The notes under the pieces are model-generated. The model had not been told where the DNA came from. It made no database searches and was given only the letters and a program-made list of their open reading frames with translations. Of a DNA stretch of 64,000 bases, positions 1 to 64,000 are shown in pieces. Position 1 is the first letter of the stretch, and each line of letters opens with the position of its first letter. Source of the stretch: Mycolicibacterium tokaiense (GTDB lineage Bacteria > Actinomycetota > Actinomycetes > Mycobacteriales > Mycobacteriaceae); contig NZ_AP022600.1 in NCBI RefSeq assembly GCF_010725885.1, forward strand, positions 5,022,001 through 5,086,000, given 5' to 3'. Position numbers and translations under genes: made by a program.

Positions 1-284
1 AGAACCCCGTCGTCCCAGTGCATCCGGCCCTCGTCCGGGAATTCACCGACAGGCTGCAGGCCGGTGAAGCGGTCCCAGGTGAACACCTCCCCGCTCTGAC
101 GTAGCCACCCGGCGAAGCCGTCCTGCGCCGCCGGGTTCGCGGGCACCGGTGTGCGCAGGTCGACGAACGCGGTGAGGCCCTGTAACCAGCGCACATCGCT
201 ACTGGTGTCCCGGGATCCGTCGGCGTCGATGAGCAGCGTGCGCCGCCACAGCCCGGTGCACTCCGACATCCGCACCCCGGTCAC
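1..284 (-). CDS. Hypothetical protein, C-terminus cut by window edge
   Basis: The last gene of the operon is incomplete: only about 94 N-terminal residues are visible. The chosen start is a GTG at 284 whose first bases overlap the TGA of the racemase gene (GTGA, 4 bp), the same coupling used along this operon; an ATG at 269 is the alternative. The visible protein has a tryptophan-rich opening (GLWRRTLLIDADGSRDT), then DVRWLQG and FVDLRTP, a pattern of small lipocalin-like hypothetical proteins found beside catabolic genes in actinobacteria. I recognise the pattern but not a function. Its place at the end of a hydantoin/ureide-type operon suggests a binding or auxiliary role, which is inference. 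Confidence 0.6.
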   Translation of the reverse strand, partial: MTGVRMSECTGLWRRTLLIDADGSRDTSSDVRWLQGLTAFVDLRTPVPANPAAQDGFAGWLRQSGEVFTWDRFTGLQPVGEFPDEGRMHWDDGV

Positions 285-1027
285 AGCCCCAGCCCCAGCG
301 CCGTCGACAGCGGCCACTGGCTGCGCGGGTTCGGCGGTGTTCCGCCGCCCACCTTCCTGGCCTGCAATCCCAGTCCCACCAGCGACTGCGCCAGCACCAC
401 TGCGGCAGCCACCCCGTCGATCGCGGGGACACCCAGTCGCGCCGTGATCGCTTCGGTCACCCCGGCCATGCCCGCGCACCCCAGGCAGATGACGTCGGCG
501 CCGTCCTCGTCCATCGCCCGTTGCGCCTCGGCCACGATGGCGTCCACCGCGCCGGACGGATCGGCGTCCACCGCGGCGGTGCCGAGGCCGCACGCGCGCA
601 CCGAGGCGCAGTGGGCGGACAGGCCCGCCAGCAGCAGACGGTCCTCGATGGCCGGGATGGACGCGGCCAGGGTGGTGATCACCGAGAACCTGCGGCCCAC
701 CAGATGCGCCAGATGCACGGCAGCTTCGGCGATGTCGAGCACCGGCACGGTCAGCAGTTCCTGCAGGGCGTCTTTGCCGTGTTCACCGAACCCGGCCAGG
801 ATCACCGCATCGAAGTCGAAGCTGCCGGCGTCCAGCAGCCGCGCGGTCAGATCCAGGACCCCGACCGCGCAGAGGTAGCTCTCGGCGGCCGAGTCCACCG
901 CCTCGGCACCGAACAGCGGTGACCTCGTGACGATCTGAGTGCCGGGGGCCGCCGCCGCACGGGCCGCCCCATCGATCTCGGCCGTCATGCTGGCCGAGGT
1001 GTTGACATTGCACACCAAGATCCTCAT
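281..1027 (-). CDS. Asp/Glu/hydantoin racemase family protein
   Basis: The 248-residue product has the fold signatures of the hydantoin/allantoin racemase family: an N-terminal CNVNTSASMT segment (compare NPNTS), a central FGEHG loop and LGCAGM near residue 180. These enzymes interconvert enantiomers of 5-substituted hydantoins or allantoin with two cysteines, one on each face of the substrate. The second cysteine (LGCAGM) is present. At the first site the family usually reads ACFGDPG and this protein reads AGFGEHG, so glycine replaces the catalytic cysteine. It may therefore be inactive as a two-base racemase or have another role. The ATG at 1027 overlaps the TGA of the allantoinase-like gene by 4 bp. 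Confidence 0.8.
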   Translation of the reverse strand: MRILVCNVNTSASMTAEIDGAARAAAAPGTQIVTRSPLFGAEAVDSAAESYLCAVGVLDLTARLLDAGSFDFDAVILAGFGEHGKDALQELLTVPVLDIAEAAVHLAHLVGRRFSVITTLAASIPAIEDRLLLAGLSAHCASVRACGLGTAAVDADPSGAVDAIVAEAQRAMDEDGADVICLGCAGMAGVTEAITARLGVPAIDGVAAAVVLAQSLVGLGLQARKVGGGTPPNPRSQWPLSTALGLGL

Positions 1028-2325
1028 GCCGCGACCACCGCATCCACTTGCCGTCCGGCCACCCACGTCTGCAGCACGGCGCCGTCGAGATGCCTGCCGT
1101 GATAGGGCGTCACCGGATGCCGGTGGTGCAGGCGGGTCGCGTCCACCGGCTCCGATGCCGCGGGGTCGAAGACGGTCAGGTCGGCGCGGGTGCCCACCGC
1201 GATGCGGCCGCGGTCGGTCAGTCCGGCCAGCGCCGCGGGTTGTGCGGCCATCCACCGGCACACCTGCGGCAGTGTCACCCCGCGCCGGCGCGCCTGGGTC
1301 CACACCGCCCGCAACCCCAGCTGCAGGGAGCTGATGCCGCCGAAGGCAGCTCTGAAATCACCGGCCGGCTTGAGGTGCGGGGCGCACGGCGAATGATCCG
1401 ACACCACCATGTCCAGCACCCCGCCACCCAGCGCGGCCCAGAGTCGTTCGCGGTTGTCGGCCTGGCGGATGGGCGGACAGACCGCGTATTCAGTTGCTTC
1501 GCAAGGGATCTGCGCGGCGTCGAAGCTGAGGTAGTGCGGGCAGGTTTCCGCGGTGACCGGCAGTCCGTCGGCCTTGGCCGCAGCCAGCAGCGGCAGCACC
1601 TCGGCGCTCGAGACATGCACGATGTGGGTACGCGCACCGGTGCGGCGGACCTGCTCGAGCACCAGTGACACCGCACCCACCTCCGCGGCATCCGGGCGGC
1701 TGTGCAGGAAGTCGACATAGGCAGGGCCGCCGATCACCGCTCCGGCGGGCAGCAGCTCGGCGTGCACCAGCAGGACCGAGTCCAGCGTCGCCACCGCCTC
1801 CATGGCGCGGCCCAGCTGATCGGCGTCCAGCGGCGGGAAAGCCGCGTTGCCGGAGTCGGCCAGGAAGCACTTGAAGCCCAAGCAGCCCGCTGCACGCAGC
1901 TCGGCCAACACCTGCGGGGTGTCCACGTTCTCCGGTACCACCCCGCCCCAGAAACCCACGCTCACCCGGCAATGGCCCTCTGCGGCAGCCCTCTTGGCAG
2001 CCAGAGCGGCCGTCGAGGTGGTCACCGGATCGCAGTCCAGCGGCATGTCCACGATGGTGGTCACCCCGCCGGCGGCGGCTGCCGCCGTGGCGGTGGCGAA
2101 ACCCTCCCAGTCGGTGCCGGGATCGTTGACGTGCACATGGGTGTCCACCAGACCCGGCATCAGGACGGTGCCCGGCGGCGTCGTCGCCTGCCGGCTGATG
2201 CTGTGGGTGCCAGGCTCCGGATCGAGGACGGCGATCACACCGTCGCGAATCCCCACCGACACCGCCCGCACCGCACCGTCGACGACGGCGTTGTCGGCGT
2301 GCAGTACCAGGTCGAGGTGGCTCAC
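1024..2325 (-). CDS. allB: Allantoinase / dihydropyrimidinase-like cyclic amidohydrolase
   Basis: This 433-residue amidohydrolase-superfamily enzyme should open a cyclic ureide ring such as allantoin, a hydantoin or a dihydropyrimidine. Visible metal-site motifs are HVH (residues 63-65, within GLVDTHVHVNDPG), a lysine in GFKCFL that would be carboxylated, HVSS, ETCPHYL and the aspartate of VVSDHSP. WEGFATAT followed by GGVTTIVDMPL is typical of AllB allantoinases. The start is a GTG at 2325 overlapping the upstream TGA by 4 bp; a longer in-frame start at 2364 would cover the end of the MBL gene and has no support. A hydantoin-racemase-like protein lies directly downstream. The allantoinase name is by similarity, and the true substrate may be another hydantoin-type ring. 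Confidence 0.8.
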   Translation of the reverse strand: MSHLDLVLHADNAVVDGAVRAVSVGIRDGVIAVLDPEPGTHSISRQATTPPGTVLMPGLVDTHVHVNDPGTDWEGFATATAAAAAGGVTTIVDMPLDCDPVTTSTAALAAKRAAAEGHCRVSVGFWGGVVPENVDTPQVLAELRAAGCLGFKCFLADSGNAAFPPLDADQLGRAMEAVATLDSVLLVHAELLPAGAVIGGPAYVDFLHSRPDAAEVGAVSLVLEQVRRTGARTHIVHVSSAEVLPLLAAAKADGLPVTAETCPHYLSFDAAQIPCEATEYAVCPPIRQADNRERLWAALGGGVLDMVVSDHSPCAPHLKPAGDFRAAFGGISSLQLGLRAVWTQARRRGVTLPQVCRWMAAQPAALAGLTDRGRIAVGTRADLTVFDPAASEPVDATRLHHRHPVTPYHGRHLDGAVLQTWVAGRQVDAVVAA

Positions 2326-3152
2326 CCGAACCTCTCGTGGAAATGCTGCGTCATCTCCGGCCACGCGTGCGGATCGTGGCCGGGGATCAGCGGGTAACCC
2401 TTGGCCGCCGCAATGCTCTTGAGCCGGCGGATGGGTTCCACGGTCTCGTCCGGTTCGACGCCCACAAACCCGCCGATGGCCAGCTCGTGGTCGATGTTCT
2501 CGGTGAGATCCGCGGCGTCGAAGGCGAATACGTATCCCGGCGGTCCGCCGTCGGCGACAGACTCGTCGAGTTCCACCACAAAGCTCTGGTGCCCCGGGGT
2601 GTGGCCGTAGGTGGGCGCCGCGGTGATGCCCGGGGCCACCTCGGCCTCACCGTCGGCCAGTCGCCAGTCGATACGCGGGTCGTCGAAGTCGATCCGGAAG
2701 ATGGCGTGCTTTTCCACCTCCGGGTCGCCTGACAATCCGAACTCCAGTTCGCGGCGTTGCAGGTGCACCGGGATCCGGCCGGAGAACAGCTTGAGGCCCC
2801 CGGCGTGGTCGACGTGCAGATGCGACAGCCCCACCAGGTGGATGTCGTCGATGTCCACGCCGATGCCGGCCAGGCTCTCCTCTATCGGCTCCCCTGGCCC
2901 CGGCAGCAGCGGCTGGTACTCGACGGACGGGAAGAATCGCCGGCGCAGGTAGGGGTCTCGGATCAGGGCTGTGTTGAACCCGGTGTCCAGCAGCACCCAG
3001 CCGCCGTCGGTCTGCAGCAGCACACCCGGCACCGGCTCGCGCATCCGGATGTCCTCCGGCGCACCGTGTACCGACACCGACTTGGGCAGATCCTCCCAGC
3101 CCAGCGTCAGCAGCACGATGCGCCGCACCTTGGCCTTGTGGACGAGCGTCAT
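2322..3152 (-). CDS. MBL-fold metallohydrolase, N-acyl-homoserine-lactonase-like
   Basis: The 276-residue protein carries the metallo-beta-lactamase zinc signature HLHVDH (residues 111-116), a downstream histidine in YGHTPGHQS, the bridging aspartate in FAFDAADLTEN and a C-terminal GHDPH. This arrangement belongs to the AiiA/AttM-type lactonase branch. Such enzymes hydrolyse lactone or other cyclic ester bonds in the cytoplasm; no signal peptide is visible. Its ATG overlaps the stop of the ABC receptor gene by 4 bp, so it is co-translated with transporter and amidohydrolase. In this context it more probably processes a catabolic intermediate than quenches quorum signals, which is inference. 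Confidence 0.8.
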   Translation of the reverse strand: MTLVHKAKVRRIVLLTLGWEDLPKSVSVHGAPEDIRMREPVPGVLLQTDGGWVLLDTGFNTALIRDPYLRRRFFPSVEYQPLLPGPGEPIEESLAGIGVDIDDIHLVGLSHLHVDHAGGLKLFSGRIPVHLQRRELEFGLSGDPEVEKHAIFRIDFDDPRIDWRLADGEAEVAPGITAAPTYGHTPGHQSFVVELDESVADGGPPGYVFAFDAADLTENIDHELAIGGFVGVEPDETVEPIRRLKSIAAAKGYPLIPGHDPHAWPEMTQHFHERFG

Positions 3153-4735
3153 TGCGCCGTCAACGTCGCGATGCGCAGGGTGTTGGGGTTGGTCACGACG
3201 TGTGAGTCCTCGATCCCCTTCAACCAGGGCTGGGCCACCATGAAGTCATCGACGTCGGCGACGTTCATCCAGCACCCGGTCTTGACGGCTTCCAGTCCGG
3301 CGGTCGAGAACGGTTCCGGCGCACCGGTGACCAGGCCCTCGGCCAGCGCGTCGGTGACCGGGGGCGCCGAGCAGCCCAGGTAGTTCAATCCGCCGTCGGG
3401 GTCCCAGGAGATGTGCCCCCAGGTGTACGGCGACGGGGCATCCGGCCATGCCAGGGCGGTGAAGACGTCCGGCGCAGACATGCCGTCACTGCCGATCCAG
3501 CCGTAGATCTCCGAGGTCGGATAGCTCTGCACGGTGGCGGTGAGGCCGGCGGCGGCCAGCTGCGTCTGGATCAGGTTGCTGATCAACTGGTTGTCCGGAT
3601 TGGAGGAGTCGTAGCCGATCACGACGGTCTTCTGGTCGGCGGGCAGGCCGGCGGCGATCTCGGTCAGCTTCGACGGGTCGTGGGTGATCTCCTGCTTGGC
3701 GAACTGCGCGTCAAGCATGTTCGGCGGGTAGATCTGCTCGGCCACCTTGCCGCGACCGAAGTAGGTCTGCTGCACCAGCGCCTCGGCGTCGATGGCCTGC
3801 AGCAGCGCCGTGCGGTTGGCCTGGTCGGTCAGCATGCCCTTCTTCGGGTTGAGGTAGAGGTAGTTCGACATCATGGTCGGCAGCGAGTAGTTGGCGAACT
3901 TGTCGTCATTGATGTACTCCTGTACCGCCGATGACGGCAGATCGTGCAGGATCGCCGCGAGCTGTCCGTTGTTGAACTGCAGCTGCTGGGCCGAGACGTC
4001 GGTGATCACCGGGATCTCGACGGACTCGAAATAGGGCGCCTCGCCCCAGTATTCGGGGTAGGCGGCCATGGCGTAGCGGGACCCGACTTCCGCAGCGGTC
4101 AGGGTGTACGGCCCGGTGCCGAGGTCGTTGGTGGTCAGATAGCTCTGCGCGAAGTCGTCGCCGCCGTGCTCGGCCAGCCCGGTGGGGCTCAGCATCCGCG
4201 GTCCGTACGGGCAGGCGATGTAGTCGAGGAACGCGGCGTTGGGCGCCTTGAGCGTCACCGTGACGTCGTAATCACCCTGCGTCGTGACCGATTCGATGTC
4301 GGCGACCATGTACGACGGGCCCTGGGCGACGGCCAACCGGCGATCGAAGGACGCCTTGACCGCGGCCGAGGTGAACGGGGTGCCGTCGTGGAACGTCACC
4401 CCCTCGCGCAACTTGAAGGTGAACACGCGGTGGTCCGGGGACTCCGTCCACTCCGTGGCCAGCAGCGGTTCGATCTCCGGGGTTTCGGTGCCCGCCTTGT
4501 ACTGCAACAGCCCCTCGTAGATGTTGGTGGTGAGCAGCAGACCCTGGCCTGCGTAGAAGATGTCCGGGTCCGGCGGTTGCCCCGGGTCCTGCAGGAACGA
4601 CAGGTGCAGCACCTTGTCGGTGGGGGCCGCGGCCGGCTCGCCACCGCCGGAGTCGGATCCGCCGCAACCGGCGAGGGTGAGCATGACGGTGGCAGCAGCT
4701 GCCAGCATCACCCGGACACGAGGGGGTGTGATCAT
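3149..4735 (-). CDS. ABC transporter substrate-binding lipoprotein (family 5, DppA/OppA type)
   Basis: The 528-residue protein opens with a signal peptide ending in lipobox LAGC (Cys24), so it should be a lipid-anchored receptor on the outer face of the membrane. The mature part has the features of solute-binding protein family 5 (peptide/nickel/opine receptors), such as LREGVTFHDGTPF and LGTGPYTL. The ATG at 4735 overlaps the stop of the isochorismatase-like gene by 4 bp; starts further upstream lie inside that gene. It delivers ligand to the two permeases and fused ATPase encoded upstream. The ligand is unknown, but the enzymes in the operon point to a ureide, hydantoin or N-acyl/carbamoyl amino acid. 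Confidence 0.9.
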   Translation of the reverse strand: MITPPRVRVMLAAAATVMLTLAGCGGSDSGGGEPAAAPTDKVLHLSFLQDPGQPPDPDIFYAGQGLLLTTNIYEGLLQYKAGTETPEIEPLLATEWTESPDHRVFTFKLREGVTFHDGTPFTSAAVKASFDRRLAVAQGPSYMVADIESVTTQGDYDVTVTLKAPNAAFLDYIACPYGPRMLSPTGLAEHGGDDFAQSYLTTNDLGTGPYTLTAAEVGSRYAMAAYPEYWGEAPYFESVEIPVITDVSAQQLQFNNGQLAAILHDLPSSAVQEYINDDKFANYSLPTMMSNYLYLNPKKGMLTDQANRTALLQAIDAEALVQQTYFGRGKVAEQIYPPNMLDAQFAKQEITHDPSKLTEIAAGLPADQKTVVIGYDSSNPDNQLISNLIQTQLAAAGLTATVQSYPTSEIYGWIGSDGMSAPDVFTALAWPDAPSPYTWGHISWDPDGGLNYLGCSAPPVTDALAEGLVTGAPEPFSTAGLEAVKTGCWMNVADVDDFMVAQPWLKGIEDSHVVTNPNTLRIATLTAQ

Positions 4736-5373
4736 CGAGCGGCTCCTTCGAGGACGGCAGGACTCAGGGCGGCGAATGCGTCGAGGATGTCGGTGGAGGT
4801 GCGCACAGCCCCGGTCTGCAGGTACTCCATGGCGTCCAGTGCGGCGTCGTGGCGCTTCTGGGACGAGCCACCCACACAGTCGGACACCACCCGTACGTAA
4901 TAGTCGCGCTGGTGGGCGTCGGCGAAGGTGTAATGCACGCACACGTCGGTCAGGCCGCCGATCAGGATCAGCGTGTCCGCCTTCAGGCCGCGCAGCACGA
5001 TGTCGAATTCGGTTCCGATGAAACCGGAATAGCGGCGTTTGACGATGTGGAACTCGGGGCGGCTGCCGTCGAGAATCGGCCGCAGGCTGGGTTCCAGATC
5101 GGTGCCGGGTTGCCCCTCGACGCAGTGCACCCCTTCGGTGCCGTCGAGTTCACGCCCGAAGTCCACCCCGCTGGGCCGGTGCACCTCCTGGAAGAACACC
5201 ACCGGCAGGTCCGCGGCGCGGGCGGCGGCCAGCAGACGCTGCGCCACCTCGACCCGATCGGCGTGACCGGGCATCACCGGGATGCCCGCCTCGTCGGAGG
5301 TCATCGCCCCGCCTTCCTGGATGTCGACGACCACCAGGACCGGGTTTCCGACGATCAATGGTTGTGTGGGCAC
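4732..5373 (-). CDS. Isochorismatase-fold cysteine hydrolase (carbamoylase/amidase-like)
   Basis: The 213-residue protein has the cysteine-hydrolase triad of the isochorismatase fold: Asp17 (VVDIQE), Lys112 (IVKRRYSGF) and Cys145 (GGLTDVCVHYT). Family members include N-carbamoylsarcosine amidase, nicotinamidase and ureidoacrylate hydrolase, which release ammonia and carbon dioxide from carbamoyl or amide substrates. Next to a ring-opening amidohydrolase, the simplest role is hydrolysis of the N-carbamoyl product. The start is a GTG at 5373 immediately after the TAA of the permease gene. Substrate assignment is inference; the catalytic residues are seen directly. Confidence 0.85.
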   Translation of the reverse strand: MPTQPLIVGNPVLVVVDIQEGGAMTSDEAGIPVMPGHADRVEVAQRLLAAARAADLPVVFFQEVHRPSGVDFGRELDGTEGVHCVEGQPGTDLEPSLRPILDGSRPEFHIVKRRYSGFIGTEFDIVLRGLKADTLILIGGLTDVCVHYTFADAHQRDYYVRVVSDCVGGSSQKRHDAALDAMEYLQTGAVRTSTDILDAFAALSPAVLEGAAR

Positions 5374-6384
5374 TTACCCTCCTGTGACTGCGATACGTGG
5401 ATCCGCGGCGGCCTGCAGCAGGTCGACGGCGGTGTTGATGAACACATAGAGCGCGCCGAGCATCAGCGTCACCCCGGCGATGGCCGGGAAGTCGGCCACC
5501 GGGATGCTCTGCGCGATGTACTGCCCGATGCCGGGCCAGCCGAAGACCTGCTCCACCACCAGGACACCGGCGAACATCAGCCCGACCTGCAGACCGGTCA
5601 TCGACAGCGCCGCGCCCACCGAGTTGCGCAGCACATGCCGGGCCAGGATGCGGGTCTCCGAAAGCCCTTTGGCGCGTGCGGTTCTGGCGTAGTCACTGTC
5701 GATGTCCGACAACAGGCTCGAGCGCAGCACCCGCCCGATGGCCACCGCCGGGCCGATAGCGATCACCAGCGCCGGCAACAGCAGGTGGTGCAGAGCGTCG
5801 AGCACCACGTCGATCCTGCCGTGCAGCAGTCCGTCGACGGTCAACAGCCCGGTCGGCCCGTCGGGCGCACTCGCGACACCACTGCGGCCGTTGGCCGGGA
5901 CCCACCCCAACTGCTGGTAGAACACGATCAGTCCGAGGATGCCCAGCAGGAACATCGGCGCCGACGCCCCGGTGAACAGCACGGCGCGCAGCACGCCCGA
6001 CCCTCGCCATTTCAGCGTGGTGGAGAAGGCCAGCAGCGCCGCCAGCACCAGGGCCGCGGCCATTCCGAACAGTGCCAGTTCCAGTGTGGCAGGCAGGAAG
6101 TCACCCAGATCGGAGGCCACCGGATGCCGGGTGCGGTAGGACGTGCCGAGGTCGCCCTGTACCGCGGAGGTCAGATAGTTCCAGAACTGGCTCAGCAGTG
6201 GGTCGTTGAGCCCGAGTGCGTCGCGGCGGGCGGCCACGGCGTCGGCGGAGGCCTGGGCACCCAGCTGGGCTTTCACCGGATCCAGCGGCGAGATGTGCTG
6301 CAGGATGAACATCACGCCGGTCAGCGCGATCAGGATGGCGATCATGGCCGCCACCCGGGTCACCACGAAAGTTCGCACCGTCAC
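5374..6384 (-). CDS. ABC transporter permease (DppB type)
   Basis: The 336-residue inner-membrane permease has a first helix at its N-terminus (AAMIAILIALTGVMFI), a long periplasmic loop, and the cytoplasmic EAA-type loop around DYARTARAKGLSE that contacts the ATPase, followed by RHVLRNS. This is the usual layout of DppB/OppB subunits. The start is taken as a GTG at 6384 that overlaps the TGA of the second permease gene by 4 bp; a reading that begins further upstream would lie inside that gene. It pairs with the permease at 6381-7262. Confidence 0.9.
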   Translation of the reverse strand: MTVRTFVVTRVAAMIAILIALTGVMFILQHISPLDPVKAQLGAQASADAVAARRDALGLNDPLLSQFWNYLTSAVQGDLGTSYRTRHPVASDLGDFLPATLELALFGMAAALVLAALLAFSTTLKWRGSGVLRAVLFTGASAPMFLLGILGLIVFYQQLGWVPANGRSGVASAPDGPTGLLTVDGLLHGRIDVVLDALHHLLLPALVIAIGPAVAIGRVLRSSLLSDIDSDYARTARAKGLSETRILARHVLRNSVGAALSMTGLQVGLMFAGVLVVEQVFGWPGIGQYIAQSIPVADFPAIAGVTLMLGALYVFINTAVDLLQAAADPRIAVTGG

Positions 6385-7262
6385 ACCGTCTTCATCAGGT
6401 TGCGCAGGCTGTCGCCGGCGATGTTGCCGATCAGGGCCAGCACCAGCACGCCGAGGCCCGGCATCACCGGGATCCACCACTGTTGCAGGAAGTAGCTCAG
6501 ATTCCGGGCGGCGTCGGCGCCGAGTTCCGGTGCCGGAGCGGACTGCCCGAGGCCCAGGAAGGACAGTGCGGCCAGGGTGAGGATGAGGGTGCCGATGTCG
6601 AGGCTGGCCGCCACCAGCGCGTTGGGTACCGCACCCGGCATGAGGTGACGGAACAGAAGCCGCAATCGGCCCACCCCGGCCAGCCGCGCCGCCTCCACGT
6701 GCGGGCGGGCCGCCAGGCGGGCCACCTCGCCGCGCACCAGCCGTGCATAAAACGGCCACCACACGATCGACACGGCGATCAAGGTGTGCACGAATCCGGG
6801 CCCCAGCGCGGCCACCACGGCAATGGCCAGCACCGGTGCGGGCAACGACAGGAAGGCGTCGGTGATCCGCATCAGGGCGGTGTCGACCCAGCCGCCGGCG
6901 GCCCCGGCGACCAACCCGACCAGCCCGCCGATGGCCAAGCCGATGGCGACCACCACCAAGGCGGCGAACCAGCTCGAGCGCACGCCGTAGAGCACCCGGG
7001 ACAGCAGGTCACGGCCGATGTTGTCGGTGCCGAGCAGAAAACCCTGAGAGCCGGGCGGCTGCAGGGGCATGCCTGCGGGCACCAGCGGGTCGTGCGGCGC
7101 GAGCACGGGTACCGCCACGGCCACCAGCGTGACCACGAACAGCAGCGAGAACCCGGCCCAGTTGGCCAGCATGGCGCGGGAAGTCGGCATCGCCAGCGCG
7201 CGCCGGGGTCTGCCGGTGGCGGCCGCGGGTGCCGGCAGGGTGGCGTCGGTGATCACGGCCAT
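6381..7262 (-). CDS. ABC transporter permease (DppC type)
   Basis: The 293-residue protein shows the DppC/OppC pattern: an N-terminal cytoplasmic tail, a first transmembrane helix, the motif LLGTDNIGRDLLSRVLYG and an EAA loop (HVEAARLAGVG) before the last helices. It forms the heterodimeric membrane pore with the DppB-type subunit. The ATG at 7262 is directly adjacent to the stop of the ATPase gene, and its own TGA is overlapped by the GTG of the next permease. The order ATPase, permease C, permease B, hydrolase, receptor is unusual in that an enzyme gene is inserted between permease and receptor. Confidence 0.9.
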   Translation of the reverse strand: MAVITDATLPAPAAATGRPRRALAMPTSRAMLANWAGFSLLFVVTLVAVAVPVLAPHDPLVPAGMPLQPPGSQGFLLGTDNIGRDLLSRVLYGVRSSWFAALVVVAIGLAIGGLVGLVAGAAGGWVDTALMRITDAFLSLPAPVLAIAVVAALGPGFVHTLIAVSIVWWPFYARLVRGEVARLAARPHVEAARLAGVGRLRLLFRHLMPGAVPNALVAASLDIGTLILTLAALSFLGLGQSAPAPELGADAARNLSYFLQQWWIPVMPGLGVLVLALIGNIAGDSLRNLMKTV

Positions 7263-9233
7263 TCAGCCGGCCCTCCTCTCGATGCACGCCACCTGGTGGG
7301 GTGAACCCGGGCGGCCTTCCAGGCGGACGTCCAGCGCGGTGTCGCTGCAGGCGTCGATGGCGACGGGACAGCGGGGATGGAAGGCGCAGCCGCTGGGCGG
7401 TGCCAGCGCGCTGGCCGGTTCGCCGGCGAGCAGCGGGGTCACCCGTCCCAGGTCGGGAATCGAGTTCACCAGGGCCTGGGTGTAAGGGTGGGTGGGCTCG
7501 GCGATCACCTGGTCGACGGGGCCGATCTCGACGATGCGCCCCAGGTACATGACGGCAACCCGGTCGGCGACCACCCGGGCCACCGACAGGTCGTGGGTGA
7601 CGAACACCACCGACATGTCGAGTTCCCGACGCAGGTCGCCGATCAGGTTCAGCACCGAGGCCGCCAGCGAGACGTCCAGGGCACTGGTCGGCTCGTCGCA
7701 CAACAGCACCGACGGCGGTACCACGGTGGCCCGGGCCAGCGAAACCCGTTGCCGCTGACCGCCAGAGAGCTGCGCCGAGCGAGACTTCATCACGTCCTGC
7801 GGCAGGCCCACCCGGTCGAGCACCCGGGCGACCGCCTCGGCGCGCTCGCGCCGGGACATCCCGGTGCGCCGCAGCCGTTCGGTGATCAGTTCGCCGACCG
7901 TCAGCCACGGCGTCAGCGAGGCCCCGGCGTCCTGGAACACCATCTGGGGACCGGTCTCCCCGCCCAGGGTGACGCTCCCCGAGGTCGGGGTGTCCAGACC
8001 GGCGATCAACCGCAGCAGCGTCGACTTTCCGGAACCACTCTCCCCCACCAGCGCCAGCGACTCACCTTGGGCCACCTGCAGCGAGATACCGCGCAACGCT
8101 TGCAGTCTGGTGTGCCGCGCGAGGGAGAACACCTTGGTAGCATCACGCACGGACACGGCGGCGGGGCCGTCGGAACGGACAACGAGAGCGGGGTGGCTCT
8201 CGGCGGTGGCGGTGGCCGCGCCATCCAAGCCGGTGTGCACCTGCTCGGCCGACAGGATGCAGGCGCTCACCCGATCCGGGGCCACGGCGACGGGATCCGG
8301 TGGCCTGCTTCCGCATTCCGGTTTCGACAGCACACAGCGAGGTTCGAAGGCGCACCCGGGCAGCGGGGTCACCGCGCTGGGGACGGCCCCGGCCAACGCA
8401 GCCAGGCGGTGATCGCGGGAGGTGTCCAGGGTCAGCCGCGAACGCAGCAGGCCGTGGGTGTAGGGATGTGCGGGCCGGGCCAGGACGTCGGCGGTGGGGC
8501 CTATCTCGGCGATCCGGCCGGCGTAGAGCACCGCGATGCGGTCGGCGATCTGGGCCGCCACCCCGAGGTCGTGGGTGATCAGCACGATGCTGCACCCGAT
8601 CTCGTCACGCAGCCGACGCAGCAGCCGCAGCACCTGCGCCTGCACGGTGACATCGAGTGCGGTGGTGGGTTCGTCGGCGATGATCAGGTCGGGATCCCCG
8701 GCGATGGCGATGGCGATCATCACCCGCTGGCGCAGACCACCGGAGAGCTCGTGCGGGTAGGCACGCATCCGGCGGGCCGGGTCCGGGATGCCAACCGCGG
8801 TCAGCAGTCGTAGCGCCTCCTCGTCGGAGCCCGCCGCCTCAGCGACCTGCCTGCCGATCCGCATCGTCGGGTTGAGCGAGGTCATCGGATCCTGGAACAC
8901 CGCGCCGAGGTCGAGGCGCCGCACGCGACGCAGATCCTTGGCCTGGCCCGCCACCATGTCGGATCCGGCCACCTCGACGCTGCCGTCGACGCGCGCGGTC
9001 GCAGGCAGCAGCCCCAGCATGCTGAATCCCAGAACGCTCTTACCCGAGCCGGATTCGCCGACCAGGCCGATGATCTCGCCCCTGGTGATCTGCAGGGACA
9101 CCCCTCGCAGGGCGTGCACGTCCTTGCCTGCGCGGCGGAATGTCACCCGCAGGGCGCTGACGTCGGCCACCAGGTCCGCGGAGGTCCCGGGAGCCGTTGC
9201 GTCGGCCTCGATCTCGGAGGTGGCACTGGCCAT
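7263..9233 (-). CDS. Fused DppD-DppF type ABC transporter ATPase
   Basis: At 656 residues this is two nucleotide-binding domains in one chain. Domain 1 has Walker A GESGSGKS (residues 59-66), signature LSGGLRQRV, Walker [13 protein letters not shown] and an oligopeptide-transporter C-terminal extension with cysteines (CAFEPRC). Domain 2 repeats this with Walker A near residue 400, [20 protein letters not shown] and CAFHPRC. It energises uptake through the two permeases. The ATG at 9233 has a GGGAG ribosome-binding site 8 nt upstream and is the first gene of the operon, transcribed away from the TetR gene. DppD-DppF fusions are common in actinobacteria. Confidence 0.92.
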
Positions 9234-9292
9234 CCATCACTCCCGCTGGTCGCTGTTCCAGGCGCGGGTGGCACGACGTCGAGCCGGTGAGC

Positions 9293-9306
9293 CTGTCGGT
9301 TGACAG
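9293..9306. promoter_or_regulatory. Putative TetR operator copy 1 (CTGTC-N4-GACAG)
   Basis: A perfect inverted repeat, CTGTC then GGTT then GACAG, lies 60 bp upstream of the ATPase start codon. An identical pair of arms occurs at 9389-9402. Twin copies in the region between a TetR gene and a divergent operon are the usual arrangement of an autoregulated local repressor. Regulator binding is inferred. Confidence 0.6.
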
Positions 9307-9340
9307 TTTTCCGAGTGCGATGACGCCGTTGGTGTCGCCG

Positions 9341-9370
9341 GCGTAACCGATTGATGAGCGCGCGTAACCG
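9341..9370. repeat. Direct repeat GCGTAACCG, two copies 21 bp apart
   Basis: GCGTAACCG occurs at 9341-9349 and again at 9362-9370. The 21-bp period equals two helical turns, so both would face the same side of DNA. They lie between the two CTGTC-N4-GACAG palindromes and could be part of the regulatory region or of the minus-strand promoter. I see no canonical -35/-10 pair. Confidence 0.4.
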
Positions 9371-9388
9371 CTTGCGACTCGGATGTTT

Positions 9389-9402
9389 CTGTCGTGTGAC
9401 AG
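9389..9402. promoter_or_regulatory. Putative TetR operator copy 2 (CTGTC-N4-GACAG)
   Basis: A perfect inverted repeat, CTGTC then GTGT then GACAG, lies 48 bp upstream of the TetR start codon. It has the same arms as the copy at 9293-9306, giving one site near each divergent gene start. The short outer flanks differ between the copies. Confidence 0.6.
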
Positions 9403-9450
9403 ATAACCCACGCACTCCACTTCCCGCTGTTGCTGCGACACGATGGGCCC

Positions 9451-10107
9451 GTGACCACCACGCGCGGCAGACCGAGGCTCCGCTCGCAGCGCCGCCCGGG
9501 TGTCAGCGCCCGCGACGAGATCCTCGATGCCGCCGGTGAGCTGTTCACCACCCGCGGCTACGCCAGTACCTCCACCCGCACCATCGCCGAGGCGGTGGGT
9601 GTCCGGCAGGCCTCGCTCTACCACTACTTCAGGACCAAGGACGACATCCTCTCGGCTCTGCTGCACCAGACGGTCACTCCCTCGCTGCGGTTCGCCGAGC
9701 AACTCACGGAGGCTCACCAGGGCCTGCCAGCGGGCGGGCGACTGCACGCGCTCGCGGTCTTCGACGGCACGCAGCTGCTCACCGGCCCCTGGAACCTGGG
9801 CGCGCTCTATCTGCTTCCCGAGCTCCGGGAGGCCCGGCTGGCTTCGTTCTGGCTGGATCGGGAGCGGTTGCGCCTGCACTACCTCCAGTTCAGCCGGGCT
9901 ACCCGGCCCGTCGACGACGACACCGCCGACCTGCCCTTCCGGCTGGTGGAAGCACTGGTCAACATGAGGGCCGCGGGTGATCACAGCAGTCCCGAACCGC
10001 TGCTGGCCACCCGCGTCGCGGACGCCTGCCTACGGGTGCTCGGTGTGCCCCCGGAGGCCATCGACACCGCGCGGGCTCATACGGCGCGCCTGCTGCCCGC
10101 CACCTGA
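9451..10107 (+). CDS. TetR family regulator, divergent from the ABC/hydrolase operon
   Basis: The 218-residue protein has an N-terminal TetR DNA-binding domain (about residues 20-65): ILDAAGELFTTRGYASTS, then TIAEAVGVRQASLYHYF as the recognition helix and KDDILSALL. The rest is a variable ligand-binding domain that I cannot match to a ligand. The GTG at 9451 is used because no ATG or GTG lies closer upstream. Divergent placement and the two palindromes in the shared intergenic region make it the likely repressor of the 9233-to-1 operon, with an intermediate of the imported compound as probable inducer. Confidence 0.88.
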   Translation: MTTTRGRPRLRSQRRPGVSARDEILDAAGELFTTRGYASTSTRTIAEAVGVRQASLYHYFRTKDDILSALLHQTVTPSLRFAEQLTEAHQGLPAGGRLHALAVFDGTQLLTGPWNLGALYLLPELREARLASFWLDRERLRLHYLQFSRATRPVDDDTADLPFRLVEALVNMRAAGDHSSPEPLLATRVADACLRVLGVPPEAIDTARAHTARLLPAT

Positions 10108-10152
10108 CCGGCATCCCCGACGTCGCGGGCACCCACCTGTAGCATGCGCGAC

Positions 10153-11592
10153 ATGCCGTTGGCCGACGGTGCCACCTTTGCTGGCTACACGATCATCCGC
10201 CTGCTCGGTGCAGGCGGCATGGGCGAGGTCTACCTCGCCCGGCATCCGCGTCTCCCCCGGGAGGACGCGCTCAAGGTGCTGCCGCCGTCGGTGAGCACGG
10301 ACCGGGAATTCCGGGATCGTTTTGAACGCGAGGCGGACCTGGTCGCCGGCCTGTGGCACCCCCACATCGTCGGCGTTCACGACCGCGGCGAGTTCGATGG
10401 CCAGCTGTGGATCTCGATGGATTTCGTCGACGGCACCGACGCGGGCGTGCTGCTGCGTGAGCAGCCCGGCGGCCTGCCTCCCGAGCAGGTGGTGGCCATC
10501 GTCTCGGCGGTGGCCGACGCGCTGGACTACGCCCACGACCGCCGCCTGCTGCACCGCGACGTGAAACCGGCCAACATCCTCATCACCGCACCGGGAACCG
10601 GAAGCCGGCGAATCGTGTTGGCCGACTTCGGAATTGCCCGCCGCGCCGATGAGGCCAGCGGACTGACGGCCACCAACATGACCGTGGGCACGGTGTCCTA
10701 CGCCGCACCGGAGCAACTGATGGGCAACCCACTGGACGGCCGGGCCGACCAGTACGCCCTGGCCGCCACCGCGTTCCACCTGCTCACCGGAGCGCCGCCG
10801 TTCCAGCACACCAACCCCGCAGTCGTCATCAGCCAGCATCTGACCGCCCGTCCCCCGAGCCTGTCGGACCGCAAGCCCGAGCTGGCCCACCTGGACTCCG
10901 CACTCGGCAAGGCACTGGCCAAAGACCCTGCCGATCGGTATGCGCGCTGCCTGGACTTCGCGCGCGCACTGGCCCACCAGATCGGCGTCTCGACCCCGAT
11001 GCCCGCGGTCGACGCCGCACCGGAGGCGGGCGAGAAGACGCAGCTGGCCACCGCGGCTCGACCGCAACCGCCGGCGCGCGGCTGGGCGCGTCCGGCCGTG
11101 CTGGTACCGGTGGTCCTGGCGCTGCTCCTGGTGGTCGCGGTCGCTTTTGCCGTCGGCGAGTTCACCGCCGACCAGGAGACCGGCGTCGACGCACGCACCA
11201 CCACCCGCACCACCGTGGCTGCGGCGCCGCCGCCGCCACCGGTGAGCACCGATGTGGTGACCGAGACCGAAACCGAGACCGCGGCGCCGGTCACCACCAC
11301 CTCGACGGCCACCACGACGCCGCCGGCCGCAGCGGTCGGCGCAGACTGCACCGAGGCAGGTGCCACCGGCGTCACCGCGGACGGAGCCACCGTGTACTGC
11401 GCGAATCTGCAGTACACCGACCGCTACCTGTGGTCGACCAGCCCCGCCGAGATCGCCAACCCGGTGCTGACCACCTCACCGAGCACGCCGGTCCCAGACG
11501 AAACCGAATCACCGGTGCGGATCTGCATGGAACAGACCGGGCACACCAGGCTGCGCTGCGCTGCGGACATTCTGCGTGGAAACGGCGGCTGA
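10153..11592 (+). CDS. pknF: PknF-like membrane serine/threonine protein kinase
   Basis: The 479-residue kinase has a glycine-rich loop ([10 protein letters not shown], residues 18-27), the ATP-binding lysine Lys41 (DALKV), the catalytic loop [12 protein letters not shown] (Asp136), DFG, and an activation loop with threonines ([19 protein letters not shown]). A single transmembrane helix lies at about 315-336, followed by a Thr/Pro-rich linker and an extracellular domain with paired cysteines. Sequence and layout closely follow M. tuberculosis PknF. ATG 10153 is preferred over ATG 10144: TAGCAT lies exactly 7 nt before 10153 (leaderless transcript) and PknF itself begins MPLAEG. The PASTA protein gene follows on the same strand. 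Confidence 0.92.
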
Positions 11593-11684
11593 CCTGCAGC
11601 CGTGACGGTTGTGGAAACGTTTTGTGACCCGCGGGCGATAAGCCCGGCGTTGTGGTCGGAGTTTCTCGACCCCGGCGACTGCGA

Positions 11685-11690
11685 TAGGTT
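11685..11690 (+). promoter_or_regulatory. -10 box for the PASTA protein gene
   Basis: TAGGTT within GCGATAGGTT matches the mycobacterial -10 pattern. It would start a transcript near 11697 with a leader of about 26 nt carrying the GAAGAGG ribosome-binding site at 11710-11716. The -35 position is not recognisable. Confidence 0.45.
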
Positions 11691-11722
11691 CTCCCCGCAG
11701 CCACACCGAAGAAGAGGTCGTC

Positions 11723-12157
11723 TTGAAGAAGCCTGATGTGAAGAAGTTCGTTCTTTTCGTCGGCGGCGCCAGTGCCGCGTTCACGATGGTCGTGATGGGT
11801 ACCGGCCAGGCGAACGCCGAGGTGCCCGATGTCACCGGTGAGCCCTACGGCCGCGCGGTCGCCATCTTGAAGAACCTCGGATACAAGGCCGTCTTCGGCG
11901 GCGCCATCGGCAACGACCTCCCCCAGTCGCAGTGCATGGTCCTCGAGCAGCAGCCGAACGGGCGTTCCGTCCGGCTCCGCCTGAACTGCGACCTGCAACC
12001 CGGCCAGGAGCAGCCGGTGGCCCCCAACACGCACTCTCTGGTTCCGCCCGGCGGCTCCATCCCCACCGGTACCAGCGGCGCGCCTGCACCCGCTGATCCG
12101 GGCCGTCCCACCCCGGGCGCCGGAACGGTCACCGTCACTCCCCGCCAGGTGGGCTGA
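11723..12157 (+). CDS. Secreted single-PASTA-domain protein
   Basis: The 144-residue product has a signal peptide with cleavage predicted after QANA (residue 32). One PASTA-like module follows (VPDVTGEPYGRAVAILKNLGYKA) with a cysteine pair in QCMVLEQ and LNCDLQPG, then a Pro/Gly/Thr-rich tail. The TTG at 11723 is chosen because GAAGAGG sits 6 nt upstream and no ATG fits. PASTA modules bind muropeptides or stabilise cell-wall enzymes, so an envelope role is likely. Its position after a PknF-like kinase suggests a link to cell-wall signalling, which is inference. Its 3' end overlaps the convergent SDR gene by 23 bp. Confidence 0.85.
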   Translation: MKKPDVKKFVLFVGGASAAFTMVVMGTGQANAEVPDVTGEPYGRAVAILKNLGYKAVFGGAIGNDLPQSQCMVLEQQPNGRSVRLRLNCDLQPGQEQPVAPNTHSLVPPGGSIPTGTSGAPAPADPGRPTPGAGTVTVTPRQVG

Positions 12158-13016
12158 CCTCACCGGAGATCATCGCGTGGAGCTCGTCGAGGCTCCACGG
12201 CGGCGACGCACTGTGGTCGCGGTAGCCGAGGAGGTCCGGGCGCGGTCGGGCGAATCTGCCGACGAAGTTGCCTGCACCGATCAGGATCTGCCCCGTCACT
12301 CCGCGGGCCAGATCGCTGACCAGGTACGCGTACAGCGCGGCCACGTAGTCCGGTGGCGCCGGATCCAACGCTGCATGCATGGACACGTCGTCGAGCAGAC
12401 CGCGCCGGTGCAGAGTACGGATCTGCTGTTCGTACTGCGCGCCGGTGGAGAGCCGCGTCCTGGCGCCCGGGCACACCACGTTGGCCCGCACGCCGTGCTC
12501 GCGCAGTTCGGCCGCGATCGCCATGGTGAAGCCGTTCACCGCGCCTTTTCCGGCCGGATATCCGGTACCGCCGTAATCGCCCAGGTAGGCGAAGGAACTG
12601 GTGTTGACGATCGCACCGCTGCGCTGGGCGACCATGTGCCCGGCCGCGGCCCGGCAGGTGTGAAACGCCGTACCGATGTGGCCGGCCATCAGGGTGTCGA
12701 ACTGCGCGCCGGTCACGGTCAGGATCGACGAGCCGGCCGGTTCGGCGATGCCGGCACAGTTCACCAGGATGTCGATCCGGCCGAAGTGTTTGGTGCACGT
12801 CCCGATCAGTCCTTCGGCGGTGGGCTCATCGGTGGGCGAACCGGCAAAGCCCACGGCTCCGTCGATGGTGTCGACGGCTGCGGCCACCGCGTCGGGGTCT
12901 CGGCCGTTGACGACCACGCCGGCTCCCAGCCGGGCCAGCAGTTCGGCCACGGCCCGCCCCACCCCGCGGCTGCCTCCGACCACCACGGCGCCGCGGCCTT
13001 CCAGGACACGTTCCAT
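12135..13016 (-). CDS. SDR family NAD(P)-dependent oxidoreductase
   Basis: The 293-residue protein is a classical short-chain dehydrogenase with cofactor motif GGSRGVG (residues 14-20), NCAG (variant of NNAG), catalytic Ser140/141, Tyr153 and Lys157 (YPAGK). The GVRANVVCPGARTRL segment and a long C-terminus resemble the FabG-like/ketosteroid branch. ATG 13016 is chosen because TATGTT stands 7 nt upstream on the minus strand, a leaderless configuration; ATG 13028 would give four more residues. The gene is divergent from the DUF2993 gene with overlapping -10 boxes. The substrate is unknown. Confidence 0.87.
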   Translation of the reverse strand: MERVLEGRGAVVVGGSRGVGRAVAELLARLGAGVVVNGRDPDAVAAAVDTIDGAVGFAGSPTDEPTAEGLIGTCTKHFGRIDILVNCAGIAEPAGSSILTVTGAQFDTLMAGHIGTAFHTCRAAAGHMVAQRSGAIVNTSSFAYLGDYGGTGYPAGKGAVNGFTMAIAAELREHGVRANVVCPGARTRLSTGAQYEQQIRTLHRRGLLDDVSMHAALDPAPPDYVAALYAYLVSDLARGVTGQILIGAGNFVGRFARPRPDLLGYRDHSASPPWSLDELHAMISGEVSPPGGE

Positions 13017-13023
13017 GTCGATC

Positions 13024-13033
13024 AACATAGAGT
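13024..13033. promoter_or_regulatory. Overlapping divergent -10 boxes
   Basis: On the minus strand TATGTT (13029 to 13024) lies 7 nt before the SDR ATG at 13016. On the plus strand TAGAGT (13028-13033) lies 6 nt before the DUF2993 ATG at 13040. The two hexamers share two base pairs, so polymerase can open only one promoter at a time. Confidence 0.55.
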
Positions 13034-13039
13034 GATGCG

Positions 13040-13804
13040 ATGACGGAGCCCCCTCCGATCCGCCGGTGGGACCCGCTGCGCCCGCTGGACCTGATGAGCG
13101 CCGTGTGGTCGACAGCCGTCGCGGTGCCGCCGGTGTCGACGGGAGCGGCCGCGGCCCACCGCACCGTGTTCTTCACGCTGCGCCGCATGGTGGTGGGCCG
13201 TCGGATCACCGTGCGGGCCGCCGGCTCTCCGGTGACCATGACGGTCTCGGAGGTGGGATCCCGCCTCGATGTCCGCCGGCTCTCGGTCGGCCAACTGGAC
13301 GACGTCCGGGTGGTGGCCCGCGACATCACCTGGCAGGCAAGCCGATTCGACCGTGCCTCGGCGGTGTTGCACAACGTGCACGTTCGGCCGGGAACGTCGC
13401 CGATGTTGGTGGCCGCACCGGTCGAGTTGACCCTGGACGTGCCCACCGAGGCACTCGACGACCTGGTCTCGACGATGGTGCCGCTGCTGGCGGGCACCGT
13501 GGGTGACGACGGGGTGGCTCGGCTCCGGTTCGCCCGGCGCCCCGGGCTGGGGCAGATGGAGATCGACGCCGAACTCGACGGATCGGCAGTGGCGTTGCGG
13601 GCACGGTCGGTCACCATCGGCCGACGCCGCTGGCCGCTGCCGGCGAGCACGCCCGCCTACCGGATGGCGCTGCCGGAGTTGCCGCACGGTGTACGGCTCA
13701 CCGGCGTGCATTTCGAGCCCGGCCTGATGCGGCTGTCGGGGTTACTACAGCAGTGGCGGATGGGGTTCACCCCCCGCCATCTGGAATACCTGCTGGGGTT
13801 TTGA
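13040..13804 (+). CDS. DUF2993 (LmeA-like) family protein
   Basis: The 254-residue protein matches the DUF2993/LmeA pattern: alternating amphipathic strands with VHVRPGTSPMLVAAPVELTL, a conserved DGVARLRFARRPGLGQ block, and PAYRMALPELPHGV near the C-terminus. LmeA of mycobacteria binds phospholipids and supports lipomannan elongation. Unlike LmeA, no signal peptide or transmembrane helix is visible, so this copy is probably cytoplasmic. ATG 13040 follows TAGAGT by 6 nt, indicating a leaderless message. It converges on the aldo/keto reductase gene across a strong hairpin. Confidence 0.75.
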   Translation: MTEPPPIRRWDPLRPLDLMSAVWSTAVAVPPVSTGAAAAHRTVFFTLRRMVVGRRITVRAAGSPVTMTVSEVGSRLDVRRLSVGQLDDVRVVARDITWQASRFDRASAVLHNVHVRPGTSPMLVAAPVELTLDVPTEALDDLVSTMVPLLAGTVGDDGVARLRFARRPGLGQMEIDAELDGSAVALRARSVTIGRRRWPLPASTPAYRMALPELPHGVRLTGVHFEPGLMRLSGLLQQWRMGFTPRHLEYLLGF

Positions 13805-13813
13805 CCCTCCCGA

Positions 13814-13852
13814 CGGTCGCGGACGACCACCCCTGGCGATCGTCCGCGACCG
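13814..13852. terminator. Bidirectional hairpin terminator
   Basis: A perfect 13-bp stem (CGGTCGCGGACGA pairing with TCGTCCGCGACCG) encloses a 13-nt loop between two convergent stop codons at 13804 and 13860. There is no U-tract, as is usual for GC-rich actinobacteria. It should end transcripts from both sides. Confidence 0.75.
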
Positions 13853-13859
13853 ACCCTGG

Positions 13860-14708
13860 TCAGGACGGGATGTAGTCGAAGGTGTCCGGGTTGGGTCCGG
13901 TGCGTCCGGCCTCACCCTTGTCCAGTGCCGAGATGGCTGCCATCTGGTCGCCGTCGAGTTCGAAGTCGAAGATGGCGAAGTTCTCCTGCATCCGCTTCGG
14001 CGTCACCGATTTGGGGAACACCACGTCGCCGCGCTGGACGTGCCAGCGCAGCACCACCTGCGCGGGGGTCTTGCCGGTGGCCTCAGCGATTCCGGTGATC
14101 GCGGAGTCGTCGAGGACCTTGCCCTGCGCAATCGGCGACCAGGCCTCGGTGACGATGTTGTGCTGTTGCCCGTAGGCCCGCACCTCGTCGTTGGTCAGGT
14201 ACGGGTGCACCTCGATCTGGTTGACGGCGGGGACGGTCGACGACCCGGCCGCCAGCTTGTCCAGGTGCGCCGGCTGGAAGTTGGAGACGCCGATGCTCCG
14301 CGCCCGGCCGTCGCGGGCGAACTCCTCCAGGACGTTCCACGTCGAGACGAAATCCCCGTCGTACAGCGTGGGCAGCGGCCAGTGGATCAGGAACAGATCA
14401 ACGTAGTCATAGCCCAGCGCGGCCAGGGTGTCATCGAACGCGCGACGCGCGTCATCGGGTTTGTGGAAGCCGTTGTTGAGCTTGCTGGTGATGAAGACAT
14501 CGCCGCGGTCCAGTCCGGCCGCCCGGATGCCCTCTCCCACTCCCTTTTCATTGCCGTACATCTCGGCGGTGTCGATGTGGCGGTAACCGATCTCCAGGGC
14601 GGTCTTCACCGTTGATGCCGTGTCCTCCGGGGGAACCTGAAACACGCCGAAGCCCAGCTGCGGGATCGTGTTGCCGTTGTTCAGCGTGATCGCCGGGACA
14701 GTGCTCAT
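13860..14708 (-). CDS. Aldo/keto reductase
   Basis: The 282-residue protein is a single AKR barrel with catalytic Asp46 (HIDTAEMY), Tyr51, Lys76 (ITSKLN) and His109 (LIHWP), plus GVSNF and the C-terminal NADPH-binding segment VVFPKSVTPKR. It reduces aldehydes or ketones with NADPH, as in the mycobacterial AKR5H/Rv2971-type enzymes linked to methylglyoxal or dialdehyde detoxification. ATG 14708 has a clear GGAAGAGG site upstream. The dienelactone hydrolase gene lies upstream in the same direction with a 74-bp gap, so cotranscription is possible. Confidence 0.9.
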   Translation of the reverse strand: MSTVPAITLNNGNTIPQLGFGVFQVPPEDTASTVKTALEIGYRHIDTAEMYGNEKGVGEGIRAAGLDRGDVFITSKLNNGFHKPDDARRAFDDTLAALGYDYVDLFLIHWPLPTLYDGDFVSTWNVLEEFARDGRARSIGVSNFQPAHLDKLAAGSSTVPAVNQIEVHPYLTNDEVRAYGQQHNIVTEAWSPIAQGKVLDDSAITGIAEATGKTPAQVVLRWHVQRGDVVFPKSVTPKRMQENFAIFDFELDGDQMAAISALDKGEAGRTGPNPDTFDYIPS

Positions 14709-14782
14709 ACTCGTAACCTCTTCCTCTCCTGCGACTCTGTGCAGACCCCGGGAGCCATACCCCTTTTCCGGGCGGGTGCAAC

Positions 14783-15487
14783 TCACGAACGAAGATGCTG
14801 ATCGAAGAACCCCAGAATCCGGGTCCAGGCATCTTCGGCCTCGGGTTCTGAATAGGAGAACCCGGCCGCCCTGGTGACGAGCTGCAGTACCGCCGGGGCG
14901 CCCCAATCGTTCATGAAGGAATGCCCGACGTGGGGGTACTCCTTGACGTCGTGATCCACCCCCGCCTCGGTGAGGACCCGTTCCAACGTCGCGGCCACGT
15001 TCTTCATCGTCCAGTCACGGGCGCCATAACTCGCCACGATGGGGCAGGAATCCGCCAACACTGCAGTGTCTTTCGGCAGTGGGCCGTAGTTCGGTGCGGC
15101 CACGTCGAACACGCCCCGCGGAGCGAGTTGCAGACTGAAGCCACCTCCCATACAGAAGCCGATGACGCCGACCTTGCCGGAGCAGCGCGGGTCGGACGCG
15201 AGCGCCTCACGCGCGGCCACCAGGTCGTCGATCGCCGCGCCGGAACCACTGGCCAGTGCACGCAGGGTGCGAACCACACACCCCACCCGGTTGCCGCGCC
15301 GGTAGAGTGCGGGTGCCAACGTCAGATGGCCGGCGGCTGCCAGCCGGTCGCAGCTTCGCCTGATGTCATCGGTCACACCGAAGGCGTCCTGGATCACCAC
15401 CACCCCGGGCCACGGCCCGGACCCAGCGGGCTGTGCCTCATAGGCCGGCAGCGGACCGCGGGGGGTGGGATACGTGATGTCCGCCAT
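14783..15487 (-). CDS. Dienelactone hydrolase family protein
   Basis: The 234-residue alpha/beta hydrolase has the dienelactone-hydrolase triad: Cys112 in GFCMGGG instead of serine, Asp158 in GARDWT, and His189 in HVGHSFMND. Family members cleave carboxymethylenebutenolide or other activated esters in the cytoplasm. ATG 15487 gives the usual N-terminus (MADITYPTPRGPLPAY); an in-frame GTG at 15502 would add five residues. No ribosome-binding site is obvious at either. The natural substrate cannot be told from sequence. Confidence 0.87.
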   Translation of the reverse strand: MADITYPTPRGPLPAYEAQPAGSGPWPGVVVIQDAFGVTDDIRRSCDRLAAAGHLTLAPALYRRGNRVGCVVRTLRALASGSGAAIDDLVAAREALASDPRCSGKVGVIGFCMGGGFSLQLAPRGVFDVAAPNYGPLPKDTAVLADSCPIVASYGARDWTMKNVAATLERVLTEAGVDHDVKEYPHVGHSFMNDWGAPAVLQLVTRAAGFSYSEPEAEDAWTRILGFFDQHLRS

Positions 15488-15613
15488 GGGGGAATTCTGC
15501 ACCCCATCGGATGGTTGACAACATCGACGGTGCCGGGCATGCCCCGGGTACCACCCCTTCGTCGCCGCGAGCGACCGTTTGCCGAGAGGCGCACGCCGGC
15601 ACCGTCCCCACTT

Positions 15614-16090
15614 TCAGGCGGTGGCCACCTCATCATCGTTGCGGGCCGCCAACGGGGCGATATTGCCGAAACGCATGCACACCGTGGTGCCCTGCGAACC
15701 GGCGTCGATGCCGACCTCGTCTGACAGCGCCTCCATCAGCGGAATGCCGCGGCCACGGGTGCGCCGCGGCTCTCGTTCGCTGTCGTCGCGCCAGCTGCCC
15801 CGGTCGGTGACCGTGATGGTCAGAATAGATGTCGAGCGGTCGTGCTCGGCACGGATGTCCACGGTGCCGGGCTGGCTGGCGTGCCGGTAGGCGAACTCGG
15901 CCACGTTGGCCAGCGCCTCGTTGACCGCCAACACCAGGTCGTTGAGCCGCAGCGCGTCGAGCTCGAAGCCGCGTTTGAGCCAACGCTCCAACTCTTCGCG
16001 AACCGTTACCACGCTGACCGCATCGGCCACCACATCAGAGCGGTCGAAAACGTCCGGTTCGGGCACAGCAGAGTCGTTGGTCTTCCTCAT
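15614..16090 (-). CDS. RsbW-like ATP-binding anti-sigma factor
   Basis: The 158-residue protein has the GHKL kinase fold of anti-sigma factors: N-box NEALANVAEFAY, G1 VTDRGSW and G2 GRGIPLM. Such proteins bind a sigma factor and phosphorylate a partner STAS antagonist. The gene lies 33 bp downstream of the STAS gene in the same orientation, so the two form a partner-switching pair. No sigma factor gene is within the window, so the target (SigF/SigB type or other) is unknown. Confidence 0.85.
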   Translation of the reverse strand: MRKTNDSAVPEPDVFDRSDVVADAVSVVTVREELERWLKRGFELDALRLNDLVLAVNEALANVAEFAYRHASQPGTVDIRAEHDRSTSILTITVTDRGSWRDDSEREPRRTRGRGIPLMEALSDEVGIDAGSQGTTVCMRFGNIAPLAARNDDEVATA

Positions 16091-16123
16091 GGCAACGTTG
16101 GGGCTACCCAGTTCCTGCGCGCC

Positions 16124-16507
16124 TCACGCATCCAATTTTGCGAGCGCTTCGTCACGGGTCTGGAACAGGTCGACGATGTCGGCGATGCCGACGAGCTTCA
16201 GCGGCCTGCTGGTCACAGGGCCGTCGGCCACCACCCCGAATTTCACACCCTCGGGTAGCTGGTCGTGGGCTCCCACCAACACACCCATTCCGGCAGAGGC
16301 GAGGAACTCCACATCGGTGAGGTCGACGACCAGCGCAGCGGGTGTCTTGCCCAGCGAGGTCGTGATCGCTTCTTCGAGTTGAGGGGCTGTCAGCATGTCG
16401 ACGACTCCGGAGACGGACAGCACCGCAACCCGGCCGACCCACTCCTCACCGATGACACACGTCACCGGGCTGGTGGATTCGCTGACGAGCTTTGGCTGTT
16501 CGGACAA
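16124..16507 (-). CDS. STAS-domain anti-sigma factor antagonist
   Basis: The 127-residue protein is a single STAS domain with the phosphorylation-site region DLTDVEFLASAGMGVL, in which Ser71 is the likely target of the adjacent RsbW-like kinase. When unphosphorylated it would bind the kinase and free a sigma factor. The start is TTG at 16507, supported by a strong GAGGTGA ribosome-binding site 5 nt upstream; no ATG is better placed. It is the promoter-proximal gene of the pair. Confidence 0.87.
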   Translation of the reverse strand: MSEQPKLVSESTSPVTCVIGEEWVGRVAVLSVSGVVDMLTAPQLEEAITTSLGKTPAALVVDLTDVEFLASAGMGVLVGAHDQLPEGVKFGVVADGPVTSRPLKLVGIADIVDLFQTRDEALAKLDA

Positions 16508-16800
16508 GGGTTCACCTCACTGTTTGCACTGCACCGGCCTGCCGGAGCGCGTAGGGCTCGCAAGGCTACGTTCTGAACCCGGCAAGGACGTCTGTTGCAC
16601 TGCAGCTAGGTTATCCCAGAAGATCCGGGCCGCGCCCCTCCCACCGGCGGTAGCCGCTTGTGTCGGTGACCCCAGCGAACCCCGCGCGGCGCGCACCTGG
16701 GAATTGTCCAGCCCTGGCATCACTGTTCCGTCACAGTCAGTAATGTCCGGCCCGGTTCCAATTCGATGGGCGCCGGTGAGCGCGCGACTACGATTTTGTC
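16508..16800. other. Intergenic region between STAS and TetR genes
   Basis: These 293 bp separate two divergent genes and contain no supported coding frame. The left part holds the GAGGTGA site of the STAS gene. The right end holds TACGAT (16789-16794), 6 nt before the TetR GTG. I see no palindrome strong enough to call an operator and no clear SigF-type (GTTT...GGGTA) promoter. Confidence 0.5.
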
Positions 16801-17361
16801 GTGGCACCACGACAGCAGGAGCTCGCGTCGCCGACCGCCGACGCAGACCCGACCACCAGCGACCGCATCCTGGCGGCCACCGCGGAGGTTCTGGCCCGCA
16901 ACGGTATGACCAAGCTGAGCCTGTCCGAGGTGGCGTTGCAGGCCGGGGTGTCGCGACCCACGCTCTACCGGTGGTTCGCCTCCAAGGAGGCACTGCTGGA
17001 CGCCTTCGGGCTGTGGGAGCGCCAATTGTTCGAACGCGGGATCGCCGCAGCCACCACCGGCTTGCGGGGCAGCGAGCGTCTGGACGCCGCGCTGCGGTTC
17101 ATCGTCGAGTACCAGCAGTCCTACTCCGGGGTGCGGATGATCGACATCGAGCCCGGCCATGTCATCAAGCGCATGTCGCACGTCATCCCGATCATGCGGG
17201 AGCGCCTCGAGTTGCTGTTGCCCGCGTCGCGTGCTGCGGTGGCGGCGGCGACCGCCACCCGCGTGGCCATCTGCCACTACATGGTGCGCAGCGACGACGA
17301 TGCCGAGTTCCTGGCCCAGCTGCGCCATGCCGTGGGACTCAAACCGTCCAACGAGGGCTGA
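16801..17361 (+). CDS. TetR family transcriptional regulator
   Basis: The 186-residue protein has a TetR DNA-binding domain at about residues 20-65 (ILAATAEVLARNGMTKLS, then LQAGVSRPTLYRWFASKEALLDAF) and an all-helical C-terminal sensor domain without recognisable ligand signature. GTG 16801 is preceded by TACGAT at 6 nt, consistent with a leaderless transcript. It converges on the XRE gene with one base between stops. No adjacent target gene is obvious; it may act on its own promoter or remote genes. Confidence 0.85.
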   Translation: MAPRQQELASPTADADPTTSDRILAATAEVLARNGMTKLSLSEVALQAGVSRPTLYRWFASKEALLDAFGLWERQLFERGIAAATTGLRGSERLDAALRFIVEYQQSYSGVRMIDIEPGHVIKRMSHVIPIMRERLELLLPASRAAVAAATATRVAICHYMVRSDDDAEFLAQLRHAVGLKPSNEG

Positions 17362-17362
17362 G

Positions 17363-17644
17363 TCAGATCGCGATCTGCTGATCGCCGTCCTGCGGCGACT
17401 CGGTGCCCCGCCAGACTCGCACCGCGTGGTCCAGCGGAAGCCCCACCGCGTCACACAGACCGACCACGGTCCCGAAGCTCGGGCTGGGCAGACGGCCCAC
17501 CTCGATCTTGCGCAGGGTCTCCGGCGAGATGCCCGCCGCGCGGGCAATGACCTCGGGGGCCCGGCCCGACCGTGCGGATCGGATCAGGGCACCGAGACGC
17601 TGCCCGGCGCTGATCTGCTCGGGACTCAAGGGCACGCGCACCAT
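17363..17644 (-). CDS. XRE family helix-turn-helix regulator
   Basis: The 93-residue protein is essentially one HTH_XRE domain (residues 14-68: LGALIRSARSGRAPEVIARAAGISPETLRKIEVGR in short segments), followed by a short tail. ATG 17644 is chosen because TATGCT lies 6 nt upstream and because a longer reading would cross the operator region and the methionine aminopeptidase start. It is divergent from that gene, with two copies of GGTAT-N4-ATACC in the 82-bp gap. It is probably an autoregulator that also controls the aminopeptidase gene. Confidence 0.8.
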   Translation of the reverse strand: MVRVPLSPEQISAGQRLGALIRSARSGRAPEVIARAAGISPETLRKIEVGRLPSPSFGTVVGLCDAVGLPLDHAVRVWRGTESPQDGDQQIAI

Positions 17645-17658
17645 CCGGCCAGCATAGC

Positions 17659-17672
17659 GGTATTGAAATACC
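17659..17672. promoter_or_regulatory. Putative XRE operator copy 1 (GGTAT-N4-ATACC)
   Basis: GGTAT TGAA ATACC is a perfect 5-bp-arm palindrome centred 22 bp upstream of the XRE start codon. It sits just upstream of the minus-strand -10 box TATGCT (17656 to 17651). A second copy with identical arms lies at 17694-17707, with centres 35 bp apart. Confidence 0.7.
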
Positions 17673-17693
17673 GGGGTCTGGTACCGTCGGCGC

Positions 17694-17707
17694 GGTATAA
17701 AAATACC
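17694..17707. promoter_or_regulatory. Putative XRE operator copy 2 (GGTAT-N4-ATACC)
   Basis: GGTAT AAAA ATACC has the same arms as copy 1 and contains TATAAA (17696-17701), the likely -10 box of the methionine aminopeptidase gene. A bound regulator would block that promoter directly. A GGAG ribosome-binding site follows at 17714-17717. Confidence 0.7.
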
Positions 17708-17726
17708 AAGCTTGGAGTAGCGAACA

Positions 17727-18494
17727 ATGATCGAACTCAAGACGGCCACCGAAATCGACAAAATGGCCGTCACCGGGGCCTTCGTGGCCCAGACCCTCGA
17801 AACCCTGGGGCAGCGCGCACAACCCGGTGTCAACCTGCTCGACCTGGAGCACCACGCCCGCACCCTGGTCGCCGACCGCGGCGCCGTCTCCTGCTACTGG
17901 GATTACGCACCGTCCTTCGGGAGCGGGCCGTTCCACAACGTCATCTGCCTCTCGGTGAACGACGCCGTGCTGCACGGCCTGCCCTGGGACTACACCCTGC
18001 GTGACGGCGACGTGCTGACGCTGGACTTCGCCGTCTCGATCGACGGCTGGGTGGCCGACGCTGCCATCACCGTGGCCGTGGGCAACGCTTCGCCCGTCGA
18101 CATCGCACTCATCGAATCCACCCGCCGGGCCTTGGCGGCCGGCATCGCCGCAGCGGTGCCCGGCGGTCACCTGGGCGACATCTCCGCGGCCATCGGCGCG
18201 GTGGCCGCCGCTGAGGGGTACGCCGTCAACACCGATTTCGGGGGCCACGGCCTGGGCCGCACCATGCACGAAGATCCGCACATCCCCAACGTCGGCAAGC
18301 GCGGACGGGGGATGCGACTCAAACCCGGGATGACCCTGGCGCTGGAGCCGTGGTGGGCCCGCGGGTCGAACGAGTTGAGCGTCGACCCTGACGGCTGGAC
18401 GCTGCGGTCGGCCGACGGGTCCATGACCGCCCACACCGAGCACACCATTGCGATCACCGAGGACGGACCCCGCATCCTCACTCTCGCGCCGTAG
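17727..18494 (+). CDS. map: Type I methionine aminopeptidase
   Basis: The 255-residue enzyme has all five metal ligands of MetAP: Asp100, Asp111, His174 (GHGLGR), Glu207 (LALEPW) and Glu238 (HTEHT). It removes the initiator methionine from nascent proteins. Length and absence of an N-terminal SH3-binding extension fit the short type Ia form. ATG 17727 has a GGAG site at suitable distance. It is unusual that a MetAP gene stands divergent from its own XRE regulator, with palindromes over its -10 region. Mycobacteria normally carry two other MetAP genes, so this may be an additional regulated copy; that needs the rest of the genome. Confidence 0.9.
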   Translation: MIELKTATEIDKMAVTGAFVAQTLETLGQRAQPGVNLLDLEHHARTLVADRGAVSCYWDYAPSFGSGPFHNVICLSVNDAVLHGLPWDYTLRDGDVLTLDFAVSIDGWVADAAITVAVGNASPVDIALIESTRRALAAGIAAAVPGGHLGDISAAIGAVAAAEGYAVNTDFGGHGLGRTMHEDPHIPNVGKRGRGMRLKPGMTLALEPWWARGSNELSVDPDGWTLRSADGSMTAHTEHTIAITEDGPRILTLAP

Positions 18495-18590
18495 CGGGCG
18501 GCCGAGAAAGCGTATCGAGGCGCCGATCGGCGTCGGTAAACTCAGCGATGTTCGCCGATACCACCACGCTGACAGGGAGAATCACCGTCG

Positions 18591-19649
18591 ATGACACACC
18601 CGCAGCCGCCGGGCCTGGCCGTGCACTGCGGTGAACAGACACGCATCATCTCCCCGAGCCAGGGGGAGGTCACCATCGGTCGCGGTCCCGCATCCGCCAT
18701 CCGGCTGGACCATTCCTGGCTCTCGCGCAGCCACGTCCGGCTCCGCGCCGACGACGACCGCTGGATTGCCGCCGACTGCAGCAGCAACGGTATGTTCGTC
18801 GACGGCGAAAAACGCCAATCAGTGGTTGTGACAGCGGGTTTGACGATGCACCTGGGGCGGCCCGACGGACCGGCGGTGCGGTTCTCGTTCGTCGATATCG
18901 TCGCCGACGAATCCGAATCCGACGAGGATGCCGATCCGGACATCGCCAGAGCCGGCGCGGCGGTGGCCGCCCGGCGCCGCGAGCTGGACCTGACTCAACG
19001 TGGCCTGGCCCGGGACAGGATCATCAACGCCGGCGCTCTGATCTCGTTCGAGAAGGGACGCAGCTGGCCGCACGAGAGCACGCGGACGCGGCTCGAGCAG
19101 GTCCTGCAGTGGCCGGCGGGCGCGATAGCCGGGATCCGCGAGGGCGACCCGTCCCCGCCGGTGGGCAGCGGTCCCGACGACACCACCGCCGGGCTTCCCA
19201 CCACCGTTGCGCCGGCGCTGCTGGCCCAGACCATCCAGCTCGCCCTGGGCGGCGTCGATGTCGCGATCAGCGATCTACCCGATCCGGGCTGCCCGGATTT
19301 CCGAGCCAGAGCCGCCGGTGTTCTGGCCGACCTGCGCAACCTCCAAAGAGTCGCCGTCGACGCCGCCCGCAACTCCCCCGGCTCCCCTGCCCTGGCGCTC
19401 GCGCTGGGTGGGGTGCGACGGCGGTATCACGACGTGATGGCGCGGGCTGCCGCCGCACCCGACGCGTCCGTGGGTGTACGACTGCACGTCGCGCGAACGC
19501 AGGCCAACCTCACCGTCGAGGATGCCGCCCTGGCCGCGGCGGTGCCCGTCAGCGCCATCGAGGCCCTGGAAGAGGAACAGCCGGTACCCGCGCATGTCCG
19601 CGACGCAGCAGAGGCCCTGATCGGCCACCTGGACGCAGCGGGAAAGTGA
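18591..19649 (+). CDS. FHA-domain protein with XRE-type helix-turn-helix regions
   Basis: The 352-residue protein begins with a forkhead-associated domain (about residues 20-90) showing IGRGPASAIRLD, SRSHVRL and SSNGMFVDG, the phosphothreonine-binding loops. An acidic linker follows, then an HTH_XRE-like segment near 118-185 (VAARRRELDLTQRGLA, ISFEKGRSW) and a second HTH-like segment near 295-345 (HVARTQANLTVEDAALAAAVPVSAIEALEE). ATG 18591 has a GGGAGAA site. This looks like a transcription factor or adaptor that receives input from a Ser/Thr kinase; the PknF-like kinase 7 kb away is a candidate only by inference. Confidence 0.8.
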   Translation: MTHPQPPGLAVHCGEQTRIISPSQGEVTIGRGPASAIRLDHSWLSRSHVRLRADDDRWIAADCSSNGMFVDGEKRQSVVVTAGLTMHLGRPDGPAVRFSFVDIVADESESDEDADPDIARAGAAVAARRRELDLTQRGLARDRIINAGALISFEKGRSWPHESTRTRLEQVLQWPAGAIAGIREGDPSPPVGSGPDDTTAGLPTTVAPALLAQTIQLALGGVDVAISDLPDPGCPDFRARAAGVLADLRNLQRVAVDAARNSPGSPALALALGGVRRRYHDVMARAAAAPDASVGVRLHVARTQANLTVEDAALAAAVPVSAIEALEEEQPVPAHVRDAAEALIGHLDAAGK

Positions 19650-19780
19650 ATCCCGGTTATCCGCGACGCTTCTAACTGGGCAAAGGACTCACTTCGTGGG
19701 ACGTGCCATGCTGTCAGCCCAAAGTGAGCAGAGCCACAGCTTTTGGTTATGGCAGTGACGTGTTGTTAGCGTCCCGGCGC

Positions 19781-20245
19781 ATGTTTGTTCTCGCAACGTT
19801 GTTGACATTCGTCAACCAGGTTTCCGGAACTCCGTACGTGGTCGGCGGAGATTCCGCCGCGGGCACCGACTGCTCGGGTCTGGCGTCCTGGGTGTCGAAC
19901 GTGGCCACCGGCCGACCCGCGTACGGCGACCGGTTCAACACCGGCAACCAGGAACAGGAACTGCTGGCCCGCGGCTTCCGGTACGGCACCGCCCCCGACG
20001 CGCTGGTCATCGGCTGGAACGGCGGACACACTGCCGTCACCCTCCCCGACGGCACCCCGGTGTCCAGCGGCGAAGGCGGCGGGGTCCGGATCGGCGGGGG
20101 CGGCGCCTATCAGCCGCAGTTCACCAATCACATGTACTTGCCGATGCCTGCCGACCCCGCGCCTCCGGCCGTGGACGTCGGGCCCCCGCCACCCCCGCCA
20201 CCCCCGCCGGCACCGGTGCCGCCTGCGCCCCCGATGCCGGTCTGA
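19781..20245 (+). CDS. NlpC/P60-like cysteine peptidase family protein with Pro-rich tail
   Basis: The 154-residue protein has the NlpC/P60-type nucleophile motif TDCSGLASW and the histidine motif WNGGHTAVTL, the core of a peptidoglycan endopeptidase. A glycine-rich block (GEGGGVRIGGGGAY) and a C-terminal stretch composed almost only of proline, alanine and valine follow. The N-terminus (MFVLATLLTFVNQVSG) is weakly hydrophobic and may serve as a short signal. ATG 19781 is taken because TAGCGT lies 8 nt upstream; in-frame GTG codons at 19703 and near 19760 are alternatives. It would act on cell-wall peptides if exported. Confidence 0.7.
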   Translation: MFVLATLLTFVNQVSGTPYVVGGDSAAGTDCSGLASWVSNVATGRPAYGDRFNTGNQEQELLARGFRYGTAPDALVIGWNGGHTAVTLPDGTPVSSGEGGGVRIGGGGAYQPQFTNHMYLPMPADPAPPAVDVGPPPPPPPPPAPVPPAPPMPV

Positions 20246-20255
20246 CGGCGATGTC

Positions 20256-20711
20256 TCACGAGCCGGGCAGGGCCAGATTCAGGATGGGGAACGGCCGGCC
20301 GTCGGCATCGGTGTCGTGGCGGTCCACGGTCACGAAGCCGAAGCGACGGTAGAACGCGAGCGCCTGCGGATTCTGTTCGTTGACGTCGACCAGCAGCCCG
20401 GGGTGGGCGGCGATCGCCTGTTGCAGCAGTACCGCCCCCACTCCTGTCCCCCGGCGCTGCTGATCGACGAACAGCATCTCGAGCTTGCCCCCGGCGATCC
20501 CACTGAAACCCACCGCCGTCCCGTCGACAGTGGCAACGGTGAGCTCGACCACCGCGAAATACTGGGCCAGCAGCCTACTTTCGTAGAAATCGATGTCCGC
20601 CGCGGTCAGGAAGTCGTGCGTGGCGGTCACGGCACCGCGCCAGATGTGGGCCAGGACAGGCCATTCCGCACTACCCGCACACGGCCGCAACACCACCTCG
20701 GTCCGATTCAC
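20256..20711 (-). CDS. GNAT family N-acetyltransferase
   Basis: The 151-residue protein has the acetyl-CoA-binding motif QRRGTGVG (residues 85-92), the beta-bulge strand LEMLFVD and a C-terminal ALAFYRRFGF typical of small GNAT enzymes of the YjaB/YafP type. It transfers an acetyl group from acetyl-CoA to an unidentified amine. GTG 20711 is preferred because TAGGCT lies exactly 7 nt upstream on the minus strand; ATG 20750 would add 13 residues with no motif in front. It converges with the NlpC/P60-like gene, leaving 10 bp. Confidence 0.85.
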   Translation of the reverse strand: MNRTEVVLRPCAGSAEWPVLAHIWRGAVTATHDFLTAADIDFYESRLLAQYFAVVELTVATVDGTAVGFSGIAGGKLEMLFVDQQRRGTGVGAVLLQQAIAAHPGLLVDVNEQNPQALAFYRRFGFVTVDRHDTDADGRPFPILNLALPGS

Positions 20712-20776
20712 CCCGGCAAGCCTAGCTGAGTAGCTGTTCACCCAGGGCATTACCCGACGTGCTCACACCGGGCACC

Positions 20777-21199
20777 CTACTCCGCTCCACTACACCTGCT
20801 GGTTGACCGGTCGGCCGGCTTTGCGTCGCTCGGCGGCCGGCGCAATGCTCCCCACAACCCGACACCGATACCGACGACCGCGCCCCCGAGCCCGATGATC
20901 TGCTGTCCCCGTTTGAGGTCGTGGTGCACGCTCATGCCGCCCAGGAGGTCGGCCGCATCAGCACCACCGGAGGCCAGGAACCACCCGCGGGTGTCGCGCC
21001 CCCGGACGGCCGCCGCCAGCAGTAGCCCACCCACCAGCGCATCGCGGTACCCCATCGACCGCAACAGCAGCCGCGCCGATGGGCCCGGGTCCTCCGGCTC
21101 GCCCCAGACGCGGTTGGCGCGCAACGGATCAACGAGAAACGACACCCCCGATGCCAGCCGGATGGCCCCCACCGTCACTGCGGCCCGATCGATCGTCAT
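20777..21199 (-). CDS. Small membrane protein, DUF4267-like
   Basis: The 140-residue protein has about four hydrophobic segments (VTVGAIRLASGVSFLV, DALVGGLLLAAAV, AADLLGGM and the Gly-rich IIGLGGAVVGIGVGLWGAL) and a polar C-terminus, resembling the DUF4267 group of small integral membrane proteins. ATG 21199 is supported by TACGGT 7 nt upstream (leaderless). No enzymatic motif is visible and the neighbours give no functional hint. Confidence 0.65.
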   Translation of the reverse strand: MTIDRAAVTVGAIRLASGVSFLVDPLRANRVWGEPEDPGPSARLLLRSMGYRDALVGGLLLAAAVRGRDTRGWFLASGGADAADLLGGMSVHHDLKRGQQIIGLGGAVVGIGVGLWGALRRPPSDAKPADRSTSRCSGAE

Positions 21200-21237
21200 G
21201 GCAGCCACCGTAGAACGCCGCCGCCGTCCAGCGGCCG

Positions 21238-22035
21238 TTAATGCACCACATCGGGTGCGGCCTGCAGATCGAACGCACGGTGCGGGAGGTCGGTGATGAA
21301 CATGTGGCCGGGTTGGTGGAAGATCGCCAACTCGGGGCGGGCCTGCGCCACCACCGCCTGCGGTGTCACCCCGCAGGCCCAGAACACCGGCACGGAGTCG
21401 GATTCGAGATCGACGGCATCGCCGAAGTCCGGACGGTCCAACCGGTCGATGCCCAGTGCGGCGGGATCGCCGACGTGGATCGGTGCGCCGTGCATCGCGG
21501 GGAATCGCGCGCTCACTGCCGTGACCTCCGCTATCCGGTCCGCAGGGAACGGTCGCATCGACACCACCACCTGTCCGTCGAAGGATGCGACGGGCACACA
21601 CCGGCGATCGGTGAGGTACATCGGCACGGTGACCCGCTGACGCTGGTGGGCGATCTCGAGGCCGGCTTCGGCCAGCGCCCACTCGAAGGTGAAGGAGCAC
21701 CCGAGCAGGAACGCCACCATATCCGGTCTCCAGTATTCGGTGATGTCGGTGGGCTCGTCGATCAGCCGGCCGTGCCGCAGCACCCGGTAGCGCGGTAGGT
21801 CGGTGCGCAGATCTGCCCCCGGCGCCGCGTATGTGGGCTCCGGCGAGCCCGGCTCGGTGATGTCGACCAGCGGACAGGACTGCCGGTTCACCACGCAGAA
21901 CCGCAGGAAATCGGCAGCGTTGTCCCGCGGCAGCACCACGAGGTTGGTTTGCGCGTACCCCGCCGCCAGACCGCTGGTGGGGCCGGTGAACTCGCCGCGG
22001 CGGATCACCGACCGGGCGCCGGCGGGAAGCCCCAC
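21238..22035 (-). CDS. DUF1445 / YcsI-type putative hydro-lyase (D-glutamate cyclase-like)
   Basis: The 265-residue protein matches the DUF1445 family: FTGPTSGLAAGYAQTNLVVLP near the start (given in part), then FCVVNRQSCPLVDITEPGSPEP and later ACGVTPQAVV and PGHMFITD. Members are annotated as putative hydro-lyases; the mitochondrial relative is D-glutamate cyclase, which forms 5-oxo-D-proline. GTG 22035 places the conserved RGEFTGPT segment at the normal distance from the N-terminus and lies 7 bp after the tex stop codon, so the two genes are probably cotranscribed. Confidence 0.8.
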   Translation of the reverse strand: MGLPAGARSVIRRGEFTGPTSGLAAGYAQTNLVVLPRDNAADFLRFCVVNRQSCPLVDITEPGSPEPTYAAPGADLRTDLPRYRVLRHGRLIDEPTDITEYWRPDMVAFLLGCSFTFEWALAEAGLEIAHQRQRVTVPMYLTDRRCVPVASFDGQVVVSMRPFPADRIAEVTAVSARFPAMHGAPIHVGDPAALGIDRLDRPDFGDAVDLESDSVPVFWACGVTPQAVVAQARPELAIFHQPGHMFITDLPHRAFDLQAAPDVVH

Positions 22036-22042
22036 GATCGGG

Positions 22043-24430
22043 TCAGCGCCCGAAGCCGGCGTCGCGCAGCGCCTGGGCCATGGAGCCCGCTGGCTGCTGC
22101 GACTCCCGACGGCCGGAGTTGTTGCTGCGGTTGGGGTTTCGCGGCGCTTTGCGATTCTGGCCGCCACCGCCACCGCCACCGCCACCGCCGGGGCCCTCGC
22201 GCCGGGGTGCGGCGTCGCCGTCCGAGCGTCTGCCCTTGCGGGCCGGCTCGTCACCGAGGCGCAGACTCAACCCGATCCGCTGGCGTTCGACATCGACCTC
22301 CAGCACCTTGACCCGGACCACCTGGCCGGACTTCACCACGTCGTGGGGGTCGGAGACGAACCGGTCGGCCATCGCCGAGACATGCACCAGCCCGTCCTGG
22401 TGCACGCCGACGTCGACAAAGGCGCCGAAGGCGGCGACATTGGTGACCACCCCTTCGAGCACCATGCCCACCTTCAGATCGGCCACCTTCTCGACGCCGG
22501 CGGCGAAGGTGGCGGTGGTGAACGCCGGGCGGGGGTCACGGCCCGGCTTCTCCAGCTCGGCCAGGATGTCGGTGACGGTGGGCAGGCCGAAGCGGTCGTC
22601 GACGAACTCGGTGGGCTGCAGGGTCCGCAGGGCGCGCTCGTTGCCGATCAGCTCGGCGAGGGTGACACCGGAGCGGTCCAGGATCCGCCGCACCACGGGG
22701 TAGGACTCGGGGTGCACACCGGAGGCGTCCAGCGGGTCGTCCCCGCCGCGGATCCGCAGGAAGCCGGCACATTGTTCAAAGGCCTTGGGGCCCAGGCGAG
22801 GAACGTCGAGCAGAGCCTTGCGGCTGCGGAACGCGCCGGCGCTGTCCCGGTGGCCCACGATGGCCTCGGCCAGGGTTTCCGAGATCCCGGAGACCCGCGA
22901 CAGCAGCGGCACCGAGGCGGTGTTGAGATCCACGCCCACCGCGTTCACCGCGTCCTCGACCACCGCGTCGAGGCTGCGGGCCAGGGTCCCCGGGGTGACG
23001 TCGTGCTGGTACTGCCCCACCCCGATCGATTTGGGCTCGATCTTGACCAGCTCAGCCAAGGGATCCTGCAGCCGCCGGGCGATGGAGACTGCGCCCCGGA
23101 TGGTGACGTCCAGATTGGGCAGCTCACGCGCGGCGTAGGCTGACGCCGAGTAGACCGAGGCTCCGGCTTCGCTGACCATGGCCTTGGCCGGCGCCTGCGC
23201 GCCCGCGGCGCGGATCTCGGCGATCAGCTCGGTGGCCAGGGCGTCGGTCTCGCGGGAGGCGGTGCCGTTGCCGATCGCGATCAGCTGCACCCCGTGACGC
23301 GCGACCAGTGCCGCGAGCGTGGCCTTGGCCTGGTCCCACTGCTTCTGCGGCGGGTGCGGATAGATGGCGCAGCTGTCGACGACCTTGCCGGTGGCGTCCA
23401 CGACAGCCACCTTGACCCCAGTACGGAACCCCGGGTCCAGCCCGAGGGTGGTGCGGTTTCCGGCGGGTGCTGCCAGCAGCAGGTCCTTGAGATTCTTGGC
23501 GAACACCGCCACCGCGTCCAGCTCCGCGCGCTGACGCAGCTTCAGGCGCGCATCAACCGAAGCGCCGACCACGAGTTTGGTCCGCCACGCCCATCCGACC
23601 GTGGCAGCCAGCCACGGGGTGGCCGCGGCGCCCGCGCCCAGGTCGATACCCAGGCTCCGGGCGATCAGGTGGTGGTAGCCCTCCTCGTCGCCGCCGTCGA
23701 ACCGCAGCGACAGGGCCTCCTCCTTCTCCCCGCGCATCACAGCCAGCACGCGGTGCGAGGGCATGGACTCCAGCGCTTCGGAGTACTCGAAATAGTCGCG
23801 GAACTTCTGTGCTGCAGGGTTTTTGGCGGCTTCCTCGGACCACGGCACGGTGCGCAGGGTGCCGTTGGTCCAGAACTTCTCCCGGATGGCGCCCACCAGC
23901 TCGGCGTCTTCAGCGGCCCGTTCCACCAGGATGTGCCGGGCCCCGTCCAGCGCCTTGGCGCCGTCCTCCACCTCCGCGGTGACGAACTCCGCCGCGACAT
24001 CCTCGGGGACCAGCGTCGGGTCGGCGAGCAGGCGGTCTGCCAATGGCTCCAGACCGGCCTCCCGGGCGATCTGCGCCTTGGTGCGCCGCTTCGGCTTGTA
24101 GGGCAGGTAGATGTCCTCGACCCGGGCCTTGGTGTCGGCGGTCAGCAGGGCGGCGCGCAACTCGTCGGTGAGTTTGCCCTGCTCATCGATCGACGACAGC
24201 ACCGCTGACCGGCGATCATCGAGCTCGCGCAGGTAGCGCAGCCGCTCCTCCAGGGTGCGCAGCTGGCCATCGTCCAGACTGCCCGTGGCCTCCTTGCGGT
24301 AGCGGGCGATGAACGGCACCGTCGAACCCTCGTCGAGCAACTGCACAGCGGCAGTCACCTGGCCCACACCCACAGCCAGTTCCTCAGCAAGACGGGCGTT
24401 CACGGTCTTCAGGGGAGCGCTTGTCGTCAC
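22043..24430 (-). CDS. tex: Tex family RNA-binding transcription accessory protein
   Basis: The 795-residue protein is a full-length Tex: an N-terminal helical region (VPFIARYRKEATGSLDD), a YqgF/RNase-H-like core (GLDPGFRTGVKVAVVD), helix-hairpin-helix repeats (SRVSGISETLAEAIV) and an S1 RNA-binding domain near 635-705 (GMVLEGVVTNVAAFGAFVDVG). It ends in a basic, glycine-rich tail with a run of about ten glycines. Tex associates with RNA polymerase and affects expression of some genes. GTG 24430 has TAGGGT 6 nt upstream, a leaderless arrangement. The DUF1445 gene follows closely. Confidence 0.93.
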   Translation of the reverse strand: MTTSAPLKTVNARLAEELAVGVGQVTAAVQLLDEGSTVPFIARYRKEATGSLDDGQLRTLEERLRYLRELDDRRSAVLSSIDEQGKLTDELRAALLTADTKARVEDIYLPYKPKRRTKAQIAREAGLEPLADRLLADPTLVPEDVAAEFVTAEVEDGAKALDGARHILVERAAEDAELVGAIREKFWTNGTLRTVPWSEEAAKNPAAQKFRDYFEYSEALESMPSHRVLAVMRGEKEEALSLRFDGGDEEGYHHLIARSLGIDLGAGAAATPWLAATVGWAWRTKLVVGASVDARLKLRQRAELDAVAVFAKNLKDLLLAAPAGNRTTLGLDPGFRTGVKVAVVDATGKVVDSCAIYPHPPQKQWDQAKATLAALVARHGVQLIAIGNGTASRETDALATELIAEIRAAGAQAPAKAMVSEAGASVYSASAYAARELPNLDVTIRGAVSIARRLQDPLAELVKIEPKSIGVGQYQHDVTPGTLARSLDAVVEDAVNAVGVDLNTASVPLLSRVSGISETLAEAIVGHRDSAGAFRSRKALLDVPRLGPKAFEQCAGFLRIRGGDDPLDASGVHPESYPVVRRILDRSGVTLAELIGNERALRTLQPTEFVDDRFGLPTVTDILAELEKPGRDPRPAFTTATFAAGVEKVADLKVGMVLEGVVTNVAAFGAFVDVGVHQDGLVHVSAMADRFVSDPHDVVKSGQVVRVKVLEVDVERQRIGLSLRLGDEPARKGRRSDGDAAPRREGPGGGGGGGGGGQNRKAPRNPNRSNNSGRRESQQPAGSMAQALRDAGFGR

Positions 24431-24511
24431 GCCGAGACCCTACCCAACCGCGCTGACATCATCGCGCTGCCTGCCCTCCCGGGTTGGCACCACCAGCCGT
24501 CGGTGACCGAG

Positions 24512-25984
24512 TCAACCGGTGAATGACGCCAGCAGCTCAGGCAGCGGTATGGTCGCCATGCCGATGGCGGCGTCGCCGATGCCGTAAGGCACCACCAGGG
24601 TGTCAGCGTGGAGCATGGCTCCGCACGAATACACCACGTTGGGCACATAACCGTTCTGCTCGTCGACGGCCGGTTCGATCAGCGGATCCCTCAACCGCCC
24701 CACGATCTGCGCCGGATCGTCGAGATCGAGCAAGAGCGCGCCCATCCGGTAGGTTCGCATGGGGCCCACACCGTGGGTGAGCACCAGCCATCCGGCCTCC
24801 GTCTCGATCGGCGACCCGCAGTTGCCCAGATGCATCACTTCCCACTCCTCGCGTGAGCGCTGGCACCCTGAGGTCTGCGTCCAGACATTGGGGTGGTCGG
24901 AGAAGGCGATGGCGTTGGATTCGCGGTCTGCTCGTGACAGTGCCGCGTAGCGGCCACCGATCCGGCGGGGGAACAGCGCCAGTCCCTTGTTCGACGCGGC
25001 CCGGCCGACCATCGGAGTCGTGGTGAATCGATGGAAATCATCGGTCTGCAGGAGCTGCTGGCTGATGTGGGATCCACTGTATGCGGTGTAGGTGGCGTAG
25101 TAGGTCGACGACCCGTTGTCGTCGACGAAGCGGGCAAACCGGGCGTCCTCCATGCCCTGGGATTCAACGGACATCGCCGGCCACAGCACTCGCTCGGGGA
25201 GCGGGATCTGGCTGTCGAAGCCGACCGCGTAAAAACGGTCGGCGAACTGCGCCATGATGTCGACGACCTGCCGAGCGCGACCGCGGGTACTCCGATGGGC
25301 CAGAAGCCGGGCCAGCTGAGCATCCAGCTCGGCGCGGGTGAAGTGGCCCCCGAGGCCGTCGAGGACGAAGTCGGCCGCCTCACCGGCGTCGGTGGTGCTC
25401 AGTTCGGCGCGGAACACCGCGGCCTCCAGGGTGGTCGCCCTCGTGTCACCCACAGTGGCCAGCCCGGCGGCCGGGTCGATGTGCGGGTTACCGGTCTCGT
25501 CGATGATCCCGGTGCGGAACCCGATCGACGAGCGGTGCCCCTCGCCGATCCCTCGGACACTCATCACGAACCGCACACTGCCGTGGGCCACCCCCCTCTG
25601 ATCGGGGTGCGCCACCATGCTGGGATTGCACACGGCAGCACCTTCGATGGCATATTCGTTGGTGAATGTCGCACCCAACAGCAGCATTCGCTCGTCGGAG
25701 ATCTCGACAGCGGGATCCAGCCGGTCGACGAGCTCACTGGCGTGTCGGAGAAATGTGCCGCGGAGATCACGGTGGCGCGGGGCGAACCGACCCAGCAGCT
25801 CGCGCACCGAAGCCAGCACCGTGTCCTCGTCGAGAGCCATGATTCTGGCGACCACGGCCGCAGCGCGCGAGTCCTGGTGATCGAACCCTTCCTGGCCGGG
25901 CACGAAGAGCCGTGCGATGACGCGCGCGGGGTCCGCGGTCATTCGCTGTGGACTTCGGGTGACCGGTGCAGAGACCGCGGTCAC
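24512..25984 (-). CDS. GH130-family glycosidase/phosphorylase
   Basis: The 490-residue protein shows GH130 hallmarks: ATFTNEYAIEGAAVCNPSMV in the first half, a five-bladed propeller with FRTGIIDE, and the C-terminal block GNCGSPIETEAGWLVLTHG, then NVVYSCGA. Characterised GH130 enzymes phosphorolyse or hydrolyse beta-mannosides. A GTG at 25984 overlaps the upstream stop by 4 bp and keeps the RSPQR segment; ATG 25942 is a shorter alternative. It is the third gene of a coupled operon with a GT4 glycosyltransferase and an (alpha/alpha)6 protein, so it probably trims or recycles the glycan that the transferase makes. Confidence 0.82.
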   Translation of the reverse strand: MTAVSAPVTRSPQRMTADPARVIARLFVPGQEGFDHQDSRAAAVVARIMALDEDTVLASVRELLGRFAPRHRDLRGTFLRHASELVDRLDPAVEISDERMLLLGATFTNEYAIEGAAVCNPSMVAHPDQRGVAHGSVRFVMSVRGIGEGHRSSIGFRTGIIDETGNPHIDPAAGLATVGDTRATTLEAAVFRAELSTTDAGEAADFVLDGLGGHFTRAELDAQLARLLAHRSTRGRARQVVDIMAQFADRFYAVGFDSQIPLPERVLWPAMSVESQGMEDARFARFVDDNGSSTYYATYTAYSGSHISQQLLQTDDFHRFTTTPMVGRAASNKGLALFPRRIGGRYAALSRADRESNAIAFSDHPNVWTQTSGCQRSREEWEVMHLGNCGSPIETEAGWLVLTHGVGPMRTYRMGALLLDLDDPAQIVGRLRDPLIEPAVDEQNGYVPNVVYSCGAMLHADTLVVPYGIGDAAIGMATIPLPELLASFTG

Positions 25985-27003
25985 TGCGCCAGCTCTGAAA
26001 AGCGTTGCGCGTGCTGCAATGTCGAGAGCACCGCCAACGTCGACTCCGCGCCCTGGTTGCGGTTGACCCGGTCGGCGTGCAGCCCGTCGTAACCTCCGCC
26101 TGTCGCGGGATCCCACATCGGCTCGCCAACATCGTTGACCCCCTGAAACCACGCCGCCGCGGCCTGCACGGCGGCCGGCCACCCGGGTGCCGGATCCACG
26201 CGGGCGGCCCGCGCGCACGCGTCGGCGATCGACGACACCTCGATTGCCTGTTGATCGAACGCCGGCCCGGTCTGCCCCGGGCCACGTCCGCCCACCGGGG
26301 TCGGAGACAGGCGGCCGTCGGGCATCTCGACGCCCAGCAACCACGCCAACAGCTCGAGCCCGCGCTGCCGGAGTCTGGAGGCCTCCAGCGCCACCCCGGC
26401 GGCGATCATCGCTTCGGCGAGAACGGCATTGGCGTAGGCGAGTCGTGGCTCCGGCCAGGGCCAGTCGGGGTCGTGACCGGGCTCCGGCAGCGTCGCCGCA
26501 TAGTTCGTGATCAGATCGCGGGCGCGGCGGTGCTCTGCATCAACAGCGAGCACCTCCGCCGCCCCCAGCACGGCAAAGGCTCTGGCTCTCGGCGAAGACC
26601 CCCGGACCTGAACGGCGCGGTCGAACTGGATCAGGGCCGAGGTGCGAACCCACTTGACGCTGCTGCGCGCGGCAGCGGTGCCCAGCGCCCAGACGCATCG
26701 ACCCCAGCAGTCGTCGGTGGACGGCTGATCGACCCAATCACCCCGGATGTCCATCCGGTTGCGACAGGGGCCTCCGAGCTGCTGGGCATCACCGAGGAAG
26801 CGCAGTGCGATACCCGCCATCCGGTTGACATCCGCTGTGGGATCGGGCTCTCGTGTGGTGACCACGAGGACTCGGGCCACGTCGTCGACACAGTAGCCGT
26901 GTTCGCGGCGGGGTTGGTCGCCACAAGCGTGTTCGAACGTCCCCCGGTCATCTGTCAAACGCAGCAGGTGGTCGAACTTCGGTGCGGGCGCGCCGACGGT
27001 CAT
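25981..27003 (-). CDS. (alpha/alpha)6-barrel glycan-associated protein
   Basis: The 340-residue protein has regularly spaced helices and conserved acidic/aromatic patches: EHGYCVDDVARVLV, STDDCWGRCVWALG, FDQQAIEVSSIADA and NRNQGAESTLAVL. These motifs belong to a family often annotated as glycosyltransferase but structurally like glycoside hydrolases with an (alpha/alpha)6 barrel. The paired aspartates and NQGAEST fit a sugar-binding active site. ATG 27003 overlaps the GT4 stop by 4 bp and the GH130 start overlaps its stop, so all three are coupled. A glycosidase or epimerase-like role is likely; I cannot name the substrate. Confidence 0.7.
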   Translation of the reverse strand: MTVGAPAPKFDHLLRLTDDRGTFEHACGDQPRREHGYCVDDVARVLVVTTREPDPTADVNRMAGIALRFLGDAQQLGGPCRNRMDIRGDWVDQPSTDDCWGRCVWALGTAAARSSVKWVRTSALIQFDRAVQVRGSSPRARAFAVLGAAEVLAVDAEHRRARDLITNYAATLPEPGHDPDWPWPEPRLAYANAVLAEAMIAAGVALEASRLRQRGLELLAWLLGVEMPDGRLSPTPVGGRGPGQTGPAFDQQAIEVSSIADACARAARVDPAPGWPAAVQAAAAWFQGVNDVGEPMWDPATGGGYDGLHADRVNRNQGAESTLAVLSTLQHAQRFSELAQ

Positions 27004-28175
27004 ACCACTGACCGCCGGTTGGCCAGAAGGTGTTGCGCCAGAACCAGATACCGGGTGGCTATCACCGGCCAGGCCAGTGTCGGCGCCAGCTGCCTGCCTG
27101 CGGCGGCCATGGAACCCGCCAACCGCGGATCGGTCAGCACCCTCCGCAGCGCCGAGACCATGGCCTCTGGGTCGTGGTGCGGCACCACAATGCCCGCTCC
27201 GCAGCTCAACAGTTCCAACGCTTGCGGAAATGCGGTCGCGATGACCGGCCTACCGTGAGCGAGGGCATCGACCAGTACACCGGAGCTCACCTGCTCGGTC
27301 GAGTCGTAGGGCAGCACCACGGCTGCCGAGGACTGGATCAGGGCGGTCAGAGCCGTGGCGCTGAGGTACCCGGGTTCGAACTCCACCGCGTCGGAGACCT
27401 GGAGACGGCGGGCCTGTTCGACCCGTTGCTCGCGATAGATCTCTCCGCTGTCTGCCAAGACCTTGGGATGTGTGCGACCGGCGACGACGTAACGTGGCCG
27501 ACCAGGCAGGGTACGCAGGGTCGGCATCGCATCGATGACGCGCTCGATGCCCTTTCCCGGACCGAGCAGTCCCCACGTCAACAGAGTCGGTCGTCCGGAT
27601 CGCTTCACCTGGGCTGAGGCCACGATATTGGCACCGTGCGGGATCGTGGAGACCTTCCGGCCGTCGATGTTGTATCCGCTGTCCAGCCGCACGCGAGCGG
27701 CATCGGAAATCACCACCACACGGCTGGCGGCGGCCGCCACAGCCTCCAGTACCCAACGCTGATGCTCGGTCGGACGCGTCAGCACCGTGTGCAGGATGAC
27801 TATCGATGGGACCGTGAGTCCGGCGATGACGTCGAGAACCTCCTCGCCGTCGTCTCCCCCGTAGATTCCGTACTCGTGCTGGATGACGGCGAGATCACCC
27901 TGGTTCAGCCGCCTGGCCGTCTCGGCCAGGGAGGCGGGCACACCCTTGACCATTTCACCGATGACGCGACTGTCGTTGCACGCCATCCCGTCCGCGATCC
28001 GCACGATCTTGACATCGACATCGTTGGCCCGTAACCCGTCAGCCAACGCCAGACTGAACGTAGCGAGCCCGCACAGCGTGGGCGGATGGGTGCTGAGTAT
28101 CCCGATGACAGGCAGGCGCGAAACAGGCTGCGCTACAGCAGGAAACAGCACAGAGGGACGGAGAGACAGATTCAT
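27000..28175 (-). CDS. Glycosyltransferase family 4
   Basis: The 391-residue GT-B enzyme has an N-terminal domain with GLATFSLALADGL and QHEYGIYGG, and a nucleotide-sugar domain with LLTWGLLGPGKGIERV, VLPYDSTEQVSSGVL and the glycine/acidic loop GRPVIATAFPQA. It probably transfers a sugar such as mannose from GDP-mannose in the cytoplasm; donor and acceptor are not determined. It is the first gene of the GT4, (alpha/alpha)6, GH130 operon; ATG 28175 lies 130 bp from the GAF-ANTAR stop. No recognisable sigma-factor consensus was found upstream. Confidence 0.87.
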   Translation of the reverse strand: MNLSLRPSVLFPAVAQPVSRLPVIGILSTHPPTLCGLATFSLALADGLRANDVDVKIVRIADGMACNDSRVIGEMVKGVPASLAETARRLNQGDLAVIQHEYGIYGGDDGEEVLDVIAGLTVPSIVILHTVLTRPTEHQRWVLEAVAAAASRVVVISDAARVRLDSGYNIDGRKVSTIPHGANIVASAQVKRSGRPTLLTWGLLGPGKGIERVIDAMPTLRTLPGRPRYVVAGRTHPKVLADSGEIYREQRVEQARRLQVSDAVEFEPGYLSATALTALIQSSAAVVLPYDSTEQVSSGVLVDALAHGRPVIATAFPQALELLSCGAGIVVPHHDPEAMVSALRRVLTDPRLAGSMAAAGRQLAPTLAWPVIATRYLVLAQHLLANRRSVV

Positions 28176-28305
28176 GGTGATCCCGACATACGGCTATCAC
28201 GGTCTGCTCGGCGTGAGCGGATGCTCTGCGATGTCAGCGGCGGACAGCTGATTCGTCCCGAACTGGCTGGGTTCCCAACCTCTTGAGACTACACCCGATT
28301 CGGGC

Positions 28306-29088
28306 TCACGGGTGCCGTCGGCTTCTGGCACGGCGCACCGCGTCCTCGACAATCTGCTGGGCCACCTCCGCAACTTTGCGGTGTTCTGCCTGACTGATCG
28401 CGCGCAACTGAGCAAACGAGTCCTCAGCGCTGCGTCCCGTCCGGCCGCGCAGGAGTCCGATGGCCTGATCGATGATGGGCCGGGTGGTCAACGCCACCTG
28501 GAGCTGCGCCGTCAACGTCTGCGCCTGGCTCAGGATGTGCGCGTTGTGCACCGCCACCGCAGCGGGTTTCGCGAACAGCTGCGCGAGTTCGGCTGCGTGA
28601 TCGTCGAATCCGTTCCTGCGATGGCTGTAGACGCCCATCACCCCGATCACTGTGCCGGCAACGCCGAGCGGCAGGGCCAGCACGCTGTTCACTCCGAGCC
28701 GGCCGGCCCGGGGCCCGAAGCGCGGCCACCGCTTCTCGCCTCCCAACGAACCCGACCGCACGGTCATCGCATTCGCCACGGCGGTGATACAGGGCCCCTC
28801 GTGTAGGTCGGCGAACTGCAGGCGAACGAGCTGGTCGATCACGGCACCGGTGCCGGCTGATTCGATCGCCGCGCCATCTGACCGGTCGGCACCCACGAGC
28901 GTGAGCCCAACGCCGTCGGCGCCGGGAACAGCCTGGGCGCCACTGACAGCCACTTCTGTCAACAACTGGCCCAGGTCCATGCTGTCGGCCACCAGCCCTG
29001 CGAGGTGATCGATTCCAGCCTGCAGGTCGGCCTCGTCGGCGGTCGCCTTCGTCGGAGTTCCGCCCGCTTCCCCTGCATCCAGGGTCAT
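28306..29088 (-). CDS. GAF and ANTAR domain-containing regulator
   Basis: The 260-residue protein has a GAF sensor domain (about 25-175: LADLVADSM-like helix, SVLALPLGV, VIGVMGVYSHRRNGF) and a C-terminal ANTAR domain (about 195-255: TRPIIDQAIGLLRGRTG, AEDSFAQLRAISQ). ANTAR domains bind tandem RNA hairpins to prevent termination. The GAF ligand is unknown. ATG 29088 is chosen; a longer reading reaching 29205 would cover the DUF4193 promoter region. Mycobacteria carry several such GAF-ANTAR proteins. Confidence 0.88.
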   Translation of the reverse strand: MTLDAGEAGGTPTKATADEADLQAGIDHLAGLVADSMDLGQLLTEVAVSGAQAVPGADGVGLTLVGADRSDGAAIESAGTGAVIDQLVRLQFADLHEGPCITAVANAMTVRSGSLGGEKRWPRFGPRAGRLGVNSVLALPLGVAGTVIGVMGVYSHRRNGFDDHAAELAQLFAKPAAVAVHNAHILSQAQTLTAQLQVALTTRPIIDQAIGLLRGRTGRSAEDSFAQLRAISQAEHRKVAEVAQQIVEDAVRRARSRRHP

Positions 29089-29197
29089 GATGTCCGCCGA
29101 TCCCGACGTATTCCGCCAGTGGGTCGGGTGCGGCGGGGCATGCTCACGTCGATCTCCACACCGTACTGCGCTTGCGGCGAACCGAGGTCCACGAGCC

Positions 29198-29224
29198 GGG
29201 AACATTGCAGCCGCCCCCCGCGTT
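29198..29224 (+). promoter_or_regulatory. Putative ECF sigma (SigH/SigE-type) promoter of the DUF4193 gene
   Basis: GGGAACA (29198-29204), a 16-bp spacer and CGTT (29221-29224) match the mycobacterial SigH/SigE-type promoter consensus GGAAC...CGTT at the correct spacing. Transcription would start near 29231, giving a leader of about 30 nt with the GGAGAGG site before ATG 29261. Confidence 0.6.
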
Positions 29225-29260
29225 GTGCAGGCGCCAACCCCAATCTTGGAGAGGATTTCG

Positions 29261-29554
29261 ATGGCTACCGACTACGACGCACCTCGCAAGTCCGATTCCG
29301 ACGACACCGAGGTCGAGTCGCTGGAAGCCCTGGCCGGCCGGCGCAACGACGCCGCGACCGCCGTGATCGACGTCGACGAGGACCTCGACGAATTCGATCT
29401 GCCCGGCGCCGATCTGTCGGACGAAGAACTCACCGTGCGCGTCATCCCCAAGCAGGCCGACGAGTTCACCTGCTCCAGCTGTTTCATGGTGCAGCACCGG
29501 CACCGGCTGGCCCGCCAGGTGGGCGACCGGTTGATCTGCGAGGACTGCGCCTGA
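29261..29554 (+). CDS. DUF4193 zinc-ribbon protein
   Basis: The 97-residue acidic protein carries two CxxC pairs, Cys71/Cys74 (CSSC) and Cys93/Cys96 (CEDC), forming a zinc ribbon at the C-terminus after an Asp/Glu-rich stretch (VDEDLDEFDLPGADLSDEE). This is the actinobacterial DUF4193 family, conserved in mycobacteria; the function is not established. ATG 29261 follows a GGAGAGG site. An upstream ECF-type promoter suggests stress-inducible expression, which would suit a redox-sensitive zinc site, by inference. A strong hairpin follows the stop. Confidence 0.85.
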   Translation: MATDYDAPRKSDSDDTEVESLEALAGRRNDAATAVIDVDEDLDEFDLPGADLSDEELTVRVIPKQADEFTCSSCFMVQHRHRLARQVGDRLICEDCA

Positions 29555-29561
29555 GCCACAT

Positions 29562-29601
29562 GTTGTGCGGTTCGTGACGCGTGCGTGGCGAACCGCACAA
29601 C
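29562..29601. terminator. Bidirectional hairpin terminator
   Basis: GTTGTGCGGTTCG (29562-29574) and CGAACCGCACAAC (29589-29601) form a perfect 13-bp stem with a 14-nt loop between the convergent stops of the DUF4193 and SDR genes. No U-tract is present. Confidence 0.75.
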
Positions 29602-29611
29602 CGTGTAGGGC

Positions 29612-31042
29612 CTACCAGGCGCTGCGCGAATAGTCCTTGATGAAGCATCCGTGCAGATCCTCCCCCGCCTCACCGCGGACGATGGGGTCATAGACCCGGG
29701 CGGCGCCGTCCACCAGGTCCAGCGGGGCGTGAAAGCCCTCTTCGGCCAACCGGAGCTTGGTGGGATGAGGCCGCTCGTCGGTGATCCATCCGGTGTCGAC
29801 CGCCGTCATCAGGATGCCGTCGGTGGCCAGCATCTCGCCGGAGCTGGTCCGGGTAAGCATGTTGAGCGCCGCTTTGGCCATGTTGGTGTGCGGATGCCCT
29901 GGCCCCTTGTAGGCACGGCCGAACTGGCCCTCCATCGCCGACACGTTCACCACGTACTTGCGGCGCGCCGGCGAGGCCGCCAGCGCCGGTCGCAGCCTGC
30001 TCACGAGGATGAACGGCGCCGTCTGGTTGCACAGCTGCACCTCGAGCAGCTCGAGAGCGTCCACCTCGTCCACCCGTTGGGTCCAGCTGTTCACCGCGGC
30101 GGTGTCCGGGAGCAGACCACCGGCATCGATCGCCGTGCCGGCGGCAATCCGCTCCGGTGAGGCGCTGCGCGCCTGCAGGGCGAGTTCGGCGAGCGCGTGG
30201 GGCTGCTGATGCTCGGCCAGACTGCCCGCCAGCGCAGCCGGATGGGCGTCGCTGACATGGTCGAAGGTGATGACCCCGGCCACCTTGGCAACGAGTTCCG
30301 GGGACGGCGTCCGCTCGCCCTCGACCAGCGCGGTGTACGAGCCCGGCGCGCGCCGCACCGTCTGCGCGGCGTTGTTGATCAGGATGTCGAGCGGGCCGCG
30401 CGCCGCCATGGTGTCGGCCAAGGCGATGACCTGGGCCGGGTCTCGCAGGTCGATACCGATGACCGACAACCGGTGCAGCCAGTCGGCGCTGTCGGGCATC
30501 GCGGCGAACCGGCGCACCGCGTCGTTGGGGAAGCGGGTGGTGATGGTGGTGTGGGCACCGTCGCGCAACAGCCGCAGCGCGATGTACATGCCGATTTTGG
30601 CGCGGCCACCGGTCAGCAGCGCAGTCCGTCCGGTCAGGTCGGTGCTTGCCTCGCGCTTGGCGCGGTTGCGCGCCGCGCACTCCGGGCACAGTTGGTGGTA
30701 GAACGCGTCGACCACGGTGTAATGCGCCTTGCAGATGTAGCAGGGACGCGACCGCCGGAGCGTACCCGCACTCGCACCGACGGCGGCGGAGACCAGGGGC
30801 AGGCCCTGGGTCTCGTCATCGATGCGTCCCGGGGCGCCGGTGGCCGTGGCGGCGACGACAGTGCGGTCGGCGAGAGCGATCTCGTCGCGCTTCGCATGCC
30901 TGCGGGCTTTGCGCACCGACTTCCAGATACCGGCGGTCGCGCGCCGCACCAGCACCGCGTCGGGGTGCTCGGGGGGCAGCGATTCGATGTCAGACAGCAC
31001 CTGGAGACAGGTGCGGAGTTTCTCCGGATCGACCGCGGTCAC
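29612..31042 (-). CDS. Atypical SDR with N-terminal extension and zinc ribbon
   Basis: The 476-residue protein has an N-terminal helical region of about 95 residues, a zinc ribbon (Cys101/Cys104 and Cys119/Cys122, CYIC and CPEC) and then a Rossmann SDR domain with TGGRAKIG (144-151) and NNAA (223-226). The catalytic serine is Ser368 (NVSAMEG), but at the usual YxxxK position the chain reads TNMAK (Thr386-Lys390), so the catalytic tyrosine is missing; Tyr378 in AYKGP lies eight residues earlier. GTG 31042 has TACCCT 6 nt upstream (leaderless). An altered reaction or a binding/scaffold role is possible. Confidence 0.8.
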   Translation of the reverse strand: MTAVDPEKLRTCLQVLSDIESLPPEHPDAVLVRRATAGIWKSVRKARRHAKRDEIALADRTVVAATATGAPGRIDDETQGLPLVSAAVGASAGTLRRSRPCYICKAHYTVVDAFYHQLCPECAARNRAKREASTDLTGRTALLTGGRAKIGMYIALRLLRDGAHTTITTRFPNDAVRRFAAMPDSADWLHRLSVIGIDLRDPAQVIALADTMAARGPLDILINNAAQTVRRAPGSYTALVEGERTPSPELVAKVAGVITFDHVSDAHPAALAGSLAEHQQPHALAELALQARSASPERIAAGTAIDAGGLLPDTAAVNSWTQRVDEVDALELLEVQLCNQTAPFILVSRLRPALAASPARRKYVVNVSAMEGQFGRAYKGPGHPHTNMAKAALNMLTRTSSGEMLATDGILMTAVDTGWITDERPHPTKLRLAEEGFHAPLDLVDGAARVYDPIVRGEAGEDLHGCFIKDYSRSAW

Positions 31043-31088
31043 GCTGGAAGGGTACGGAGCATCGGCACCGATGTTCCAATCCGGGCGA

Positions 31089-32381
31089 TCAGGCCGTGGT
31101 GGCGCGTGAGGAGCCGGCCAGCCGCGCGGCGGCCGTGGCGGCGACGAACGCACCCAGGGACGTCCAGCCCACCGCACCGGCCAGGCCGTTCTTGGCCAGC
31201 AGCAGCACGGCGACACCCGACACGCACACCAGCACGCCCGCCGCCACGGACCGGGCGCCGGTCGCCGTCGCGGGGGCGTCCCACCAGGGCAGCGGTCGGT
31301 GTTCCAATGGCGAGAGCACCCGGAACAGCACGGCCATCACCACCGCGAACACCGCTGCACGCAAGGCCAGCAGACCCCAGAAACCCGGCGCATGTACATC
31401 GAAGGCATCGAGGCCGAAAGCGTTCAGGGAGAATGTCGCGACGGCGATGGCCGGGATGTGCCACAGGTAGAGGGTCATCGCCCCGCCATTGCCGACTGCC
31501 ACGGCCCGCCACACCCGGGGCCGCGCCGCCCACCTGTTGATGCCGGCCGCGGCGGCGACGAACAGGAACGACATCCAGGTGCACTGCATCGCCAGCAGCA
31601 GTGTCGGCGGGGTGACGTTGGACGTGTGCTCCACACCGGTGACCACCAGCGCGACCTCGTAGGGCCCGAACACGGCGAGCAACACCTGCGCGGCGAAGGC
31701 GGCCGCGGCGACCGCCAGCGCGGGACATGCACCGACCAGCTGCCGCGCGTAGCCCACACCGATCACCACCGGGATCAGCCACACCGTCAGGAAGTTGGCC
31801 AGCCCGGCTTCCAGGGTTCCGACGGCGAAGCGGATGGCGTCGATCACTGCCACCGCCGCCAGCAGGCCGGCCAGGATCGCGGCCATGGTGCGCCATGACC
31901 GCATGTGCGTCAGCATGGGCACGAAGGCGAGAACCACCAGGTAGACGCCGAGGAACCACAACAGGGCCACCGCCTCACGACCCAGGGCGTCGGCGGAATC
32001 GGGACCCAGCACCAACCGCGCGACCAGCAGCGCGGCCACCCAGAACGCCAGGTACCAGAACACCGGCCGACACAGCCGCTGGGTCCGGGTGAGCAGCCAG
32101 GTGCCCCACGCCGTTCCGCGATGCCATCCGTAGGCGCCCGCTGCACCGCCGGCCAGGAAGAACAACGGCATCACCTGAACCACCCAGGTGATCGGCGCGA
32201 GGCCCGGTAGCGCGCCCAGCAGGTTGCCGATTCGCACACCGCGGTCGTCGAGGGTGGCCAACAACAGCGCGCAGTGCCCGAACATGACCACCAGCAGCGC
32301 AGCGATCCGGGCGACGTCGATGGCGCGATCGCGGGTGCGCACAGCTGGTTTCACGCTGGCGGAGACCTCGGTGCTCGTCAT
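31089..32381 (-). CDS. Acyltransferase 3 family membrane protein
   Basis: The 430-residue protein has about ten transmembrane helices and the acyltransferase-3 opening DVARIAALLVVMFGHCALLL with the active-site histidine. Members acylate sugars, lipids or peptidoglycan in the envelope using acyl-CoA or a membrane donor. ATG 32381 has a GGAG shortly upstream; an in-frame start at 32435 would run into the GGDEF-EAL gene. The gene lies 43 bp after the GGDEF-EAL stop, so the two may be cotranscribed. The substrate is unknown. Confidence 0.82.
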   Translation of the reverse strand: MTSTEVSASVKPAVRTRDRAIDVARIAALLVVMFGHCALLLATLDDRGVRIGNLLGALPGLAPITWVVQVMPLFFLAGGAAGAYGWHRGTAWGTWLLTRTQRLCRPVFWYLAFWVAALLVARLVLGPDSADALGREAVALLWFLGVYLVVLAFVPMLTHMRSWRTMAAILAGLLAAVAVIDAIRFAVGTLEAGLANFLTVWLIPVVIGVGYARQLVGACPALAVAAAAFAAQVLLAVFGPYEVALVVTGVEHTSNVTPPTLLLAMQCTWMSFLFVAAAAGINRWAARPRVWRAVAVGNGGAMTLYLWHIPAIAVATFSLNAFGLDAFDVHAPGFWGLLALRAAVFAVVMAVLFRVLSPLEHRPLPWWDAPATATGARSVAAGVLVCVSGVAVLLLAKNGLAGAVGWTSLGAFVAATAAARLAGSSRATTA

Positions 32382-32424
32382 GTCTCCAGCGTGCCGGTCA
32401 TCGGGGCCCGGCGATTGAGTAGGA

Positions 32425-34206
32425 CTACCTGACATCGGAGCCCACCGTCAGCCGCTGCGCCAGCAACTCGGTGACCTGGGGTCGGCCGAAGTAATACCCC
32501 TGGGCCATCGCGAAACCCGTCTGCCGCAACGCCAGCGCCTGCCGCTCGGTCTCCACCCCTTCCACCACCACGGGAAGGTCGAGCGCCCGCGCCAGCGCGG
32601 CGATCGCCTGTAACAGCGGCGGTGGGGGGCTGGCCGGGTCGAGTTCGGTCCCTGCGGTGAACGAGGCATCGAGTTTGAGCAGATCGATGGGCAGCTTCTG
32701 CAGCCGGCTCAATGTCGAATAACCGGTGCCGAAGTCGTCCATCGCCACCCGGATTCCCTGGTCGCGCAGCTCACGCAACGCCGCCACCGAGGCGGGGGTG
32801 TCGACGTCGACCACGCTCTCGGTGACCTCGAGCACCAGTTGCGACGGTGGCCAGCCGGTCTCCGCCAGCGTCTCGGCAACCGTTGCCGGATAACCGTTTT
32901 CGATCAGTTCCAGACCGGAGACGTTGACCGTGAGGGTGAGTGGCAGATCGGCGCGCTGCCGCTGCAGCCACTGCACGTCGCTGCAGGCCCGCCGCAGCAC
33001 GTACCGGTCCAGCGCCGAGATCAGGTTGCTGTTCTCCGCCACCGTGATCACCTCGGAGATCTGCAGGTCCGGCCGCGTGGGTGACTCCCAGCGCGCCAGC
33101 GCCTCGACGCCCACGATGAGGTTGTCCTCGGTGAGGCTGACGATCGGCTGGTACAGCACGCTCACCAACCCCGCTGCGATGGCGTCGGCCAGTTCGGCGG
33201 CCAGCGTCGGCGCGCCCGCCGACTCCAACACCGTGCGGTTGCGCCCGCCGCGCTTGGCGCGGCGCAAGGCGACGTCAGCCCGGCTCAACACCACCGACGC
33301 GGCTTCATCGGGCTGCCAGGCGGTGACGCCGGCCCCGCAGCCGGTGGCCGTGGCCATCCGGATGCGGTGACTCAGCGCGATGCCTTCGTGCTCGGTGCCG
33401 CTGGGCAGCAGGATGGCAAACTCGTCATCGCCGAGTCGGGCCAGTATGTGTTCGGGGTGCAGTACCCCGCGCCATCCGTCGACGGTGCTACGGATCAACT
33501 GGTCACCGGCCTGGTGACCGTACTTGTCCCCGATGGCATCTCGGCCCTCGAGAACCACGAGCACCACAGTGGGCCGGGGTCCGCCGGCCTGCGCCCGGTC
33601 GACGGCAGAGGCAAAGATCCGGTCGAAGCCGTGCCGGTTGGGCAGCCCGGTCAGCAGATCGCGCTCGGAGTTCGACATCAGCTGCCCCAGGCTGGCGATC
33701 ACCGCTCCCATGATCGCGGTGGTACACGTCGCGATCAGCGCTGCGCCGAACGGCACACCGGGCGTGCTGGCCAGGGCCAGCGCACCGGACAGCACCGCAA
33801 AGCCCAGGAAACCGATGGTCTGCGGCCACGAGAGGAAGAATGCGGCAAAGGCCACCACGGTGTAGAGGGTGGCGACCCCGACCGCCATCACCGCCGACTG
33901 GGCGAGAATGACCGTCGCCGTGATGAGCACGATGGCCAACCCCACCAGGATCTGGAATTGCCAGGGCCGAATCCGGGACCCGCGTGTCAGGGCGGCAACA
34001 CCCGCCGCCAGGGCGGTCGCGGCTATCGCGTACACGCCGCCGATGCCCTCGAACTCGGCTGGTGTGATGGTGGCCAGCGCCGTCATGAACAGCCCGCCGA
34101 ACACCAGACAGCACCCGGCGACCCGCGCTTCCAAGGCCGGGACGGCGATACCCGGCCAGCGCCGAGCACCTTTCACCTGGCGCCACAGCGCCTCCGCCCG
34201 CCCCAC
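32425..34206 (-). CDS. GGDEF-EAL domain membrane protein (c-di-GMP turnover)
   Basis: The 593-residue protein has six or more transmembrane helices in residues 20-190, then a GGDEF domain (LTGLPNRHGFD, LARLGDDEF near residue 257) and an EAL domain (GVEALARW near 365, TVNVSGLEL, MDDFGTGYSTL, LKLDASF, VVEGVETE, QGYYFGRP). The EAL metal-site residues appear intact. The diguanylate-cyclase signature reads GDDEF instead of GGDEF, so cyclase activity may be weak or the domain regulatory. GTG 34206 is used because TACGAT lies 6 nt upstream; a TTG at 34227 is the longer alternative. Overall it resembles mycobacterial bifunctional c-di-GMP enzymes. Confidence 0.87.
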   Translation of the reverse strand: MGRAEALWRQVKGARRWPGIAVPALEARVAGCCLVFGGLFMTALATITPAEFEGIGGVYAIAATALAAGVAALTRGSRIRPWQFQILVGLAIVLITATVILAQSAVMAVGVATLYTVVAFAAFFLSWPQTIGFLGFAVLSGALALASTPGVPFGAALIATCTTAIMGAVIASLGQLMSNSERDLLTGLPNRHGFDRIFASAVDRAQAGGPRPTVVLVVLEGRDAIGDKYGHQAGDQLIRSTVDGWRGVLHPEHILARLGDDEFAILLPSGTEHEGIALSHRIRMATATGCGAGVTAWQPDEAASVVLSRADVALRRAKRGGRNRTVLESAGAPTLAAELADAIAAGLVSVLYQPIVSLTEDNLIVGVEALARWESPTRPDLQISEVITVAENSNLISALDRYVLRRACSDVQWLQRQRADLPLTLTVNVSGLELIENGYPATVAETLAETGWPPSQLVLEVTESVVDVDTPASVAALRELRDQGIRVAMDDFGTGYSTLSRLQKLPIDLLKLDASFTAGTELDPASPPPPLLQAIAALARALDLPVVVEGVETERQALALRQTGFAMAQGYYFGRPQVTELLAQRLTVGSDVR

Positions 34207-34242
34207 GCAGAGATCGTAGCCTGGCAAACATACACAGCGGCG

Positions 34243-34272
34243 GCGCCACTCGAGGATTCCTCGAGGTGGCGC
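34243..34272 (-). terminator. Hairpin terminator of icd2
   Basis: GCGCCAC-TCGAGG and CCTCGAGGTGGCGC pair with one bulged base around an ATT loop, just after the icd2 stop codon on the minus strand and before the GGDEF-EAL start. No U-tract follows. Confidence 0.6.
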
Positions 34273-34288
34273 TGCCGGCGTGCGAGCG

Positions 34289-36526
<2,238 letters not shown>

Positions 36527-36659
36527 TTGTTGTTCTCCCAGCGTCAGTCTTGGTCAGATTTCGGCGATGCGTCCGCTTGTGGCGGCTGTTTACAACCTAT
36601 CGCAGCAGCTGTGGCAGCGAGGGGGCAGGAGGTCACCTGCGGCGACTACGATCTGCCGG

Positions 36660-37469
36660 ATGAAATCGCAGGCTGCCGCCTTGGTCGCTGCCACAGTCCT
36701 CGCCCTCACCGCAGCGTGGGTGACCGCGCCCCCGGCGCTGGCAGTCGAGGTGGTGTTGCCCCCGCCGACAGCGGCGCCCGATTATCAGTTGGGGGCACCG
36801 TATCCGGTACCGGCGGGCGTCTCCGTCGTGGCCCGCGACCGCAGCGCCCCACCCGCCGGTGCGTACGCGATCTGTTATGTCAACGGTTTCCAGACCCAAC
36901 CCGGCGAGTTGGGCGCCTGGCCCGATGAGGTGCTGCTGCGTGGCAGCGATGGCGAGCTGGTGCACGACCCCGACTGGCCGGACGAGGTGCTGTTGGACAC
37001 CCGGACGCCCGAGCAACGCGCAGCCATAACTGCCGTGGTGAGCCCGTGGATCACCGGTTGCGCCGAAAGTGGTTACCACGCTGTTGAATTCGACAATCTG
37101 GACACCTACACCCGATCTGACGGGGTATTGCGACGTGACGACGCCCTGGCGCTGGCCGCCCAGTTCGTCGCCGCCGCGCACAGCGCCGGACTGGCAGCCG
37201 CTCAGAAGAACGCCGTCGAGGACGCCCCGGCGCTGCGCGCGGCGGGCTTCGATTTCGCCATCACCGAGGAGTGCGCCGCCTATGAGGAGTGCAGCGCCAT
37301 CAGCGCGGTGTACGGAGCGGGTGTGGTCGATGTCGAGTACACCGACAACCTGCCCCGGCCCTTCAGCGCGATGTGCGCCGACCCCGAGACTCCCGCCTCG
37401 GTGGTGCTGCGTGACCGTGACCTGGTGGCGCCCACGACCTCGGGCTATCACTTCGCGCTCTGCCCCTGA
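36660..37469 (+). CDS. Secreted GH114-family (polygalactosaminidase-like) protein
   Basis: The 269-residue protein has a signal peptide cleaved near residue 28 (ALA) and a barrel domain with AICYVNGFQTQPGE, a conserved YHAVEFDNLDTY motif carrying acidic residues, AAQKNAVED and EECAAYEEC. This matches the GH114 / DUF297-like family related to endo-alpha-1,4-polygalactosaminidase. The natural substrate in a mycobacterium is not known. ATG 36660 follows TACGAT by 7 nt, so the mRNA is likely leaderless. It is divergent from icd2. Confidence 0.78.
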   Translation: MKSQAAALVAATVLALTAAWVTAPPALAVEVVLPPPTAAPDYQLGAPYPVPAGVSVVARDRSAPPAGAYAICYVNGFQTQPGELGAWPDEVLLRGSDGELVHDPDWPDEVLLDTRTPEQRAAITAVVSPWITGCAESGYHAVEFDNLDTYTRSDGVLRRDDALALAAQFVAAAHSAGLAAAQKNAVEDAPALRAAGFDFAITEECAAYEECSAISAVYGAGVVDVEYTDNLPRPFSAMCADPETPASVVLRDRDLVAPTTSGYHFALCP

Positions 37470-37487
37470 GCCCGCAGGCGCGTCGTT

Positions 37488-37517
37488 TTGGCGCAGCTGC
37501 GGAATTCCTGGTAGGAA
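37488..37517 (+). promoter_or_regulatory. Promoter of the leader peptide / tauE transcript
   Basis: TTGGCG (37488-37493) and TAGGAA (37512-37517) are separated by 18 bp. The -10 box ends 7 nt before the leader-peptide ATG at 37525, the spacing of a leaderless transcript. The -10 box lies within the palindrome at 37503-37519. Confidence 0.5.
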
Positions 37518-37519
37518 TT
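37503..37519. promoter_or_regulatory. Palindrome AATTCC-N5-GGAATT over the -10 region
   Basis: The perfect 6-bp-arm inverted repeat AATTCC TGGTA GGAATT covers the predicted -10 box of the leader-tauE transcript. Its AT-rich arms stand out in 70% GC sequence. It is a candidate binding site for a repressor of sulfur-related genes; the regulator is not identifiable here. Confidence 0.5.
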
Positions 37520-37524
37520 ATGGA

Positions 37525-37596
37525 ATGTCCACGCACCTGGTCAGCCGTCGTGCTGTCGACCTGCTGCGTGTGGCCTCGTGTCTGTGTTGTCGCTGA
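37525..37596 (+). CDS. Cysteine-rich 23-residue leader peptide (attenuator uORF)
   Basis: The short frame encodes a 23-residue peptide beginning MSTHLVSRRAVDLLRVAS and ending CLCCR, with cysteines at 19, 21 and 22. The VSRRxVDLLRV core followed by terminal cysteines is the pattern of actinobacterial leader peptides placed before sulfur-assimilation genes, where polycysteine leaderless ORFs act as cysteine-responsive attenuators in mycobacteria. The ATG lies 7 nt after the -10-like TAGGAA. A hairpin starts 7 nt after its stop and the TauE/SafE exporter begins 89 nt after it. Cysteine starvation would stall ribosomes at the Cys codons and change downstream expression. Confidence 0.75.
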   Translation: MSTHLVSRRAVDLLRVASCLCCR

Positions 37597-37602
37597 ACTC
37601 CT

Positions 37603-37620
37603 GGGCCGGCTGAGCCGCCC
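37603..37620 (+). terminator. Hairpin between leader peptide and tauE
   Basis: GGG-C-CGGC TGA GCCG-CCC can fold into a seven-pair stem with one bulge and a 3-nt loop directly after the leader-peptide stop. It may act as the attenuator hairpin or pausing site. There is no clear U-tract, so Rho-dependent control is also possible. Confidence 0.4.
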
Positions 37621-37685
37621 GAACGCCGCTCGATCTTTCTGCTGCCCGCGTTCCGTAGTTCGTGTAGACAAACCGGAGTTCATCA

Positions 37686-38639
37686 GTGAAAACCCTCGTC
37701 CTCATCGGCCTCGTGGGCCTGGCCGCCCAGCTCGTCGACGGCAGCCTCGGGATGGCCTACGGGGTCACCACCACCACGCTGCTCCTGGCCATCGGCACCA
37801 ACCCGGCCGCCGCGTCGGCGACGGTGCACCTGGCCGAGATCGGCACCACGCTGATCTCCGGGGTGTCGCACTGGAAGTTCGGCAACGTCGACTGGCAGGT
37901 GGTGCGGCGGATCGCCCTGCCCGGTGCCATCGGCGCCTTCCTGGGGGCGACGGTGCTGTCGAGCCTGTCCACCGAGGCGGCCGCGCCGATCATGGCGATC
38001 ATCCTGTTGGCCCTCGGCGTCTACATCCTGTTGCGGTTCACCTTCCAGGGTCTTCCGCGCCACAACCTCGGTAAGCCGCTGCGCAAACGCTTCCTGACAC
38101 CGCTGGGCTTCGTGGCCGGGTTCGTCGACGCCACCGGTGGCGGCGGCTGGGGCCCGGTGGGCACGCCCGCCATCCTGGCCAGCGGTCGCATCGAGCCACG
38201 CAAGGTCATCGGCTCCATCGACACCAGTGAATTCGTCATCGCCATCGCCGCGAGCCTGGGCTTCCTGGTCAGCCTCGGCGCCCAGGGCATCAACATCGGC
38301 TGGGTGCTGGCAATCCTGGTGGGCGGTGTGATCGCCGCACCCATCGCCGCCTGGCTGGTGCGCCACATTCCGCCGCGGCTGCTCGGCGCCTCGGTGGGCG
38401 GCCTGATCGTCCTGACCAACACCCGCAGCCTGCTGCGCAGTGATCTCGTCGACGTTGCCGACGGGGTCGCGACGGCGATCTACGCGGTGATCGTCGTGGC
38501 CTGGGTGGCCGCCTTCGTGCACTCGCTGCGGCAGTACTTCAAAGATCGCGAGCACGAGTCCGCCGACTACGCGGCCAAGGTCACCGCCGAAGCCAAGGTC
38601 TCCGATGTCGACGACGACAAGGCGCCCGCCTCGGCGTGA
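37686..38639 (+). CDS. TauE/SafE family sulfite/sulfur-compound exporter
   Basis: The 317-residue protein has about eight transmembrane helices and two copies of the family pattern: LVDGSLGMAYGVTTTTLLLAIG near the start (in part) and VAGFVDATGGGGWGPVGTPAILA in the middle. TauE/SafE proteins export sulfite, sulfoacetate or related sulfur anions. GTG 37686 has GGAG 8 nt upstream. The Cys-rich leader peptide in front supports a sulfur role: control by cysteine supply would fit export of sulfite or thiosulfate. The C-terminus is a charged cytoplasmic tail. It converges directly with the monooxygenase gene, with no spacer. Confidence 0.87.
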   Translation: MKTLVLIGLVGLAAQLVDGSLGMAYGVTTTTLLLAIGTNPAAASATVHLAEIGTTLISGVSHWKFGNVDWQVVRRIALPGAIGAFLGATVLSSLSTEAAAPIMAIILLALGVYILLRFTFQGLPRHNLGKPLRKRFLTPLGFVAGFVDATGGGGWGPVGTPAILASGRIEPRKVIGSIDTSEFVIAIAASLGFLVSLGAQGINIGWVLAILVGGVIAAPIAAWLVRHIPPRLLGASVGGLIVLTNTRSLLRSDLVDVADGVATAIYAVIVVAWVAAFVHSLRQYFKDREHESADYAAKVTAEAKVSDVDDDKAPASA

Positions 38640-40109
38640 TCACCTCAGTAGCGCGCAGTACGCCTGCTCGCGGGCGGTGAGCTGATTGCCCGTGATGGCG
38701 CCGAAGGCGGCCGCATCCGCAGCGAAACGGGTGGCCGCGTCGGGTGACGCATCGGGCCCCTCCAGCCGGAAACAGCTGGGCGCCAGGGGCCCGAACAGCA
38801 GGGCGCGCCGCAGGTCCGGCCAGCGCTCCAGCGTCGGTTCCACGCCGGCGGCGCGGGCGAACATGATGGCCGCGAGATTCATCCGGGTCTTCTGCGGCAG
38901 CCCCCGTCGCGCCCGGTAGGTGGAGATCGCGGCACGCTGCTCGCGGTCGGCGGCACCGGCCACCGTGCCACCCCAGGTGTAGGCGATCCAGCGCGCCTGC
39001 AGTTCCAACGGGACGAAATACCCGCCGGATTGGTCCCACATCCCGGAGAAGGCCAGCCCCGGCAGGTCCGGGTGAAAGGTGTGCCGGTCGGCGTCGAGGT
39101 GGACGTCATCGAGGCCGAGGATCTCGCGGATCTCGTCGCTGAGGAACGGCAGATCCAGGCGGAACCCGGTGCCGAACAGCAGAGCGTCGAACTGTTCGGC
39201 GCTGCCGTCGGCGAAGGTCACCGTCTCACCGCTCACCCGATCGATCCACGGTCGCACGGTGATACGCCCCTCGGCGACCATCGACAGATGGTGCTGACTC
39301 AGCGTCACCCCGGCGGCGAACAGCGACGGGTCGGGCTGCGGCGCGCCGTACTGCTCGGGGCTGCCGTTGGCCTCGACCACGATCTGCTTCAGTTGCCGGT
39401 CGACCTCGGCCGGCGCCAGGGTTTCGGCCGCCAGCACGCCGTAGCGGGTGAAGATCCGATGGTCGGAGGGCACCCCGGCGGCGAACTTCGGCAACACGTA
39501 GCGCTGCCTGCGCTGGGTCACCACCACCCGCGCCGCACCGTGCTGGGCGAGTTCGGTGGCGATCTCCAGTGCGCTGACCGCGCACCCCGCCACCAGCACC
39601 CGCTGACCGGCGTGCGCACCGGCGCCGCGGAACGAGAACGTCGACGACACCGGACCGGGGAACGTGTCGAGTCCTGCGACGTCCGGGATCACGGGTGTGT
39701 GGAAACGCCCGGTGGCCACCACCACCCGTTCGAAGCGCTCCTCGCCGTCGGGGGTGCGCAGCAGCCATCCGCCGGGTCCGCGACGCAGGCCTGTCACCGG
39801 GGTGGTGAAGCGAATCCGCGGGATCAGCCCGAAGGTCTCGGCGTAGCGGTGCAGATACGCCGAGACCGCCCGGTTGTGCGGGAACACCACCCTGCCTGCC
39901 GGGACCAGGTCGCTGAACGCAGTGAGGATGCGGCTGGTGTTGGTGTGCATGGCCGGCCAGACGCCGCTGCGGTTGTCGTCGCCGCTCCACTGCCCGCCGA
40001 GGGTCGATCCGCGCTCGAACAGCGTCGGCGCGAAGCCCTGCGCCAGCAACCACCGCGCCGTCACCAGGCCGCCGGGACCCGCCCCGATCACCGCCACCCG
40101 GTCGCTCAT
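38640..40109 (-). CDS. Flavin-containing monooxygenase
   Basis: The 489-residue protein has the FAD motif GAGPGG (residues 9-14), GGQW, the FMO fingerprint-like FRGAGAHAG, ATGRFHTPVIP, a second Rossmann motif AGCAVSA for NADPH, and GTGFRLDLPFL. It oxygenates a nucleophilic nitrogen or sulfur or performs Baeyer-Villiger oxidation; the sequence does not decide which. ATG 40109 lies 40 bp after the stop of the GMC oxidoreductase gene, so it may be the last gene of that operon. In an amine/choline setting, N-oxygenation is an attractive guess. Confidence 0.87.
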   Translation of the reverse strand: MSDRVAVIGAGPGGLVTARWLLAQGFAPTLFERGSTLGGQWSGDDNRSGVWPAMHTNTSRILTAFSDLVPAGRVVFPHNRAVSAYLHRYAETFGLIPRIRFTTPVTGLRRGPGGWLLRTPDGEERFERVVVATGRFHTPVIPDVAGLDTFPGPVSSTFSFRGAGAHAGQRVLVAGCAVSALEIATELAQHGAARVVVTQRRQRYVLPKFAAGVPSDHRIFTRYGVLAAETLAPAEVDRQLKQIVVEANGSPEQYGAPQPDPSLFAAGVTLSQHHLSMVAEGRITVRPWIDRVSGETVTFADGSAEQFDALLFGTGFRLDLPFLSDEIREILGLDDVHLDADRHTFHPDLPGLAFSGMWDQSGGYFVPLELQARWIAYTWGGTVAGAADREQRAAISTYRARRGLPQKTRMNLAAIMFARAAGVEPTLERWPDLRRALLFGPLAPSCFRLEGPDASPDAATRFAADAAAFGAITGNQLTAREQAYCALLR

Positions 40110-40149
40110 CTGTCGTATTGTGCCGCTTCGCCCGGGTGCTGCGGCCGAT

Positions 40150-41697
40150 TCAGCTGCCGCGCATCAGGTCCGCACATTTCTCGGCCATCGCCATCACGGT
40201 GATGTTCGGATTCACCGCGGGCAGCTTCGGCATCGCCGAGGCGTCCACCACCCGCAGCCGTTGCACGCCCTTGACCCGCAGTTGCGGATCCAGCACCGCC
40301 GCAGGATCGTCGGGTGCACCCATCCTGGCGGTGGCGGCCGGGTGATACACGGTGTTGTGGGTCTTGTGCATGTAGTCGATCAGCTCGTCGTCGGTGACGG
40401 CCTCTGGGCCCGGTGCCAGCTCCCGCGCGATCCACGAGCGCAACGGGTCCTGATCGGCGATCCGGCGCGCCAGCCGGATACCCGCCAGCATCACCGTCTC
40501 GTCGTGGCCCTCGGCATCGGTGAAGTACCGCGGATCCACCTTCGCCCGATCGCGGAAGTCCCGGGACCGCAACCGCACCGTGCCGCGCGACTTGCCCTGT
40601 GTCACATTGGGTGTCAGGCAGAAACCGTTGTCGGTGGTCGGATAGCCCCACCGCAGGGTGTTCATGTCGAACGGCACACTGCCGTAGTGCATCATCAGGT
40701 CGGGCTGGGTCAATCCCTCGACGGTCGAGGCGAACAGCCCGATCTCCCACCACTGGGTGGAGGTCGTGACCATGGGCCGCGACGCCTCCCAGAACACCAG
40801 ACCTTCCACATGGTCGTCGAGATTGGATCCCACCCCCGGGGAATCGACGCGCACCGGGATACCGAACTCCTGAAGGTGTTGCGCCGGACCGATTCCGGAC
40901 AGCATCAGCAGTTTCGGGGTGTCGATGGCACCGGCGGTGAGCACCACCTCGCGGCGGGCGTGCACGGTGTCGTAGCCGGTGAGGTCGGGGCGGAGGTGTC
41001 GCACGCCGGTGGCGTTGCCGGCGCCGTCGAACAGCACCTCGCTGACCCACGACCCGGTACGGACCTGCAGGTTGGTGCGTGTCTCGAGGATGGGATGCAG
41101 GTAGGCGTGCGAGGTCGACATCCGGGTGCCGTCCTCGGCGGCGTTGATCTGGAACCAGCCGGCACCGTTGACCACCGTGGGTCCGCGGTTGAACTGCACC
41201 GTGGGCAGACCCACCTTGGCGGCGGACTCCAGCACCGCGACACCACACGGGTCGTCTGGCGGCACGTCGCGCAGCCGGACCGGCCCGTCGCGGCCGTGGT
41301 CACCGTCGGCGTCGTTGCGCTCCAGGCGTTTCACGTAGCGGCGCAGGTCGGTCCAGCCCGCGGCGCCCATGGCCTCCCAGTCCGCCAACCCTTCGGCCGG
41401 GGGCCAGAACGCGATGCAGGAGTTGTGCGATGAGCACCCGCCGAGAACCTTGGCCCGCGCGTGGCGCAGGAAGCTGTTGCCCTTCTCCTGCGGCTCCACC
41501 GGGTAGTCCCAGTCGTATCCGGAATCCAGCAGGTGCATCCAGTCTGCGAGCACCAGGATGTTGGGGTCGTCGACGTCGCTGGGCCCGGCTTCCACCAGGC
41601 ACACGGTCACCGACGGGTCCTCTGACAGCCGTGCCGCCAGCACACATCCGGCGGTGCCGCCGCCGGCGATCACATAGTCGACCGTGATGTCTGCCAT
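40150..41697 (-). CDS. betA: GMC family oxidoreductase (choline dehydrogenase-like)
   Basis: The 515-residue flavoenzyme has the FAD motif GGGTAG (residues 12-17), the GMC signature LGGCSSHN, the second signature LTAGAIDTPKLLMLSGIGP and the C-terminal catalytic segment YHPAATARMG with NPNITVMAMAEKCAD. These fit choline dehydrogenase and related alcohol oxidases. ATG 41697 shares one base with the TGA of the APC permease gene (TGATG). With the aldehyde dehydrogenase and permease it makes a plausible choline-to-betaine unit, but GMC substrate specificity cannot be read from sequence, so the symbol is provisional. Confidence 0.75.
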   Translation of the reverse strand: MADITVDYVIAGGGTAGCVLAARLSEDPSVTVCLVEAGPSDVDDPNILVLADWMHLLDSGYDWDYPVEPQEKGNSFLRHARAKVLGGCSSHNSCIAFWPPAEGLADWEAMGAAGWTDLRRYVKRLERNDADGDHGRDGPVRLRDVPPDDPCGVAVLESAAKVGLPTVQFNRGPTVVNGAGWFQINAAEDGTRMSTSHAYLHPILETRTNLQVRTGSWVSEVLFDGAGNATGVRHLRPDLTGYDTVHARREVVLTAGAIDTPKLLMLSGIGPAQHLQEFGIPVRVDSPGVGSNLDDHVEGLVFWEASRPMVTTSTQWWEIGLFASTVEGLTQPDLMMHYGSVPFDMNTLRWGYPTTDNGFCLTPNVTQGKSRGTVRLRSRDFRDRAKVDPRYFTDAEGHDETVMLAGIRLARRIADQDPLRSWIARELAPGPEAVTDDELIDYMHKTHNTVYHPAATARMGAPDDPAAVLDPQLRVKGVQRLRVVDASAMPKLPAVNPNITVMAMAEKCADLMRGS

Positions 41698-43226
41698 CAA
41701 CGGTGATCGGTCTGTTCGCTGCGATGCGACTGCAGGCATCCGATGTGGTGGCGACCCTTGACGAAATACCAGAGCAGTCCGGCACCCACGATCACCCCGA
41801 TGTAGACGAAGGCACCCCAGGTGTTGTACCAGGGCTCGCCGTACACCGCCGCCCGCGGCCAGGCCAGGTTGAGCGCCATCCCGGCGCCCCAGACCACGGC
41901 CACGGTGTTGACCGCCAGCCCCCACCGCCCCATCGTGAAATAGCCCTGGGTTTTCAGATCTGCTGGGGGCCACTGTCCCTGGAGGCGTTTCTTGAGCATC
42001 GGCCCGGTCACCATGAGATACGCCAGGTAGATCATGATGATCGCGATGGAGGTCAACACCGTGAAGATCTTGGGCTGACCGACGTTGATCAGCAGGATGA
42101 TGACGGCGACGACGCCGATCACGACGGCGGGGACGATCGGCGTCTGTGACTTGGGGTTCACCGTAGCCAGCCGCTCCCCGAACGGCAGCGCGTTGTCGCG
42201 GGCCATCGCGAACGACAGCCGGATCGCCGCGGTATGCACGGCCAGCGTGCACACCGTCACCGCGATCACGATGCAGATCAGGAAGATGGTGCCCAGCGGC
42301 CCCCACATCACCTGCTCGACGATGTACTGCAGACCACCGCTGCTCTCTCCCAGCGCCGGGTCCTGAAGGTTGGGTGCGGCCATCACCGCGAACACCAGGA
42401 TGGCGCCGCCGATCACGAAGGAAGCCAGGATCGCCCTGGCGATTGCCTTGGGCGCGGTACGCCGCGGGTCCACGGTCTCCTCACCCAGCGAGGCCGCGGT
42501 GTCGAACCCGTACATCACGTACCCCGAGGCCAACGACGCGATCAAGAACGCCCCCAGAAAGCCCATGCTCTCTTCGGTGCCGTACCCGTTGGTGGAGAAG
42601 AAGATATCGGGCCCGCGCTCGATGTTGATCCCCAGCAGGAAGGCGATCAGCACGGCGGCGATGAGTTCGATGAACACGCCTGCACTGTTGATCCTGGCCA
42701 TCAGCTTCACGCCCACCGCGTTGACGATGGTGGTGAACGCGATCAGCACGCTGCCGAGCAGTACCGCGTTGGCCGCGTAGTCGTACTGGCCGGTGCCGTC
42801 GCCGATGATCTGGAAGCCGCTCCAGATCCGCGGCAAGTTCAGCTGGTAGGCCAGGGCCACTGCCGAGATGGTGACGATGGACGCGGTGAGCATCAGCCAC
42901 CCGGCGGCCCATCCCACCAGCTTGCTGGCCAGCTTCTTCGACCAGTTGTACACCGATCCGGCGATGGGGTACTTGGCGGCCAGTTCCATGAAGCACAGGG
43001 CGACGGCCATCTGACCCACGAAGACCAGCGGCCACGACCACAGGTACGCGGGACCCGCTGTGCCGTAACCGAAGTAGAAGAGCTGGAAGGTGCCGGTGAG
43101 GATCGAGATGTAGCTGACGCCGGCTGCGAAGCTGGCGAACTTGCCGATGCTGCGGTCCAGCGATTCCCGGTAGCCGAAGTCGGCCATACCGTGGTCGTCT
43201 GACGATGTCGACGCCGATGTGGTCAT
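41697..43226 (-). CDS. APC family amino acid/amine permease
   Basis: The 509-residue protein has about twelve transmembrane helices in the APC-superfamily pattern, with FMELAAKYPIAGSVYNWSKKL in the first third (in part) and DTAASLGEETVDPRRTAPKAI in the middle, typical of the amino acid/choline/GABA group. It should import an amine or amino acid. ATG 43226 is preferred over ATG 43235 because AAGGA stands 9 nt upstream of it. It lies 18 bp after the aldehyde dehydrogenase stop and overlaps the GMC gene start. Confidence 0.87.
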   Translation of the reverse strand: MTTSASTSSDDHGMADFGYRESLDRSIGKFASFAAGVSYISILTGTFQLFYFGYGTAGPAYLWSWPLVFVGQMAVALCFMELAAKYPIAGSVYNWSKKLASKLVGWAAGWLMLTASIVTISAVALAYQLNLPRIWSGFQIIGDGTGQYDYAANAVLLGSVLIAFTTIVNAVGVKLMARINSAGVFIELIAAVLIAFLLGINIERGPDIFFSTNGYGTEESMGFLGAFLIASLASGYVMYGFDTAASLGEETVDPRRTAPKAIARAILASFVIGGAILVFAVMAAPNLQDPALGESSGGLQYIVEQVMWGPLGTIFLICIVIAVTVCTLAVHTAAIRLSFAMARDNALPFGERLATVNPKSQTPIVPAVVIGVVAVIILLINVGQPKIFTVLTSIAIIMIYLAYLMVTGPMLKKRLQGQWPPADLKTQGYFTMGRWGLAVNTVAVVWGAGMALNLAWPRAAVYGEPWYNTWGAFVYIGVIVGAGLLWYFVKGRHHIGCLQSHRSEQTDHR

Positions 43227-43244
43227 GTCCTGCATTCCTTCGTG

Positions 43245-44717
43245 TTAGAACCAGCCCACTTCACCGGGCGCGGTGTTGGTCCAGATGTGTTTCAGTTCTT
43301 GGTATTCGGCCAGGCCGGTGGGTCCGAGTTCGCGGCCGTTGCCGGACCGTCCGAAGCCACCCCATTCGGCGGCCGCCGTGTAGACGCCGAAATCGTTGAC
43401 CCAGACCGTGCCGTGCCGTAGCGCTCTGGCCACCCGCTCTGCGCGGGCGGTGTCGCCCGTGCGCACTCCGGCGGCCAGTCCGTAGGTGGTGTCGTTGCCC
43501 AGTTCGATGGCCTGCTCCTCGGAGGTGAATCGTTCGACGGTCAGGATGGGGCCGAAGGTCTCTTCGGTGACGATGCGCATGCCCCGGTCACAGCGGTCGA
43601 AGACCGTGGGCGGATAGAAGTACCCTGCCGCCAGCGCCGGATCGGTGGGCCGCTGCCCACCGGTCATCAGCACCGCACCTTCGGAGATGCCGAGTGCCAC
43701 GTAGGCTTCCACCTTGTCGCGGTGCGCCGTCGACACCAGCGGGCCGGTCTGGCTGGCCGGGTCCAGCCCGTTACCGAAGCGGATCTTCTCGGCGCGGGCC
43801 ACCACGGCGGCCACCAGGTCGTCGGCGATCGACTCCTCGACGATCAGCCTGGTGCCCGACGAGCAGACCTGTCCGGAGTGCAGGAACACCCCGGTCACCA
43901 CGGCGTCGACGGCGCTGTCCCAGTCGGCGTCGGCGAACACCAGGTGCGGGTTCTTGCCGCCCAGTTCGAGCGCGACGCGGCTGACGTGGGGGGCCGCGGC
44001 CGCGGCGATCGAGGCCCCGGTGGAGGCCCCGCCGGTGAACGACACCATGTCGACGTCGGCGTTGTCCACCAGCGCGGCGCCGACGGCGGCACCGCTGCCC
44101 TGGATCAGGTTGAGCACGCCGGCAGGCACCCCCGCTTCGTGCGCCAGCCGCACCAGGGCGATGGTGCTCAGCGGTGTCACCTCGCTGGGTTTGGCCACCA
44201 TGGTGCACCCGGCCGCCAGCGCAGGCGCGATCTTCCACACAATCTGCAGCAGCGGATAATTCCACGGGGCGATCAGCACACAGACACCAATCGGCTCCCG
44301 CACGACGCGACTCACAATCGCGGGGTTGCCCACGTCGACCAGCCGGTCGGACTGCACCGCCGCCAGCCGTGCGTAAAAGCGGAACACCGATACCACATCG
44401 TCGATGTCGATCTGGCTCTCGCGCAGCGTCTTTCCGGTGTCGAGTGTCTCGATGCGGGCGATCTCGTCGCGGTCACGCAGCAGCAGATCGGCGATGCGGT
44501 TGCACATTTCCGCGCGCTCGGCGACCGCGGTGGCCGACCAGGACGGGAAGGCGGCGCGGGCTGCGGACACCGCAGCTGCCGCGTCAGCCGGACCTGCCTC
44601 GGCCACCACCGCCACCACGCTGCCGTCAGCGGGATTGATCACCTCACGGGTCGCCCCGTCCGCGGCGTGGCGCCAGGTGCCGTCGATGAACAGGGCCGGC
44701 TGCACCCCGTCACTCAT
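43245..44717 (-). CDS. Aldehyde dehydrogenase (betaine-aldehyde-dehydrogenase-like)
   Basis: The 490-residue NAD(P)-dependent enzyme has the catalytic glutamate in LELGGKN (near residue 252), the nucleophile in GQVCSSGTR (near 286), the cofactor region FTGGASTG and EETFGPIL. It is closest in pattern to the betaine-aldehyde/aminoaldehyde dehydrogenase group (APWNYPLLQ, KPSEVTPLS). ATG 44717 overlaps the TGA of the TctC-like gene by 4 bp. It would oxidise the aldehyde produced by the GMC oxidase downstream. Confidence 0.9.
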   Translation of the reverse strand: MSDGVQPALFIDGTWRHAADGATREVINPADGSVVAVVAEAGPADAAAAVSAARAAFPSWSATAVAERAEMCNRIADLLLRDRDEIARIETLDTGKTLRESQIDIDDVVSVFRFYARLAAVQSDRLVDVGNPAIVSRVVREPIGVCVLIAPWNYPLLQIVWKIAPALAAGCTMVAKPSEVTPLSTIALVRLAHEAGVPAGVLNLIQGSGAAVGAALVDNADVDMVSFTGGASTGASIAAAAAPHVSRVALELGGKNPHLVFADADWDSAVDAVVTGVFLHSGQVCSSGTRLIVEESIADDLVAAVVARAEKIRFGNGLDPASQTGPLVSTAHRDKVEAYVALGISEGAVLMTGGQRPTDPALAAGYFYPPTVFDRCDRGMRIVTEETFGPILTVERFTSEEQAIELGNDTTYGLAAGVRTGDTARAERVARALRHGTVWVNDFGVYTAAAEWGGFGRSGNGRELGPTGLAEYQELKHIWTNTAPGEVGWF

Positions 44718-45682
44718 TGGCCGGCCTCCCCCAGGGCAGTTGTGACATCGGCTTGAGTCTCCGCCAGGAACGTTGCGTACTCGTCACCACTCATGAACCG
44801 CGTTGTGAACTGCCGCTGCTCGGCCAGCTGGGACCAGGTGGGGGTGGCGACCATCGTCGCCAGGGTGCGTCGCCAGTAGTCCACGGCGTACTGCGGCATA
44901 CCCGGCGGACCGTAGAGCCCACGCCAGTTCGACAGGGTGACGTCGAAGCCGAGTTCACGTGCTGTCGGTGCGTCCAGACCCGGCAGCCGCTGTTCGGACA
45001 GGACAGCCAGCGGGATGAGCTGGCGGGTCCGCAGCTGGTCGATGACCTCGCTGACCCCGGCGATCGCCACCCCGATCTGGCCGTTGTGCAGAGCGTCGCT
45101 CTGTTCACCGCCGCCCTGCATGCTGACGTACCGGGTGGCGCCCGGATTGCCGCCGGCCGCGCGCACCAGCAGATCGAACGGGGCCTCGTCATCCGTGGCC
45201 GCGCCGACGACCACGCGTCCGGGGTCAGCCGCCGCTGTCTGCAGCAGGCCGCGCAGGTCGGCGAACTCGGAGCCGGGTTCGACGAACACCACGTAGTACT
45301 CCGTCATCAGGTTGGCGATCATCGTGACGTCTGTGTAGCCGTACTTCGATATGCCGCGCAGCTGGTTCATCATCATCGACAGGGACGTCACAGAAATCTG
45401 GTCATCACGGCCGGCGTACTGCTCCACCATCGTGGCCAGGAAGTCCGCGCCGATGTTGCCGGGGCGGTACTCCACAGGCAGCGGCACCTCGACCAGGCGT
45501 TCCTGTGTCAGGGTGTCCACCACGGCGCGGATGGTGAGGTCGAAACCGCTCCCCGGGTTGGCGCCCGCGGTCATGGTGACCGGGCCGGTGGGATACGGGA
45601 CGGCTCTGGCAGGACCGGACTGCATTCCGGCGAGCACCAGCGCTCCGGTCAACACCGCCCCGACGACGGCCTTGATCTTCAT
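44714..45682 (-). CDS. TctC/Bug family periplasmic-type solute receptor
   Basis: The 322-residue protein has a signal peptide ending near residue 27 (ARA) and a Bug/TctC receptor fold: VTMTAGANPGSGFDLTIRAV, PGNIGADFLATMV, DDEAPFDLLVRAAG and QGGGEQSDALHNGQIGVAIAG. Such receptors feed tripartite tricarboxylate transporters, but no TctA or TctB gene is present in the window. No lipobox cysteine is seen, so how it stays at the envelope is unclear. ATG 45682 follows GAGGAG. It is the first gene of the aldehyde dehydrogenase/permease/oxidoreductase operon; the ligand may be a carboxylate or amine. Confidence 0.8.
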   Translation of the reverse strand: MKIKAVVGAVLTGALVLAGMQSGPARAVPYPTGPVTMTAGANPGSGFDLTIRAVVDTLTQERLVEVPLPVEYRPGNIGADFLATMVEQYAGRDDQISVTSLSMMMNQLRGISKYGYTDVTMIANLMTEYYVVFVEPGSEFADLRGLLQTAAADPGRVVVGAATDDEAPFDLLVRAAGGNPGATRYVSMQGGGEQSDALHNGQIGVAIAGVSEVIDQLRTRQLIPLAVLSEQRLPGLDAPTARELGFDVTLSNWRGLYGPPGMPQYAVDYWRRTLATMVATPTWSQLAEQRQFTTRFMSGDEYATFLAETQADVTTALGEAGQ

Positions 45683-45793
45683 GGATGTGTTGCTCCTCGC
45701 AGGTCGGCTGCTGTCCTCCAGAAGCTGTACACCCCGACCACCGTCGCTGTCCCGGAATCCAAGGAGCCGGGGCGGGCTTGTACCGTGGCGCGG

Positions 45794-46408
45794 GTGAACT
45801 TCTCCCGTGTGTGTACCTCGGCCGCCGTCGCGGCGCTGTCCGTGACCCTCGCCGCCTGCGGCTCCGATTCGGAACCTGCGGCGACCAGTGCGTCGTCCGT
45901 CGTCGACATGGCCACCACCACCGAGGCTGCCCCGCTGCCGGAGGCCAGCGGCTGCCCCACCGCGCCGCCGGCGGCGGATGTGGCGCCGCAGTGGTCCCTC
46001 CCGGGGGCCACCGGCAGCGTCTCGGTGACGGGATCCACCGACACCGCGGCGCCGGCGGTCACGGTGCAGGGTCCGTTCAGCGTGGCCGAGACGCAGGTGC
46101 ACACCTTGGTGCCCGGCACCGGCCCTGTAATTGCGGACACCGCCACCGTGCTGGTCTGCTACATGGGTGTCAACGGGCGCGACGGCTCGGTGTTCGACAG
46201 CAGCTACGAGCGCGGCGCCCCGGTGGACTTCCCGCTGACCGGCGTGGTGACCGGCTTCCAAAAGGCCATTGCCGGGCAGACCGTCGGTTCCACCGTGGCT
46301 GTGGCGATGACGCCCGCCGACGGCTACCCCGAGGGACAACCCGCGGCGGGTATCCAGCCGGGTGATTCCTTGGTGTTCGCGATCAAGATCCTCGACGCGA
46401 TGAACTGA
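45794..46408 (+). CDS. FKBP-type peptidyl-prolyl isomerase lipoprotein
   Basis: The 204-residue protein has a lipoprotein signal (lipobox LAAC, Cys22), a Ser/Thr/Ala-rich linker and an FKBP domain at about 95-204: VLVCYMGVNGRDGSVFDSSY, FPLTGVVTGFQKAIAGQTVG and the terminal IQPGDSLVFAIKILD. It should assist protein folding at the outer face of the membrane. GTG 45794 is placed exactly 7 nt after TACCGT, so a leaderless message is likely and longer upstream readings are unnecessary. It is divergent from the TctC-led operon. Confidence 0.88.
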   Translation: MNFSRVCTSAAVAALSVTLAACGSDSEPAATSASSVVDMATTTEAAPLPEASGCPTAPPAADVAPQWSLPGATGSVSVTGSTDTAAPAVTVQGPFSVAETQVHTLVPGTGPVIADTATVLVCYMGVNGRDGSVFDSSYERGAPVDFPLTGVVTGFQKAIAGQTVGSTVAVAMTPADGYPEGQPAAGIQPGDSLVFAIKILDAMN

Positions 46409-46478
46409 TCCTTCGGCCCCAAACCCCTTGTGTCGCTTCAGTATCTGGCGTCACCTTTTGAGCATTCCTGTCGGTGGT

Positions 46479-46494
46479 TCGAACTAGTGTTCGG
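46479..46494 (+). promoter_or_regulatory. LexA/SOS box overlapping a leaderless promoter
   Basis: TCGAAC-TAGT-GTTCGG differs by one base from the mycobacterial SOS box TCGAAC-N4-GTTCGA. It contains TAGTGT (46485-46490), which lies 7 nt before ATG 46498 and should be the -10 box. LexA binding would block it, so the downstream 13E12 gene should be induced by DNA damage. Confidence 0.8.
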
Positions 46495-46497
46495 GTC

Positions 46498-47874
46498 ATG
46501 GGAACGTCAGCTGTCGCCGATCGGGAGGCGATGCTGGCTGCCCTGACCCAGATGGAAACCCTGACCGCCCGGATGAATCGGCTGTCGATCGACGCATTCT
46601 CCGATGCCGAGTTGTTGGCGCTGCAGCAGCGGCGTGAAGCCATCACCCGCGCGCAGCCGGTGCTCGATCACCGGGTATATCAAAGGATCACTTCCCAAAG
46701 CTCACCGATCTCCCTGGGCGCCAAGAATTACGCCGCGGTGTTGTCCCAGCGGCTGCGGATCTCCACCTCCGAGGCCCACCGCCGGCTGGATGAGGCGGCC
46801 TTGTTCGGGCCGCGGACCTCGCTGACCGGCGAGCCGATGGCACCCTCCATGCCCACCTTTGCGCGCGGTCAGGCGCAGGGGTTGATCGGCGCCGAGCACA
46901 TCAAGCATGTGCGGTGGTTTTTCCGTGAGCTGCCCGGCTTCGTGGACTTCCAGACCCGGGCCAACGCCGAAGAACAACTGGCCCAGCATGCCTGCGAACT
47001 CGGGCCTGAGGCGTTCCGCACAGCCGCCGCGCACATGCTCTATCTGCTCAACCAAGACGGCGAGCTCTCCGATGAAGACCGTCAAGCCCTGGCCTACATC
47101 CGGGTCGGCAAGCAACGCCCCGACGGGATGCGGCCCTTCGAAGGCTTGTTGACCCCGGAGGCATGGGCCACCCTGGAGCCGCTGCTGGAGCGCAACGCCG
47201 CCCCAGGGATGTGCAACCCGGCTGATGAGAACCCCTGCCTCGACGGCGAACCCACCGAAGAGCAGATACGCAACGACACCCGCACCACCGGCAAACGGAA
47301 TCACGATGCGCTGCTGGCGCTGTGCCAACGCTTGCTCACCAGAGCGACAGGCACTATCAACGGATTACCGGCGAACGTCGTGATCACCGTGAGTCTGACC
47401 GATCTGGAGAAGGGCACCGGCCACGGCCTGACTGCCGGCGGCACGCTGTTGCCGATCGCCGACGTGCTGAAATTCGCCGCCCACTCCCGGCCGTGGCTGG
47501 CGCTGTTCGACGGCAAAGGCCTGCCGCTGCATCTGGGCCGGGCCCGCCGGACCGCCACCCTCGCCCAGCGGTTGATGCTGCTGGCCAAACACCGGGGCTG
47601 CACCATGCCCGGGTGCACCGCCAGTGCGTACCGCTGCCAGGTGCATCACGCCAACCAGGATTGGAAGGACGGTGGGCGCACCGACATCGAGGACCTGACG
47701 TTGGCGTGCGGGCCGAACAATCGGATGGTGGAGACCACCGGATGGACCACAAGAAACCGTCCCGAGGATGGTGTCACCGAGTGGATCCCGCCGCCACACC
47801 TCGACTGCGGCCAGTCCCGCACCAACAACCTCCACCACCCGGAACGGATCATCGACCCCGGCGATGACCCGTGA
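46498..47874 (+). CDS. 13E12 repeat family DUF222 / HNH endonuclease protein
   Basis: The 458-residue protein has an N-terminal DUF222 region (residues about 15-330) and a C-terminal HNH nuclease domain: a CTMPGC zinc pair near residue 368, RCQVHHANQDWKDGG with the paired histidines, and a conserved asparagine (GPNNRM). This is the REP13E12 family, present in several copies in mycobacteria and known as the integration site of a phage-like element in M. tuberculosis. The reading frame is intact. ATG 46498 is set by the overlapping -10/SOS box. Biological function is not established; a damage-induced mobile or nuclease role is likely. Confidence 0.9.
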   Translation: MGTSAVADREAMLAALTQMETLTARMNRLSIDAFSDAELLALQQRREAITRAQPVLDHRVYQRITSQSSPISLGAKNYAAVLSQRLRISTSEAHRRLDEAALFGPRTSLTGEPMAPSMPTFARGQAQGLIGAEHIKHVRWFFRELPGFVDFQTRANAEEQLAQHACELGPEAFRTAAAHMLYLLNQDGELSDEDRQALAYIRVGKQRPDGMRPFEGLLTPEAWATLEPLLERNAAPGMCNPADENPCLDGEPTEEQIRNDTRTTGKRNHDALLALCQRLLTRATGTINGLPANVVITVSLTDLEKGTGHGLTAGGTLLPIADVLKFAAHSRPWLALFDGKGLPLHLGRARRTATLAQRLMLLAKHRGCTMPGCTASAYRCQVHHANQDWKDGGRTDIEDLTLACGPNNRMVETTGWTTRNRPEDGVTEWIPPPHLDCGQSRTNNLHHPERIIDPGDDP

Positions 47875-47884
47875 TCAACCCGCG

Positions 47885-48691
47885 TTACCTCATCTCCCGG
47901 TGATCAACCTTGTACGACGTCCGGTCACCGCGGTTGTACCGGAACCGCAGTTCGCGGATGCGGCCGTCGATGTCGAACATCAACGTCTCGCACAACAGAA
48001 TCGGTGACCCGGGCGGCACGTGAAGCAGGCTGCTGGTCCGCGGATCACACGGCACCGCTTCCACGCTGTCCTCGGCATGGCTGTACTCGACCCCGAACCG
48101 CTCCCGGAAGATCAGCTCTCGCTCGCCATTGGGTCGCACCGTTGCGTAATCCACATCGGCGCTGACGTATCCGAGCCAGACGTGATGCGGCTCGCCGCGG
48201 ACGGTGATCAGCCGCTCATGCATGAGCACATATTCCTCTTGGGTCTGCATGCGCCGCCGGATGTAGGGAGAGGCGGGAATGACCCGTTCGTCGAGCAGTT
48301 GCTCATCGAACACCTCGGTGGACGTCAGATCGGCGATCAGACCGGAGGTCTGCACCCGGGCCTCGGGATCCAGCTCATTCAGGGTGATCTGCACCATGGC
48401 CGAGGTGATGAAGGTGCCGCTACGCGGATTACGTTCCACCACGCCCTCGTCGGCCAGAAGTTGCAGCGCCACTCGCAGAGCGTTACGACTGGTCGACAGG
48501 GCCTGGACCAACTCGAACTCGACCAGTTGTGTTCCGGCGGGCAGGTAACCGGTCCGGATCGCCGAGCGCAGCAATTCGTACACCCGCCGCGATGAGGTCT
48601 GCAGCGGCGACGGAGCCGCCCGCAGTCCCTGCACAGCATTCACGGTGTGCAGCCTGTCACGGCCGCGCCAGGTTTGCAGGGCGGCGCTCAT
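47885..48691 (-). CDS. GntR/HutC family regulator with UTRA domain
   Basis: The 268-residue protein has a GntR winged helix at about residues 33-100 (VYELLRSAIRTGYLPAGTQLVEFELVQAL in parts, then SRNALRVALQLLADEGVVERNPRSGTF) and a UTRA ligand-binding domain to the C-terminus (EEYVLMHERLITVRGEP, LLCETLMFDIDGRI). Its ATG overlaps the stop of the LLM monooxygenase gene by 4 bp, so it is co-expressed with it and probably controls that operon; effector unknown. It converges on the 13E12 gene with 10 bp between stops. Confidence 0.87.
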   Translation of the reverse strand: MSAALQTWRGRDRLHTVNAVQGLRAAPSPLQTSSRRVYELLRSAIRTGYLPAGTQLVEFELVQALSTSRNALRVALQLLADEGVVERNPRSGTFITSAMVQITLNELDPEARVQTSGLIADLTSTEVFDEQLLDERVIPASPYIRRRMQTQEEYVLMHERLITVRGEPHHVWLGYVSADVDYATVRPNGERELIFRERFGVEYSHAEDSVEAVPCDPRTSSLLHVPPGSPILLCETLMFDIDGRIRELRFRYNRGDRTSYKVDHREMR

Positions 48692-50055
48692 GACGATGCG
48701 CTTCGGAGCTTCAGCGGAATGCCCAGGTTGTCCCTGAGCGTCGTCGCGCTGCCGTAGCCGGTCTTGAACACTCCACGCTGCTGCAGGATCGGCACCACCT
48801 TCTCCACGAAGTCCACGACATTGCGCGGCATGAAGTTGATGATCGAGACCATGAAACCGACGTTGGGACCAGTCTCGGCGTGCAGGTCGCAGATCTGGTC
48901 GGCGATGTCGGTGGCGCTGCCGTAAAGCGTCGGCCCGCCCGCGATCATCGTCTCGCGGCCGAGCTGCTGGAACATCTGCTTGGTCAGCAGACCGCCGGGT
49001 CCGACCATCTCGGCCATCTTGGGCAGATACGCCGTCGATCCGTTGGCCGCTTCGATTGCCGCAGTGGCCTCCTCGATAGTGAAGGTGCCCGGCAGCGTGG
49101 AGAAGTCGAATCCGCTCTTGTGCGCCATGAAGACACCGCCGGCCTCCAACGGAACCGATTCGATCAGCTGTGCCTCGAGTTCCTTCGCGTGTTCGACGTT
49201 CTCACCCATCATCGGGTGCACCGGCCAGAGCACCTGGATCTCCTCCGGGGCCCGGCCCACGTCAGCAAGATGGCGGTCCAGCTCGGCGCGGAACGTCCTC
49301 ATGCCCGCGGCCGAAGGACGGGACACGAACACGATGTCGGCGTTACGTGCGAACGATATGAGACCCCGTGGAGACGCACCGGCTTGGATGAGTGGCGGAT
49401 GGTACTGGGGTGACGGCAGCATGTTCAGGGGACCCTTGACGTCGAAGAACTCGCCGTGATGGTCCAGATAGTGCACTTTGGCCGGGTCTGCGAACACGCC
49501 GGTTCCTGTGTCCAGCAGGATCGCCTCGGGTTCGACGCTACTCCACAGACCTTTGAGTACGTCGATGAACTCATCCGCGCGCTCGTAGCGTCGGTCGTGC
49601 TCCATCAGCTCGTCGAAGCCGAAGTTCGCGGCATCCGACCTGCGAGCCGAGGTCACGAGGTTTACCGCCATCCGTCCGCCTGTCACGTGATCGAGCGAAG
49701 AAACGTGCCGCGCAACGTAGTACGGGTGCATGTAGGTCGGTGAGAAGGTGAGGCCGAAACCGAGGTGTTGGGTCACCCGCGACATCAGGGCAATGGTGGG
49801 GCTCATGTCGTGGCGCGGCCACTGCAGGCCCCACGTGACCGCGGCGTCGATGCTGCCCTCCCAGGTATCGGGGATGCCGACACCGTCCCCGAAGAACACC
49901 ATGTCGATGCAGCCACGCTCGGCCACGCGCGCGACATCCTCCCAGATGGCCGGGTGGGTGTAGTACGGGTAGTTCACCCACGAACCGGGGTTACGCCACG
50001 CCCCCTCGGTGTGGGTGAACGACAGATCGAGCGCCAGCTTGAGCGTGGGGGTCAC
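48688..50055 (-). CDS. LLM class flavin-dependent monooxygenase (NtaA/SnaA type)
   Basis: The 455-residue protein matches the NtaA/SnaA/DszA branch of luciferase-like monooxygenases: SFTHTEGAWRNPGS near the start, WPRHDMSPTIALMS, TFSPTYMHPYYVARH, DHVTGGRMAVNLVTS, GASPRGLISFARNADIVFVS. Such enzymes use FMNH2 from a separate reductase to attack sulfonates, nitrilotriacetate, dibenzothiophene sulfone and similar compounds. GTG 50055 has AAGGA upstream. The coupled GntR gene suggests substrate-inducible expression. No reductase partner is adjacent. Confidence 0.88.
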   Translation of the reverse strand: MTPTLKLALDLSFTHTEGAWRNPGSWVNYPYYTHPAIWEDVARVAERGCIDMVFFGDGVGIPDTWEGSIDAAVTWGLQWPRHDMSPTIALMSRVTQHLGFGLTFSPTYMHPYYVARHVSSLDHVTGGRMAVNLVTSARRSDAANFGFDELMEHDRRYERADEFIDVLKGLWSSVEPEAILLDTGTGVFADPAKVHYLDHHGEFFDVKGPLNMLPSPQYHPPLIQAGASPRGLISFARNADIVFVSRPSAAGMRTFRAELDRHLADVGRAPEEIQVLWPVHPMMGENVEHAKELEAQLIESVPLEAGGVFMAHKSGFDFSTLPGTFTIEEATAAIEAANGSTAYLPKMAEMVGPGGLLTKQMFQQLGRETMIAGGPTLYGSATDIADQICDLHAETGPNVGFMVSIINFMPRNVVDFVEKVVPILQQRGVFKTGYGSATTLRDNLGIPLKLRSASS

Positions 50056-50171
50056 GGCGGGAATCCTTCGGTTGCAGGTCAGTGGAACCGACCCCGAGTT
50101 CAGCCATCCGCCGTGTCAGCCGCGCAACACGCCGGAAAACTCTTGTTTGCGCCGCTTTCTCACACAACCTG

Positions 50172-50218
50172 ACACTGCACCATCACTGCACAACAGCATC
50201 ATTGAGGGCATCACTGCA
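50172..50218. repeat. Three CACTGCA repeats upstream of the LLM-GntR operon
   Basis: The octamers ACACTGCA (50172-50179), TCACTGCA (50183-50190) and TCACTGCA (50211-50218) lie in the gap upstream of the LLM monooxygenase. The latter two are part of a longer repeat CATCACTGCA. Spacings are 11 and 28 bp. They could be regulator half-sites; the last overlaps the stop region of the CoA-transferase gene. Confidence 0.35.
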
Positions 50219-51536
50219 TCTGTTCCGCCACTGGGGACCGGCCACGGGCTGCCCGTTGCGCCGCGGCCAGCAGCTCGTCGCGGAACTCCGGATGGGCGAT
50301 CGCCGCCAGCGCTTCACCGCGCTGCTGGACGGTTTTGCCTTCCAGCTCGGCGGCGCCGTACTCGGTGACGATGACGTCGACGTGGTGCCGCGGGGTGGTG
50401 ATCACCGCACCGGGCCCGAACCAGGGCAGGATCCTCGACCGCAGTTCGCCGTCCCTGGTGAACGTCGACGGCAGACAGATCAGTGACCGGTCTGACAGCT
50501 CCAGGCCGGCGCCCGCCACAAAATCCTCCGCGCCGCCGATACCGCTGAATTGGTCACCATCGATGGTGTCGGCCACCACCTGTCCCTGCACGTCGACCGC
50601 AAGCGCACCATTGATGGAGACCATGTGGTGGTTGGCCGCGATGACCTCCGGGGAGTTGACGATCTCCACCGGAAGGAACACCACCTCGGTGTTGCCGTCC
50701 AACCAGGCGTACAACTCCGGCGATCCGAAGGCGAAGGTCGTCACACTGACCCCGGCGTAGATCCCTTTGTTCGTATTGGTGACTTTGCCGGCCCGGTGCA
50801 GTTGCATGCAGCCGTCTGTGAACATCTCGCTGTGCAGGCCGTACCCGCCACCGTCGCCCTCGGCGAGCTGGGTGGCGATCTGGCTGGGGATCGACCCGAT
50901 CCCGGTCTGCAAGGTCGCCCCGGGTTCGATGAACCCCACCGCATGGCGCGCGATGGCGGTGTCGGCGTCGGTGGGCGGCGGCCCGGGCAGCGACAGCGGG
51001 GTGTCCGTGGAGCGCACCAGGATGTCGATCTCGTCGACGTGCACCGCGTGGCGGTGCTCCCCCGTCCCCACCGTGCGGGGATAGGCGTCCGACACCTCGA
51101 CCACCAGAACCCGGTCGGGATCGGCTCCGGCACGGTGTAATTCGTCGATCGTGCCGCCGGCGTGCAGCGACAGCGAGCACCACCCCTGGTCATCCGGTGG
51201 CGCGGCGACCGTGCTCATCACCCTCGGCGCCTGCCGCTGCAGCAGCGGCCCGAAGCTCCGGAAATCGGCGGGCGTGAAGCCGATGTCGGCTCCACTGTCA
51301 CGCAGCGCGCGCTCCAGGGGGCCGAAGAAGCCCGACAGATAGTGCACACCCGTCCGGCCGAACAACTCCGTGCCCACCGCCAGCAACGCGCCGTACACCC
51401 GCAAGTCGGTCCAGTCGTTGCGCTCACCGAGGGCGCGCAGGAACGCCGGCGGTTGCCCGGGTCCCAGCGGCAGCCCCAGGGTGTCGACGGTGTGCAGCCG
51501 CGCCGCAGCCTGCTGCGCGCTCAGTTCCTCCGGCAT
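50211..51536 (-). CDS. Acetyl-CoA hydrolase/transferase family CoA-transferase
   Basis: The 441-residue protein has the two-domain CoA-transferase layout of the acetyl-CoA hydrolase/4-hydroxybutyrate CoA-transferase family: an N-terminal half with VHYLSGFFGPLE, and a C-terminal half with QTGIGSIPSQIATQL, GLHSEMFTDGCMQL and VITTPRHHVDVIVTEYGAAEL. It moves CoA between acyl groups or hydrolyses acyl-CoA. ATG 51536 is chosen; GTG 51545 is an alternative. It begins 30 bp after the FAAL stop, so it is probably expressed together with the FAAL. Confidence 0.83.
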   Translation of the reverse strand: MPEELSAQQAAARLHTVDTLGLPLGPGQPPAFLRALGERNDWTDLRVYGALLAVGTELFGRTGVHYLSGFFGPLERALRDSGADIGFTPADFRSFGPLLQRQAPRVMSTVAAPPDDQGWCSLSLHAGGTIDELHRAGADPDRVLVVEVSDAYPRTVGTGEHRHAVHVDEIDILVRSTDTPLSLPGPPPTDADTAIARHAVGFIEPGATLQTGIGSIPSQIATQLAEGDGGGYGLHSEMFTDGCMQLHRAGKVTNTNKGIYAGVSVTTFAFGSPELYAWLDGNTEVVFLPVEIVNSPEVIAANHHMVSINGALAVDVQGQVVADTIDGDQFSGIGGAEDFVAGAGLELSDRSLICLPSTFTRDGELRSRILPWFGPGAVITTPRHHVDVIVTEYGAAELEGKTVQQRGEALAAIAHPEFRDELLAAAQRAARGRSPVAEQMQ

Positions 51537-51566
51537 GGTCGCCACCCTGCCATGCCTCGGTCCCCG

Positions 51567-53312
51567 TCAGACGTCGACGCGCGTGAACCCGGTGCCTTCG
51601 TAGTGCGCGACGCAGGCCCGCCTGCGGACCTTGCCGCTGGTGGTGATCGGAATGGAGCCGGGAGCCACCAACACCAGATCGGCGGCCACCAGCCCGTGCG
51701 CATTGGAGATGGCCGAGGTGACCGCACGCCGCAGTTCGGCCACGTACTCGGCGACCTCCTCTGCGGTGTCCCCGCGCTTCTTGACCTCCATCACCACCAC
51801 CAGCTGTTCCACGCCGTCCATCGCGACCGCGATGGCAGCGACCCGACCGCGGGTCAGCTCGGTCACCGTCGACTCGACATCGTCCGGTGCATGGTTGCGG
51901 CCACGGACGATGAGCAGGTCCTTGATCCGTCCGACGATGAAAAGCTCTCCGTCGCAGATGAATCCGAGATCACCGGTGCGCAACCACGGGCCCGATGGGG
52001 TGCCCGCGGCGGGATCGGTGATGGTGGCGCCGAACGTGCGCGCGGTCTCCTCGGGCTTGTGCCAGTAGCCGGCGCTGACGTTGTCGCCGTGCGCCCAGAT
52101 CTCACCGGTGGTCCCGGGCGGACACTCACGCAGGGTGTCGGGATCGACGATCCGTAGCACGGGCGAAATCGCCGACAGCGGGGCTCCGTAGCTGATCAAC
52201 GGCGTGCCGCCAGGTGCCGGGACCGGGTGCCCGGTGGTGAGGCTGTCCTGATCGAAGTGCACGGTCCTCGGGGGTTCACTCGGCGTGCGCGCCGCGAGAT
52301 ACAGAGTCGCTTCGGCCAGTCCGTACGAAGGCTGAATTACGTTGTCCCGCAGATTGAACCGGGCGAATCGCTCGCTGAACCGCGAGATGGTGGCCGGGTG
52401 CACCCGTTCCCCGCCACTCTGGATGAGCAGGACATCGCCGAGGTCCAGTCCGGCCATGTCCTCATCCGAGGTCTTCTTGGCGGCCACGTCGAAGGCGAAG
52501 TTCGGGGCCGAGGTGAACACGTTCGGGTGGCTGGCAGCCAATTGAAGCCAGCGTGCCGGTCGCTGCAGAAAGGACACCGGACTGGTCAACACGGTCGGAA
52601 AGCCGGCCACCACCGGGGTGCAGATTCCGATGATCAGGCCCAGATCGTGATAGAAGGGCAGCCACGACAGGATGGTGGGCGGGGTGATCAGACCGCCGTC
52701 GGCCAAAAAATCGGTGGTGATCTGTTGCAGGTTCGCCAGGACGTTCTGGTAGGAGATCATGACCCCGGCCGGTGCCCGCGTGGATCCCGAGGTGTACTGC
52801 AAGTAGGCCACCGACTGGATGTCGTCGGGCTCGACATCCGCCGCGCCGCCACGGACGGGGGCGTCCAGGTCCAGCGTGTCCACCTCGATCACCGCCAGGG
52901 TCGGCGCTTCGGTGACACTGTGGGCAACCGCTGATGCCACCGCGGAGGTCGTCAACACGGCGGCGGGGGTGGCGTCGCGCAGCACCGACTCGACCCGCTC
53001 GTCGGCGACGCCGCCGAACGGGACGGACAGCGGCACGGGGATCATGCCGGCCTGCAGGGCGCCGAGGAACCCGATGATGTACTCCAGGCCCTGGGGCGCC
53101 ACGATCATCACCCGGTCACCGGGCACGGCGCAGTGTTGCAGTTCGCGCGCCACATTGCGAGCGCGCAGGTACAGCTGCGGCCACGTCAAGCTCAGCGGCA
53201 CCCCCGCCCAATCCAGGTCGTAGTCGACGAAGGTCAGTGCCGTGTCGTCCGGCTGCAGGCTCGCGCGTTCACGCAGCAAGGCCGGGAAAGATGTCTCAAC
53301 CGCCAGTGTCAC
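51567..53312 (-). CDS. Fatty acyl-AMP ligase (FadD-type FAAL)
   Basis: The 581-residue protein is an ANL adenylating enzyme with P-loop LQYTSGSTRAPAG (171-183), NLQQI, LSWLPFYHDLGLI, a segment SGGERVHPATISRF, PSYGLAEATLYLA, WLRTGDLGF and a C-terminal domain with FIVGRIKDLLIVRGRN. HDLGLI and PSYGLAEATL, with length near 580, are typical of mycobacterial FAALs (FadD23/24/32 group), which activate fatty acids as acyl-AMP for transfer to a PKS acyl carrier domain rather than to CoA. It is divergent from the PKS gene. GTG 53312 has TAACTT 7 nt upstream (leaderless). Confidence 0.9.
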   Translation of the reverse strand: MTLAVETSFPALLRERASLQPDDTALTFVDYDLDWAGVPLSLTWPQLYLRARNVARELQHCAVPGDRVMIVAPQGLEYIIGFLGALQAGMIPVPLSVPFGGVADERVESVLRDATPAAVLTTSAVASAVAHSVTEAPTLAVIEVDTLDLDAPVRGGAADVEPDDIQSVAYLQYTSGSTRAPAGVMISYQNVLANLQQITTDFLADGGLITPPTILSWLPFYHDLGLIIGICTPVVAGFPTVLTSPVSFLQRPARWLQLAASHPNVFTSAPNFAFDVAAKKTSDEDMAGLDLGDVLLIQSGGERVHPATISRFSERFARFNLRDNVIQPSYGLAEATLYLAARTPSEPPRTVHFDQDSLTTGHPVPAPGGTPLISYGAPLSAISPVLRIVDPDTLRECPPGTTGEIWAHGDNVSAGYWHKPEETARTFGATITDPAAGTPSGPWLRTGDLGFICDGELFIVGRIKDLLIVRGRNHAPDDVESTVTELTRGRVAAIAVAMDGVEQLVVVMEVKKRGDTAEEVAEYVAELRRAVTSAISNAHGLVAADLVLVAPGSIPITTSGKVRRRACVAHYEGTGFTRVDV

Positions 53313-53494
53313 GCGAAGGAAGTTACAGCAGCCGCGAAGGCTGCATCAGCGAAAACAGAACGAAAAGTGAAGTTCAGCCACTAATCTGCGTCTGCGTCAG
53401 TCACATAAGTGAATGGAAGATATGCACTGGGTCGGGGGACTCCAGCGCGTGAGTCGGACGGCGGGAAGCGTCGCTGTCGTGAGGAGTCGGGTTG
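53313..53494. promoter_or_regulatory. Divergent FAAL/PKS promoter region with palindrome
   Basis: This 182-bp gap separates the FAAL and PKS genes. It holds TAACTT (53325 to 53320, minus) for the FAAL, a possible plus-strand -10 TAATCT (53382-53387), and the palindrome TCAC-ATAA-GTGA at 53401-53412. The ribosome-binding site GAGGAG (53481-53486) belongs to the PKS. The 53340-53420 part is clearly lower in GC than its surroundings. Confidence 0.45.
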
Positions 53495-56400
53495 GTGTCG
53501 ATCGATGCGGTCGGTGGTCCGGTGGAGCTCCGCGAAGCGGTGGACCCGCACGTCACGGCAGGCACCGCTGTCGCCGTCATCGGCATGGGTTGCCGGCTGC
53601 CGCGCGGTATCGACTCCCCCGAAGCGTTCTGGGCGGCGTTGCTGCGCGGCGACGATCTGGTCACCGATGTGCCTTCGGAGCGCTGGAATTCCGACGACTT
53701 CTACGACCCCGAACCCGGAGTGCCCGGCCGAACCCGATCGCGGTGGGGTGCTTTCCTCGACGACGTCACCGGATTCGACCCCGACTTCTTCGGCCTCAAC
53801 GAGCAGGAAGCAGCGGCCATGGATCCGCAGCACCGGCTCCTGCTGGAGACCTCGTGGGAGGCGATGGAACACGCCGGCCTGACGCCGACGGCCGTGTCCG
53901 GGTCCCGCACCGGCGTCTTCACCGGCCTCACCCACTACGACTACCAGATGATCAACGGCGCATCGGAGGCGATGCAGGGCCCATATGGCTTTCAGGGCAA
54001 CACCTTTGCGATGGCCCCCGGACGCATCGCCCACCTGCTGGGACTGCACGGCCCCGCGGTGGCGGTCGACACCGCCTGCTCGTCCGGACTGATGGCCGTA
54101 CACCTGGCGTGCCGCAGCTTGGCCGATGGCGAGAGCGACATGGCCTTCGCCGGCGGCGCCTACGTGATGCTGGACCCCCGCAAGTACGTCGCCGGTACTG
54201 CTGCCGGTCACCTGTCCCCCACCGGACGCTGCCGGGCGTTCGACGCGGCCGCCGACGGGTACGTCAGCGGTGAGGGCGCCGCGGTGTTCCTGCTCAAGCG
54301 CCTGACGGACGCGGTGGCCGCCGGTGATCGGATCCTGGCCGTGCTGCGCGGATCGGCGGCCAATCAGGACGGCCACACCGTCAACATCTCCACACCGTCG
54401 GTCACCGCGCAGAGCGCCGTCTACCGCCGCGCCCTGGCCGCCGCCGGCGTGGACCCGGCCACAGTCGGCATGGTCGAGGCGCACGGGCCCGGCACTCCGG
54501 TGGGCGATCCCATCGAGTACACCAGTCTGAGCACGGTCTACGGCACCGCCGGCCCCTGCGCACTGACGTCGGTGAAGACGAACCTCGGCCACGCCCAATC
54601 CGCGTCCGGAGCGCTCGGCCTCGTCAAGGCCGTCCTCGCTGTGCAGCACGCCACAGTGCCGCAGAACCTGCACTTCACCCACCTGCCGAAAGCCCTGGCC
54701 GGCATCGAGACCAATCTGTTTGTGCCACAGACCAACACGGCATGGCCCGGTGATCCCGACCAGCCCCGCCGCGCCGCGGTGTCCTCCTACGGTGTCTCGG
54801 GCACCAACGTGCACGCCATCGTCGAACAGGCCCCGGCGTCCGCGCCTTCGCGCACGGACACCCCTGCCGGCGCGCTGCTGTTCCCGCTGTCGGCCGGCAC
54901 GCCCGAGGACCTGCGCCGCAGCGCGGGCCGGCTGGCGGACTGGGTGACGGCACACGACGACGTGCACCTGTCCGACCTGGGCTACACCCTGGCCCGCAGG
55001 CGGGTGTTCCACCCCGTGCGCACCGCGGTCATCGCAGCCACCCGATCCGAGCTCGGCCACCGGCTGCGGGAGATCGCGGCCGCAGAGCTGCCGTATCCGG
55101 CCGCGGTGGGCGCAGATGACCGGGGACCGGTCTGGGTGTTCTCCGGTCAGGGTTCGCAATGGGAAGCGATGGGCGCGGATCTGCTTGCGACCGAGCCGGT
55201 TTTCGCTGCCACCATCGCGCAACTGGAGCCGCTGATCGCCGCGGAGTCGGGATTCTCCGTCACCGCAGCGCTGACTGCTCCCGAGGTGGTGACCGGTATC
55301 GACCGGATCCAGCCCAGTGTGTTCGCCATGCAGGTGGGATTGGCCGCCGCCCTGCGGTCCCACGGTATCCACCCTGCCGCGGTGATCGGTCATTCCATGG
55401 GGGAAACGGCCGCGGCGGCGGTGTCCGGCGCGCTGTCGCTCGAGGACGCGGTCCGCGTGATCTGCCGGCGCTCGCGGCTGATGGCGCGGATCTCCGGATC
55501 GGGGACCATGGCCGCCGTGGATCTGCCTGCCAAACAGGTACTTTCGGAACTCACCATCAACGGCATCAAGGATGTGGTGGTGGCGGTGGTGGCGTCACCG
55601 CAGTCCACGGTGATCGGTGGAGCTACTGCAACGGTGCAGCAGCTGGTGCAGTCCTGGGAGCAGCGTGACGTCATGGCACGTCCGGTCGCTGTGGACGTGG
55701 CCTCCCATTCCCCGCAGGTCGATCCGATCCTGCCCGAGCTCACCGAGGCGCTGGCCGATGTCGTCGCGCGGACACCCGAGCTCCCCTTCTACACCGCCAC
55801 CGGGTTTGATCCCCGCGAACAGCCGGTGTGCGACGCCAAGTACTGGGTGCGCAATCTGCGTAACACCGTCCGCTTCGCCGCTGCGGTGCGGGCCGCGCTG
55901 GAGGACGGCTTCCGGGTGTTCGCCGAACTCGCCCCGCACCCCTTGCTCATCCACGCCGTCGAACAGACCGCTGCCGGCATCGACGCCCCGCTGGCGATGC
56001 CGGCCGTCCTGCGCCGTGGGGTGGAGCTGCCCCAGGGCCTGCGCGGTGTGGTCGCCGATCTGCACGCAGCGGGCGCAGCAGTGGATTTCGCCGCGATGTA
56101 CCCGCACGGGCACCTGGTGGACGCGCCGCTGCCCACCTGGTCACGGCGCCCGCTACGGCTCGCGCCAACCGCTGACGGCGCTGCCACCCGGGGCGGGCGC
56201 AACCTGGCGGTCCATCCTCTCCTGGGTCCGCATGTGCCGTTGCACGAAGAGCCCCGGCGTCACGTCTGGCGGTCCGAGCTCGGCACCACCGCCTCACCGT
56301 GGCTCGCCGACCACTGCGTCCGTGACGTGCCCGTGCTGCCCGCCGCCGCGTACTGCGAAATGGCAGTGTCGGCAGCCCGGACGGTCTTCGGACCGGGAGC

Positions 56401-59400
56401 GGAGGCGACCGACCTGCGATTCGATCGGGCACTGTTGCTCGACGGACACATCGAAGCCGGTGTCTCGGCCACGGACTCCGGCCCGGATACGGCGGACTTC
56501 TGCGTCGAGTCCGAGCAGAACGGCGAACGTATCCGCCATGCCGGCGCCGTGTTGCGCCGCTGTGGTGCGGAAGCTCCTGCCCGCTACGACATCGCAGCGC
56601 TGCGCGGTGCACACCCCCACACGGTCGACGGCGCCGACGTGCGCGCCGGGCTGGCGGCGCGCGGCGTCCGCTATGGCGCCGCCTTCACCGGACTCGCGGT
56701 CGCCCATGTCGGGGAGGGCGCCACCGGTTCGGTTCTGGCCGAAGTCGCGCTGCCGGGCCGGCTGCGCGCACAATCGGCCGGCTACGGCGTGCATCCGGCG
56801 CTGCTGGACGCGTGTTTTCAGACCATCGGCGCCAGCTTGCACGTACGCGCGCTCGGCGGCGACGTGCTGGGACTGCCGCTGACCGTACGCCGGATCCAGA
56901 CCTTCGACCAGACCCGCACCGCGCAGTTCTGCTACACCCGGGTCACCGCTGTCGACGGCACCGGTGTCGAAGCTGATCTCGACCTCCTCGATCACGACGG
57001 GGTGGTGCTGCTGCGGGTGCAGGGACTGTGGTGCGGCTCCGCCACCTCCGGAGACAGTCACCGTGACAGGGTGCTGGCCGAGCGGCTGCTGACCGTGCAA
57101 TGGCACCCACGTCAACCGCCTTCGGGCACCGGCGCGCAGACCTGGCTGCTGGTGGACACTGCCGACACCGTGAGCGCCACCGCCACCGACCTGGCCGGCG
57201 CCCTGCAGGATCTCGGCGGGACGGGCTCACTCCTGAACTGGCCCCGCGGCGGTGATCACGGGCAGTGCACCGCGCGGTTCACCGAACTCCTGCGCACCGG
57301 CGGGGTCGCCGGTGTCGCCGTCTTGACGGCGGACGACGATGATGACCCAGCATTCTCGCCGCAGTCCGGGCGGGACACCGTGGCCCATCTCATCCGCGTC
57401 GCCCGTGAACTGACCGGGCTACCGGGTGAGCTGCCTGCGCTGGCGGTGCTCAGCCGCCATGCCCAGACGGTGCTGCCGGGCGACGGGATCGACCTGTCCC
57501 AGGGCGGGCTGCGGGGGCTGATCCGGGTGATCGGGGTCGAGCATCCCCACCTGCGTGTGCACCACATCGATCTCGACTTCACCACGGCACCCGCACTGGT
57601 GGCCGCCGAGTTGCTCAGCGACTCCCCCGAAGACGAAACAGCGTGGCGGGACGGCAACTGGTACGCCGCACGCCTGCAGAGTTCCCCGCTGCGTCCCGAT
57701 GAGCGGCACCACGTCGTGGTCGACCATCAGCGCGACGCGATGCGACTGCAGATCCGCAACCCCGGTGACCTCCAGACATTGGAACCCGTTGCACTCCAGC
57801 GGATGTCACCGGGCCCCGGCCAGATCGAGGTGGCAGTCACCGTCTCGAGCATCAACTTCGCCGACGTGCTGGTGGCCATGGGTCTGTTCCCCAGCATTGA
57901 CGGCGAACTCCCCGAGTTGGGCATGGACTACGCGGGGGTGGTCACCGCCGTCGGCCCCGGCGTCGCCCACCTGAGCGTCGGTGACCGGGTGGGTGGTTTT
58001 TCACCGAACGGGTGCTGGGGGACTTTCGTGGCCTGTGACGCCGACCTCGCTGTTGCGCTGCCCGACCACCTGTCCGACCACGCCGCCGCCGCCGTGGCCA
58101 CCGCCACCGCCACCGCGTGGTACGGCCTGCACACCCAGGCCCGCATCACTGCCGAGGACAAGGTGCTCATCCACTCGGCCACCGGCGGGGTGGGCCAGGC
58201 TGCCATCGCCATCGCCCGCGCCGCCGGGGCACAGATCTTCGCCACCGCGGGTAGCGAGTCACGGCGACAGATGTTGCGCGACATGGGTATCGATCATGTC
58301 TACGACTCACGCAGCACGGAGTTCGCCGACCAGATCCGCCGCGACACCGCCGGCTACGGGGTGGACATCGTGCTCAACTCGCTGACCGGGGCTGCGCAGC
58401 GCGCCGGTCTCGAGCTGCTGGCCGACGGCGGACGATTCGTCGAGATCGGCAAGCGCGATGTCTACGGCAACACCCGGCTGGGCCTGTTCCCGTTCCGGCG
58501 CAACCTCACGTTCTTCTATCTGGATCTGGCTCTGATGTCACGCAGCCATCCGCGGCGGGTGGCCGAACTGCTGCGCACCGTCTTCCGCCTCGCCGCCGCC
58601 GGCGAGCTACCGCCCACCCAGTTCACCGTCCACCCCCTCACCGATGCCGCGCAGGCCATCCGAACCATGGGCGCCGCACAACACACCGGCAAGTTGTTGC
58701 TCGAGGTCGGGCGCACCGCAACCACATCGGCGGTGGTCGAACCCGCTGCAGCACCGGTGTTCCGCAGCGACGGCGCTTACCTGGTGACCGGTGGCCTCGG
58801 GGGTCTCGGTCTGTTCTTCGCCGAGAAGCTGGTCGCGGCGGGTTGTGGTCGCATCGTGCTCACGTCCCGTTCGCAACCGAGCATCAGGGACCTGGAAACC
58901 ATCGAGATGATCCGGGAGATGGGCGGCGACGTGCAGGTGTACTGCGGCGATATCACCCGGCCCGACACCGTAGAGGGCATGCTCGCGGTCGCGACCGCGA
59001 CCGGGCTCCCGGTCCGGGGCGTCCTACACGCGGCCGCGGTGGTCGACGATGCCATGCTGGGCAGCATCACCGACGAGCTGCTGGAGCGCGACTGGGCGCC
59101 GAAGGTGCACGGCGCGTGGAACCTGCACGTCGGCACCAGCGCAGCGCCGCTGGACTGGTTCTGCTGCTTCTCCTCCGCCGCCGCCCTGGTGGGCTCCCCC
59201 GGGCAGGGCGCCTACGCGGCGGCCAACAGCTGGCTGGACGGTTTCACCCGCTGGCGCCGAGCCGCGGGCCTGCCCGCGACCTCGATCGCCTGGGGAGCGT
59301 GGGGGCAGATCGGGCGGGCCACCGACTTCGCCGAGAACCACGGCGCAGCCATCGATCCGGAGGACGGCGCCCACGCTTTCGACGCGCTGCTGCGCCACGA

Positions 59401-59797
59401 CCGTTCCTATACGGGATATTCACCGATGCTCGGCAGTTCCTGGCTGACGGCCTTCGCGGCGCGCAGCCCGTTCGCGGAGGCTTTCCGCGCAGAAACCCGC
59501 AGCGGCGCAGACAACACCGGGCTTCGTGATGAGCTCGGACGGCTGGCGCCCGAGGAACGACCGGGCCGGATCCGCAGGCTGATCTCCGAGCAGATCAACG
59601 TGATCCTGCGTCGCAGCGTGGATCCCGACCGCCCGTTGTCGGAATACGGGGTGGATTCCCTCGGTGCACTGGAACTGCGCACCCGGATCGAGGCCGAGAC
59701 CGGGGTGCGGCTCGCATCCGGTGATCTCGCCGTGGGCACCGTCCGTGGTCTGGCCGAACTCCTGTGCGAAAAGCTGGTGGCCTCAGACGTGGGCTGA
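53495..59797 (+). CDS. Type I polyketide synthase, mycocerosate-synthase-like (KS-AT-DH-ER-KR-ACP)
   Basis: The 2100-residue enzyme carries one full reducing module. KS: about 25-450, nucleophile Cys195 (DTACSSG), [22 protein letters not shown]: about 540-840, Ser634 (GHSMGET), with VASH at the specificity position, resembling the methylmalonyl YASH motif. DH: about 890-1180, His940 and [12 protein letters not shown]: about 1440-1740 (TGGVGQAA). KR: about 1755-1940 ([14 protein letters not shown]). ACP: Ser2055 (GVDSLGAL). Layout and length match mycobacterial Mas/Pks2/Pks5, iterative synthases of methyl-branched acids. GTG 53495 has GAGGAG 8 nt upstream; TTG 53492 is the alternative. The DH reads HCVRD where HxxxG is usual. 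Confidence 0.9.
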
Positions 59798-59799
59798 GG

Positions 59800-60474
59800 T
59801 CACCACAGACACGGCAACAGGCGGTAGCGCACCCGGCGGCTGTAGGCGCAGTAGCCGGCGAGTTCGTCTCGCAGCAGCGTCTCCTCGTCACGAATCCGGG
59901 AGACCAGCACCAGGACACCGGGTGCCACGAACAGCAGCGCCCAATAGGAACCGAGCGCCGGCGGCGTGCCCACCAGCATCAGCACGTTACCGAAGTACAT
60001 GGGGTGGCGCACCACCGCATACAGACCGGTGGATACCACCTGCTGACCGGCCTCCACCTGCACGGTGGTGGAGGCGTAGGTGTTCTGCACCGCCACCAGC
60101 ACCACCATCGCGAGCCCGGCGGCCACCACCGCCGCACCGAGCACGCTCACCGCTGCCGGCACCGACGACCAGCCGAAGCGGTGGTCGAGCGCGCTCACCA
60201 CACACATCGCAGCCAACGACCCGTACAGCACCGCCATCACGACCTTCTGCACGGTCCTGGCTTCGGCCACCGGACCACCGCGCATCCGTCGTTGCAACGC
60301 AGCAGGTCTGGCCATCTGGACGTACACGCTCGGCAGCCACGCCGCGCAGGCGAACACCGCCAGGAACATCCAGGCCTGCCAGTAGTGAACAGTCCAGGAC
60401 GGCAGGAACAGCGCGCCGGCGATGGCGACGAACTGAACGAACCCTGCGAGGGCAACGCTGCCCACTGCTTTCAC
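59800..60474 (-). CDS. Isoprenylcysteine carboxyl methyltransferase-like membrane protein
   Basis: The 224-residue protein has five or more transmembrane helices and the C-terminal isoprenylcysteine methyltransferase/PEMT motif: TGLYAVVRHPMYFGNVLMLVGTPPALGS (in parts) and RIRDEETLLRDELAGYCAY, with RHPMY and the acidic EE pair. Members use S-adenosylmethionine to methylate a carboxyl, phosphate or amine in lipids. GTG 60474 overlaps the stop of the PF10118 gene by 4 bp, so it belongs to the NRPS operon and probably tailors a lipid product. It converges on the PKS gene with 2 bp between stops. Confidence 0.82.
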   Translation of the reverse strand: MKAVGSVALAGFVQFVAIAGALFLPSWTVHYWQAWMFLAVFACAAWLPSVYVQMARPAALQRRMRGGPVAEARTVQKVVMAVLYGSLAAMCVVSALDHRFGWSSVPAAVSVLGAAVVAAGLAMVVLVAVQNTYASTTVQVEAGQQVVSTGLYAVVRHPMYFGNVLMLVGTPPALGSYWALLFVAPGVLVLVSRIRDEETLLRDELAGYCAYSRRVRYRLLPCLW

Positions 60475-61418
60475 GAGTCTCCCCGCTGTGCTCTGGTGTA
60501 CCACCGCGTCACGTCCTGCCCGGCGTCGTAGCGCGCCAACCATTCGGCAGCCAGCGCGGGGAGGTCCTGGTACTGGGGGTTGTGCCCGGGGAACTGGCTG
60601 CGCAGCACCCCGTATGCGGCGGCGAGTTTCTCCCGCAACCGCACGTGCGGGTAGACCCTTCCCACGGGCCCGTAGTCCGGCACGTGAAGTCCGAGGAGGC
60701 CGCAGACTCTCGGAAAGTGCTTCGCTGCAGCCTTTTTCCAGCCCGGACCGCCCGACATGGAGGTGGCATCAACCAGGCGGTGGGTCAACGGCACCAGCCG
60801 GTTGAAGTCATCGGCGGCCTGCGCCATCACCGCCCCGGCGTGGGCGAACACCGACGGGGCCACGCGCAGGCGGTACCACCGGTCGGCCACCACCGCGTCG
60901 TAGATGAGCAGCGCCGAGCTACGGTGCTCGATCTCCTCCACAAAATGCCACAGGAACAGCGATGCCACCCGGTCGTCACCGCCGGCGAAGAGGGTGTCGG
61001 CGTTGTCGAGCATCAGTTTGAAGGAGGGGGTGAAGGTCGCCTCGACATCGGCGGTGTAGGCCAGCCGGTACTTCAGTGGTGTGGTCGCCACGAGCCGGTC
61101 GTAGGAGGCGATCACGTCGCTGAAGGTCTGCGCCAGCGCGGGGTGGCCGGCGATCAGCGCCTTGACATGCTGACGGTGGGCCAGACTGTGTTGCGCCTCC
61201 TGGCGCATGAAGGTCCGCGCTTCCTGCGCGACCGCCGGTTCGGCGATCAGTGGCAATGCCTCGGTGACGGTGGCGACGATCATCTTCTCGAATCCGATGG
61301 CCAGGAATGACAGTGCATTGGCCGCACTCGAGAACGCCGGATTGTGCTGGTTCCAGGCGAACGGAACCGCCGGGTCGGAGAATCCGAAACGCATCTTGCG
61401 CACCGACAGCTCGGTCAC
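60471..61418 (-). CDS. PF10118-type predicted metal-dependent hydrolase
   Basis: The 315-residue all-helical protein matches the PF10118 family of predicted metal-dependent hydrolases: ANALSFLAIGFEKMIV near the start, FMRQEAQHSLAHRQH, YTADVEATFTPS and WHFVEEIEHRSSALLIYD. The EAQH, E and EEIEHR residues form a ferritin-like di-metal site. Function in this family is not firmly established; oxygenase or hydrolase chemistry is possible. GTG 61418 overlaps the NRPS stop by 4 bp and its own stop is overlapped by the methyltransferase gene. It is therefore a candidate tailoring enzyme of the peptide or lipopeptide product. Confidence 0.82.
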   Translation of the reverse strand: MTELSVRKMRFGFSDPAVPFAWNQHNPAFSSAANALSFLAIGFEKMIVATVTEALPLIAEPAVAQEARTFMRQEAQHSLAHRQHVKALIAGHPALAQTFSDVIASYDRLVATTPLKYRLAYTADVEATFTPSFKLMLDNADTLFAGGDDRVASLFLWHFVEEIEHRSSALLIYDAVVADRWYRLRVAPSVFAHAGAVMAQAADDFNRLVPLTHRLVDATSMSGGPGWKKAAAKHFPRVCGLLGLHVPDYGPVGRVYPHVRLREKLAAAYGVLRSQFPGHNPQYQDLPALAAEWLARYDAGQDVTRWYTRAQRGDS

Positions 61419-64000
61419 GGCCGTTCCCGGCCACCGGATTCGGGACTGCCGACCTGCCGGCTCAGACCGTGCACGGTGGGGGTCTGCAGCACCGCCGCAA
61501 CGGTCAATTGGCAACCGAGTGCCTCGTTGATGAGCCCCACCAGCCGCAACGCCGACAGTGAGTCGCCACCCAGGGCGAAGAACGCGTCGTCGATGCCGAC
61601 CCGCTGGATCTCGAGAACCTGCGTGTAGAGCTCGGCGAGGCGCTGCTCGACCGCAGTGGTCGGGGCGCGGTACTCCGGCGCCGGTGGTGCCTGCGGCGGC
61701 CGCGGCGGTGTCCAGGGCCCGGGCGGCAGCTGCGCCGGCTGCAGGGGCTGCACCGGATCGGCCACCATAGCGGTCAGCGTCTGCGTGAACCCGTCGAGCA
61801 GTGCTGCGACACTCTCCGCGTCGAACACGTCGGTGCGGTATTGGACGCGTAGCTCCACCTGATCCCCGGGCACCGCCTGCACCGTCAGCGGGTAGTGATA
61901 GGTGTCCTTGGCTGTGATGTCCGTGATGGTCAGACCGGCGGCGCTGTGCGCGGTGTCCGCCGGGTAGTTCTCGTAGACGAACGCGGTATCGAACAATCGG
62001 GAATGTCCGGTGGCGCGCTGGATTTCGCCCAGCCCGAGGTGTTCGTGCTCGAGTGTCTGGTTGCGGCGGTGATGCAACTGGGTGAGCAGTTCGACGGTGC
62101 TGGTGGTGGGGCTGAAGGTGGCTCGCACCGGAACGGTGTTGATCAGCAGGCCCACCATGGCGTCGGCGCCGGGCAGGTCGTCGGGCCTGCCGGACACCAC
62201 GGCGCCGAAGGCCACCTCGGAGTGTCCGGTCAGCGAGCGGAGCAGGTGTGCGAAAGCGGCCTGCAGGACAGTGCTGACGGTGGTGCGGCAGGCACGCGCG
62301 AGCTCGACGACCGCGCGGGTGGTCTGCTCGGACACCCTTGTGGAGGTGACGTGACGCGGACCCACCTCGAGAGGATCCTGTGGCCCGACCAGGGTGGGTG
62401 TATCGAAGCCGGAGAGCGCCTGTGTCCACGCCTGCCGGGCCGCGGTGATGTCGCGCTCGGCGAGCCAGCTCAGGAATCTGCGATAGGGCACGGGGGCGGG
62501 TAGCCGCTGGCCGTAGTACCCGGCGAAGACCTCGGCCAGCAGCACCGGCAGCGACCAACCGTCCAGCAGCAGGTGATGGTTGGTCAGCACGAAGCGGTGC
62601 CGGTCCGGCGCGATCCGCAGCAGAGCTGCCCGGATCAGCATCTCCTCCGCCGAGTCGCACACCGCATTGCGTTCCGCTGCGCAGAGTTTGGCGATCTGCT
62701 CGTCGAGGTCGAAGTCATGGCCGGTGAGATCGAGATACTGCCAGGGCACCTCGGGTTGCGCCGGGACCACCTGGACCGGTTCGCCGAAGCGGGTGCAGAA
62801 CGTGGCGGCCAGATTGGGGTGCCGTTGCAGGGTGGCCTGGATGGCCTCCCTCATGCGGTGCTGGTCGAGGTGTCCGTTCACGGTGATCTCCAGCTGGACG
62901 GCGTACACGTCGTCGCCGGAGGTGCGGCCCAGCTCGGCGTGGAACAGCAGCCCCTGCTGCAGCGGTGTCAGGGGCAGGATGTCAGCCACCTGCTGCCGGC
63001 TGCAGAGGTCGTCGATCTGGTGTTGGGTCAACCGCGCCGGTGCAATGTCCGAAGGGGTCAGTCCCCCGCCGCCCCCGCGCACGTGGGCGCAGATCCCGGC
63101 CAGGGCGTCGAACCACAGCTGGCTGAGTCGGTTCACTTCGGCGTGGCCCAGCGCCGACGGCGCCCAGGTCCAGCCGGCTCGCAGCCGTGGGCCGGCGTCG
63201 GTGTCGACGGTGCCCGCGTTCAGTTCGACGGTGTGCATCAGCGGCATCGGGATGGCGGCCGCGGCACCGGTCACCGCCCACCCGTCGGGGCGGATCTCCC
63301 AGATGTCGCCGGACACGTCTGTCGCACCCGCACCGAGCCGGCCGAGGTAGTTGAAGCCGATCACCGGGTCGGGTCCGTCGAGGTCGACGTCGTCGTTGAG
63401 GTAACGCAGCAGTCCGTAGGTCAGCCCGTCCGGTTGGGCGCGCAGTTGTTCCTTGAGGTTCTTGATCACCGACCCCAGACCTGCACCCCCGGTACTCACC
63501 TGCGTCCAATCCAGATTGCTGATGTTCAGTGCCACCGGGTATTTGGTGGTGAACCAGCCCACGGTGCGGGACAAGTCGATGTCGTCACCCAGCCCGGGGA
63601 GATCGTCGTGGCGACCGTGGCCTTCGGCGTCGATGACCAGCGAGCCGGTGCCCAGGAATTCGCGCAGTGCCATCGCGTAGGCGATCATCAGGATGTCGTT
63701 GATGCCGGTGTGGAAGGCGGCCGGGACCTCACCCAAGAGCAGCCGGGTGGTCTCCACATCCAGCTCCACCGACAGGCTCCCTGCGGTGGCGTAGGTATCG
63801 GTGGCGGGAGAGACCGCCGGCAGGGGCACGGGTAGCGCCCTGGTCTGCTGCCAGTGCGGGGTTTGGGCAAGCACCTCGGGTCGGCGGGCGTATTCGGTGA
63901 GCAGCGCGGCCCAGCGGGCGAAGGACGTGCCAGGTTCCGGAAGGACGATCGGTTGCCCGCTGGATCGCTGGGCCCAGGCCAGGTTGATGTCTTCGAGCAG
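61415..64000 (-). CDS. Nonribosomal peptide synthetase, C-terminal part (E-C-PCP), cut by window edge
   Basis: The visible 861 residues are the C-terminus of a larger NRPS whose start lies beyond 64000. Residues 1-335 are an epimerisation domain (EDINLAW, DAEGHGRHDD, TVGWFTTKYPV, FNYLGRLG). Residues 350-770 are a condensation domain with LPLTPLQQGLLFHAE, the catalytic HHLLLDG near 475 and GRPDDLPGADAMVGLLINTVP. A Pro-rich linker leads straight to a peptidyl carrier domain with GGDSLSALRL (Ser near 813), and the protein ends about 45 residues later. The last module has no adenylation domain, and there is no thioesterase or reductase. It is the head of a coupled operon with the PF10118 and methyltransferase-like genes. 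Confidence 0.88.
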   Translation of the reverse strand: MLEDINLAWAQRSSGQPIVLPEPGTSFARWAALLTEYARRPEVLAQTPHWQQTRALPVPLPAVSPATDTYATAGSLSVELDVETTRLLLGEVPAAFHTGINDILMIAYAMALREFLGTGSLVIDAEGHGRHDDLPGLGDDIDLSRTVGWFTTKYPVALNISNLDWTQVSTGGAGLGSVIKNLKEQLRAQPDGLTYGLLRYLNDDVDLDGPDPVIGFNYLGRLGAGATDVSGDIWEIRPDGWAVTGAAAAIPMPLMHTVELNAGTVDTDAGPRLRAGWTWAPSALGHAEVNRLSQLWFDALAGICAHVRGGGGGLTPSDIAPARLTQHQIDDLCSRQQVADILPLTPLQQGLLFHAELGRTSGDDVYAVQLEITVNGHLDQHRMREAIQATLQRHPNLAATFCTRFGEPVQVVPAQPEVPWQYLDLTGHDFDLDEQIAKLCAAERNAVCDSAEEMLIRAALLRIAPDRHRFVLTNHHLLLDGWSLPVLLAEVFAGYYGQRLPAPVPYRRFLSWLAERDITAARQAWTQALSGFDTPTLVGPQDPLEVGPRHVTSTRVSEQTTRAVVELARACRTTVSTVLQAAFAHLLRSLTGHSEVAFGAVVSGRPDDLPGADAMVGLLINTVPVRATFSPTTSTVELLTQLHHRRNQTLEHEHLGLGEIQRATGHSRLFDTAFVYENYPADTAHSAAGLTITDITAKDTYHYPLTVQAVPGDQVELRVQYRTDVFDAESVAALLDGFTQTLTAMVADPVQPLQPAQLPPGPWTPPRPPQAPPAPEYRAPTTAVEQRLAELYTQVLEIQRVGIDDAFFALGGDSLSALRLVGLINEALGCQLTVAAVLQTPTVHGLSRQVGSPESGGRERP

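What the first reader, a model, noticed from the sequence alone, without database searches (positions are those of the whole stretch)
51567..64000. Hybrid locus: FAAL, iterative PKS and an NRPS operon with PF10118 and methyltransferase-like tailoring genes
A FAAL and a mycocerosate-synthase-like PKS are divergent, the usual way to make methyl-branched acids from a free fatty acid starter. An NRPS operon converges on the PKS with 2 bp between stops and carries a di-metal PF10118 protein and an isoprenylcysteine-methyltransferase-like membrane protein, all coupled by GTGA overlaps. A CoA-transferase follows the FAAL by 30 bp. I see no papA, mmpL or glycosyltransferase gene of the known TPP, LOS or GPL loci in the visible part. 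The set points to an undescribed methyl-branched lipopeptide.
Basis: partly seen in the sequence, partly recalled or inferred. Interest (0 to 1): 0.72.

Follow-up and report, generated by a model that had tools for sequence, protein, structure and literature searches.

The report
Edge of a glycosylated lipopeptide cluster
The window ends inside a large, widely shared mycobacterial gene cluster that most likely makes an uncharacterised sugar-decorated lipopeptide for the cell surface, built with a polyunsaturated-fatty-acid-type lipid synthase, a polyketide synthase and a peptide synthetase.

Summary
The genes are real and nearly as described, but the window shows only the left 12 kb of a cluster of about 80 kb. 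To the right lie the rest of a four-module NRPS, MbtH, three glycosyltransferases, a rhamnosyl O-methyltransferase, membrane acyltransferases, a dTDP-rhamnose gene set, MmpS/MmpL/MmpL and a PUFA-type synthase (PfaA/C/D). A core of about 20 of these genes, in largely conserved order, was found in 11 of 11 relatives. Best reading: a glycosylated lipopeptide that works like glycopeptidolipid (GPL) but is not GPL: D-Thr-like, X, Y, D-Thr-like, ending in an A-domain-less C-T pair without reductase or thioesterase. The acyl chain probably comes from Pfa synthase, FAAL and the Pks2-type PKS. Clusters of this kind were listed in 2026 for two strains (PMC13291983, clade IV), product unknown. The CoA-transferase is not part of it (0 of 11). 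PF10118, a predicted ferritin-like di-metal protein, is an accessory. Methyl branching is plausible here but not general: 5 of 12 cluster PKSs have Asn where the acyltransferase His is expected. New variant of a known kind; no product or enzyme activity is shown.

The parts
51567..53312 (-). Fatty acyl-AMP ligase (FAAL), FadD28-like; left edge of the conserved cluster
   Evidence: NF004509 886.7 bits over cut-off 775; orthologue beside the PKS in 11 of 11 relatives
53492..59797 (+). Monomodular Pks2/Mas-type PKS: KS-AT-DH-ER-KR-ACP
   Evidence: Pfam domains; NF041183 3289.9 bits over cut-off 2400; KS DTACSS, AT GHSMG and VASH, ACP GVDSL present
59800..60474 (-). ICMT-like membrane methyltransferase (start GTG 60474; the longest ORF runs to 60543)
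   Evidence: PF04140 48.3 bits over 24; NCBIfam isopcys_mtase 47.7 bits, below its cut-off of 160; between PKS and NRPS1 in 12 of 12 clusters
60471..61418 (-). PF10118 protein, predicted ferritin-like di-metal-carboxylate enzyme; accessory
61415..64000 (-). C-terminal part of NRPS1 (whole gene 61415-73891, 4158 aa: C-A-T-C-A-T-C-A-T-E-C-T); the window holds roughly the last E-C-T of it
   Evidence: A-less terminal C-T in 12 of 12 clusters

Best explanation
A conserved biosynthetic supercluster for a glycosylated, acylated short peptide of the mycobacterial envelope, working like the GPL pathway but with a different lipid source and chain end. Proposed steps: (1) PfaA/PfaC/PfaD make a long, probably unsaturated acyl chain [inferred from families]. 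(2) FAAL adenylates it and loads it on the PKS ACP [family knowledge, not shown]. (3) The Pks2-type PKS extends it, in this genome probably with methylmalonyl units [inferred]. (4) The first C domain of NRPS2 moves the acyl chain to the first residue [inferred]. (5) NRPS2 and NRPS1 build D-Thr(-like), X, Y, D-Thr(-like) [domain order and E domains shown; residues predicted]. (6) The chain reaches the A-less C-T end; release is by that pair with the stand-alone condensation-type protein at 102043-103539 (outside the window), the end then being capped as a methyl ester by the ICMT-like enzyme [speculative]. (7) Glycosyltransferases add rhamnose-type sugars, methylated and in some species acylated by Rmt, TylF and AT3 enzymes [family-based]. 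(8) MmpS/MmpL/MmpL export it [by analogy with GPL]. PF10118 adds an optional O2-dependent oxidation [speculative].
For: Flank gene content. In 11 of 11 relatives FAAL, PKS, ICMT, NRPS1, NRPS2, MbtH, GTa, DUF2505, epimerase, UDP-sugar dehydrogenase, GTb, GMC, GFO, GTc, the stand-alone condensation-type gene, MmpS, both MmpL and PfaC were found in the stretch fetched; PfaD in 9, and in the other two (G097, G141) just past its end. Six relatives were chosen by PF10118 similarity, five by the ICMT gene. Genes right of 131505 are not shared (0, 1 and 0 of 11), nor is the CoA-transferase, so both edges are sharp. Cluster-type ICMT in 24 of 198 genus genomes (own included), 23 of them with PfaD over cut-off, against 17 of the other 174 (Fisher p 2.8e-18, relatedness not corrected). 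A-domain code pattern nearly identical in 7 of 7 genomes, two entries incomplete; a Thr-like pair in 11 of 12. A1/A4 85% and E1/E4 91% identical. Condensation/PapA5-type fold with invariant HxxxDG for the stand-alone protein.
Against: No product is known and I have no expression data. A2 and A3 codes (DVCSVALVHK, DFWSLGAVYK) are not assigned. Five relatives have Asn at the AT His position and one (G009) has Ala for the KS Cys, so PKS extension cannot be general. In G049 the Pfa genes lie on the FAAL side, not the MmpL side. 17 genomes have PfaD without the ICMT gene at 62% identity or more, though at least G097 of these has the cluster. Sugar decoration varies: Rmt in 8 of 11 relatives and AT3 genes in 6 of 11; Rmt over its cut-off in 14 of the 24 genomes. 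ICMT is only family-level evidence for a methyl ester.
Confidence: 0.6

Rival explanations
1. Two acyl chains: FAAL plus PKS make the N-acyl chain, while the Pfa chain is put on a sugar or Thr hydroxyl by the AT3 acyltransferases or the stand-alone condensation-type protein.
For: Three AT3-SGNH genes and an HxxxDG acyltransferase in the cluster. The M. abscessus lipooctapeptide GL8P carries both an N-terminal stearyl and a putative hydroxylated lauric acid on rhamnose (PMC11978893, section 12).
Against: FAAL and PKS need a starter and no other dedicated source is in the cluster. AT3 genes were not detected in 5 of 11 relatives (G049, G082, G014, G098, G139), while Pfa stays; the stand-alone protein, however, is in 11 of 11.
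Confidence: 0.2
2. Two independent neighbouring pathways: a glycosylated FAAL/PKS/NRPS lipopeptide and an unrelated Pfa lipid.
For: Pfa position relative to the NRPS is not fixed (G049). 17 genomes have PfaD without the cluster-type ICMT at 62% or more.
Against: 23 of 24 co-occurrence. Another group also grouped Pfa, PKS and NRPS in two strains (PMC13291983).
Confidence: 0.12
3. It is the classical GPL locus or the GL8P locus in rearranged form.
For: MbtH, two NRPS genes, glycosyltransferases, Rmt, epimerase, rml genes and MmpS/MmpL/MmpL are shared in kind.
Against: E domains at positions 1 and 4 only, not D-D-D-alaninol; no reductase or thioesterase family in either NRPS; four A domains, not eight.
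Confidence: 0.03
4. One reading: a methyl-branched lipopeptide made by FAAL, PKS and NRPS alone, without sugars, with the CoA-transferase.
For: FAAL, PKS and NRPS adjacency and the VASH motif, shared with a Mas-like PKS of G029.
Against: Sugar-type, export and Pfa genes travel with it in the 11 relatives examined; CoA-transferase in 0 of 11.
Confidence: 0.05

Closest known systems
[quoted passage not shown] fortunisiensis TNTM28 and Mycolicibacterium sp. CBMA 234 (PMC13291983, abstract and section 7 read in full)
   Same: Pfa-like genes, monomodular PKS, CoA-ligase (here FAAL) gene, NRPS with TIGR01720, ICMT gene between PKS and NRPS. TNTM28 (L045, G049) has the same cluster here, and the 20 kb held of CBMA 234 (L061) shares NRPS, MbtH, GT, AT3 and PF10118 parts.
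   Different: That section does not mention glycosyltransferases, rhamnose genes, Rmt, MmpS/MmpL, PF10118, the A-less C-T end, or spread beyond two strains and a few relatives; it calls the region between PKS-NRPS and pfa genes poorly conserved. Its supplement could not be read.
Glycopeptidolipid (GPL) locus of M. smegmatis, M. abscessus and M. chelonae (PMC1885439, abstract, section 6 and passages)
   Same: MbtH + two NRPS genes, gtf, rmt, acetyltransferase, rmlA/rmlB, MmpS4/MmpL4a/MmpL4b kinds of genes; an epimerase gene too (PMC11549994, passages).
   Different: Different NRPS order and chain end; Pfa synthase, Pks2-type PKS, FAAL and ICMT in place of the GPL lipid genes; UDP-sugar dehydrogenase, GMC and GFO oxidoreductases added.
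GL8P second GPL-like locus of M. abscessus (PMC11978893, abstract, sections 6 and 12)
   Same: A non-GPL glycosylated lipopeptide locus with MbtH, MmpL/MmpS, glycosyltransferases; its peptide begins and ends with Thr.
   Different: Octapeptide from eight modules with an annotated thioesterase; no Pfa synthase in the genes that section 6 lists (a fatty-acid CoA ligase is listed).
Pks2/Mas with FadD FAAL (SL-1 and DIM pathways)
   Same: PKS scores over the Pks2 family cut-off; FAAL scores 812 bits on the FadD28 model, below its cut-off of 1100.
   Different: Coupled to an NRPS; several cluster orthologues have an altered AT or KS residue.

Membership tests
Clade IV Pfa-PKS-NRPS clusters (PMC13291983) | pfa-like genes | tested here: met
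   TIGR02813 1237 bits and TIGR02814 597 bits, over cut-offs 1010 and 449
Clade IV Pfa-PKS-NRPS clusters (PMC13291983) | monomodular PKS plus ligase gene, ICMT gene between PKS and NRPS | tested here: met
Clade IV Pfa-PKS-NRPS clusters (PMC13291983) | NRPS module ending in TIGR01720 | tested here: met
   NRPS2 residues 1352-1508, 102.9 bits over 74.2
Clade IV Pfa-PKS-NRPS clusters (PMC13291983) | PfaA KS domain falls in clade IV of their tree | not tested
   no tree was built; PfaA of TNTM28 is 66-70% identical in pieces
[quoted passage not shown]
   C-A-T-E / C-A-T-C-A-T-C-A-T-E-C-T; no reductase family in the Pfam scan of either protein. That alaninol needs a terminal reductase domain is recalled
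GPL locus | Glycosyltransferases, rhamnosyl O-methyltransferase, rml genes, MmpS/MmpL pair | tested here: met
   by family, not by orthology to the GPL genes
GPL locus | gap export gene | not tested
   no gap reference was at hand
GL8P locus | Eight-module NRPS pair with thioesterase | tested here: not met
   four A domains, no thioesterase family hit
Iterative Mas/Pks2 methyl-branching synthase | Sequence over the Pks2 family cut-off and intact KS, AT, ACP residues | tested here: met
   window copy intact
Iterative Mas/Pks2 methyl-branching synthase | Iterative use of methylmalonyl-CoA | not testable with these tools
   needs enzymology
Ferritin/R2-like di-metal carboxylate proteins (PF10118 protein) | Two E plus ExxH ligand sets on a four-helix bundle | tested here: inconclusive
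PapA5/condensation superfamily (protein 102043-103539) | Condensation-type fold with HxxxDG | tested here: met
   Foldseek best E 2.3e-15, PapA5 1q9j at 4.8e-13; H143, D147 and G148 invariant in 42 sequences. Pfam and NCBIfam gave no family for the window-genome protein; PF03007 is noted for some homologues

The most novel reading that the evidence does not exclude
A new class of mycobacterial surface glycolipopeptide, common among environmental Mycolicibacterium, whose acyl tail is made by a PUFA-type synthase and whose peptide leaves an A-domain-less C-T terminus through a stand-alone condensation enzyme and a carboxyl methyltransferase instead of a reductase or thioesterase; it would be the GPL equivalent of species that lack GPL.
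Probability: 0.3. Interest if true: 0.72.

Novelty: new variant of a known kind. Interest (0 to 1): 0.5.

Why it matters
Surface glycolipopeptides shape colony form and immune recognition in mycobacteria (GPL and GL8P papers cited). The cluster-type ICMT gene occurs in 24 of 198 sampled genomes of the genus, the window's own included, yet I found no product in print. If the reading holds, it joins PUFA-type lipid synthesis to GPL-like chemistry and offers a clear test of how an NRPS ending in C-T releases its chain. It also moves attention from a 12 kb 'methyl-branched lipopeptide locus' to an 80 kb unit with sharp edges that can be tested by single gene removals in environmental species.

Tried and rejected
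Considered and rejected: CoA-transferase 50211-51545 as a member (0 of 11 relatives). PF10118 as a core gene: not found in the stretches of G082, G014, G098, G139 and G141, and about 60% identical copies lie away from this NRPS in other genomes, for example L028, L030 and L032 (3.9 kb loci). PF10118 as a hydrolase: ligand pattern and fold lean to a di-metal oxygenase-like bundle, unproven. A second GPL locus in this genome: one Rmt only; condensation domains in three places, seven of 13 in this cluster, the others not followed. No Rfam match at gathering score and no tRNA in the window. Sequence search of PF10118 against the PDB gave nothing useful. G068, G029, G121, G057, G074, G145 and G185, fetched as hoped-for GPL references, were not clear classical GPL loci: G068 has the sugar and MmpL genes with a 3667 aa PKS and is cut by its contig end inside an NRPS2-like gene; G029 and G074 look like DIM/PGL-type loci with a Mas-like PKS; G057 shows Rmt and PKS pieces; G121, G145 and G185 are related GPL-like NRPS loci. 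Classical mps1/mps2 sequences were therefore never compared directly.

My motif rule called the last domain of NRPS2 'C' instead of 'E' in G135, G009 and G139; by full-length homology they match the epimerase-ended protein, but I did not check them otherwise. The A-domain codes were read by motif position with GrsA numbering recalled; 'Thr-like' for DFWSVGMVHK is recalled, not from a call. That the VASH-type motif holds the AT active-site His, that ICMT is a carboxyl methyltransferase family, and enacyloxin-type release by a stand-alone C domain are recalled too; a structure so titled is among the fold hits.

Papers: PMC13291983 abstract, outline and all of section 7; PMC1885439 abstract, section 6 and passages; PMC11549994 abstract start in a listing and passages; PMC11978893 abstract, sections 6 and 12, passages; PMC7261415 passages; PMC8103206 listing and one passage. 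Statements that no product is in print rest on searches (open-licence PMC only), and on 48 for PF10118. Supplements (figure S7 of PMC13291983, Data S1 of PMC11978893) were not open to me and may hold more.

Full report
Place. The window is G000:C1:5022001-5086000 of a single 6.33 Mb mycobacterial contig. I fetched the right flank to window-equivalent coordinate 164000; coordinates above 64000 below are outside the window.

What is in the window. FAAL 51567-53312(-), PKS 53492-59797(+) with KS-AT-DH-ER-KR-ACP, ICMT-like 59800-60474(-), PF10118 60471-61418(-), and the end of NRPS1 from 61415(-) are confirmed by Pfam and NCBIfam and by direct reading of junctions. Both GTGA overlaps and the 2 bp between PKS and ICMT stops are real; the FAAL/CoA-transferase gap is 21 bp.

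What the window cannot show. NRPS1 runs to 73891 (4158 aa) and NRPS2 is 73878-78425 (1515 aa), followed by MbtH 78447-78677. Then come: glycosyltransferases 78815-80092, 92689-94029 and 99498-100811; methyltransferases 80109-81083 and TylF 98490-99308; DUF2505 81058-81561; three AT3-SGNH acyltransferases 81562-88082; a sugar epimerase/dehydratase 88096-89175; a UDP-glucose/GDP-mannose dehydrogenase 90230-91615; rhamnosyl O-methyltransferase 91868-92692 (NF045824, 431.7 bits over 400); GMC 94112-95821; GFO/IDH 97484-98509; a weak sulfotransferase match 100848-101828; a stand-alone HxxxDG protein 102043-103539; an MFS gene 103561-105063; MmpS 105510-106118; two MmpL 106028-111907; PfaC 111909-118793, PfaA 118154-124366, PfaD 124305-126047 (TIGR02813 and TIGR02814 over cut-off); and rmlA-, rmlB- and rmlCD-like genes 128168-131505. 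Starts are of the longest ORFs.

Conservation. I first took PF10118-like loci: 185 of 198 genus genomes have some match, so PF10118 alone says little. Six relatives were fetched at length: G056 (length fits Mycobacterium sp. MS1601), G009 (M. litorale F4), G135 (sp. EPa45), G171 (M. sarraceniae), G049 (M. fortunisiensis TNTM28), G097 (M. anyangense). Five more, picked from the ICMT search because no close PF10118 match lay beside the ICMT gene, were G082 (M. aurum), G014 (sp. S2-37), G098 (M. parafortuitum), G139 and G141. Counts over these 11 (tblastn 70 bits or more, each place given to its best query): 11 of 11 for FAAL, PKS, ICMT, NRPS1, NRPS2, MbtH, first, second and third glycosyltransferase, DUF2505, epimerase, UDP-sugar dehydrogenase, GMC, GFO, stand-alone condensation-type gene, MmpS, both MmpL and PfaC; PfaA 10, PfaD 9 (the two missing lie past the stretch); MT24 and TylF 10; rmlA and rmlCD 9 (the other two stretches end before or without them); Rmt 8; sulfotransferase-like 7; an AT3 gene 6; PF10118 6; MFS 6. 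CoA-transferase 0; genes right of 131505: 0, 1 and 0. So both edges are sharp, and decoration genes vary. Order is largely kept; in G049 the Pfa genes are on the FAAL side, and in G009, G135, G171 and G097 the rml genes lie between MmpL and PfaC. ICMT lies between PKS and NRPS1 in 12 of 12, on the PKS strand in 10 and on the NRPS strand in 2 (window, G056). In G049 PF10118 sits beside DUF2505.

Spread and co-occurrence. An ICMT gene at 62% identity or more (E at or below 1e-90) is in 24 of 198 genomes, own included. PfaD over its cut-off is in 40 of 198. They overlap in 23 of 24; the exception, G126, is a 520-contig draft. Outside, PfaD is in 17 of 174 (Fisher p 2.8e-18, not corrected for relatedness). 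Rmt over cut-off is in 14 of the 24. The identity limit is mine; G097 has the cluster at 59%, and G058 has a 65% match to the NRPS end, PfaD and a weaker ICMT, so 24 is a low count.

NRPS. Order C-A-T-E / C-A-T-C-A-T-C-A-T-E-C-T. The A-less C-T end is in 12 of 12 clusters. G121 has the same domain order fused in one 5675 aa ORF, beside a second, larger NRPS, and G145, with more modules, also ends in C-T. The last C domain keeps HHLLLDG and its T domain GGDSL. C2 and C5, both after an E domain, are 56% identical, C3 and C4 60%. A codes: DFWSVGMVHK, DVCSVALVHK, DFWSLGAVYK, DFWSVGMVHK; the same or nearly the same in 7 of 7 genomes (two entries incomplete), with an additional DVQSIGAVDK module in G135 and G009. 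An A-T-E-C block of 4.4 kb is repeated at 84% DNA identity between the first and fourth modules, 79-98% per 300 bases through A-T-E and 66-69% in C, as expected from gene conversion between modules that insert the same residue. In G056 and G009 the NRPS1 frame is split at the A4/T4 border.

PKS. In the window copy the KS Cys, AT Ser and His, and ACP Ser motifs are intact. The AT motif [10 protein letters not shown] is the same as in a Mas-like PKS of G029, so methyl branching is plausible here. But at this His five clusters (G082, G014, G098, G139, G141) have Asn; G135 and G009 keep His in a changed motif; and G009 has DSAASS in place of DTACSS at the KS. The five are also those without PF10118; being probably close kin and picked for that lack, they may count as one event. 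Their PKS may be fed in trans or may not extend at all.

Mechanism. Shown: gene order, domain order, conservation, co-occurrence. Inferred: Pfa chain to FAAL to PKS to first C domain; D-Thr-like at positions 1 and 4; sugars and export as in GPL. Speculative: release through C-T plus the stand-alone condensation protein, methyl ester by ICMT, oxidation by PF10118. A C-terminal methyl ester is known in the L5P lipopeptide of M. avium subsp. paratuberculosis (PMC8103206, one passage), which makes the idea reasonable, no more.

Known relatives. PMC13291983 lists TNTM28 and CBMA 234 as clade IV triple hybrids, with an ICMT gene between PKS and NRPS; L045 and L061 here are from those strains. So the core idea is in print since June 2026. 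New here, as far as my searches go, are the sugar/export half, the wide spread, the constant C-T end and A-code pattern, the sharp edges, and the PF10118 and AT variation. GPL (PMC1885439) and GL8P (PMC11978893) are the closest characterised products; defining NRPS features of both were tested and not met.

Verdict. Interest 0.5: a widespread, uncharacterised glycolipopeptide-type cluster with an unusual NRPS end, already partly catalogued.

Noticed in passing
PKS AT domain in G082, G014, G098, G139, G141 (L175-L196); PKS KS domain in G009 (L134): Asn in place of the expected AT His in five cluster PKSs, and Ala in place of the KS Cys in G009. Suggests the PKS is not a self-sufficient extender in those species.
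   Followed up: partly
window-equivalent 72762-77105 against 61863-66223 (mostly outside the window): 4.4 kb of A-T-E-C DNA repeated at 84% identity between first and fourth NRPS modules, with 300-base steps up to 98%: concerted evolution.
   Followed up: partly
59800-61418: The ICMT gene (with PF10118) is turned round in the window and G056 relative to 10 of 12 clusters, which creates the GTGA-coupled operon.
   Followed up: yes
L171-L174 (G121), L202-L205 (G145), L206-L209 (G185): Other GPL-like NRPS loci with the same kinds of sugar genes; G121 and G145 also end in C-T, and an ICMT gene adjoins the NRPS in G145 and possibly G185.
   Followed up: partly
89176-90229 (outside the window): All 11 relatives have an epimerase-like gene (about 30% like the cluster rmlB) beside the UDP-sugar dehydrogenase; at this place the window genome shows no long ORF on that strand.
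   Followed up: no
126486-128171 and 95845-97305 (outside the window): A secreted-looking repeat protein without Pfam family, found in 9 of 11 relatives, and a glycine-rich PGRS-like ORF found in 1 of 11.
   Followed up: no
47885-51545: GntR/UTRA regulator, luciferase-like monooxygenase and acetyl-CoA hydrolase/transferase left of the FAAL; only the last was tested for conservation with the cluster (0 of 11).
   Followed up: partly
window 32425-34227 and 24512-26344: GGDEF-EAL protein and a GH130-family protein in the left part of the window.
   Followed up: no
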